Assembly (NCBI RefSeq): GCF_910596095.1
Contig: NC_056534.1
Location: forward strand, 10,790,490-10,854,489
Reading direction: 5' to 3'
DNA from: Thunnus maccoyii
Taxonomy: Eukaryota > Chordata > Actinopteri > Scombriformes > Scombridae
DNA: 64,000 nt
Position 1 is the first letter of the stretch. Each line of letters starts with the position of its first letter. Of the stretch, positions 1 to 64,000 are shown one piece after another. Both the position numbers and the translations under genes were made by a program. Under the pieces are notes generated by a model, which was not told where the DNA came from, made no database searches, and was given only the letters and a program-made list of their open reading frames with translations.

Positions 1-3000
1 ACCTGAAGCCGCAGTGAAGCATAAAAATCTATCACTGCTTTTCACTTCTGAGAGCCGAGTTCACCTCCATTGAAAGTCTCTCTCTCTCCGGCGTTGTTGA
101 TAAGATTATAGGAGGTTCCGATACGTTAGTTTTATTCTGCTTTGCGTTGATATTTCTGTCTTTCTCTTCCTCTCCTTCTGCAATTTTTGCAGTCCCGTCA
201 CTTCCTATCTGTCGGTATCCCGCTAGTCGCCTGGCCTCCAAACTGTGAGTGAGTGCAGTATTAATCGCTGTTGCGTTGCGCGCGCGTATGAAAAACGTGC
301 ATATGCCCGTGCTCGTCTGGTGGGAGGGGCTTAGGACAGAGAGGGGTCTTTCCCAGAAAACTGCCTACCCCAGCTTTAAATTGATGTGACATTTACATTA
401 CTTATGTTTTACATATTTAGGTTTTCAAATATATTAAAACAGAGGAAGTAAAAAAAAAAAATTAATTTCACTGTATTAAAAATGTGTAATATGCAGTAAC
501 ACCTCAGTTAATGACAATGCAGTTGCTGGTCGTCATAGTAACGCAACACACCTTGTGGCTCACAAGTTTTTTCAGGTGTTCAGCAGAAAGGAGCGGATCC
601 GTGACTGAAAATGTTTTTATGAAGCGCCGTGGTGTCAAAGTTTGGGAGCCACTGCGACTTTAATGCCACGTTCACGTCACGTTGGGACGGACGGTAGCGA
701 TGGGAAAGATTCCTGTGTTCACATCATCAAGAAGGTTGTATAATTATAGAGTTGTTCATGTGAAGATTAAAATACTGTGCATTGACAATATAACACCATA
801 TTGATTAAATGTGGGTTTTAATACATTGAACAACAATCTTTGGCTGATATGAGGTGTCCACAGTTGTTTGGCTTTCAGGCACTTCCACATTATTTAGTGC
901 CATGTGAGATCTAATCAGAGTTTCCCAGTCATAACTAGAACTTGGATGCTCGTAATTACGGTACACAGCGTAAACCCTCCTGTAGGAAGGCTTTTTAGGA
1001 CGTTTTTAATCCTGACTAGAAGTGCCACTAATTTTTATTTTCATTAATGATTCATTTGTTAAATATTCTTCCACTTAATTATTTGCTTAGAGTGTCAAAT
1101 GTCAGAAAACAGAACATTTCCCAGGGCTTGTTTTGTTTAACCAAGAGACCAAAACCCAAAGAGATTCAATGTACAAATGGTATAAACAAAGAGAAAAGTG
1201 GGAAAATCTTCACATTTGGGAAAGCGGAACCAGCGAAAATGCATACTTGACTAATTGATTAATGGTTTGTAATCTTTTCAGCACTAATGTTGACACTTGT
1301 TTCTGTTGTTTATTGTTGCACTGTTTTGTTTGTTCTTATTCTTATTCAAACACTGGTCAAAATTTCAGTCTGAGCACTGTTTCTTCTTTTCCATCAGTTT
1401 TGTTTTACTCTCAACTTTTGATTCTGTTCATCACTTTGCAGTAAAAAAAAAAAAAAAAAAATCTGTTTGTATGAAATCGATGCTATTTCTCTCATGCATG
1501 TCATTGTCATTATTTATACTGTTAAGGACGATGGTACTTAAGAATAAAGATTGTTGGATAATTGCATTTTCCTGCTTAGAAACTCAACATCACTGAATTT
1601 CAAACCCAACATGGCTCACAGGTGGTCACACGAAAGAAGACAAAAGAATATTTAAGTCAATGAGGAATTTAATTTGTGCTACACATTTTAACAAATCACA
1701 AAAACAGGAACATTTAAAAATACATATACTTCTCTATTTCCAGAATGTTTACGTATTGATGACAGCTGTTTTTACATATAGCAAAATATTTTTTCTTTTT
1801 TTTCAAAATAAGAAAAAATACCTTCTAAATAGCTTTGTCATTTAGCAGATAGAGCAGCATACAATCATTACGCATCTTTTTTTTTCTTTTTTTTTTCTAA
1901 TAATGTGCAACAACAATCACTGAAATCTTGCGCAAATTGTGCCTGATTGCCAGCTAAAAAAAAATGAGGCCTGTGTGAGGACATTCGGAAAAAAGCTAAA
2001 GGCAGAGTGAGAATGAGAGATTAGAGAGGGGGGAGAAAGTGCTGAAGAATATCTAATTAAGGCAGAGTCTGTGACAGGAATTGCCAACAGCTTGATGCCT
2101 CTGTAGAGACTGCTCGCTGAGGAGAGGGAGAGAGAGGTAGAAGGGGGAAAAGGGGGGTAATTGACTTGAGGGAAAATTGAAAGCAAAAGAATGAGGAGCC
2201 AAGAATAGAGAAAGTGTCAAAAGTACCATACAGAAAGAAAGAAAGAAAGAAAGAAAGAAAAAAAAGACGAGAGCAGATGAAATTTGTGTGGTCATGTGTT
2301 GGTCCCGCCCTTCCTCTGATAAAAACTGATACAAGTCTACTGATGCAACATAATTGTCACCGCTGTAGTGTCGCCGATCGTGTACTGTTAAAGAAGCGCT
2401 GTGTTAACATTCTAAAAAAAAAAAAAAAAAAGGTAAAGCTCTCTAAAGGTTAAAATTAAAATGACAAAAAAAAAAAAGTAGAAATATTTAAGGCTTTAAG
2501 GATTATTACAATAATGCTTCTCTGTGCTAAGACAAACAAACAAAACTGTACGCACAGGCTGTTCCATTTCTCCTCTTACCACTACTGAAACAAGAAAAAA
2601 AAAATTAAAACAACAATCAGTTTGTCTACATTAGGGTTAGCTCCACTTCAGTCAACTCCAAATAGTTGCCCTCCTTTTTTTTTTTTTTTTTTTTTTTTGC
2701 CCTTCTCTGCAACTCCGCTGCCCAATCGCCCAGAAATATCCCGAATCTGAGGAGCTTCACACTGATAAACCAAACTGAGCTGAGCTGAAGTGAAGCGAGA
2801 ACTGCAAACTGCTGGTTTGAACTTTGTTTATTCCTCGATTTCTCTTCTTCAAAGACTCATCCTTCTTTTTTTTTTCCAAGAGTGCTTTACAGAGAAGGCA
2901 AGAGGAAGAGACACCTCACATTCTGGTCTTGGCCTTAAAATAAACATCTTTCATTTCTTTTCTGAGAGAGAAAACTTGTTATATTTCTTCTCCCGCATAA

Positions 3001-3687
3001 TTCTGTAAGGACTGACTTAATGAGGAGTACAATCATATTCATAACAGTCTCCCAAGCACCATCAGCTTGGTATGAGCATATGTAGCTAAGCCCTCTCTAC
3101 CGTGCTGTCCACAGCTGTGTTTAACTACACAATATATCAACTCTGATCATCACAGCTTCTTCTGTGAACGAAGGCCATTCAGATCTCTGAACACACCGTC
3201 CCTGGTTTTAAACCAGGCAGTGAGTCTGATCAGAAGTGAGGAGAGGTGAGTTCTTTGGCCTGAGAGTGATAGTAACCGATGCTTCTGATCCGTCAACTAG
3301 AGGAAAGGTCGTATCTGAGATATCCTCAACCGTTCGTATAGAATAAGTAGTGCTGAAGTGATTTTAATATGCATAACGCTCTCATAAGCTTAATGTCCTT
3401 ACTCGTTTGTGTTGTCAGTGAATAATGGATTACATTAAAAAGACTGTAAAGCTGAAAAATCCTGAAAAAAATTACTTTTTAAAGTCAGAAAGTATTTGAA
3501 AAGTTTTCATCTATTTTTGACCAAAATATATGATCCTTACGATTAAATTCCCTTCTGTTGAGAGAGGCTGCCTGTACATTTTTTGGCCATGTCGGCTGCA
3601 GTCATATCAAATGAGTATAAAAGGCGAAGCAGTTAGGGGGATGATAAGGAGGCTGTCCATTAGGTACCTGGTAAGAAGCCCTAGGTT
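1..3687. other. probable foxk1 3'UTR and downstream flank
   Basis: This stretch lies downstream of the foxk1 stop codon on the minus strand. I see no convincing coding exon in it. Several minus-strand AATAAA-type signals (TTTATT on the plus strand) occur, for example near 2826 and 1308, so the polyadenylation site cannot be chosen. FOXK1 is known for a long 3'UTR in mammals, so much of this may be transcribed. It contains homopolymer T runs near 2677-2698 and a GAAA microsatellite at 2229-2260. The open frame at 32-241 on the minus strand begins with TTG rather than ATG and resembles nothing I know. Confidence 0.45.
2229..2260. repeat. (GAAA)n microsatellite
   Basis: About seven tandem GAAA units are visible, followed by an A run. 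It is simple sequence in the presumed foxk1 3'UTR or flank. Confidence 0.9.
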
Positions 3688-14510
<10,823 letters not shown>

Positions 14511-14545
14511 ATCATACAAGACTCAATAGTTACACCACATATACA

Positions 14546-15230
14546 TACTGTACTGTGCAAAAGTTTTAGACACTAAAAGTAAAGTGAGCATGCTTTTACA
14601 AAATTATGCTATAAATACTTTTTATTCATCAATTAATCTCAAACAAAGTTCAGTAAACAGAAAAAACTTCAATCAATATTTGGTGGGACCACGCTTTGCC
14701 TTTAAAACAGCACTAGTTGTTTTTTTCCTTTTGTATGTGTATTTTTTTTTTTTTTTTTTTTTGCCTGTTTGTTTCTCATCTCCTTTGAAATTACATTAAA
14801 ACTGTACTGAATGTATGGAATGTTTAAGTAAAAATAAAATTAAAAAAACAGCACCAGTTCCCCTCGCTACACCTGCACACAGGTGAATTTTTTAGGTATT
14901 TGGCAGGCAAGTTGGTCCAAGCAGCTTGGAGAAGTTGCCACAGTTTTTCTGTGGATTTAGGCATCTCAGTTGCTTCTGTCTCTTCATGTAATCCCAGACT
15001 GACTCATGATGTTAAGATCAGGTCTCTGTGGGGGCCAAACCATCTATTGCAGGACTTCTTCTTCTTCTTGTAGGTGAAGATAGTTTTTTATGACTGCGGC
15101 TGCATGTTTGGGGTCATTGTCATGCTGCAGAATAAATCTGGGACTGATCAGACGCCTCCCTGATGGTATTGCATAATGGATAAGAATCTAAACATCTAAA
15201 GTGCCTAAAACTTTTGCACAGTACTGTATA
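14546..15230. mobile_element. Tc1/mariner-type miniature element with inverted ends, family A copy 1
   Basis: The left end near 14551 (ACTGTGCAAAAGTTTTAGAC) and the right end near 15199-15224 are inverted copies, both set in TA-rich flanks as in TA-target elements. The interior holds reversed transposase remnants (for example GGGGTCATTGTCATGCTGCA near 15110). It lies between foxk1 and cyp3a. Two more fragments of the same family are at 37321-37485 and 49945-50302. Confidence 0.7.
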
Positions 15231-15475
15231 TACCAACCCTCTATCATCTGTATGCAATATTCACTCAATAGAATTACATTTTCTTCTCCTAAATACAACA
15301 CTAAATAATTTGTAGTTGGAGTCTCCATTCTCATTCTTAATTAAAACACAAATGATTTCTGAGCAGTCAACTCTACTCCTATGTTTCCATAGGTGGGAGT
15401 TTCTTTTGGGTGTGTATATTTTGCCTGTCAGTTGACAATCTTCAAACAGATCCGAGATTTCTCTTGCAAATGGAT

Positions 15476-15735
15476 AGTCAAGTCAATTTTATCTGTATAG
15501 CCCAATATCACAAATCATACCTTTTCCTCAGGGGGCTTTACATTCTGTACAGCAATACAACATCCTTTATCCTTTGACCCTTGATTTGAATAAGAAAAAA
15601 GCTCCCTAAAAAAACTTTAACAGGGGGAAAAATGGAAGGAACCTCAGGGGGAACAACAGACGAGGGATCCTTCTCCCAGGACAGACAGACAAGCAATAGA
15701 TGTTGTGTGTACAGAACAGACCAAGAAAGCCACAT
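15476..15735. repeat. dispersed teleost repeat (TTTTATCTGTATAGCCCAAT type)
   Basis: The sequence starts like a widespread fish interspersed repeat (AAGTCAATTTTATCTGTATA) and includes the CCTCAGGGGG and CCAGGACAGACAGACAAGC blocks that recur in such elements. It is non-coding. Confidence 0.55.
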
Positions 15736-17999
15736 TACAGAAATATAGCATGGAAATTAGGATGACAAAAGGATACATATTACAGTTTCATACATCTTGG
15801 ATGTTCAAATAGTTAGGCTAACAAATATTTGATCATCACAGGGTAGTTTTTTTTTTTTTTCAACAAACAATACACTGATTTACTAAAATATCTTAACTGA
15901 GGTGTGCTTATCCCAAGTTTAAAGATTTTTGGGGCTGCAAACAGGACATATAGAAAGTGATTGTTAATATGTGTACAGTATGTCCTTTTGGTTTGGTAAA
16001 ATAACACAAGCACAAGTAGGCCTAAGGAAAGGCAAGTTTATTTGTATAGCACCTTCTGCAGAGGAATTTCAAAGTGCTTCACATAAGGCAGAAAAGCAAA
16101 GGAATATGTTTTAAAACACAATAAAGAAGAAAAAAAAGCAATAAAGTAACCAATAATTTCAGTGCAGCCACGCTGCAGTAATACTATGCCCTAAATTTAT
16201 GGAAATGAACGTGCAGTTGAGAAAGAAACAGTAACAAAAGTTTTTTTTACTGCCATTTATGCCTTTTTACTACTGATGTCATTTCACTCCCTACTGTTGT
16301 TCCTTTCACTATAATTTTTACAGCACGTTGTTAAACATGCTATATGAATAAACTTGACTTGACAAAAGTAGTCTTAAGGACAGATCTGCAGTTGCAGAAA
16401 GGAGATAATACACGTCAGACACTGACGCCCGAAAAATATGTGATAATGACAATGTTGACAGCAGAAAAAAGAAACATACAGTAAAACCCGGCATTGACAC
16501 AAGATGACAACGATAACGGCACAAAGTAGTCTACAACACTGCTGGTATCGCGTGACATAACTAAAAAAACGATCCTCCCTAAACGCCACATTAATGTCGT
16601 CACACCAGGAAACAGGAGGTTGAATCCAGCGCTATCTCGAGATTTATACTCTACTGTTGTTTTATTCAGAACTGATAATTTATTGCAAAATTGTGTGATT
16701 TTTTTGGATCTGAGCGAGTTTAAATTAATTAATACACAAAACTTTGTGAAATAAACATAAAATAGAACAACCTGATCTCAAAATGCAACATTGAATAATC
16801 TTCAAGTTTCAGTCACTGAAACATATCCATAAAGATCACAGTTCATTATTTTGTTCATTATGCAACCATTTGGAGTGCCTAATCAAAGATGAATAAAAAT
16901 GCTGCAATTACTTGACAGGTTTGATGTAATATCACAGATTTCAGCTATTTTCAGCAGGCAACTTGTAAATGCTGGCATTCATCCAATCACAACCCTAGAA
17001 CATGTGGTGTCTGCAGTGAAGCTGGTTTGCCTACCTCAGATTTTTTTTTCTTTTTTTCTTTTTTTTTTTTTTTTTTATCTCTACCCTCTGTTTATAAACA
17101 TGGAAAGAACAAGACGGTTAAAAAAGTCGGATAATGGATCATTTTAAAGGAGTGGGAACACATGGACAAAAATGAAAACAGACCAGCCACACGAGTGCGC
17201 TGTTGGGATATAAAACATCGAGGAGAGCAGCAATGACACAGACACAATAATACTAATAACAATGTATGTCGTACATTTTGCCTTGCACTTTATTGCTGAA
17301 ATACCTGGTCAAAAGTTCATTAGCTGTCCCTGATGTCTGAATGCACCCTCTTCACATTTTGAAGCATCATTTAATAACACCTGGAATTTGATATAGAAAG
17401 AAATACACGAACACCTGCAAAATATTCTGAAAGCCAATGCAATCAGCCTGCAATAATTGACAGTACTACCTTTGGTTAAGGTTTTGTTAACAGAGAAGTA
17501 TTGATTTAACTGTATGGTTAAGTGGTTAGATAGTAGTAGGTGCTGTTGTGTGGTATTACAGTATATTGTGAGTTGTTTCTGTTATTTTGTCCACCTGATA
17601 ATACCTCAGACTGACATGTACAAAATGTGTGATAAATTTTATATGTTGTACTGTCATTTATACTTTTAAAACCTCTTTGCAAAATATCTGACACACTCCT
17701 ACAGCTGTATTTTAGTCATTTGCAGCACCTGCAAGTCACAGTGATTGCATACAAAATTTGAATAACAACAATTTCCTGGATGGACAACATGAGCAGTTAA
17801 GACAAATTCACAAAATGCTTAAGTTTAAAAAGGAAAAAAAAGCAATAGACGTACCTGATACACAGAGGTACAGACAACTAATAACATAATAAAAATGTGT
17901 GGAAAATTTCATTAAGGTGTCTTGTTTGTTGAAACAGTTTTATGGATGATATGTCTGTATATAACAACTGAAATTATAACCCTTTATCTTGTTGGTTCT
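15736..17999. other. foxk1-cyp3a spacer and cyp3a 3' flank, repeats only
   Basis: No gene is seen here. Recognisable pieces are a fish repeat beginning AAGTTTATTTGTATAGCACC near 16030, a repeat tail ending near 16370 (AATAAACTTGACTTGAC), and a T-rich tract at 17041-17077. A minus-strand AATAAAG at about 17290-17296 (CTTTATT on plus) is the best polyadenylation signal for cyp3a, about 700 bp past its stop. Confidence 0.45.
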
Positions 18000-20900
18000 T
18001 CAGTTTGACTGCTCAGAACGTGGCACCAGCTTCAGTTTGATTGGTCGTTTTGGCATCAACAGGCCCTGGATGTCCATCTCAAGGGGCACCTGGCAGGAAA
18101 TTACATATGATATGAACAAAGTCAACATTGCACAAAAGTCAGCTTTGTTATTTCAAATTTGCAATCAACATGCTATCAAAGAGGGTAGACCCCTCTTGCG
18201 AAGAATGGACGGCTTATTGAGTGTGTTATTTGCTGTGTCAGTTAATGGCTGTTGATCTTTGGACTGACGGACATAGATCTAATGACATTATATAACCCTC
18301 AGTGTTACTATCACACTAGCAATGAATAATATTATTCACCAGATTGCTCATACACCAATAAAAAAGCAATAACTAGCAGTGTAAAAATGAACATCTGTGG
18401 CCTCACCTCTGTCTCCTTGCACACAGAGAAGCTGTAGCTCTGGAGGATCTCCACCATTGCTAGTTTCATCATCACCAGAGCGAATCGCATCCCAATGCAG
18501 TTCCTTGGCCCCGCTCCGAAAGGCATGTATGTGTACGGGTCAATAGTCTCCTTGTTTTCCTTGCTGAACCTGAAGGTAGACATACATATGTATTAATAAC
18601 AGAAATGACGCAATGGCGCTTTCTGTGGGAGTTCTTCTCATTTACCAACAGACCTTAAAGATCCCCTCCAGACATACTTTAAGCTGTTTATAAAATAATC
18701 CACTTTGAATAATAATTTGTGTCTGATTTGGCTTTTCCACAAAGAAAGTTAAATAATCTTGTTAAATTTCTTAAAATACAGGGCCAAAGGAGAGAGAAGT
18801 CTGCACACTGTTAGGCTCCAAATAAATAGTTTAATTCTCTTTTTCTCTTTTCAAAACAACATTTCAATCTACATGATCTTCCTCAGGCAAGTAAAAAAAG
18901 GAATTTCTTGTAGAGGCAGTAATCAACTGAAAGCACCATGACCTGCTGGTGAGCAAGAAGCAGGAAAAACACCACAAGATGGCGATCACAGTACTCCAGA
19001 AAAAAAAACACACACACCAGAAAAACCAGAAAAAATTCAAGTAAAAACACAATCCAATCAACCAAGCATGCAGCAAACATACAAAAATAGTTTAAAAATT
19101 CTCTAATGATGGGTACAGGGCCTAAAGGCAAAATACAATATAAATCTCAAGGGGAAAAAGTATATAAATACATATATAACTTGTTGGGGTGTGATACATA
19201 TGTTCCCCCCTCCTAATGAAGATTGTTGAGGTAGGCCTATCATTCATGTCATATTAACATTGTATTTGACATTTTTTTTCTGTTTTTTTCTGGTGTTTCT
19301 TTTTTCTGGAGTGCTGTGATCGCCATCTTGTGGTGTTTTTCCTGCTGCTTGTTCACCAGCAGGTGCTTTGTGTTGATTACCGCCTCTACAAGAAATGCAT
19401 TTTTCCTCTTTCACACCTGCCTGAGTAAAATCATGTAGATCAAAATGTTGCCTTGAAAGAGAAAAAGAGAATTAAACTATTTATTTGAAGCCTAACAGTG
19501 TACAGACCTTTCTCCTTTTTTGCCGTGCAGTGAAATATTTTTTGTCTTTCACGTGTATATTTTTGCCTGGATGTTCACGCTCTTGGTGACGTCCTTCTCC
19601 CTCATTAAAAATTCCACAGAATCACTGAATACGCAAATATATATCATTTCAGATGTTTAATTGCTGGACACAAGATGTCTCCTACCTCACTGTAATGTCC
19701 ATTCTCAGTGTATGTGCACGGAAGGCTTCAAGTTTCCACATCACACTAGTGTAAATTGCATACTTGAACACATTTTTGAGTGAAGGGGGACTTTAACATA
19801 TAAATCCATCCTATACCTCTCTGGTTTGAACTCCTCTGGTTCGGGCCACAGCTCAGGATCCCGGTGCAGGGGCCATGTTGGTACCATGACAACCATATCT
19901 TTTGGAATCACAATGCCATTTATCTCCACAGTTGCCTTGGCAACGCGCTCCAGGCGTGACGCAATGGGATACAAACGTAGAGACTCGTTAATGACGCTGT
20001 CTAGGTACTCCATCTGCAACAGTGCCTGGTACTGGACAGGAGCCTACACACACACACACACACACACACATGCACACAAACACAGAGACACACATGTTGA
20101 TCAGGAGAACACCACCACTGTCTCATATTAGGCAAAGTTAGGGGCTACCACAACACAGTGCTGAAGGGATACACTGATGGTGGATGGAGGTATTAAATCT
20201 GTATTAATGTTGTTGTTTTTTTGGCCAGTTGGGAGAAGCGGAACAAACTGTAAACACAACATTGACATATTATCACCTTATAAAGTTGATATGGTGAATG
20301 TGTTAGCAAACAACCGCCTATTTAAACATCCAGGAGACACACTGCAACATTAGCTTTCATCTGGAGTCGTGTTTCTGGCCACCTGGTAGATGTAAGTCCA
20401 ATATTCACTCTCTTTTTAAGTTCAGTTTTGGTCTCCACTAACTCCTGAGGGAAATTTCTGCCTCTTTTGCAGCTAAAGTCTCCTCCATGTTCAGCTAGTT
20501 GCAAACTTTGTCTGTCTGCTGTTTGATGTTGAGTAGGTAGTGTACAGTGGGTTTATGTGCTGAAAACAGCTGTGTGTTGCTGCTGGAAACAACACTGATG
20601 AGAACAGTAAAACTGAACCAAAGCATCTGTGAACCAAAACAATGAGCTGAAAGACACTAAAATGCTCCATGGAGTTGAGGGAAACTGCAGAGCTGGTTAT
20701 AATTCTCTGTGGGTTCGTCACTTCAAGCATTTTCTAAATGTAGCATATGTTTATATTGAGATGCAGATTTTTCATCCAAGCTTTACTCATCAGTAATTTT
20801 TTACTATTAATCCTATGATTATTTGTAATTTTAAAGGGGACAAAACCTAACTACAGCTCTATGAAGGTTATTGTTTTGGTTGTACGGTCCACAATTTCTA

Positions 20901-23900
20901 TTCTTATTAACATTGTTTCCAGAAGCAAAGTTGCCCTGATAATCTGTATGTAACCTACTCAGCAACAATTAGAAGACAGATAATGTTACTGAATAGCTGG
21001 AAAAGGTTTAGATGAACATCTGGCAGCTAATAGTCCAGATACATTTCTCAACAACTGGTGGAAACCAAAGCTTAGCTAAAAGAAAAGTAAATGTTTGACT
21101 TCAATTTAGGTACCACAGTTCTTTCTGGAAACACAACTTCAAATGAATGCTAATGTTACTGACCTTAATTAATACATGAATTGTTTGCAAACACGTCAAA
21201 CCTAACAACTTTATGAGGTGATAATATGTCAGGTCTATGTGTTTCTCAGCTTGTTGTGGAGTTCCTCTGCCCATAAGTGCCCAAAAACCAATGAAGACAG
21301 CTTTAGTTTTGATTATTTTGAGACCTCCCTGCTACCTCATATGTTGTCCTCTCCCCACTTCCAACATACCTTGTTAGGGAACGTAGAGTCTACCTCCTCC
21401 TGCAGCCGTTTCATGACATGAGGGTTTGTTGCCAGATTGTAGGCCAAGAAAGTGAGAGAACTGCTGCTGGTTTCATACCCAGCAAAAAGGAAAATCATAG
21501 CTTGAGAAAGGATCTCATGATCGTTTAAACCTGGGAAAGGAAGGAGGCATGATTTAGAATAGCTTTAAGTTGTGTTTTTGTTTGTGTGTGTGTGGAGATG
21601 TGCTTGTGCACATGTGTGTCACCTTTATCCTGTGCTACTCCACTGGAGTCATTGTTTTTCTGGGAGTCAATCATCAGCTGAAGTAAATCCACCCGACTCT
21701 GAAAGTAGACATACAAAAGAATAGTTTAAATTCCACCTCTAAATTTGCTGATACCAACACACAAACACAGTCATACCTTTTGCTTGCTGGTTTCTCGATT
21801 AGATTTGATCTTCTGCAGTGCACTGTAGAAGAAGTCCGTGACTGACGCAGGGAAAAAAGAAAACTCAAACTTCTCAAATACAGGACCCAGGAAGGGGAAA
21901 AAGGCTGGAGTTGAACAGAAAGCAACATAATTACCAAGGATACTGGAAAAACAGCAACTGTATTGACTGTAAACATTGTCAGCGAGTTAACAGTGCACAT
22001 ATATTTCAGGGTTAACATGCAGGCGGAGGACAAGATTATAAAACAATTGTTTTTATAGAATAAAAAGAATGCTGTACCAACAAGGAGGAAGAGAGGGTTG
22101 AAAAGGTCAAACTTCAGCATCTTCTTGATGTTAGTGACAAAGGGGTCTGAGGGGTTGTTGAGGGAGTCTATGTCTACACTGAAGGCAGTGCTGGTTACTA
22201 CATCCATACTGTAGGGTCCAAAGAACCTAAAGAGCAGACATAAATGCACACATCAGAAAATATCCTTTATATTTTCAAACTTTAAGTAAAGTTTATGTTA
22301 TTCATTTTTTTAATAATTTGAAATTAAAGTTGAGCTCTTACTCCTTCAGCTCCAACACCTCATCCTTGTCGGCTTTCTTCTTCATGCTGTTGATCAGGTT
22401 AGCAGAGTGGTGCTTCATTATGTCAAACATCTGAGGCACAGACAGGGGCAGGAGAAACACTTATGCACATGATTACTGAAATACTGGAAAATGCAATACT
22501 GATAAATACTATGGAGGCAATTATACTGGTACAGACTTCCTGCTGTTGTTGTTTGTGCTCAATGTAGATTGCATCAGATTAGGTCAAGTTACAGCACAGA
22601 GCTTGCTAAAAAATATCTACTCAACATGCAACAAAAGGCAGAGGAGGTTCTAAGTAGGAGGGGGCCTTACCTCTTTCAGTCTTCCAGAGGTGAAGGAGGG
22701 AGAAAGGACACTGCGGATCCTCCTCCATTGATCATCCTCAGCAATGGACACAGCATCGTACAGAGGCCCGTTCAGGCGAAAGTTCTGTAACGGGATTGGA
22801 AAACATCTGCCAGTGTGGATGACAGTTCAACTTAAAAGCAGCGACCATAATGAGTGACTGAATGTGACTGAGTTGTATAGAAGAGTGAGTGTGCATACTC
22901 TGCGATTGGTGAAGAGAGAATAACACTCCTTTATCAGAACTGTTTTTATCATGGCAGGATCTGTCACGCACAGCACAGGCTGACGACCATCAAAAATGCT
23001 AAAAATGATAAGAATAGTTCAGCAACATGAAAAGAAAAATAACAACACAGCAGGTGAGACTTCACATGCAAATCTACAATAAATCAGGTATACAACATTG
23101 TACAGGGATATACATAAACTACAGGTAGGCAGACAAGAAGCCCTAAAGACAACAATCAGATATATGTTATATGCAAAAAGACGTCTACAGGACAGGCTAG
23201 CAGAACACAAATATGCCATTCGCACAGGGAATATAAACTACCCTATGGCTAGACACCATCTGGACTCCCATAACAGTAACCCATCCACATTACAAGCCTT
23301 TGGCATTGACCACATCCCTTCTTCCATACAAATAGGTGACAAAGGAAACTTAACCAACAGAAACCCTTTTGGATTGACAAACTACAGGCTACTAAACATC
23401 CAGGCCTAAATGAGGACCTAGAACATCTTTTGTTTAATTTTATATAACCATTGTTTGTATTATGTTCTTGCTCTTTAATTCAGCTTTAATGAATATTGTG
23501 GGCCAGAACGTCATCTGCTGAAGTTTTTTTGTATATTTCTACACACCCTCTCTATGCCACAACACCATATTCAAATGGGAGATTCCCATTGGTGGAATAC
23601 CACTAGAAAAAGGCCAGGTGTACCATGAGATCTGTTTGACTCCCTGATGAAGGCTTGATGCCGAAACATGTCAGAGCTTTGTTTTAAAAGTCTAGTATGA
23701 CAAGTTTTCTTGTATTCTTGTGTCTACATGTATCCCTATCCAAAGCACCTCAAACTCATTCTTGAGTCCAGAAAGGTCTCCTACCCAAACATTTTTGATA
23801 TGTTATAATATGCAAACAGAAACACACAACATACAACATGTACACTTACCCCCATATTTTCCCATATTTCTTGAAGCAGTCTGAATCAAAGTTCAAGAAT

Positions 23901-25051
23901 CCCTAGGTATGAGAGTAAATACACATTATGAATTGAACAACTCTCTTTAAACCCGCAGTCTACTTAACTTGGTGATATTTGTTGCATGAATTTTTCATAC
24001 TTAAATCCCTAGAAATTATAGTGTTAAATTCTGAAGGATATATGACCCTGAACTGAGTTGGTACATGGTACATTTTAACAAGGCACATCATGCTTTGTCT
24101 TCCACAACTATTAGCTCAATCATCCCAGTGACTTCACTTCGAAGCTGATACTAATCTTTTAAATAAAAATAAAACATTTTAAATCGCTCAGAGATCATAC
24201 TTGAAGTGCTTTCAATACATTGATTTGATACCACTTTTTAGCTGCTATTGGTAAAATGGGAACTTCATTCTCAAAATGGAATAATGCAACTGAAATACTT
24301 ATACTTTTATACGTTATAATGTAACACAAAATGTATTTATCAACTCCAAACTGGCTTGTTCTATATCTAGGAAATCAATTCACTGGGAACTATTTCTACC
24401 AAATACTTTGGTAGTATTTTCTACTAAAATCTGTCCATAGCAAGGTCTGTGGATTATCCTGAGTTAGTAGGGCTTACTTTTTTGAAAAGAGACACTAATG
24501 TTGAGTTTTTAAAATGTAATTTTTCAATGCTTTGATCACCACTGAGACATTCTGTGTATACTGCCAAAACCCCACAGCAGCTGTAATTATTAAGTGATTA
24601 ATAATTGTTATGCCTTTTTTTAAAGAATTGCCACAGAGCACAGTTTAACGCACTTGGTGTTATATTGTAGGGCTACTCTTGCTTCCACAAGTTATATTTA
24701 CCAACCTTTCTATATGCAAGCATAGTGCCGAAAAAGGGGATTGGTTTGGGACCAGGGACGCCCATTTTCTTAAATGTTCCATATGGCCAGTAGGCATATC
24801 TGTGCAAAACAATACAGAACAGTGAAAGAGAAGAGAAGAGAAGAGAAGAGAAGAGAAGAGAAGAGAAGAGAAGAGAAGAGAAGAGAAGAGAAGAGAAGAG
24901 AAGAGAAGAGAAGAGATTTTTATCAAGCACATAGGTAAACATAGGCAGTACAAATATCTGGACTATTCTTATATACTTACACACAGATCAATGTGATGAG
25001 GGCGACCACAAGGGTCCATGTCTCAGCTGAAAAATTCAGAAGGTAGGCCAT
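18000..25051 (-). CDS. cyp3a: cytochrome P450 3A, complete (13 exons, 504 aa)
   Basis: This is an ER-anchored haem monooxygenase of the CYP3A subfamily, which oxidises steroids and xenobiotics using electrons from P450 reductase. Exons (minus strand) are 25051-24981, 24799-24706, 23902-23850, 22998-22899, 22784-22671, 22430-22342, 22226-22078, 21904-21777, 21698-21623, 21530-21370, 20043-19817, 18569-18407 and 18089-18000. They sum to 1515 nt without a stop and reproduce the standard CYP3A exon lengths (71, 94, 53, 100, 114, 89, 149, 128, about 70, 161, 227, 163). An N-terminal membrane anchor precedes the proline hinge GVPGPKPIP. The I-helix has AGYETS, the K-helix ESLR, and the haem loop [11 protein letters not shown] with its cysteine ligand. 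From memory it is close to trout CYP3A27. It is head-to-head with the next gene. Confidence 0.95.
18786..19521. repeat. long inverted repeat in the last-but-one cyp3a intron
   Basis: Two arms of about 250 bp, 18786-19040 and 19268-19521, are reverse complements with scattered differences. Matching blocks include CTTGTAGAGGCAGTAATCAA against TTGATTACCGCCTCTACAAG, and ACACCACAAGATGGCGATCA against TGATCGCCATCTTGTGGTGT. About 230 bp separate them, with no open frame of note. It could be a foldback-type DNA element or two inverted copies of one repeat. Confidence 0.75.
20046..20072. repeat. (AC)n microsatellite at cyp3a exon 11 acceptor
   Basis: The AC run begins three bases before exon 11 (start 20043). 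On the minus strand the acceptor therefore sits in a TG repeat rather than in a clean pyrimidine tract. Confidence 0.85.
20262..21233. mobile_element. non-autonomous DNA element with inverted ends in cyp3a intron 10
   Basis: The left end near 20262 (TGACATATTATCACCTTATA) and right end near 21205-21231 (ACTTTATGAGGTGATAATAT) are inverted copies of each other. The interior shows no transposase. The element is about 970 bp and nearly fills the intron between exons 10 and 11. Confidence 0.65.
23040..23700 (+). mobile_element. Penelope-like retroelement fragment (GIY-YIG endonuclease end)
   Basis: The plus strand encodes a stretch like the C-terminal endonuclease region of Penelope-like elements ([17 protein letters not shown], then an [12 protein letters not shown] segment and a FWIDKLQ-type block). 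This is followed by a short tail with a hammerhead-like motif. The coding part is degraded, so this is an old partial copy in the cyp3a intron between exons 3 and 4, opposite to the host gene. Assignment to the Neptune/Poseidon group is my recollection of the family, not a search result. Confidence 0.65.
23630..23680 (+). ncRNA. decayed hammerhead-ribozyme-like motif
   Basis: The core CTGATGA (23644-23650) is followed by GGC/GCC that can pair across a five-base loop, then GAAAC, then ATGTC, giving the two-base-pair stem III and cleavage-site C of minimal hammerheads. Flanking CTCC and AGAG give only a weak stem I with mismatches. Penelope-like elements are known to carry such minimal ribozymes. 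The imperfect stems suggest this copy is inactive. Confidence 0.45.
24826..24916. repeat. (AGAAG)n pentanucleotide array next to cyp3a exon 2
   Basis: About 17-18 near-perfect AGAAG units lie 27 bp upstream (in transcript sense) of the exon 2 acceptor at 24799. On the transcribed strand the array reads CTCTT and forms an unusually long pyrimidine tract before the splice site. It generates several spurious serine-leucine-rich open frames. Confidence 0.95.
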
Positions 25052-25685
25052 CTCTACACGTTTTCTCTCTCCGTCTATGGCAGCACAAGTTTTTCTGAAA
25101 CCCCAAACTATGACTAAAGGCTTTTATCTCCTGCTGCACACGCCTGTTGCGTGAGTCAGGAGAGTGTGTGAGAGTTGAACCAATGATAGGAGGCAGTGTC
25201 AGGTGAATAAGTGACAGAGAGAGACCATATAAACAATTATCATTTTTATTAGCTCTGTCATCTGTGATGCTGCAATTTTGTGACCTTAATTATTATATTT
25301 GCATTTATCAATAAGAAAGAACACCTGAAAGTTTATGAACAGCTTTAAGTCATATATTTAAAAAAAAAAATCTTATTTTAGTGTCTCCTTCCTCTTGAAA
25401 AACACTGTATTTTCTGGCATAAATGGACAAATATGAATCAAAAATGTATATAGAGATATGAGGTCAGTTGTGTAGCTGTCAAATTGTTTTTCTTTCTGTT
25501 CTAGACATGATCCAACAACATTTAATCCCAACTGGTGCTCACACAAAGACATGTCTCACTGCACAGAGGAGGGGAAAGGGTGTCCTTATGTAACACAGTT
25601 CAAAGAAGCCCCGCCTCTTGTACATGCAGTGAGAGTTGACTGTCAAACTGAGATCACAACAACTTGGTCAAGCAAAAGAGGAACC
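25052..25685. promoter_or_regulatory. shared divergent promoter region of the two CYP3 genes
   Basis: Only 634 bp separate the start codons of the two opposed CYP3 genes. On the cyp3a side, GATAAAAG (25121-25128, minus) is a TATA-like box about 70 bp before the ATG, with an inverted CCAAT at 25180-25184 and an AP-1-like TGAGTCA at 25152-25158. On the plus side there is a GC box (about 608-617 of 25000), AGTTCAAAG at 25597-25605 (HNF4-like half site) and a good start context (ACCATGG). Nuclear-receptor half sites TGACCT (25281) and AGGTCA (25461) lie between. Family knowledge (PXR, HNF4) makes these plausible, but none is proven. Confidence 0.55.
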
Positions 25686-28600
25686 ATGGGCTTTCTTCCT
25701 TTCTTTTCTTTAGAAACATGGATTCTACTGATCACATTTATCTGCATGTTTGTCATGTAAGGATCAGGGATTGATTCTAGTCAAAGTAGATGATTTGTAC
25801 TCCGGGTGAAAGTTCAGACTTGCCTCAAAACACCAGAGTTAACTACATAAAAGCTGGATTCGTAACAGATGATCTGTTTGACATGATAACTCTTTCCTTC
25901 CTGTACAGATATGGCCGCAGGACTCATGGAATATTTGAGAAGTTGGGGATCCCTGGTCCCAAGCCGTTGATGTACTTGGGCACAGTTGGAAGGCTCAATC
26001 CTGTATCTAAATCCTTATTAATCCTATTTCTAAATTTAAATGGCTGATTTTCAGATATTGACAATGATGTAATTTGCAGTAAGTAATAAAAATGTATCCT
26101 CTGTGTTCCCAGGTTTACTACTTAGATGACGACGCATGCGCTAAAAAGTATGGAAGAGTATGGGGGTGAGTCTACAAAACCTTTAAAGTGTAAAGTGGCC
26201 TAGCACCCAGCTTTCTATTATATTGCATTATTATTGTGCATTTAGCAGGTATTGACCCTTGAACTTCTCACTGCTGGTTGCTTGTGCCAGCAGTGTATAA
26301 ATGGCAGCATACTGTACAGTATATTCTCTTACTGCACTTCTTTGAAATCACTGACAAGAGTTTCAGACTACATGCCCAAGATGTAAATGTTTGTATGTGT
26401 AAATGTCTAGCATGTATGAGCTCAGGAAACCCATGCTGGCTGTGATGGATCCTGACATGCTGAAAATCATCCTTGTGAAGGAGTGTTTCACCTACTTTAC
26501 CAACCGGCGGGTAAGAACACACAACACTGAGTGGAACAAAAGGAACTTAGACAGAAGAGTGTGGTACAAAAGACACTGTAAAGTGATACAGGATTAGTTA
26601 TCCATTGATTTACCGTAAGCAGACGTAATTTAACTTTTGGAACTTGTGAAGTTGCGTATACCAACAGCAGGCAACTGGTTTAAGTTGTAAGAAAACTAGT
26701 CATCTTTTTAGCATGTCAAAAAAAAGAAGGATTTTGAGATTTCTTCATTTTAATGTCATGTTGGGCACACAATTCAAGTCACTGTGGCCTAGTGTTTCAC
26801 ATTAAAGTTGTAAACACATTCTTTTCATAATGTTCAGGCATTTCATGACATTTTCTGATTAATAACGGATAATAGAATGAATAACAGGGTTAAAGCAGCA
26901 ATTCTGTGTCTTGTCAGAAACAAATATACATTCAACATAGTTATTTCATTACATCTGTAACTGCAAGCATTCAAGGTGCTTTCCTATCTAATGTGCTTAT
27001 CCATATATGATTAAAGTTAACACTTATGTGATTAGGTTAACCCTTCAGAAAAATATTCAAATATAAATTCAACACAACTCTTACTTCATAAGGTAAAGCA
27101 TTCAATATGACTATTGTTTAATAATACAAGAAAACTTCAACCTGAAACTCTGCTAACTATGTATTTGTATTTTAAAATCACCTAAGTGAGTAACTTTTGA
27201 TCTATTAGCCTCATAGACAATCATATTTTAGTAATTAAGTTTAATATCTCCTTTGTAAATAGTCACACAACTATGAAAGTTATACCATTCTTAATGACAA
27301 ATTAACATTACATAACTTGCATAATGATTGACATTTAATTTACATAAAATTCAGGTTTGGCTCAGATTTGCAGGGAGGCTTGACAAAGTCCTCACGAATG
27401 TGGGTTATTTTATGGCTTCGGTGAGATAAGAAAGTCTGTGTTCTCCGGTCCAAGTGGCCTTAGGTTCAATTTATGCTTTTATTTCAGACCATAATTTTTG
27501 AATGTTTGGTCAGAAATGGTCTCTTAAGGGCTCTTTCTGGGTCTGTTGAGCATCACTGATCGACTCCCATTTAGAGGGTTACAAAGGTCAGTTCTGCGGG
27601 CCGAGGATTTTCTCTTACCAACTTTTGAATCCAGGCAAGTCTGTCTCTTCCTCTTTTTAGGAATCAAAGATTAGTTAACACAATTAAAGAACAAGCTTCT
27701 TTAATTGTGCTTCTTTAGAACTTTCGTCTGAACGGGGACCTTTATGATGCTGTGTCTATTGTTGAGGATGATGATTGGAGACGGATTCGTAACGTCCTCT
27801 CTCCCTCCTTCACCTCTGGCCGCATAAAAGAGGTAAAAGTTGTCAAAAACATTCCTACATTCTTTACATCATATTCTTCTTCACTCTTCTTGTGCTCAAT
27901 TTGTCTTTCCCTCTCTTCCTCTTTCTAAGATGTTTAGCATCATGAAACACCACTCCCGCAAACTGACAGACAGCCTGAGGTCCAAGGCGCAGAATGATGA
28001 AGTTATTACCATGAAAAAGTGAGAAGTACCATGTGATATAAATGATTACTAAATGTTACAAGAATCATACCAAGTATTCCCTTTTTGCATCCTCATCCAG
28101 GAAATGTGCGTAATAACAGATCACCACCTGAGATTTTACAAATATACTTCAGCAAATTGAACACAAATAAGTATTTTTCCTTTGACTTATTTGAAGTATT
28201 TGACTAAAAGTCTGTCATTCACATCAACCAAAACTCCCTTTCCCTAAATTGTGTTAAAATTTCAGTTCACAGAAATGAAACCAAGAAGTCAACCATAATT
28301 TTGTTACCTACCTACCTGTGCATTTCTTGATATATTCTTGGATATGCTTTTTGCCACCCTGATTTCAGGTTTTTATTAGTGGCAGACTTTATCACACTAA
28401 TAGTGTTAGGATCTGTGAATGGATGTAGAGATTGGATCTGACAATATTGTTTCAAAAAAACATGTGCTTGTAGGTTAGCTGGTCATCTGGTTGGCACTAT
28501 AGTGCCAAATATACTCCGTAAGTCCAACTAGATATAATATTTTTAAAAGCAAAACACATAATTAATTACAGTGCATAAAGACTCTGTGACAAAATTAAAA

Positions 28601-31600
28601 GAACAATGCACTCAAAGGCATTTTTTTTTAAAATTTCAAATTACATATTGCAATACATGCATTTGTGATACTACTTGTGAGGTTCTTCAGTGAGTTCAAT
28701 ATCACCATTTCCTCTCCTTTGATTAAGAAAGTCTGGCTGTAAACATTAATGTTGGCGCTCAATAATTTTACCATATTATTATTATTATTATTATTATATT
28801 GTTTTTAAACTCAACTACTTTGCCATGTCACTAAGTAAGGACTGTGGAGCCAATATGATGAAATCTATTGTATGTGGCACTAATTTCAACCACTAATTAA
28901 TAATCAGTGATTAGTATCATGTTTGTATCACAGCTTCTTCGGAGCATACAGTATGGATGTGATGGCTAGCTGTGCATTCAGTGTGGATGTGGACTCAATC
29001 AGCAACCCTTCAAGTCCACTCATCACCCACGGCAGCAAGCTCTTCAGAATCTCCATTCCACTTTTCCTTTTTCAAGGTACAACACTACATTTCCATGCCA
29101 CCTCTCTTTCTTTATATTAATATAAACAACTATTGTTTATTACTGTTAACCCCCTTTTTCTTTTTCAGGGTTATTTCCATTCTTTATCCCTCTCTTGGAC
29201 CTATTGGGTTTCTCCTTGTTCCCTAAGTCTTCAATTACTTTCTTTCAAACATTTGTGGAAAAGGTCAGAGCAGAACGCAACGGGAGCTCACATCAGGTTT
29301 GGACAAAACACACAACTAGTGAACAATATGCAAAAAATCTTCCAACTCAGTACATCTAACCTTATATCATGTTAGTGACACACTGTATATTACGATGTAG
29401 CAGAATTTTCTAAAATTTTAAATGAGAAAACATTTATAGACAATTGATAAAACTGCCTCACCTCATGGGCCATATAGTAGCGGATTTGGAGCTTTCAATC
29501 ATACCAAATGATATTCATTAGCAGACAAAGTAAGCTCAGTTAATTGTTTAAATTTCCAATTTTTCTGAACACTTTAAGGACTTCTCATCCATGCTGGCTT
29601 AAAAGGCGAGTTTTTAAATTCATTCATTTCAATCATGTCACATTATACGTTTGATGATGAATGAGATGCTGCTTCTACAGTCAAGGAGGGACTTTGAAAC
29701 TCTTCTTTTATGCCTATGGAAGATAAATCCTTAAAGTATTCTGAAAAAAAAAAATTGAACATCTATATTACCAAGACAACTGGGCAAACTCCATCTGCTG
29801 ATGAAGATCTTGTGACATGGTCAAAAGCTATAGAAGAGCTACTTAATGGACCTTGGGGTGAGATTGTTTTATGACTGGTATTTCCCAGCTCAGTAACAAA
29901 AAGTGAAACCTAACATTTACAGATAAAAATGGGATTAACTCTTGTTGGTTAATACAGTGAATTAAATATCTGGCAAATTAAGTTACTTCATCACAATTAC
30001 AGTATGCGAATAATTCTAAATATTCAAAAAATCAAAAGCTCAATAATTTGCACCATTGTCCATTGTTGCCTTGGCCTAATAAAAGCAGAGATCTTACAGC
30101 CTATACGATATAGGCCTACATTACCAAAATCTAGTTTCATGGTATACATTGTCATACTACACAACCTTTCAAAAAATCCCACATGTACATATAACATGAA
30201 AACATGCATGCCAACCATTTGACCTTATCAGGTTTCAGGAGATATGCTACAACATATGATCAACTCTCAGACAGCCAATGAATCCAAGAAAGAAAAGCAG
30301 AATAAGGGTAATTACACTGTGATAAAACACACATACAGATACAGAAACACAAATCTACACTCAGATGTATGCACACCAAAGGTTTGACACATCTTTTCAT
30401 CTCCCCGCATGTATTGACAGGTCTTACTGATCATGAGATCCTCTCCCAAGCGACAATGCTTGTGTTTGCTGGTTATGAGACAAGTGCCACTACTCTCGTT
30501 TTCTTGGCCTACAATTTGGCAAGAAAACCGGATGTCATGAGATGCCTGCAGGAGGAGATAGACTCTACTTTCCCTGATAAGGTATGCCAGGAGTTTCTGG
30601 TAATGAAGACATTTACCTCCATTTCATTTAGGGATGAAACCAAGCGGGTAGCTGAAAAGTGAAGCCCATGCGGAGGTGCCTTAAACCTGCATTCTCTCTA
30701 ATGGCCAGCAGGGGGCGACTCCACTGGCTGCAAAAAGAAGTCCAATTGTATAGAAGTCTATAAGAAAATGACACTACTTCTCACCTTATTTATTACCTCA
30801 TTAAACACTTACCCAATGAGTTCATGGTCTCAATCGCTAGTTTCAAGTCTTCTTCAATTCAGCATGATGTTCATTTAATAAATTATGGTCCCATTTAGAG
30901 TAAAATAGATGATAAAGCAGCATATGCCTTAGGGTGTGGCTACGTTGCTATTGAGAAGCGACAACATTGATTACGTAAAATAACCACAGTATAACCCCAG
31001 AGTATAGTTCATTTTCAGTTCATGAAAGTTAATTGTAACATTTTTGTCACTTAAAAAAGTCTTGTTCAGTGTTTGGTTGTGATAAAAGACCCTCTAAGGA
31101 GTCGGATGTTCAGTTTTTCCGTTGAGTACATTTTGTTTTAATGGTTTTATGCCTGTTTTTCGCAGTGGAAATTAGCATTAGCATTATCAATGTTAACCAT
31201 AGATTGTAAATGTACCATGCAAACCAAGCTAGCAGCTAGCGCTACGGTCAACTCAACCCTCTCGTCCAAATATGGTCACTTCTGGCATATCCAAGATGGC
31301 GATGATCAAAACGCTAAATTCTAAGCTTCAAAACGGCAGTTCACAAACCGATAGGTGATGTCACGATGACTACGTCCATATTTTTTACAGTCTATGGATG
31401 AAACTACAGTTTTTTTAAAAACTGTTTTTAACCAAACTTCACTTTGTAACATCTTTAAAGGGTCCAGTCCAATATGAAGCTCTGATGCAGATGGAGTACC
31501 TAGACAGTGTCATCAATGAGTGTCTCAGGTAATGTTTTATTTTTTGTGTGAGTGTTTTAATTTCTGCGCAGATTGATGATGTGATGTCAGGTCAAGATGC

Positions 31601-33827
31601 TTTCATGGAAATACAAAAAAGTGTGGGAAACAATTCTGTTTTACTGTTGAGCCTCAGGATCTACATTTTCCATTGGCCATTATGGCATGACCCAAACATA
31701 ATTCAAGATGTACAAAGACTAAGTATCTATAGCCACACAAGCGGCTGTGTGAGGCTGTACTGAGGCAAAATGCTAATGCTAACAAAGAAAATGTTAACAT
31801 GCTGATTTTCAGCAGGTAATTTACTATGTTGCCATATTAGTTTAGCATGTTGGCATGTTAATATCAGCTGATGTGAATGTCACTGGATTTTCAGGAATTT
31901 TCAAAGTTATTACAGTTTATCATGTGGAGCACATGAATGTCTGCACACATTTCATGACAATCCATCCAATAGTTGTTGAAACCCTGGAAAACATGGATGT
32001 CTGTACAAAATTTCATTGCAAGCCATTATTTGTCAAGATATTTCATACAAAACTACAAGTGTCAAGCTTGTGGTGGTGCTAGAGGAAAAGTGAAAAAGAA
32101 AAATGTAATCCTACCCAGGCATCAAAAAAATCGTAACAAATATTCATTCCAGGGCTCCAAAACACTGTGTTTCAAGACAGTAATAGTACACCAATAAACA
32201 TTTTTAAGTTTGGTGAACATGGCATTGACTGTTTAGTCATTCTTGTTTTGTCATCAGGCTTTACCCTCCAGCAGCACGTTTGGAGCGAAACGCCAAAGAA
32301 ACTGTGAAGATCAATGGAATCACAATCCCAAAGGACATAACTGTTATGATTCCAGTCTTCGCTCTGCACCGTGACCCCGAGCTGTGGACGGAGCCAGAAG
32401 AGTTCAAACCTGAGAGGTAGCTGCCAGAATAAGTATTTCCAAGCACAACTCATATGTCAAGGTTACTAGAACGGATTTGAATTGTTTCGTAATGACTTTA
32501 TAACTCTTGCCAGCAGGGGTGGACAGTATCCAAGTATATTTACTTGAGTACTGTACTTAAGTACATTTTTTGAGTATCTGTACTTTAGTTCAGTATTATT
32601 TTTTCTGGAAACTTATGACTTTTACTCCACTACATTTGAAAGACAAATATTGAACTTTTGACTCCACTACATTTCTATGAAGGTTCCAGTTACTCGTTAC
32701 TTTGAAGCATAACTTTGAGATCAGACGATGAATTTTATTTTATTTTATAAAATATGAGAGGCCATACACTGTGTTCGTCACAGGAGAAAAAACAACCACA
32801 GTAAACTACTCCTACGCTGTCAGCTAAGTTCAAAGTGCTTTTTGAACAGTTCAATTTGAACTTGGCAATGGTAATGATGACTACGGCAGATAAAGATGAT
32901 GATTCCTCAACAGAGCACCTATGGCCATAAGTGAAAGCAGTGTTGCTGTTGGGCAATTATAAAGCTAGAGGTGTGTAACTGGGATTTTAACGTAGATTGG
33001 TTGTTTTATTTGTTTTTTTATTTTCTGAGGAAGCTGGTGAATGGATGTAGAGAGTTGTGCATGCATTCCTAAAATGAAAATGTTTCTATTTCTAGTATAA
33101 ATACAACTTGTGGTATTCAAAATAATTCAGATGAAATCACATCACTCCAGTTCTCACAACTGGCTTATCTATATTGTTTATTGTTTATTATATTAGTAAT
33201 CATGACAGCATGTAAATTTAGAATTTTAAAATGAAATTCACTGGGATAAATTTTAAAAGTGTATGACTGTGTGTGGCAGGCACAATAAAACAAAGCCGGA
33301 TATAATCAAGTTAAGGGTGAAGAAGGATACAGTCCTACGTATCATAAACCCTTTGAGGATTCTTTATTAATGTTTTTGTCATGTATGCACAAAAATGTTG
33401 AACTTCTATTCATTTTTGTTGCTGTATGCTTATTTTTCTAGATTTAGTAAAGAGAACAAGCAGAGCATCAACCCATACACTTACCTGCCATTCGGGGTCG
33501 GGCCAAGGAACTGTTTGGGGATGCGGTTTGCTCTGGTGTTGGTTAAACTGGCCTTGGTGGAAGTTTTGCAGCACTACAGCTTTGCGGTCTGTGAGGAGAC
33601 AGAGGTGATATGCAGTAATTATATATTTAAATTCATGCAATTTACATGATTACTTCTACATAAAATGACACTTGAAGAGTAATTTTAAGAGCATTAAGAG
33701 GGAGCAAGATGGTTCTGATATATTGAATTTGTCCACTTCTCAGATTCCTTTAAAGATGGACCCTGCAGGCCTCGTAGGACCCCTACAACCAATCAAACTA
33801 AAGGTGGTGACACGTTCCAATGCATGA
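25686..33827 (+). CDS. cytochrome P450 family 3, second gene (possibly CYP3B), complete (14 exons, 500 aa)
   Basis: Exons are 25686-25756, 25909-26002, 26113-26165, 26411-26510, 27719-27832, 27930-28018, 28934-29076, 29169-29296, 30232-30307, 30421-30581, 31461-31528, 32258-32416, 33442-33604 and 33744-33827, totalling 1503 nt without a stop. The frame keeps the membrane anchor, hinge [10 protein letters not shown]-helix AGYETS, K-helix ECLR and haem loop [11 protein letters not shown], so it looks functional. It diverges from the neighbouring cyp3a throughout, notably exons 3, 7 (two residues shorter), 8 and 9. That fits another CYP3 subfamily found in percomorphs, perhaps CYP3B; subfamily assignment needs a tree. 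The usual 227-nt exon 11 is split by an extra intron (31529-32257). Exon 9 has two nearby acceptors; only the first (30232) keeps the frame. Confidence 0.92.
26511..27718. other. intron 4 of the plus-strand CYP3 gene
   Basis: This is a 1.2 kb AT-rich intron in which I see no gene and no recognisable repeat family. Confidence 0.5.
28019..28933. other. intron 6 of the plus-strand CYP3 gene
   Basis: An AT-rich intron containing a short (ATT)n tract at about 28776-28797. No other structure is seen. Confidence 0.5.
30650..31398. mobile_element. dispersed teleost DNA element in CYP3 intron 10
   Basis: The sequence from AGTGAAGCCCATGCGGAGGT to TTTTTTACAGTCTATGG matches, from memory, a very common fish non-autonomous element. 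It has the blocks GGCCAGCAGGGGGCGACTCC and CAAGATGGCGATGAT. It lies between exons 10 and 11 (30582-31460) and makes up most of that intron. Family name is not assigned. Confidence 0.6.
31529..32257 (+). other. extra intron splitting CYP3 exon 11, mostly repeat-derived
   Basis: In the opposed cyp3a gene and in the family generally, this region is one 227-nt exon. Here 68 nt and 159 nt exon parts (sum 227) are separated by a 729-bp GT/AG intron between the codons for ECLR and LYPP. Most of the intron (about 31630-32095) resembles a common teleost repeat (GCTAATGCTAACA, TTAGCATGTTGGCATG, CACATGAATGTCTGCACACA, TGGTGGTGCTAGAGGAAAAG). The five bases TCAGG occur across both borders (31525-31529 and 32254-32258). 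Confidence 0.8.
32515..32725. mobile_element. AAGTAC-rich dispersed element, copy 1
   Basis: The phrase TTTACTTGAGTACTGTACTT and the repeated CTCCACTACATTT are typical of a very abundant teleost non-autonomous element. Related pieces occur at 40340-40480 and 49165-49330. This copy is in the intron before CYP3 exon 12. Confidence 0.6.
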
Positions 33828-33831
33828 GGCT

Positions 33832-33837
33832 AATAAA
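33832..33837 (+). terminator. AATAAA just after the CYP3 stop codon
   Basis: The hexamer begins five bases after the TGA. If used, it would give a very short 3'UTR. Other AATAAA hexamers lie near 34444 and 34870, so the true site is uncertain. Confidence 0.35.
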
Positions 33838-36644
33838 CAAAGCATACAGTATGATAAATTTTGCGACTCACATGTTAATAACCAAATCTCTAAAGAGTCC
33901 ATCGTAAGTCTAAAACAACCATCAGATTCATACATAATCCACATTCATGTCTGTGAAATTTTGGGAGGAAACTGGAGAGCTTGTAGGACCCCCACAAGCA
34001 CATAGACAGGAAGCAACATTACACACATAAATATCAGTAATAATCCCCAGGATTGTTTTAGCTGTGAAGTGACAGTGCTGATTACTGAGACACCACACTC
34101 CAATCTTTTGAAATGAGGAATAAGAAAGATGGTAAAAGCTGTACACTAGTAAGAAAAAATAAAAAGGCAACGGACACCTTATCAAACCATGCCCTCATGC
34201 TTAATGACCAGAAAAACACTAACACAGCAGTATGATGAAATGCAGTGCAATACTTCTGCTATAAATACTAACATAACTAACCCTTAAAAGACTAAAGTGT
34301 AAAGTATGTTCTGAGGCTGTACTTCTGTGGCATTGCATTACCTTTAAAGGTTTTTTTAATTTCATTTCATTAATGGAGAAGCAAATCAATCAATCAAATT
34401 GCTTTAATTGTTCATATTGTCTGTGCTGGCCATAAAAAACTCAAATAAAGCAATTTCAATTTAAGTGATGAGGAACAAAATCCACAGTCAGTGGAAATTT
34501 TTTTGTAAAAATTACTTGTTAAGTTCAGCTGAAGTTAATGAGGTTTCAGTTTGAAGACAAATCAAGTGGGAATCTTCCAAAGTTGAAGTTTTTTTTAGTA
34601 TGAAATTTCCTCTTTGTGCTTCCATGAAGAGTGTTTTCTTGCTTTTTCAAGTCTGTCTTAAAACAATAGTCAGGTGCCCAATGAATGAAATGAAACAGGT
34701 TTTTCTTGCTGTAATCATTCATCCTTCTCATACTGACTGTTAGAAGATCCTTTCATATATTCATAATGCACTTACAATGTAAGTGGGACAGTCCTCATTT
34801 TGAGCAAAAAAGTATTTAAAAGTTTATCTGAAGATAATATGAGGCTTCAGTCATCTGAGTTAATCAAATAAAGTGGACATCTTTCACAGTCGGCCTTTTT
34901 ATTAAAAAACTGTCTCAACAGTGTTTCCCTGTTCAGCTGTGATGGAAGGATCATAACAAAAAGACGGAATTTGGTATTAAAAAGTCTTTGGACGGCTGAA
35001 ACTTCACATTAGTTTCAAATTGACTTTTAAATACATTTTTGCACAGGAGGGCTGTGGATTTCATTCCCCATCACTTACATTGAAAGTGCATTATGAAGGG
35101 ATCTCTTAATGATTACAGCAAGAAAAACACGTCGTTGTTCATTTGGGCTCCTGACTGTTGTTGACTGTTCATAACAGACTTGAATAACTGTGAACCTATT
35201 CGTAAATCAAAAAATGTTCTTGGAATGATTACAACTAGCGATTTCAGTGAACACATGAATCTGTGAATATTGTATAAAGACAGACTTGTCCCTTAAGTAA
35301 AGATGATCTATTCAGTAGTCTTGAAGCTCTGATGACCAGTCGTGTCACTTTTCATCTTCAGCCTTTGAAATAGAACCAGGGGCCTGTTTGAGGACCTGAG
35401 ACCAACTGTATGTCACACGGGGTTAAAGGTTTCTTATTAATTATGTTAACTTATATAACATCTTGAAATAAAACTCAAACAGGTAACTAGTGAAAAGAGT
35501 CCAGTATCTGAAATATAAACACTTCCAGACTGACGCCAGAATGAAGAGTTTTAGTGGGTTAAAGGAAATAAATGCATGAGTGACATGCTGATATGCTGAA
35601 ACATATGACTCACCAGTCACATGTGTGTAGGTGTGTTAAACTAGTTGAGAAGCTACCAGGAGCTGCTACAAAGGGAGAGTTCACTGTTGGTTTGTAAAGT
35701 TGCATAACATGATTGTACATCTGAAAACCAGGCCATGTGAAGGACAAACTTTAACACCACTCTGTCTTGTTATTATAATTTTAGTTGCTGTTGTTTTATT
35801 TCTATTTCTTTGTTATTTTGGTTTCTTTCCTCCTATATACCCAACTCCACTCAATTTTGTGTGATTGAATGTTTTTATTTTTTATCATTTTAATAGTTTA
35901 ATTGAAACTCATTGTATATGTTACCATATTGTGATGCACATGGCTACTTTAACTTGATTCAATCTTCATTCATGCAGCTTGGGTTATAGGTGGGAAACCT
36001 CATCTGTAACTGTATTTGTCCATTGCTATCATGATCTCTAATAAAAATAATTAAAAAAAAAACCCTTTAACACCATTACTGCAGTTGTTAATGAGAATTA
36101 CCAGACACAATTTAAAATATCCAACTGTTTTTACTCCTTTAAGACTCACAAATAAATGTCTCAATAATCTTTTATATTTTATTACAATATAAATGGTATC
36201 AGTGTAGCTTTTTGACATAAAAAACATGCTTGATCATGAACAATCTTTGTTTGACTGTTTAAGGGTGATGTATTCTTTAATAAATGCAAATAAAATCCAT
36301 TCATATAACCCTTTGAAACAGTCTAAGTGGGTCAACAGTAAACACACTGTGTGTTTGCTCACATAGAGTAAACACAATTAGGATCGATCAAAGATGAAAC
36401 GAATCATTGCCACATTTGTCCATTGCATAACCTGTCGGCAGAGACACAGCTGATTCCATAAATGGACAAAGTATCAGCTTTGAGGTAGAGTCATGGTATT
36501 GTCATTATGCTCCATGAGAAAATGCTTCACTGTAGCTTCACAAACACTTTCGCTGCTTTAAATACAAAACAGGAACAACTTGTCTTAATAGCAGAGTTCT
36601 CTAATGTTTTAGAGATTCTTCTCTAAAATCACTGTGAGCAGGTG
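33838..36644. other. CYP3-gpank1 spacer
   Basis: No gene is seen. It holds one miniature element (34660-35165) and otherwise AT-rich sequence, with both transcripts converging on it. Confidence 0.5.
34660..35165. mobile_element. miniature inverted-repeat element, family B copy 1
   Basis: The ends are inverted: GTTTTTCTTGCTGTAATCAT near 34698 against ATGATTACAGCAAGAAAAAC-like sequence near 35110, and AGTCAGGTGCCCAATGAA against TTCATTTGGGCTCCTGACT. A second inner inverted pair flanks CACTTACA. A diverged second copy is at 55830-56360. No coding capacity. Confidence 0.7.
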
Positions 36645-39153
36645 TCAAAGATAAAAAGAGGCACGGAAATCTCTTTCCCAGTTCTTATCCTTTTGTTCTT
36701 TTCTCCTAATTCCTTCCTTCCTCTTCCCTTTTCCTCTCGTCTCTTCTTTCTCCTTGGATGGTGGTTTCACTGCGTCACGATCCCTAGCTTGGAAGTGAGT
36801 AACTTTGGCTCTTTTCAGCTGTCCATACCCGAGGCCTTTCTGGTCTCTCTTCAGCACAGTTGCCACTGGTTGTTGAGGCCCCTCTCCCTCTGGACCCAGC
36901 CCTGTCCCTGGTCTCCAACCACAACGAACCATCATCTTGTAGCTGTTGGAGGAGGCGGGGAGACAGTAGTAGGGGGTCGGTGGTGGACGCCGCAGACTGA
37001 ACTGATGCAGAGTGGAGGAAAGATGTGATGACAGGCTGCCGCTGTACTCGCTACAACACACATCACACCACTGATTCTGGAGGGTACTGTGGACAAAACA
37101 AAAAGAGACGTTAGTGAGAGGACAAATAATAAAGGAACACATTGTTATTTGGGAAATAATGCACTTGTAATTGGAGTATTACCTGTCAGACATCGGTAAA
37201 TGTTGATAATTCAAACATCAGATGGCACCTCAACACTGCATTTTGCTTCACACTTATTTTACTTAACACAAAAATGTGTTTCGTTTACATTTAAAATCGG
37301 AAATTTTCATTTGACACACATTACTGCGCAAAGGTTTTAAGCACTTTAGATGTTTAGATTCTTATCATGTAATACCATCATGGAGGTGTGTGATCGGTCC
37401 CAAATTTATTCTGCAAATTGACAATGACCCCAAGCATACAGCCAGAGTCATAAAGAACTATCTTCAGCTACAACAAGAGCAAGATTTATAGTTCCCTTGG
37501 GGAAACTGATTCTCTGCATTTAACCCATCCTATACGCACACTAGGAGAAAGTGTTCCTAATATTTTGTCCACTACATTAACATATATGAGGGGGGCAAAA
37601 TATTAGGAACACTTTTCAGTATAATGCACTCTAGTACATCATCACCACCTACTACAACCTCAATAATACAACATAAAGTAGAATTATCACCTTTCTGATA
37701 ATGTCAACAAAAACTGAAAGTGTATAAGTTTCATAAAAGTAGAATTTATGGCAGAGCTGTTGTATTGAATTGAATTAGATTATACAGGTGTTCCTAATAA
37801 AGCGGCTGATGAATGTATGTCGACTGATAAGTAAAAAGAAAGTGGTTCCATCCTGTTCTGGTGGTTGTCAGTCAGAAATGAGGCTGTGGCATTTGCAAGA
37901 GTAAATACCAGAAACTGTAGCTGGTAGATTTAATCATGCAAACTCAGTATTTGCTACACAACTTCAGTATAGACACAACCACTTCAGAAACCAATGCAGC
38001 TCAGTCAGACTTGCTCCAACTAATCAACAAATATTTACATACATACATCTCGCCAAACTCCATAAAATATCCCATAACTATTAAAACAAAGTGATGGAAA
38101 CCTTATTGTCCATCTCTGTTGTCTAATTCTCACCTCAAATCAATTCAGAAACTAAATTTTTGGTGAATATTTTGTGAACTATGACATTTCCAGAGCATCC
38201 ATCAATGTTTTTTCCAGTTTATTCATTAGATGTGAGAAGGTGTTCAAATGAATATCTGGTTCAAGTATTGATTTAACTGTATACAAGTGCAAATGTGCTA
38301 ACCTGCTATCAGTTTGTCTCTCTGTCTGTGGACTTCTCCCATGGCTCTCCAACTCTTCCAACACTCCACTGTGACCCGCTGGGGAGGTAAAAGTAGCAGT
38401 AGATTAGTTTAGGTTCACTGCACACATGAACACAGAAATATTAATCAGAGTTATATAGTTATACCTTCCACTGCCAGATCTTTGGCATCCCTCCCCTGTG
38501 TGTCAACCACTCCCACCCAGGCTGCTCCGTGTTGCAGAAGCAGCCTCACAGCAGCTCTTTGTCCTGACCAGCATGCACACATCACAGCCGTCCAGAAAAA
38601 AGTATCCTAGAAGAGAAAACACAAGCACATAAAGCAAATACAAATAGTATTTCCCGGAAGTCACTTTGAATGAAATTACATCCAACAGAAAGTAACATAC
38701 CTGGAAGTTGATGTCGACCCCCTTTGAAAGGAGCTCTCTGAGGCCAGAGAGGTCCCCCTCATGGGCACAGCGCAGCAACCTGAGTCCCCGGAGCTCCACA
38801 CACCTTTCTGAGTTACTTGTCTCTCCTGCTGTCGTCTCTCCGCTTTGGTTACTTTCACCACTAACTCTTCTTTCCACCACAGAATCGGCTTGAACCCGCT
38901 GCATCTCTGCAGCCCTGACTCTCCTCCTCGCTCTTCTATTAGACTCTTTATTCCTCAGTCTAATCTGCTGATCTCTCCCATTATGTGTCTTGCCAACTAC
39001 ATCTGGTCCTTTATCATCTTTCATTAGATTTTCGTAGAACTTTCTAGCCTCCACCCCGCTGAGTATGCTGCTTGTTTGAGAGCTGGACTGTTCTCCTCCT
39101 TCGATCTTGAAAATATCCTGCTCTCTGGCAGGAGTAAAGCCCAAGGCAGTCAT
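36645..39153 (-). CDS. gpank1: G-patch and ankyrin repeat protein 1 homologue (4 coding exons, 370 aa)
   Basis: Coding exons (minus strand) are 39153-38701, 38606-38465, 38378-38303 and 37086-36645, with consistent phases and GT/AG borders (1113 nt). The order of parts matches mammalian GPANK1 (356 aa). It starts MTALGFTPAREQD, then a basic segment (about 70-95) and ankyrin-type repeats (about 125-200, with LRCAHEGDLSGLRELLSKGV and QGRDAKDLA). A Cys/His cluster (QWCDVCC...HLSSTLH, about 227-250) is followed by a G-patch (CGWRPGTGLGPEGEG...RDQKGLGYG, about 278-310). The lysine-rich end finishes in NWERDFRASFYL. G-patch proteins often bind RNA or helicases; the precise role of GPANK1 is little known. 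The in-frame GTG at 39168 is not the start. A 5'UTR exon probably ends at about 40133 and joins 39180. Confidence 0.93.
37321..37485. mobile_element. family A (Tc1-type) element fragment, copy 2
   Basis: It begins with a decayed end (TACTGCGCAAAGGTTTTAAG) and continues with GACAATGACCCCAAGCATAC, the reversed equivalent of the interior at 14546-15230. The other end is missing. It lies in gpank1 intron 3. Confidence 0.6.
37520..37812. mobile_element. family C dispersed element, copy 1
   Basis: Blocks GTAGAATTATCACCTTTCTG, AACAAAAACTGAAAGTGTAT and GTGTTCCTAATAAAGCGG are shared in the same order with 47960-48202. AGTGTTCCTAATATTTTG at the left is the inverse of similar sequence at 37596-37612. 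Non-coding. Confidence 0.65.
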
Positions 39154-39239
39154 GATGGGTGACTGCACTGGTATGGCAGGCTAAAAGTCTCACTGTAATG
39201 TAAAAGAAAAAAAAAAAAGCCAGTCTGAGTAATACACTC

Positions 39240-39594
39240 TTATTTTTATAGCTACGATAATTAGTCAATTAGTTGCCAACGATTAAATTCAATTAACCGC
39301 CACCTATTTTGATAATGGTTTAATTGTTTTGAGTCATTTTTATGAGGAAAAAAAAAGTTCTCTGGTTCCAGCTTCTCAAATGTGAATATTTCCTGGTTTC
39401 TTTAGTCCTCTATGACAGTAAACTGAATGTCTTTTGGTCGGGACAAAACAAGACATTTGACGACATCAGCTTAACCTTTGGGAAAGAATGATCGACATTT
39501 TTCACAATTTTCTGAACCAAACAACTAGTCGATTAGTCGAGAAAGTGATCGACTGAATAATCAATAATGAAAATATTCGGTAGCTGCAGCCCTG
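39240..39594 (+). mobile_element. dispersed element (TTAGTTGYAGCCCTA family), copy 2
   Basis: It shares the GGACAAAACAAGACATTTG block and TCGATTAGTCGA-rich right end with the copy at 12165-12492. It lies in the presumed 5'UTR intron of gpank1. Confidence 0.6.
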
Positions 39595-40132
39595 CTTATT
39601 TTACATTAGTAACTCTATGGTGATGTTGCTATAGCAGCATACTGCCAGTCTGAAAGTCAGTGGTGTTTTTGTCTTACTGTTTACTTCCTGTCGAGGCTGG
39701 TATAAAATATTTAGCGTCATAAGACTGGTGACTAAAACTATATTTTTTAAAAAGTTTGTAAACTATGTAATATCTGGACGTACACACAAGCTGTGTTACA
39801 TTTTACGAGCCACAAATTATCACGTTTATACTCGTCTAACTCTCGTTAGCTTAGGTAGCTAACGTTAGCTTATTTTAAAGTGGAGTAAGGCGAGTGATTC
39901 TTTGTTTAGCTAACTCGAAACACGATTATTTCCTTAAATTTAATCTAATACAAATATATTAGGTCAATTCATTTGTCTGAATAAGACCACAGCAGCGGAA
40001 AGCCAGCATTTGTAGCACAGAGTTAGCTTTGGTTGTGTTAGCATTAGCTTCTACACTCACGAATGTTAGGTACCTTAAGCTGAACAAGCTAATGTGTTGG
40101 TTAGTTAAACTCGGTAATATTACAGTCATTAC

Positions 40133-40290
40133 CTACGTCTTTTTTAAACGCTACTCAGACGAAGACGTAAACATCAACTAGATGTGGGACTGAAGAACAT
40201 CTTCAGTAGTGTGAAGCTGCTTCAGGCTAATGTTATGACTGTATTTCTTCCTCTTTTGTAAACACGCCGTTGTTAAGGTGAATAACATCA
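40133..40290 (-). promoter_or_regulatory. candidate gpank1 first exon and promoter
   Basis: A minus-strand donor (GACGTAG|GTAATG, last exon base 40133) could join the acceptor before 39180, giving an untranslated first exon. Sequence around 40140-40290 is mildly CpG-enriched. No TATA box is seen. Support is splice signals only. Confidence 0.35.
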
Positions 40291-40339
40291 CCGCCACCTG
40301 TCGGACTGGATGTCACGACTCCTGCGTTATATTATAATC

Positions 40340-40480
40340 AGTGGTGAAGTAAGTTTTCACATCTTTTTTCTTTTCTCTTATGTAAAATTAGCAACACCAC
40401 ATTTTAAAAGTACTTCATCATAAGTTCAAGTCCTGTACTCAAAGTTTTACTTATGTAGAGTAGAAGTATGTAAGTATTAT
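40340..40480. repeat. AAGTAC-rich element fragment, copy 2
   Basis: GTGGTGAAGTAAG, AAAAGTACTTCATC and AAGTCCTGTACTCAAAG resemble a degraded piece of the element at 32515-32725. Confidence 0.4.
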
Positions 40481-40820
40481 GCAGAATCGCCCTTTATATT
40501 TTACACATATTATATTAAAATCTAACCTTTTTTCTAACATCTAGGACCACTATAAAGCTTAGTTTAGTTCTCACCCCCTTTTCCTTTATTATCATTATTA
40601 GTAGTAGTATTATTATTTCATCATGTAATTTTGCTAGCCATGTATTTTCTATATATTTCCCCTTTGTGTGTGTGTTTTACCGTTATTTTTGTTAGGCTGC
40701 GTCTTTGCATTTCTCTGTTTGTGTATCTGTATAACTGACTGATTATGTAATGATCTGTGGACCTAAATTGTTCTTGTTCTGTTTGTATTCTTTATTACAA
40801 AACCAAGAGTTTACAATATA

Positions 40821-40891
40821 CAGTAGGGTCAAAAAGTCTGAGACCTTTTTCCCAGAGTGGGAAACTGGTCTTAGACTTCTGGACCCTACTC
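40821..40891. repeat. short perfect-type hairpin element
   Basis: Two arms of about 23 bp, GTAGGGTCAAAAAGTCTGAG... and its inverse ending in CTTCTGGACCCTAC, are separated by about 20 bp. Each arm looks like the terminal repeat of a Tc1-type transposon, so this may be a collapsed pair of ends. A CT/TA simple tract follows. Confidence 0.6.
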
Positions 40892-40934
40892 TCTCTCTCT
40901 CTATATATATACATACACATCAAGTATCCATTTG

Positions 40935-41193
40935 TCATCTTTTTAAGCAAATATACTAAAAATGCTCATTTCAGCTTCTCAAATGTGATGATTTAATCCT
41001 TTTCTTTGTGAATTTATTCTAGTAAAATGATTATTTTGGGGTTTTGGACTGTAGGTCGGACAAAATAAGACATTTAAAGACGTCACCTTTGACTCTCGGA
41101 GATTACAACAGGCATTATTCTTTATTTTCTGACATTATATAGACAAATTGATAATAATTGAAAATAATCATTAGTTGCAGCCCTACATTCATT
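40935..41193 (+). mobile_element. dispersed element (TTAGTTGYAGCCCTA family), copy 3
   Basis: It carries GGACAAAATAAGACATTT and ends ATCATTAGTTGCAGCCCTAC, as in the other three copies. Confidence 0.6.
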
Positions 41194-43165
41194 TTGATGT
41201 ATGTATACCCGATTGAGTAACTGTCTGTTCATATTGAGGGAATACAGGAACAGACAGTGGGGACTCATGTATTGAGCATGTGTCATACATTGTTCATAAC
41301 CTCCTTACATGTAGTAATAGAGTGAATAATAGTTTTATTTTTATGGCACTTTTCTAAACACAGTTAAATGCTTGGTTACAGAGAAGCCTAAACAAAAAGT
41401 TATGAAAAAGTGAAAAGAAACATAATATCATACCAACACATACATAGTAGGAAGGACAACAAAAATACTGAAACATGATCTCTGACATATTTTAAAGTAA
41501 TTTGCGTCCATTTGAGTGATCATGATTGTATCACGTTTGGCTTCAGACTGGGGTGAGGGGGTGCGTGTCCCTGACCCACCTACGAGGGTCAAATGTCAAA
41601 AAGAGCCATTCACATGCCAGTAACAAGTGTGAGGATTTCTTGGTAAGACAAGTGTTTGAATGACAAAAGTGCTGTGTGTGAAGGATGTGTCAAACACAGG
41701 GGTGAGGACTAAACCCTCATGCAAGGCTTTTGTATTAAGGGGCGACGTAGTGATTTCTAAAAGTCCGGGTGTCAAGCTTGCGGGGTGCAGAGAACAAGAG
41801 CAGAGACAAACTGTTTGGACAGCAACAGTGAACGCTTAATATCCCACAGAAAAGTCATTTTGACTCTTGTACAGTGGTTTTGCATGTTTTTCTCCCCCCG
41901 TTGACCACAAAGTAAAAGTTTAGTAATAAAAAGCACTGAGTTATATATTCAGAGAATGTCTTAAGGCGCCTTTACACTGTGCGATTTTAAACTGTCTGAG
42001 ATAAAAGTTGAGAATGGTGAGAGAAACGTAGTGAAACGTTTTGGTCGTCAATCCTCAATTTCAGTCAAAATTCTGTCAGAAATTTAAGCTTAAATTTTCA
42101 CAAGGCGACTGCTGCTTCGACTCATGTCTACAAACCAACCAATCAGAATATGACATGAAATGACAGAATACGCTGGCCGGCATTTGTGCAATTTTTAAAA
42201 AAAAATAAAGTTTAGGTGGAAAACACACTTGTTCTCCTTAATGGAACACAAAAACCAAAACAACTGGAGGTGAAATGAAAAAAGAAGTTTGTGCGCTACG
42301 TTTCACCACGCATTCTGCACACCTTATATTGATGTCGTAAAATCTGACAGGATGTGACCGAGATTTTATCACAGGCATCTTGCACAATGTGACACGCAAT
42401 AAACTTTCACAATCGTTGTCGTCGTACAGTCTAAAGGCATAATCCGAATATAAATACCAAAAATCAAAGCGCAGGGCTGGAACCTGTTATCACATTAATA
42501 TTGATTGACGGCTGCAATCACTACACAACTAAATCTAAATCTAATTCTTCTGATGCTATAATTAGTTGTTTTTTTAAGCAATGTTTGTAAATAGCAATAA
42601 GACAAACCTATAGTTAAAAGTATGACTTGTTTACAGACACACAGGATGGCAATTTACCATCTGTAACTCTAACCTTCAGTCACTAATTGATCAGCTAAAT
42701 GGTAACGCCTGTACAATCTATAAAAAACAGCCCTGCAATAAATGCTATCTTTATGAAACTTAAGATACCCCGTGGAGTTTTTGATCACTAGTAACACTAC
42801 GGAGCAAAGCTTTAATGAGTGGCTCACAATTTTGTTTGTATTTTGGACTCAAAGGCAACAAAGGCAGGGAAGAGGACGGCTGGCAACCTGGATGTAAACA
42901 ATGTAAACGATGCAAACAATTCGACAGAATATTGAAAAAAAAAAAAAACTGGCTTTGCAAATGTTTTATGTGTAAGGAAACACATTCAACATATTTGTTA
43001 AGGATACACAATGTGTTTTTGGTGAGAAGCAGTAAAAGAAAACTCCACAGAGCAGCTTTATGAGACCGTGTCAGAGAGGTGCTGATGGAACCCAGTGGTC
43101 GTTTTTACGGCCATACTTTGTTGTGATGTTTTGATTTTCTAGTAAACAGAGTATTTATATTATTC
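41194..43165. other. gpank1-zinc finger gene spacer
   Basis: No gene is seen. The only structured part is a possible element at about 41960-42445, whose ends (GGCGCCTTTACACTGTGCGA and a reversed GTCGTACAGTCTAAAGGC) are imperfect inverted repeats. Confidence 0.45.
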
Positions 43166-43171
43166 TTTATT
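43166..43171 (-). terminator. polyadenylation signal for the zinc-finger gene
   Basis: TTTATT on the plus strand gives AATAAA about 240 bases after the stop codon of the zinc-finger gene. It is the nearest downstream canonical signal. Confidence 0.5.
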
Positions 43172-43407
43172 TAACTTCTTCTCTTACTAAATAATGGAAT
43201 GGAAATCAAATAATGAAAAATAATGGTCAAAGCAGCCGAAATCTACCTAAAGTTATTACTTGATTTCTCAAATAAAATGAATCAGAATTCATTTGGAACC
43301 TGAATCAACTCTAAATGATTCCCAACCCGACAAACATGCAAAACCACCGATACGATCCTTTCAGAAGCAACACAAAAAAAAAAGCTTCACTGTTGTTACT
43401 ACAATAT

Positions 43408-46400
43408 CTAACTGTGGTATTTATTGATGTGTCTGTTTCTGTCTCCGGTCTGTGTAAATGTCTGTCCGCAGTGAGGGCAAGAGTACGGCCTCTCCCCCGT
43501 GTGTATCCTCATGTGAACGTTCAGCTTATCTTTGCTAATAAAGCGTTTGTTGCAGCAGGTGCACGAGTACGGTTTATCCCCCGTGTGGTAACGCTGGTGC
43601 ATCTTCAGCTCCGTCATGCGACCGTAAGTCCTGCCGCACTCGGGACACTCGTAGCTGGGCCGCACCTCCATGTGCTGCCTGCTGTGAAGCCGCAACCCAC
43701 TGGACGACCTGAAGCTCTTACTGCACTGCGAACACTTGAAGGGTTTCTCTCCGGTGTGGATGTGGCTGTGTAACTTGAGGCTGGCGGCGGAGGGGAACCC
43801 GTTACCGCAGAGAGAGCAGAGGTGAGGTCTCTCCCCCGTGTGGATGCTCAGGTGCTTTTCCATCTTGTTCTTGTTCAGGAAAGTCTTGCCGCAGATGGGG
43901 CAGCTCATTGGCTGCTCTCCCTCGTGTAAGCTCATGTGCTCCGTCAGCTCCACAAGCGTGGAGAAGGCGTAATCGCAGCGAGTGCAGGAGTACGGCCTCT
44001 CCTTCTTGAATTTCCTGTGTTTGAGGCAGTGTTGCTCCAGGTGTTCCTTCTCTTCAAAGGTTTCAATACAACAGGAGCACTGATACGGTCTTTCTTCGGT
44101 GTGAGTTCGCAGGTGGTACTTCAAAGCTGTTAATTGTAGAAAGACGCTGTCACAGTGTGGACATCTGGATTCCCGTCTGTCGTGGACCATTATGTGCCTC
44201 TTGTAGTGAGAGAGCTTGATGAAGCGTTTGCGGCACAACGAGCAGTAATACTGTTCGTCTTGATGCCCTTGCTCGTGCTTCTTCAGTGCATACTCCACCT
44301 TAAACTTCTTCCCGCAGGTGCTGCACTCGTAAGACTTCTCATGAACCACCATGTGCGTCTCCAGTTCTTCTACACTGCTGAAGGTTTGGTTACATTTCGG
44401 ACAAGTCCCGTTGTTTTCCTTCACATGAATCTCCAGGTGTTTGTTAAGATCTTCTGGGAAGGCGTAGCTCTTCTGACACTTGGGGCAATTGTAACACTCA
44501 CCATTAGTTGCTTTGCGATGGGTCACTATGTGCCGTTTCAAATGATACATTCGGCCAAATACTTTGCCGCAGTCGTTGCAGATGAGGCACCGAGGGCTGG
44601 ACTGGACCTTCTTGTGTGATTTGAGATGACTCACGAACGCAGCCTTCTCCTTGAATTGTTTATCACAAGCGGGGCATGACAGGCCTTCAGCCACGTGAGT
44701 CTTCTTGTGTGCTTTCAGTTCCGGCCAGCTACCTAAACTTTTCCCACATTTAGAACAGATATACTGGCCCAAGCCGTGCTGGTTCCTCAGGTGTCGGGTC
44801 ATGTGGTAGGACTGGCTGAAGGTCATAGTACAGACTGGGCAGCTGAACGGTTTCTCCTTTGTGTGCGTCCTCATGTGTCTGGCGAGCTTGTTTGGCCCTC
44901 TGAAGCGCCTGTCCACGCAGATGGGACAGAAATGGCCCTTTGTTTTGGTCTTGGAGGCGACTTTTTGTTTCTTGCTGCCGTCATCTTGAGATTTAGCTTC
45001 ATCAGAGTCTTTATCTTCCAACTTAACTTTGACTGCAGATCCTTCATTCTGAGCGTCGTCATTACCAGAGCCTGCATCAGCCTGCTCCTCCTCCTCCTCA
45101 TCATCATCATCATCACCACCACCACCACTCTCATGATTATCTTTGTTACCTGACTTCATTATTTCTTGTTTTTTCTCTCCATCACAATGTTGGTAACCCT
45201 CTGTCTGGGTGGACTGGTCTTTGCTGTGTGAAATGATATGACTTAAAAACGCACCATTGTTCAGGAATTTCTCATGACAGTCGGGACATGAGAGAACTTT
45301 CGACGTGTGCGTCTTCTTGTGACTCTGCAGCTCTGCGAAGCTTCCTAAACTCTTCCCACACGTTGAGCAGACGTGCTGGCCCGCGCCGTGCTGGTTCCTC
45401 AGGTGTCGGGTCATGTGGTAGGACTGGCTGAAGGTCATGGTACAGACTGGGCAGCTGAATGGTTTCTCCTTTGTGTGCGTCCTCATGTGTCTGGCGAGCT
45501 TGTTTGCGTCTCTGAAGCGTTTGTCTACACAGATGGGACAGAAAGGACCTTTTTGTTTAGTCTGAGGAAGGGAGAAGTCTTCATCTTCGTCATCATCGCC
45601 ATCATCACTGGCTTTGTCGAAGCCTTCCTCCTCCATCATATGTGATGATGATGAGGCGCCATTATCACCGTCTCCTTTCTCACTTGCTTTACCACGAGGC
45701 AGATTACCTTCATCACCACTCTTATAATCCTCATTATCACTACGATATAGCTTATCATTGCTGGAACAGTAGTTATCTTTGTATCTAGATGATCTTCTCG
45801 GGGTTTTAGTCTCACGTGGTTTCGTTTTCGCCCTTTTCTCCCCGCGCCGAGGCCTTCCTCTTTTTGCCACTCTTTGAACAGGAAGGTCTAAATCGTCTCC
45901 AATGTCCACACTGACTTCGTGAATATCAAACAATTCAGGATGATTTAAGGCAGATTCCACCTCTTTACCAATAATCAACGCCGTGGCCAAGGTCAGAGTT
46001 TCCTTCTCTAACAAAAGCCTCTCTTTCAGTTGCGGGCAGTTTGTTTTTTCAATTAGCTGAGTGAGGATAAGTGTGTCTTGTACGTCTCTGTAGTTGCAGG
46101 ATCTCAACAGCTCCTCTAACGCAGAGACAAACTGCTCTACAGTCTCTCCGGGCATCTGAGCCCTTTGATGGAATTTAAGGCGGTACATCTGAGAGGTATG
46201 ATCAGAGGTGAAGTACAGCGTCAGCGCTGAGATCGCTGCTGCGTAAGTGGTTTCACCCTGGATCAGTGCTGTGAATATGCGCTGGCCCTCTTGGCCAAGG
46301 CAGTTTTGTAAGAGCACACACTTACTGGAGTCAACCAGCTCGTTCTCACCGAGAGCTTCAACGTAGTGTTCAAAAGCTTTGAGCCACTTGTGCCAAAATA

Positions 46401-46521
46401 TGGCTGGTTCACCAGGGACAGATAAGAAAGGTGGGGGTGGAGACAGGATGATCAGTAGAGGCTCTGGCAGCAAATCCTGTTCCGTCACCTCCTCATCCAC
46501 TTCTACAGTCACTTCACCCAT
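43408..46521 (-). CDS. Gag-domain C2H2 zinc-finger protein, single coding exon, 1037 aa
   Basis: I do not recognise a named orthologue. From the ATG at 46521 (MGEVTVEVDEE; the GTG at 46551 is not credible) the frame is open for 1037 residues. Residues about 33-190 resemble the capsid region of Ty3/gypsy-type Gag (FWHKWLKAFEHYV, LGQEGQRIF, QRAQMPGETVEQFVSALEEL, LIEKTNCPQLKERLLLE). Residues 221-226 (RGRPRR) form an AT-hook-like motif, then an acidic serine-rich linker. Twenty-two C2H2 fingers follow in two duplicated four-finger blocks and a longer array. The last five fingers have canonical TGE/DKP-type linkers. The domain layout implies a nuclear DNA-binding regulator with a self-associating N-terminus, comparable to SCAN zinc-finger proteins. 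A 5'UTR acceptor lies at 46669. Confidence 0.9.
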   Translation of the reverse strand: MGEVTVEVDEEVTEQDLLPEPLLIILSPPPPFLSVPGEPAIFWHKWLKAFEHYVEALGENELVDSSKCVLLQNCLGQEGQRIFTALIQGETTYAAAISALTLYFTSDHTSQMYRLKFHQRAQMPGETVEQFVSALEELLRSCNYRDVQDTLILTQLIEKTNCPQLKERLLLEKETLTLATALIIGKEVESALNHPELFDIHEVSVDIGDDLDLPVQRVAKRGRPRRGEKRAKTKPRETKTPRRSSRYKDNYCSSNDKLYRSDNEDYKSGDEGNLPRGKASEKGDGDNGASSSSHMMEEEGFDKASDDGDDDEDEDFSLPQTKQKGPFCPICVDKRFRDANKLARHMRTHTKEKPFSCPVCTMTFSQSYHMTRHLRNQHGAGQHVCSTCGKSLGSFAELQSHKKTHTSKVLSCPDCHEKFLNNGAFLSHIISHSKDQSTQTEGYQHCDGEKKQEIMKSGNKDNHESGGGGDDDDDEEEEEQADAGSGNDDAQNEGSAVKVKLEDKDSDEAKSQDDGSKKQKVASKTKTKGHFCPICVDRRFRGPNKLARHMRTHTKEKPFSCPVCTMTFSQSYHMTRHLRNQHGLGQYICSKCGKSLGSWPELKAHKKTHVAEGLSCPACDKQFKEKAAFVSHLKSHKKVQSSPRCLICNDCGKVFGRMYHLKRHIVTHRKATNGECYNCPKCQKSYAFPEDLNKHLEIHVKENNGTCPKCNQTFSSVEELETHMVVHEKSYECSTCGKKFKVEYALKKHEQGHQDEQYYCSLCRKRFIKLSHYKRHIMVHDRRESRCPHCDSVFLQLTALKYHLRTHTEERPYQCSCCIETFEEKEHLEQHCLKHRKFKKERPYSCTRCDYAFSTLVELTEHMSLHEGEQPMSCPICGKTFLNKNKMEKHLSIHTGERPHLCSLCGNGFPSAASLKLHSHIHTGEKPFKCSQCSKSFRSSSGLRLHSRQHMEVRPSYECPECGRTYGRMTELKMHQRYHTGDKPYSCTCCNKRFISKDKLNVHMRIHTGERPYSCPHCGQTFTQTGDRNRHINKYHS
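44640..45555 (-). repeat. internal tandem duplication of a four-finger block
   Basis: Fingers 1-4 (about 45555-45240) and 5-8 (about 44950-44640) are paralogous. Within them, 45378-45517 and 44766-44905 are nearly identical at the DNA level (a handful of differences over about 140 bp), while sequence on both sides is much more diverged. Confidence 0.85.
45951..46425 (-). other. Gag-like (capsid) domain of the zinc-finger gene
   Basis: This is the part of the coding exon for residues about 33-190. It has the order of conserved blocks seen in Ty3/gypsy-type Gag: an aromatic W-x3-F segment, LLQNCLGQEGQRIF, a central basic QRAQMPGE motif and the QL-E-T-P-x-RL-LE block. No protease, polymerase or long terminal repeats are seen beside it, so this is a domesticated fragment inside a host gene rather than an element copy. 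The domain is open throughout. Confidence 0.75.
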
Positions 46522-46669
46522 TGTTGGTTTCTGGGTGTGTGTTTTTTTCACCGGAGGCGAGGGATAATTTTATTTCTCCTTCTTTGAGTCGCTGAGTTAA
46601 GACATCACCCTCTTCAGTCTGTGTTCAGGCTCTCGATGCTTCATCCCACTCAGGTCAGTCTTGGAGCAC
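46522..46669 (-). other. 5'UTR part of the zinc-finger coding exon
   Basis: A good minus-strand acceptor (TTTTCTCTTTTACAG, ending at 46670) starts an exon that runs into the ATG at 46521. An upstream first exon is expected. Confidence 0.55.
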
Positions 46670-47959
46670 TGTAAAAGAGAAAAAACATGAGTTAGATCCA
46701 GGCTCTGACAAGACGTGTTACAGTGTATGAAATTATGCGCACCTAAATTATGTGATGTGGCAATAGGTGAAATTTAAAAAACGTATTTACATGCCAGACA
46801 CAGAGGAAACTGTCTTGACAAAGTGAATCAGAAGCCACAAATGAACACTGGCTGACAGACACTTAACCAGATATTTGCTTAAATAAGGATTTAAATGATT
46901 TACTCAAACACTTCCATAATGTCGGGGGACTTATAGGAAACAGATTGAAAAAATAAAAACGGTACAAACTGATACAGCAGAGATATCCTGATTTTCATCC
47001 CTTTTATTAGTGATACTTCAAAAACGTTGAAACCTCAAAAGCCTCTTATTAGACCCCTCCTGTCTGTAACAAAGACTTCATAGAAAAAAAATAAAGTCCA
47101 AACCTTGATTTTCTCAATTAAATTTCATCCTGAGTCACAGAGGACATTATACATCTGTTGTATTTACCCCATGATACTACATGAAATGCGGACTGCCCCT
47201 TTAACAAGTCATCACAGCCCCCAGGTATTTTCTACAGGAATGTCACATAATATCAAGGAGTGTTTCTATTACTTTGCCTACTGCTCCATTTAATTTGGTT
47301 TAGAGAAAAATGTGGGAATAACCCTTTAAGAAAAGCATTTCCATGGTTTCCCTCATTTGGATTACTGTAACTGAAACAATCATTAATTACTAGTAATTGC
47401 TGGAATTGAGCCGCCACTGATGTGATCAGTTTCATCTGTTCTCTTCCTGCTATGATGAGTCAAAAGATCCATGAATCTGACAAAAAAGAAACATGTCTGA
47501 TGCTTCGATGCTAATCAGCCTGTTCAGATTCAGGTTTGCAAGATGCTTTCAGAAAGTAACAAGAAAAGTACAAGATAGACAGATTTTTTTTTAAAAAAAG
47601 GACAAAAAGAAAAACAGGTGGCGTTTATCTGTCACACCTGTCACTCACATCCAAAATATTAAGAACATGTTGCTCCTGAGTTCACTGTCAAGTGTCTTTA
47701 GTGGAAAAAACTCTAGTAGTTTTGCCACAGTTTGACTTGCATTTGCAGACTAATGAGAAACATTTGGGGGAAAAAAGATGCAGTTAAGCTCTTGATGATG
47801 TGATTCCCATGAAATTCAACTTCGCTCCTTTTGTTTTAGTTTTTTTAAATTATAATTCAATCTTCCAATTACTCTCACAACTAACTGTTTGGTCTATAAA
47901 GATATAAGAAAATTACCACCACAATGTCTTAAAGTCAGGACTGTGACATCCTTGATTTT

Positions 47960-48202
47960 GCTTCTAAAAGTGTTCCTAATGTATGTCAATGAGGAGGATA
48001 AAATATTAACGCACTCCAGTACACCACTACCACCACCCACTATGACCTCATTAATAAACATAAAGTAGAATTATCACCTTTCTGACAACGTCAACAAAAA
48101 CTGAAAGTGTATAAGCTTTGTAAAAGTAGAATTTATGGCAGAGCTGTTGTATTGGATTTCATCAGATTGTACAAGTGTACCTAATGAAGTGGCCGATGAG
48201 TG
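47960..48202. mobile_element. family C dispersed element, copy 2
   Basis: It shares GTAGAATTATCACCTTTCTG, AACAAAAACTGAAAGTGTAT and GAATTTATGGCAGAGCTG in order with 37520-37812. Confidence 0.65.
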
Positions 48203-48492
48203 TACAGCGCCTGTCAAAACATGATATGAGACAGACACCATTATGATTGTATTATCAATAAACAAAGCTCCTCTCTCTCTCAAGCATGCATCGTACATTT
48301 TACAGCTTCACAACTATTTTTGAAAAAGTCTTTTCCAGTTTCCATGTGTGAGCTGACACTGACAGCAGGGACGAAAAATAAACAAGATGGATTTGTTAAA
48401 GAGTGGGTGATCAGTACTAAATTCCTTGAAGCTAAACTGCTGATTTTGGGGGAGAAATACTTAACAAATACCACTAGACATGTTTTAAGAGA

Positions 48493-48759
48493 TTAACTGT
48501 GGTGACTGAGGCTCTGTTGGGGGGGACCGGGGGCCTCCAGAGGGGCTCCTGGTTGAACAGATGTTACAGATGTTTCAGCGGGTGCTGAGCTGTTGTTTCT
48601 AGCCTGAAATAAAAAAAATACCATAAACTGAAATATTATTATTAATGACAACAAACTGCACACACGGTCTGGATTAATGTGTCAACGTTGTTTTTTTTTT
48701 TACCAGCTTGAATATGTGTTTAAAAGAGACCCGAGCAGAGTCACACCGATAGTGACAGG
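48493..48759 (-). other. possible two-exon coding fragment, unidentified
   Basis: A strong minus-strand acceptor (pyrimidine-rich, exon start 48603) opens a 36-codon frame rich in S, P, A and Q that ends in SLSHHS and a stop at 48493. A preceding 56-nt segment (48759-48704) with acceptor and donor would join in frame (CHYRCDSARVSFKHIFKL). I recognise no protein. It may be a chance frame or an untranslated exon of the zinc-finger gene. Confidence 0.2.
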
Positions 48760-48853
48760 CTGTGTGTGGAGACGACACACACCTACACAAGACAGAAGGA
48801 GTCTCGAAATCACTAATTAGCAATAATTGAGGAGGAGGAGATGAAAAACTCAC

Positions 48854-49140
48854 CAAACCAAACTGGGTCACAAGTCACGACGTGTGCACGCAGACAGGCA
48901 GCGGAGTATCGGCCGCTTCGGATCCGAGCTGCGGCAGCGTGAGAGCGGCTGTTTGTATCTGAAGCTGCTGCAGCGCTACTGATTCATTGTCTGGATAATA
49001 GTGTTGCAGGTATTTTACAAAAACACTTGGCTGAAAAGCAAATCATAAAGTAGAAAACATATCCGCCATGCTGACATCCTTTCTTCCGGACATCACAACA
49101 GCTCCCCCCGGGGGAGTGTCTCCCCGCCCACAGCGCCCCC
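48854..49140 (-). promoter_or_regulatory. candidate CpG-rich promoter and first exon of the zinc-finger gene
   Basis: GC- and CpG-rich sequence (for example GCGGAGTATCGGCCGCTTCG near 48900) contrasts with the AT-rich surroundings. A minus-strand donor GGTTTG|GTGAGT ends a possible untranslated exon at 48854 that could join the acceptor at 46669. No other gene start nearby fits it better. Confidence 0.4.
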
Positions 49141-49164
49141 CTGTGGAGGGAGGCTGCAGGAATG

Positions 49165-49330
49165 ACTGAGCAGTGGCAGAAAGTACTGTATTTAGGTACA
49201 CATTTAAGGTACTTATACTTTACTTGAGTACTTCTATTTGATGCTATTTTATACTTCCTCTCCACTACATTTCAGAGGGAAATATTGTACTTTCTACTCT
49301 AGCTTTAGTTACTTTTCAGATGAAGATTTG
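49165..49330. mobile_element. AAGTAC-rich dispersed element, copy 3
   Basis: TTTACTTGAGTACTTCTATT and CTCCACTACATTTCAGAGGG are diagnostic of the same family as 32515-32725. Confidence 0.6.
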
Positions 49331-49944
49331 ACACAATGGAGGGAGGAGGGTGAAACTCATCGTCTAGTGTTTTACTATCACACCAGCTTTAAATAATCAA
49401 ATATGATATATATAATCTCATTAAAATGGATTTGATTACAATTGCACTGATGAATTAAATTACTGTTCATGATTGCTTAAATAATTTGATTACCATATGA
49501 GTGCCAGTTATCAGAGACTGAAGTCTGTTTACATGAATTTCGGAGTGAGACGTGCTGTTTTAACGCCACTTGAGTATTCACAAATGTCAGCAACAGCATT
49601 TTCTTAATCAGATACTAATTATTTGTATAATCTACTGCATATTTTAAAGGACTGGTTCACCCAAATTACAAAAAGCATCCTCATAGTACCACTACTGATG
49701 TCAGGCCATACAGATAGTTTAGATTTTATTTGCTTATTTCCTAGATTTTGCAGTAACTGTCTCTGGGATTTTTACCTCCACCCCAGTACAGTGGAGATTA
49801 ATGGAATTAATCATCAGCATCAAAAAATTAACAAAAATCCTCTTTCCAAAATCAGTGCCAGGATAAGTCATTGAGCTAACCTTGAACATCTTTATTAAAA
49901 CTACTATCCACCACAGATACTCCCCTTGAAAACTGATCACAGCA

Positions 49945-50302
49945 ATGCCTGTCATAAAGAACTATCTTCACCTACAAGAAAGAGTCTTGCAACAGATGGT
50001 AAGACCCCCCATGGAACCTTGATCTCAACATCATGGAGTCATTCTGGGATTACATGAAGAGACAGAATCATCCAACACGCCTAAATCCACATAAGAACTG
50101 AGGTAACGTCTCCAAGATGCTTGAAACAACCTACCTGCCAAGTACCTTGAAAAACTGTGTGCAAGTATACCAAGGAGAACTGGCAAAGTGAGGTCAATCT
50201 GAATATTTTTCTTCTGTTTACTGCACTTTGTGTCAAGGCATTATTTTTGTAAGCTCAGTTTACTTTTAGTGCCTAAAACTTTTGCACAGTACTGTATATG
50301 TG
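49945..50302 (+). mobile_element. family A (Tc1-type) element, 3' part, copy 3
   Basis: It starts in transposase-derived sequence (AAAGAACTATCTTCACCTAC) and runs to the family end GCCTAAAACTTTTGCACAGT at about 50270-50293, identical to the right end at 15199-15224. The left end is missing and it is not open. Confidence 0.65.
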
Positions 50303-50632
50303 TGTAATTTTGGCGAACAGACTCTTTCTTTTGATAACATGGCAATTGTTGGCAAGGTGCATGCTATCATTATAATGAATGCACTTTGCCTCTGCTGAAT
50401 CACCTGTTGCATAATTCAAGTACCTGCTGGAATCAGTTACCTCGAATGCACTACTTTATTCTGGGAAGTGTATCACACAGGCCCTTCACACACTGAGCAA
50501 AACAGTGAAACACTGATTAATAATAATTGATGGACAACTGATAAAACTCTGGTTCTTGCCTCCTTTTACAACCTACTTACTAAAAATGCTGGCAGGCTGT
50601 TGAGGATTCAGTTCAGGGTTCAGTCCAAACCA

Positions 50633-51357
50633 TTAAGGGAGACCTGTTATGCTCATTTCCATATCTGTATTTTTATTCTGGGAATCTACCAGAGTAGCTT
50701 TGCATGATTCACAGTTAAAAAAAACTCCTTATTCATCTTATAATGGCCCTTTATGCAGCCCCTCAGTTCAGCTTCACTCTCTAACAGGCAGTTTTAGTTC
50801 CTGTCTCTTCAAGGCCCCCCTCACGATGAGCCCACTATGTTCTGATTGGCCAGCTTTCCGAACACCTGCTGAGGGGCAGCTGTATCAGAGTCGTGTTAAG
50901 TTACTACTGATGCAAACCCAATATCTCCTGTTTTACTGCTTCATATTAAAGGTAAACTTTGGTATTTTTTAACCTGCACCATATTTCCCTATCTTTTTGT
51001 GTCTAAGTGACTAATGGGGACAACAGTTTTTGGAATTGGTCCAGTGTTGAGCAAGAGCACTTCAGCTGGCAGCTGCTAAATAGGCTATAATATAATCCTT
51101 TGGGGTAATAGTGTCCCATCAATTTATGTCCACTAAAAATTCTTGTTTTTGCCACCGACAGGCTCAGATTGTTATTATAAGTGTCTGACAACATTATGGA
51201 AAGGACCACAGAGAGAAATAAAACATTTCTTTACCTTTCACTTGATCCAGTCTGTTTGTTAGTGTCTAACCAAAGTCTTGCTCAAGGAGAAGTCTCGCTC
51301 TGAAATCTCACAAAAATATCACCGAAAATAAGGAAAAGCATAATAGGTCCCCTTTAA
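50633..51357. mobile_element. piggyBac-like miniature element with TTAA ends, nested insert
   Basis: TTAA at 50633-50636 is followed by GGGAGACCTGTTATGC. The right end is GCATAATAGGTCCCCTTTAA (to 51357), an inverted match. TTAA target duplication and AGGGGACCTATTATGC ends fit the piggyBac type. Inside, AAAGGTAAACTTTGGTATTT at about 50950 and an inverted TTTACCTTTCACTT near 51230 suggest a second element inserted in the first. Confidence 0.7.
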
Positions 51358-51439
51358 GGCTCATCTTTAATTCAGCTAATGTAATGTAGGGGTTGATGCA
51401 CAGAGACATGTTTACTGTCCCAGTACAAAAACAGACCAC

Positions 51440-53035
51440 ACAGACAAACAGTTTAACAATGACCATTTATTCACACACTGTATGGGACTTAAAACAAGCA
51501 TGACAAGAGTGAGGGAGGCTGCTGGCTGGGTGGGAGGAGAATCTTTAAATTATACATGAGCTAAAACTCGTACAAGAGGATTTTTGTTTGCACTTAAGAG
51601 AAGTACAAAGTACATGTGTGTGTATCAGCCTGGCTGCTGGAGTTGAGGCCAGTGTACCGATCCTGGGGCCTTGAAACAGTTCAAACATCAGTCACACTCA
51701 CCTTGAATAAGATGTGATTCTCTAAAATATCCTACACTCTTGTTCTGTGCTCACTCCTACAACTTATTTTTTTATGATTCTTATTAAATCTAGACAGCTC
51801 ATTTTCCCTCTAATCGATCGGTGTGGCTGTGAACTCCAGTGCTGTTTTACTATAACATTACACAAAGGTGGCCGAGCTACATACAACAGCACACGAGTAG
51901 AAAGGGGTTTCCCTGTACAAAATCCAGCTTAAAAATACAAACATACACACAATGGCACCCTTTGCTTAGCTGTGAACAACAGAGACAGATGAACAGGCTT
52001 CTAAACTGAGCATAGAGCCATTCATACACGCATGCTTCTATGCACACGTGTCACACTCAAACACACGCTCAAACTTGTAAAAAATTAAACTTCAACAGAA
52101 TAGGATGAAATGTGTGGGGTTTGGCTCAGTGCAAGCATTATGGCTTGGGAGGCTGCGGTAATAGGAGCGCTGACAACAGGCAGTAAGACAGTAAAAAACA
52201 TGGTTTTCATATATTCCAACCAAAACCCCAAACATCACATATCACTCTCTGAAACCGCGCCACACTCTCACTGAGAATGCCTTAAGTGCTGAAGAACCCT
52301 CGCCCACGCTCTCCATCCTTTTTCAAGTTCAAAAACTGTGATTATCGATTGTTTTTTTTTTCTTCTTTTCCTCTTGTGTGGTGGTCTTTTAAAGCTGACT
52401 GCTCCGTGTATGTGTGCATGACCCAGTCTGTCAACAAAAGCTGCTCACTTTTATGCCGTTTTTTAATAATTCTCCTCTTTAATCTTTAAGTTCCTCTCTC
52501 CCAGCAGGAGACACAGAGATGGCCCATCAGAGAGTGCATGTGTGTGTATTTGTGCACTTATGTGTGTAAATACAGAAAAGAGAGAAGAAGCGTTGTGCAG
52601 AAATTCCAGGTTCCACCAGTTCCTCGACATTTACTCTTCTAGCTCTCGTTGGAGAGTCTCTGGAATAGGCATGAATATCTGGTAGTATACGCCGGTGTTA
52701 ATGTGTGTGTTTGTGTGTGGAGACGAGGACAGTAACTGTGTGTGTAAGCACAGTGACACAGAGGCGTAAACGAGTAGGAGAGCAACACACACACACTCGT
52801 CGACACAGTGAGGATCTTTGTGAACGAGGGGAGAAGGCGAGTGAGAAGTGTAGGTTTAGTTCTTTTGGGCATGAAGGGCTGTATCATCATCAGTCCGTCC
52901 CATGTCTCCTCATCTCGTCCTCCCCTCTCCTCCGAAGCCGCCGGCTCTTTCTCCTTTAGTCCAAACACACACCGGCCCCCCTCCTTCATTTTGTGTATGT
53001 GTGTGTATCATTTTGTGCAGATTTTGTCTCTAGAG
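51440..53035 (-). other. probable sdk1 3'UTR
   Basis: Minus-strand AATAAA (TTTATT at 51466-51471) is the best end signal after the sdk1 stop. The 1.6 kb between contains no dispersed element, unlike neighbouring spacers, which fits constrained 3'UTR. Simple TG-type tracts lie around 52540 and 52700. Confidence 0.5.
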
Positions 53036-56000
53036 TCAAACGAATGAGGAGAATCCCGTCACAGGGGTGCGTGACCCTGGCGGGTTGGTGTTGGGGTTGA
53101 CATGCGTGTGCGCAGGCTGCCCTGTGGGCATGTACGCGCCGCCTGTGCTGTGCTGGGTGACCACGGTCTGGTAGTAGGGCTCCGTGTCTGCAGTGGCGCA
53201 CTCCTCGTAGGCGAAAGGAGCGCTGATCCCTTTAAGGCCTTTGGGCTGCCGCTTCCAGGAGTTATAGTAGGTGGGGTCGCTCATGTAGTGGTTGACAAAG
53301 GAATGCTTGGGCTGCTCGTCCTCATAGTCGCTGTCTGTTAACTGGATACAAACACAAACACACAGGAGTTAGTAGATTTATTAGAGAGACAAACACAGAC
53401 ACTAGCAGGAAGGAATTTTACTGTTAAAATGAAGGGCTCATACAAAGCCAATCATCTGTTGTCAATAAATATTTGTGGCTAGCCATTTCAGTGTTTTTTC
53501 AAAAAATTTTTTTTGTTATTTGTGCTTTTATTGGACAACAGACAGACAGGAAATGATGAGTAATTGGACCGAAGATGCTGAGATTACATGATACACTTTA
53601 CAGATGACACTGTTGGCACATCTGATCCATTATCAGCAGCCCTTTGTTTCAGTTCAGCATGTTAAATTCACAATTGAGGCAGACGGAGCTATTTAGTGTG
53701 ATTTCTCTTTATTTTTCACCTTTTCTTTTCATCTTCCACAAGAAAGACTCGGCTCAAACAACATCAGTAGAGTACAAAGCACGTACAATTGCTACTTGCA
53801 ATTTATGAGAAAATGCCAAGATTGTTTCAGTGGCATGAAAATAGTGGGCTGGTTTGACCTTCTTTTTGTCATCGATTTTGTATTCACATTTGTACAAAAC
53901 AGTATAAAGATGAGGTTACAAGTTCATTAAGCAGAGGAGTGAGAAAACAAAGGAGTCCTCAAAAAATCATACATTAAATTTAGATGTTGGCTATCAGCTA
54001 GTGCGTTTTTAAAGTATTTTTGCCTTTATGTAATAGAAGACAGCAGGGGGCTGACAGGAAATGGGGAATGACATGAAACAAAGGTCCGTGGCCGGACTTG
54101 AACCTGGTGATGTTGCAATTAGATGGTCATCGTGTTAAAACCTTGAGGTCAGTGATTACCAACCAGGGGGTACTTCTGCGGTTTCCACAGGGTATGTGGA
54201 AAGCTGAACTAATTAAATGAGCTCAACTGAAAAATATACCACATATCTGTGTTAAGGATGAAAATAAACAGCCAGATAGGATTACAAATTGGTGGGATGC
54301 TGATCTTTACAATAACCAGTAAGCTGCCCATCAACCAGTTGTCAAACACTACGTGTTGTAAACAGTGTGTAAAAAGTAATTAACAAGCAGAAAGAGAAGT
54401 TATAGCTAAAATTACAGTTTTAAAAGAATTAGCTAAAAGTAAATGAAACAGTTAGTTAAATGTAATAAATGTTTTAAATGTCCAGTTTTTTGCCACTCCA
54501 AGAGTTTTTAGCATGAATTCCAACTTGAACAAAACAATCTTAACACTGACAATTCACATATATGAACAATAGGTACAAATGTAACAATATTCACTTTGAT
54601 ATAATTAATAGTGTTTAATATCATCCAGTTTATAACTCATTCCTAAGAACGTATGTGGAACATGATGGGTGCTGCTGATGAACGGGTACTTGAGCTCATC
54701 TATTAGCGCTGTGGGGTACATCTAACAGAAAAGGTTGGTGTTTAAGTGCAATTTTGTACTGCACTTTTTTAGAAACACGTTTTTTTCCTGGCCAATAAAG
54801 CTTTTGAATTTGAGAGAGAGACAGTGAAGAGAGAGACGAACAGAGAGAGAGAGATACCTCTGACTCAGAGACCTCAGTGGGCTTCTCAGTGAGAGTGGTG
54901 CTCTCGGTGAGTATGGCTCCGTTATAGTTGTTACAGATGTCCTCGTCAGAGTAGTGAAGACCACCTGGGCTGGGCCTGGGAGGAGACCTGGATACACACA
55001 CACAAACAATAAATATCTGAGATATTTAAAAAAAAAAAAAAAAAGCCAGGAATGTATGTGTGTGCTTGTGTTTGACTGCACACCTGGTCCCGTTCTTTTT
55101 CAGGAAGGAGTTCTTGCTGTTGAGCGTTCTGCTGTTGAGCTCCAGAGCGGTGAAACCCCCGTTGTCCAGAGTTACAGACTCCTCCGCTGTGGTGACGTGC
55201 TTCCCTGGAGGAAGAGGAGAAAAAGGAGTTTCATTTTTCAATTTTTTTTTGCTCATTTTTTAATTGGTTCAGACAAAATCCCCAAATCCCCAAAAACAAA
55301 AAAAGTTCAGTCACTCGTCTAAAATTTTTTTCTGCAGTGGTTCCACTTGCTTTACACAGAATTTATGTGAGCTTCATTTATTGTGTATTCAGAGAATAAG
55401 AAGCAAATAAAACTAGGAATCATAATATGGCACTCAGGAAATAACCACAGAGAATATCTTCATAATTTGTCCACTGAAAACCAGAACAAATTAGCAATAA
55501 AGGAAACAATGTCATGTTTTAAATTGGGATGAATGTGATTGCTGTCTGGAACAAACCAAAGCGTTCTGAATAATTTAAGGTCACCTAAACAAAAATTACA
55601 TTTCCTGTTGCCCACAATTCTTCACTCTAGTATATGCTTGTATGGTCACCCTGAATGCACTTGATCTCTCCCCTCCTACAGCACCTCCCTCACTGCGTTT
55701 GATCGCTCCACTGCCCAGAGGTTGTGCCATGGTTTCCATGGCAACTCAGATTAACAGCTGTCCTGATGTAACCTGTGCTTGTCAGGGCAAACTTTGTCTT
55801 GCAGATGTTGGCGTGCATGCACAAGCACACAGGGGGGCCATAAGAACACTGAAAGAGGTTTTCCTCGCTGTAATCGTTACTCCTCTTCATACTGGCTGTT
55901 AAAAGATCCACTTCAGATGTGCTTTCAATGTAAGTAAGTTTATCTGAAGCTTATATGAGGCTTCAGTAGTCTGAGTTAGTCATATCAAGAGGATATTTGC

Positions 56001-59000
56001 TACATTTACAATCTTTTTAGCATCAAATTCCCAATTTGTGTTTCCTCAGACAGTGTTTCCCTGTTGAGCTGCAGTGGAAGTATAGTAACAAAAAGAGGAA
56101 CTTTGGCACTAAAAAGACTGTAACATTGAAAGATTAACCTCATGATTTGACTGATTTGGACAACTGAGCTTCATATTAGCTTCAAATAAACTTTTAAATA
56201 CATTTTTTGCACAGAAGAAGGCTTGAGGATTGTGGCCCCAATCACTTAGATTGTAAGTGCATTATGAAGGGATCTTCTAATGATCAGTATGAACAGGAGG
56301 AATCATCATGGCAAGAAAAACCTATTTCAATGTTCATTTGGACTCCAGACTGTTGTGAACCCGCCCTTTCACCCTACAACCAAAGTCTTAACCCTCAAAC
56401 AACCCTTTGAAAGTCGGTCCCAAAGTGACGGTTGGCAAAAATACTCTCACTCCCAAGGTATAAAACTAAAAATGGTCCTCACAAAGACAGACACCCACAT
56501 CCACAAACACACAAAGTGAAAGTAAAAGCACTGCTGCACCCACAACTGAGAACATTACAGTAAACCTGACAGGAGAAGAAACTCTGATGAAAACAGGAAG
56601 AAAACATGAAAGACTAAAAGCTTCAGAAGAGAAACTGGGCAACACATCAGACAAACTAACAATGTTTTGTCATAATGTGGATGGAGTTTGTCCTTCAACC
56701 CGTGTTGGTGAGCATCCTTCCCACTGACACATCCTTCAGTAAGACTCTGATCCCTCCAGCTCCCGGCTGCTGAGGCTTTGTGATTGACCCTGTGGAGGTG
56801 GTGCGAGCTCAAACATAACAGAGCGACCCAGATCAGAGTATGAAACACTGAGAAGTGAGTCTGCATTTTTTTCCTGAGGGAACTCTCAATGGAGGAGTGA
56901 TTCTAATGCACAGTTTAATCTGACCAGTAAGCTATTATGAGGCCTCCTATAGCTGATATATGGCTGTATTAAGTGTTGAGAATTTAACTTATGCAGGCTT
57001 GTCTAAAAATAATTATGTTATAATGCAGCCTTAATAACTTCTAGCAGTGACTCTGCTTCCACTTAGATGACACTGTAGATTTACCAGTTTAGCTTTACAT
57101 AAATTATAATTTTAGGCTATTAAAATAGCTAGCACTAGCTAAATTACTTATTGTTTATGAGCTTTATAATTACAAGCTTAACAAGTAAATTTTGTTTAAT
57201 TATAATTTCAGCATCAACCTAAAGCCATATTCAAAATCCCATGAAAATTATAGTTGGAGATAATTTCTTCCTGAGATGCTTCAGGGCACTGTTCACCCTG
57301 AATCATCCTGTTGAAGGAACAAGGTTGACCTTGTTTTCCTCCGCGTACACCCCTTAGAGGTGGCAGTCGTGTTGTAGGAACAAGACTGCTTGAGGCAGTG
57401 TTGGCACAGTACAAGTGCATGTCTCAACTTTTCAGATCATTAAAGGTGAAGTACATTACAATAAATCAGTAGAAAGTACATGTAGTGTGCCTGCTGAGGG
57501 AGGGAATTTCACACTCAGGTGCAAAACTCCCCCCAAAAACCCCCAACAAACCATTGTTTAATCTCCAAGTTGCCACACAGCTGAATAAATCTTCCCACTG
57601 GGGCCATCCTATTAAGCATTACATTAGCGCCTGAACGTCAGAGCCACAGACCTGTGCCGCAGGCCTTGTACTTGGTGCTGTGTCCGTGCAGCAGCAGTGT
57701 GAAGACCAGGACCAGAATGAGGATGAGTCCCACCAGAGCCATGACCAGCAGGAACCACCACTCCTCATAGAACGGACGCTCAGACAGTGCTGCAGACAGA
57801 GAGAGGAGCGAACAGGAGAGGGAGGAAGGGACACATATCAGGGAGATATTATCAACATGTTTTTGTCAAGTCCACTATGACTGCAACTAACGATTATTTT
57901 CATTATCGATTAATCTGCTGATTACTTTCTCAATAAACGCTTTGTCTATAAAATGTCAGAAAATAGAGAAATGTTCCTTATAACTCCTTAGAGCCCATGA
58001 TGATGTCTTCAAATCTCTTATTTTGTCTGATCAACAGTCAAAAAATCAAAAGATTTTCAGTTTATCATCATGTATGTCACAAAAACCTTCAAGTCCTCAC
58101 ATCTGAGAAGCTGCAACCAGCAAATGTTTGGCGTTTTTGTTTGATAAATGACTAAAATGATTATCTAAATTCCACCATGATCATATAGTTTGTCCCACAG
58201 GACCAAAGACACTCCTCGCAATTTGTGGATGATATTTTTTGAGGACTGACTCTAACTGAGACCCTGTTGTGCTATTGTCATTAATGTCACCCAGCTGATT
58301 TTTCAAATAGACTGAAACAAACACCTCAGATCATTTGAAATGTTTCTTCCCTCAGGTGAGTTTATTGGGTGAAAGAGAGGAAGCTGAATAAATGTCTGGG
58401 TTAGATTTTTCATAAATGATTAGATTTATTTGGTGACATTCTGTCGGTAGGAAACAACAATGCAGATATGCTTTCCGTATTGCCTTGTTTTTGGACAATG
58501 ACAGTTGTAGCTGCGTAATTCCACCTCTAGATGGCAGCAGACACAAAAGCACATGACAGCGATCACAGTAACTTTCCACTTCACATCCAACCAACAAGAA
58601 ATCCAGTCAAACCCCAGTTAGACGAGCTGGATCACCCTGGGTATGTTCATTAGCCTGATCGTTACCGGTGTGTGTGTGTGTGTGTGTGTTTGTGTGCATC
58701 TTTACCAGCGAGAGCAGCAGAGGGTGTACTCGGCTGTCCGTAACCATAGCGATTAACAGCAATGACTCTGAACTCGTAGCTGATCCCTGACCTCAGACGC
58801 TCCAGCGGCACTGAAACAGACCTGCTGCTGGGAGGAAGCAGTCTGATGAAGGAATCCCACACGCCTTCATCTGCAGAGAGAGAGGGTTGAGTCAGAGTTT
58901 GATGGACGGGCAGACAAAGACAAGACAGAGGGTGATCCATTTGAGAATTATTCCCTTTCATAATTCTTATTAAAGAAAATCATAAATTGTCAAATTAAAT

Positions 59001-60626
59001 TCAAGATGATGATAATGTGCAGACAATAACTGTTAGACAATAAAATGGATCAGTAGGAGAATTCTACGCTCTCAGCCTGCAGAGTGTTTAAACAGCTTGG
59101 CGCAGAAATCCACTTACTGTTTAACACCTCTGATAATCTTTATTAGAAAATTGCAGCTGACTTGATTTGCACAGCGGGTCTTGATGACACTGGAGAAAGC
59201 TGCACTCAGTACAGTTTAGCGCAGGCTAGTCCTTAACCTCCCTCTTGATTGATGAAAAGAATTAGTGCACGTGATGACGAGGTGCATGTCAAGTTAAGAT
59301 TTGGCTAACCTGTGTTTCTGTTGGAGCTTACCTGAGGGACGAGCCTCAATAACATATCCAGTCACAGGTGCTGCACCGATATCTCCGTCTGACCAGTGGA
59401 TAGTGAGGGCAGAGGACGTCTTGGTGATGGACATCTCTATAGGTGACCCAGGGGTGCCTGTAGAGACACACACATACTTCACGTTATCACTTAAAAGGAC
59501 ATTGTATTTACTTATATTAATTCCCTTAAACGTATCCTTGCCTTAACCATAACCACTAAGTTAGTTTAGTTTATTAGCTTAAATACAACAATACAAACAT
59601 ACAATAACTTAACATGTTCTGTCAGCACATAAATAAAATTACAAGAGCATCATGTTCCAACAAGACTTCCTAGTCTGTGCCTTTAAATCATTAACTAAGA
59701 TTATTTGAGTTGAATGCTGGATGACATGAGTTTGAGGACATAATAGAACATGTTTTTCATTCTGTATGCCTGCACCATACGAACACAAGAGTAAGACCTG
59801 AATATGCCTACAGTACATGCCTAGCCCCACTCTTGCCTGAACCTGAAAATAATTCTAGTTTACCTTGTGAGCACCAGGTTTTTGTCCCTAAATGGGAGTT
59901 GACAGACACACACACAGAGGTACGGCCCTGCTTACCTTGCACAGGCTGAGCAGTGATATTTGCTTGTATGGGTGGTCCATAGCTGACTGTGAGAGCCTGA
60001 ACGCCGAACATGTAGGTTGCTCCTTTGATCAGGTCTCGAACCTTCAGCCATCGCTGCCAGCTGCCCTTCACATCCACTGTGACCATTTTACTCACTCCTG
60101 CTCTCACAAAGATAACCCATACAAATGTCAGTGTGAGTCTTGACATGTATTTCTCTGTGTATGGGTATACAACCATGTTCATGCCTACCTTGTATAGGAG
60201 CAGTGGGCTGGTAGATGACCCTGTAGCCCTCCAGCTGTCCATTAGGAGTCAGTGGAACTCCCCAGGACACGTTGACACTTCCTCCTGTCACCTCTGAGAA
60301 GGACAGAAAGCTCGGCTGGCTTGGAGCTGCAGACACATACAGGATGACAGAAGAAATAAAAGTAAGAGGAAATAAAAAAAGACTCTAATACGATGCTTGT
60401 TAACTGTCTTTAGAGAACTGAACTGTCACCACTTCCTACCAGACTGCAGGGTCCGGGCCCCGCGGGGATCGCTGGCTGGGCCGTCTCCAGCCGTGTTGAA
60501 GGCAGTTAGGGTGACCAGGTATGGTGTGTAGCTGGTCAGGTTGGTAAGGTGCACACGGGTGTCTGGGACAAAAATCACCTTCACCTTCTCACTCTGGTTC
60601 TGTTTGTCCCTCTCCCAGTAGTGGAT
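53036..60626 (-). CDS. sdk1: sidekick cell adhesion molecule 1, 3' part (9 exons, last 491 aa)
   Basis: Sidekicks are single-pass immunoglobulin/fibronectin adhesion proteins that mediate homophilic, layer-specific synaptic contacts. Exons (minus strand) are 60626-60440, 60326-60189, 60100-59936, 59457-59332, 58870-58706, 57789-57652, 55204-55084, 54987-54858 and 53341-53036, all in compatible phases (1476 nt). They encode half of one FN3 repeat (ending ARTLQS), two full FN3 repeats each split over two exons at phase 1, a juxtamembrane FYEEWWF and a transmembrane helix. A cytoplasmic tail carries [28 protein letters not shown] and [18 protein letters not shown]. The C-terminus GFSSFV is the known PDZ-binding end of sidekicks. 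The 5' part lies beyond 64000. SDK1 rather than SDK2 is favoured by the foxk1 linkage. Confidence 0.93.
54005..54170. repeat. SINE-like repeat in the sdk1 3' intron
   Basis: TGACATGAAACAAAGGTCCG followed by GGACTTGAACCTGGTGATG resembles a fish repeat with tRNA-like T-arm sequence. It is diverged and non-coding. Confidence 0.4.
55830..56360. mobile_element. miniature inverted-repeat element, family B copy 2
   Basis: It is collinear with 34660-35165: TATGAGGCTTCAGT, CAGTGTTTCCCTGTT, TTTTAAATACATTTTT and AAGTGCATTATGAAGGGATC occur in the same order. The ends are again inverted. It lies in the sdk1 intron between the transmembrane and tail exons. Confidence 0.7.
57877..58185 (-). mobile_element. 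dispersed element (TTAGTTGYAGCCCTA family), copy 4, reversed
   Basis: It begins GACTGCAACTAACGATTATT, the inverse of the right end of the other copies, and has the TAATCTGCTGATTACTTTCTC block. It lies in an sdk1 intron. Confidence 0.6.
58667..58690. repeat. (TG)n microsatellite beside an sdk1 donor site
   Basis: The TG run ends about 16 bp from the donor after the exon at 58706-58870. Confidence 0.85.
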
Positions 60627-63600
60627 CTGCAACATGAGAAAGACTGTCAACAACACCGGCTCTGTTTTTCATGAATCTCCTAACATATTATGCCGCTCCT
60701 GTCTTCTCCTCTTCCTCAATTCATTTCTGCCAACTATTGTATATATATTATTTACTTTTTGTCTGTTCCCCTCATTGATCCATATAAAATCTAAGAGCTC
60801 ATGTACGGTTTTACTATGAGGAAAAAAGTGGTTATAGACAGATTTGTTTGGGTGTTGACAGGACAATAGACATGAAGACTACTTTAGACGACCTGATACC
60901 AACTGAAGACAATGTATGTATATTCACAATACATTTGATCATGTGTTCAGTGACATGAAACGGCACTTACAAGCATGATGTTGCGTTCATGTCACGAGTT
61001 ACGTAATTAACTTAGATGTTAGCGTTCACATCGACATCCAAGTCTTTAATTACTAAACTTGGATACTTGGATTTTCCTGATAAATCTGACATGGCCCTCA
61101 GCAACAAGGAAGTGCCTGAAATCTAAACAAATGGATTCCTCACATCAGGAAAGTCTGTCTTTCAGGGTAATCAGACCTCCTTTGATGGATATAGTGCTAT
61201 TGTCAGTGCACAGTATTTTTAACTCTCACATGACCAACTTTCCAATCATACAACATGAGTTTTCCTCATTTGGACCAATCCAGTCAAAAGTTAAATATGA
61301 GTTCCTTGTGTGTAGCATTTTTAGAAACCTCGTGTGGCCCTACATGTCACTTCCAGTCCATTTCTTTGTAGACTGCACATGCTCAAGGGGTAATGACCCA
61401 ATAATCATTGACATGACCATTAACTTTGATGACATTGGCCAGTAATGAAGACACACAGGCTACTTTGGTCAATCCCTGTAAGCTAAAATAGAACAAAGGT
61501 CACTTGATTATTGTACCCCTTATGAGGAGATCAATATTAATATTAAGACTTTGTAGCTTATAGCGTGTGAATGTCACAACTTAATAACGCAAAAATTTTG
61601 TTCTTCAATCTAAAACAAATTTAAAGCTATGAGAATGTAGAACTAAAGTTCAGTGTGTTTGTCATTTTTGGGCCCGTAGACAGATCAATGTATCACTCTT
61701 GGATAAGTTAAATATATCGGAGCTGATGTGAGGAGTGAGTTACTTCATAAACTTTGAAAAAAAACAAGAATTTCTAAAAATGCCTGAACTGGTGACTTCT
61801 ACATTGTAGTGTAGGACGTACACTTCTAATGAAACAGACTGTGTATAATGAGTGAAACCAATATATTTAATATTTTACTATATACAGTAACAAAATCTGT
61901 GAAATGCATTAAAACAGCTTGCCTCATGTCCATAATGGTACTGGACAGGTGCATATCCACTACAACAGTCTTTACACCTACAGCTGCTTGCACTAAATCT
62001 GTACTTTTACAAATCGCTGCATATTTTTCAGCTGAATATAGAGGAAATACACTAATCTATTAATGTCTTAAACGACACCTGAGAGCCCGGCAAAACGGCT
62101 GACATGGAATTGCCTTGACTTTCCCCAGGCATACAGTCATATCTGATGCACACTAACCACAAGGTTATAGAGGTGGTTGAGCCTCATGCATTAGAAATGA
62201 ATCAAAAAAGTAGTTTGTATACACAAGGGCCTTCAGAGAGAGAGAGAAAATAGCCATGGCAGCTTATATAGTACTGTTTCTCATACTGGTTGGTGCAAGT
62301 GCAAATTCACTGAAAAACAAATACATACAAATACAACTCGGATCATGAAACCATGGCCTTTATAAGCACAGGCACACTGGACATTTTATCTACGGGTAGT
62401 TTTGACAGCGTGCCGGTCGATTTGTGGAACATCACGATGGATACAAAGTGAGAAACTGACAGATATTGATATATGATTGATATGATTTCTTTGACCTCAG
62501 TGTACTGTCAGTCAATACCAACATGCAGCACTATAATGTGGTATTCTTGCTATTACTGTCTGTATGATATGTATGTATCATAAATATAAGTTCAGAGTGC
62601 TCCAAAGGGAGGGATTTCAATGATACCTGGCATCTGACATTTAGCAGACATGCTTTAAGGGCAAATGGTTCGATTATTCTGATCTGTGGAAGGAATTGAT
62701 AGCAAAGGTGTTATTATGTTAATGTGTTATTGATCATTCTTGTAAATAGAACTCAATGTTAGGTTTTTTGTTAGAATAAGTTATGTTTCTTTCTGCAACA
62801 CAAAGGTCTATGTGCAGTTTGGGATATAAAGTAAAAAGTAACAGCCAAGAGCTACTTTTGTAAAAGGGTCCATTTTGTTATTCTTAACACACTACAAACC
62901 ATTATAAGCTATATTTACAACTTCCAAACTTGGAGGTAGCCGCTCTGGAGTAGCACTTGAGGGCAGCATTTTACCATCTGTGTCATTCCACAAGCTCTTA
63001 CATTAATGAGATAGAGAATAACTCATCCATATGCTCAACTTAAAATAAAAGTGTATTACTTTCTGCATAAAAGTTTTAAATATTTTATTTTAAAAAATAG
63101 GCAATATCTCTTATGATACTTTGTTCTAATGGCTACAGAAAAAAAGTCCCGGCCGTTTTGTAATCAACTCCACTGGTTTTTAGAGGATCTTTTTGGAGTG
63201 TGATACCAACAGGATTATTCTAACAAAACAATTTAAAGTTATCATGGTTGGATGTGATTGTGATATGATTTGATAAGATCATGAACCTTAAATGGATTTT
63301 CTAAACATCTCTTTGGTTAAAGAATTGATTTAGGATCTTAAGCCTTGATGAAAAACAGCGTCTGGATGTTTGTTTTGCACAGGAGGAGGAACATTTTTAT
63401 CACATCCTGGTTTCTGTTTGTTTCTGTAGCACTTCTACTAGCAGTGACTGACCCATTTTGGTAGGAATAGCAAGATGGATGTTGCTAGTGTCTTTAAGTT
63501 GATTACCAGTTGCATTACCTGTTACCCCTTAACCATCATGTTCAGTGTGTTTAACAAGCCCACAAGGGCATTTCAGTACAACTAAACTGTCGAAAAATAC

Positions 63601-64000
63601 ACTTACAATGAAGTTTACCTTCAGTCCTACCTGCTGTCTGTGCTTCTCATCTAACAGAGTAGGAGTGTTAACCGGAGTCAGAACCTATAAATTCATTAAA
63701 CATTCTTTCTTTGCTCTATTTCTCTCGTCTTAATCTCCTTAACCCCCTCTGCCTCACATTCCCCTCCCCATGTCCATCCGTCTCTGGTAGTTTAAACGTA
63801 TTCCCTTGATCCTCTCTTCTAATCAGGATTCTACAGGGATCACTTGCTCATCTCATTCCTTCACTCTGCAAATATTACATTCCCTTCTTTCTTCTCCATT
63901 CCCTCTTCTACTCCTGCAGAAATCAATGTGTCTAAAGCAGGACAGATAACCTTGTGTTTGAAGTACTAAGAGCGAGGGGGTGGGACAGGGGAGTTGACGG
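60627..64000. other. sdk1 intron (upstream exons outside the window)
   Basis: No further fibronectin-type exon was found on the minus strand and no other gene is apparent. No recognisable repeat family was identified by eye. Confidence 0.45.

Follow-up and report, generated by a model that had tools for sequence, protein, structure and literature searches.

A Thunnus maccoyii gene that joins 22 C2H2 zinc fingers to an N-terminal domain probably derived from a Ty3/gypsy-type Gag capsid

The closest described counterparts of the gene analysed here are the SCAN and ESCAN zinc-finger genes of tetrapods, which are likewise reported to combine a Gag-capsid-derived domain with a C2H2 array (PMC3406341, PMC4592553), SCAN having reportedly been gained in KRAB zinc-finger genes around the amniote root (PMC4592553). 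The accessible text of a survey of capsid genes describes no fusion of a capsid to C2H2 fingers, and indicates that no SCAN profile was built and that its CA profiles missed SCAN proteins (PMC11011659). Fish also have FiNZ and KRAB-like zinc-finger genes, which likewise carry an N-terminal domain and have been connected with the control of retroelements (PMC10547256, PMC11603059). A search of the main text of both papers found none of the words gag, SCAN or PNMA, and the likeness to the tuna gene is one of description. In zebrafish, retroelement gag loci are reported to score as SCAN or PNMA, and gag loci with Znf domains are also reported (PMC8672886), while frog Gmr elements are reported as SCAN-scoring in more than 50% and PNMA-scoring in about 16%, and frog Cer elements as PNMA-scoring in about 30% (PMC4131045). 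Since zebrafish gag loci and frog Gmr elements score in these ways, a profile name alone is also compatible with a Gmr1/ESCAN origin; a fish gene pairing a Gag with zinc fingers could plausibly have been assembled from such known components, and which Gag was the donor is not settled by the profile name alone. No fish host gene made of a Gag and C2H2 fingers was described in the titles and abstract openings among the literature matches listed, which lie mostly outside the subscription literature, where such a gene may be found.

The window, that is, the whole stretch of DNA analysed, comprises 64,000 nucleotides of Thunnus maccoyii contig NC_056534.1. It contains what is probably a host zinc-finger gene whose N-terminus came from a Ty3/gypsy-type Gag capsid (CA), fused within the same exon to C2H2 fingers and born in ray-finned fish separately from SCAN. 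Its features, in window positions, are the following.

46669..46670, minus strand: AG of a putative 5'UTR splice acceptor (TTTTTTCTCTTTTACAG), by sequence pattern
46597..46644, minus strand: upstream ORF of 15 codons in the putative 5'UTR, by sequence
43408..46521, minus strand: single coding exon of 1037 codons with a Gag-capsid-like domain and 22 C2H2 zinc fingers, by ORF and Pfam
45934..46416, minus strand: Gag-capsid-like domain, residues 36-196 (profile match ~44-160), by Pfam PF14893
45787..45867, minus strand: basic stretch, residues 219-245, with a core (KRGRP) that we take to be AT-hook-like, by sequence
45226..45540, minus strand: zinc fingers 1-4, copy one of a duplicated block (residues 328-432), by pattern and dN/dS
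44929..45225, minus strand: acidic linker, residues 433-531, by sequence
44614..44928, minus strand: zinc fingers 5-8, copy two of the duplicated block (residues 532-636), by pattern, dN/dS and self-comparison
43414..44613, minus strand: zinc fingers 9-22, by pattern
43166..43171, minus strand: AATAAA, 236 nt past the stop codon, by sequence

The tuna gene shares with the SCAN zinc-finger family a C-terminal C2H2 array, here of 22 fingers, and its domain is of capsid length as in ESCAN, SCAN being shorter. In contrast to SCAN and ESCAN genes it has no listed SCAN profile match, a single coding exon and a fish host. With PNMA and the other domesticated metaviral capsid genes (ARC, RTL/SIRH) it has in common the PNMA match over residues ~44-160 and the lack of recognised LTRs, but its capsid-like domain is fused to the fingers.

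The open reading frame runs on the minus strand from 46521 to 43408 and consists of 1037 codons and one terminal stop; from base composition alone, the chance of 1037 stop-free codons is about 1e-23 to 1e-30. The ATG lies in the context CCAACAATGG, and in-frame stops are found 51 and 78 nt upstream of it. At the sequence level the gene thus has an acceptor-like site, a poly(A) signal and a favourable ATG context. The original prediction had claimed a single open coding exon of this length, these three putative transcript signals and an array of 22 zinc fingers; the exon and, as sequence, each of the signals were recovered, and the pattern count described below gave the same number of fingers.

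PNMA is a Gag-capsid-derived protein family, and its profile (PF14893) was the top Pfam match of the isolated N-terminal domain, with 26.5 bits against a cut-off of 25 (E 5.1e-6, residues ~44-160). In the full-length protein the same profile reached 22.1 bits, which is under the cut-off, and the halves of the domain, searched singly against Pfam, gave no Gag match. Lesser Pfam matches of the isolated domain were to DHHC (E 0.003), DUF1759 (0.043), Retrotrans_gag (0.1) and Dark_CARD (0.12). None of the ten control sequences (nine shuffles and one reversal) matched PNMA; two of them yielded five chance Pfam matches at E 0.058-0.26 and, because chance reaches such values, the PNMA score stands out and those of DUF1759 and Retrotrans_gag do not. 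An identity as DHHC was rejected, its 17-19 bits being well short of the cut-off of 28.7. SCAN (PF02023) was not listed in the Pfam search at E up to 10, an absence limited by the HMMER filters, which discard most matches above about E 0.1. A profile search of the kind proposed with the original prediction, run on the isolated domain, returned a significant Gag-type match, namely PNMA, and the view that the sequence is closer to Gag than to SCAN agrees with PNMA passing its cut-off there and SCAN being unlisted. The Gag blocks drawn over residues 1-190 held in part: profile support covers ~44-160, residues ~1-40 match nothing, and the reach to residue ~196 comes solely from helices of poor predicted models and from a general Gag pattern.

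Other searches of the N-terminal domain returned no family in NCBIfam, a single match in PHROGs (E 0.13) and no capsid in a PDB sequence search. A QxxxExxxxF motif is present at residues 122-131, and a CCHC knuckle or a D[ST]G motif, sought in the whole protein, was not found. Three pattern stretches in viral contigs and 43 in prokaryote genome contigs were retrieved as possible relatives, none of which was confirmed, and there was no match among phages; few relatives are expected in these collections because they hold prokaryote and virus sequences. Both predicted models of the domain were poor (pLDDT 38 and 51). Arc, PNMA2, Ty3 and other capsids ranked at the top of the structure comparison with the first of these models, and capsids did not rise to the top with the second. 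None of the best 50 of 83 matches in a viral structure library, many of them nameless, was named Gag. SCAN structures were absent among the fold matches listed, which is to be read as an absence and not as an exclusion.

The C-terminal part contains 22 fingers by a pattern that counts complete fingers only, 20 of the form CX2CX12HX3-4[HC] and two with CX13 spacing (residues 328 and 532), and Pfam also recognised a long C2H2 array in the full-length protein. They fall into a group of four (residues 328-432) and a group of 18 (residues 532-1036) separated by the acidic linker, the basic AT-hook-like stretch lying N-terminal to both groups. As the 21 gaps between neighbouring fingers measure 5-11 residues, with the exception of the linker of 99, neither array hides a decayed finger.

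The blocks at residues 328-432 and 532-636 arose by duplication and share 81% nucleotide identity over 300 nt. The dN/dS between the two four-finger blocks, which concerns these internal duplicates alone, was 0.27 by NG86 (bootstrap 0.14-0.48; 1 or more in 0 of 300) and 0.40 by YN00. Given a value of about 0.27 the zinc fingers look constrained, a sign that bears on the fingers and is silent on the capsid-like domain. Codons 340-380 and 544-584 are 96.7% identical and the adjoining stretches 68-78%, a contrast that suggests conversion, or else strong constraint, at this place. The corresponding 123-nt tract (44770-44892 and 45382-45504) resembles a gene-conversion tract. Positional reading of the DNA contacts, moreover, gives almost the same residues for fingers 1-2 as for fingers 5-6.

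Pfam detected neither pol nor any other retroelement domain at E up to 0.1 in the six frames of the near flanks (39500-43407 and 46522-49500); the plus strand gave two matches (E 0.036 and 0.066), neither of them to a retroelement and both far under cut-off. Self-comparison of the window at E up to 1e-8 identified nine repeat pairs spanning the gene, four of them direct. The strongest direct pair (37622-37817 and 48007-48204, 86%) recurs as a third fragment at 42726-42762. The copies of the second pair (34820-35113 and 55936-56284, 69%) are 21 kb apart, and the pair overlaps an inverted match; the third has 73% identity and the fourth measures 32 nt. LTRs flanking the gene were rejected, as none of the four adjoins it and no LTR-like pair abuts it, and we read these pairs as interspersed repeats. 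Within the scanned near flanks, therefore, neither LTRs nor pol are left, as is expected of a domesticated capsid gene.

Neighbouring frames encode an FHA domain (13831-14304), a G-patch domain (36648-37142), a weak ankyrin match and fn3 exons (~60.2-60.6 kb), presumably belonging to foxk1-like, gpank1 and sdk1 genes; the G-patch, weak ankyrin and fn3 matches agree with the gpank1 and sdk1 neighbours named at the outset. One copy of the 86% repeat sits in the gpank1-like gene, where it separates the G-patch part from the ankyrin part. The first copy (37622-37817) has ATTAGG.../...CCTAAT-like ends and is perhaps a small DNA transposon. Elsewhere in the window there is an inverted pair of ~250 nt (18786-19035 and 19274-19518, 83% identical, ~240 nt apart) and a perfect AAGAG tandem array of 18 copies (24826-24916).

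The N-terminal domain could instead be an ESCAN/Gmr1-type capsid, in which case the gene would belong to the SCAN zinc-finger lineage, as a distant or a parallel member, and no separate domestication would have taken place. The mixed SCAN and PNMA scoring of the frog Gmr and Cer elements speaks for this reading, which we nevertheless consider unlikely, with SCAN unlisted even at E up to 10 and with the domain and the fingers encoded here in one exon, whereas SCAN is usually encoded on its own exon. It is less probable still that the domain is no Gag at all, the PNMA score being weak and due to chance or convergence in an ordinary helical zinc-finger-associated domain. A score that clears the cut-off by just 1.5 bits and misses it in the full-length protein, a PDB sequence search and a second predicted model without capsids, and the weak DHHC match would all fit such a domain, but an E value of 5e-6 over the whole library against 0.058 for the best control, PNMA in none of the ten controls and the capsid-rich ranking of the first model argue against it.

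The single coding exon and the zebrafish gag loci with Znf domains (PMC8672886) would also suit a retroelement into which a zinc-finger array had been taken up, or a functionless chimera of recent origin. We hold this to be very improbable in view of the pol-free near flanks, the want of an abutting LTR-like pair, a protein with neither CCHC knuckle nor D[ST]G motif, and fingers that are all complete and have a low dN/dS between blocks.

A host gene with a Gag-derived N-terminus remains our preferred explanation. The intact gene with a Gag-like domain and fingers that had been proposed is in keeping with the observations on which this rests, namely the intact frame, the PNMA-type profile match, the 22 complete fingers, the four-finger duplication with its low dN/dS and the near flanks free of pol. 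It is likely that the N-terminal domain derives from Gag, and the odds favour an origin separate from that of SCAN over a shared one. We would give an even chance to the fuller proposal that ray-finned fish built their own Gag-capsid and zinc-finger regulator from a non-Gmr1 gypsy Gag, independently of SCAN and with a domain of capsid length retained in the finger exon, and that its product may assemble by way of this domain while bound to DNA.

By analogy with SCAN domains, the capsid-like domain may mediate self-association of the protein, which would allow several finger arrays to act jointly. DNA binding would fall to the fingers together with the basic AT-hook-like stretch, and the near-identical contact residues of fingers 1-2 and 5-6 could confer a preference for repeated or paired sites. 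The output would likely be transcriptional control, quite possibly repression aimed at retroelements akin to the donor. Should the gene's origin be separate from that of SCAN, vertebrates have formed this architecture from retroelement capsids no fewer than two times. Linking zinc-finger arrays to a capsid domain that self-assembles would then seem to bring a real advantage, and this fish gene would offer a system in which that advantage becomes testable.
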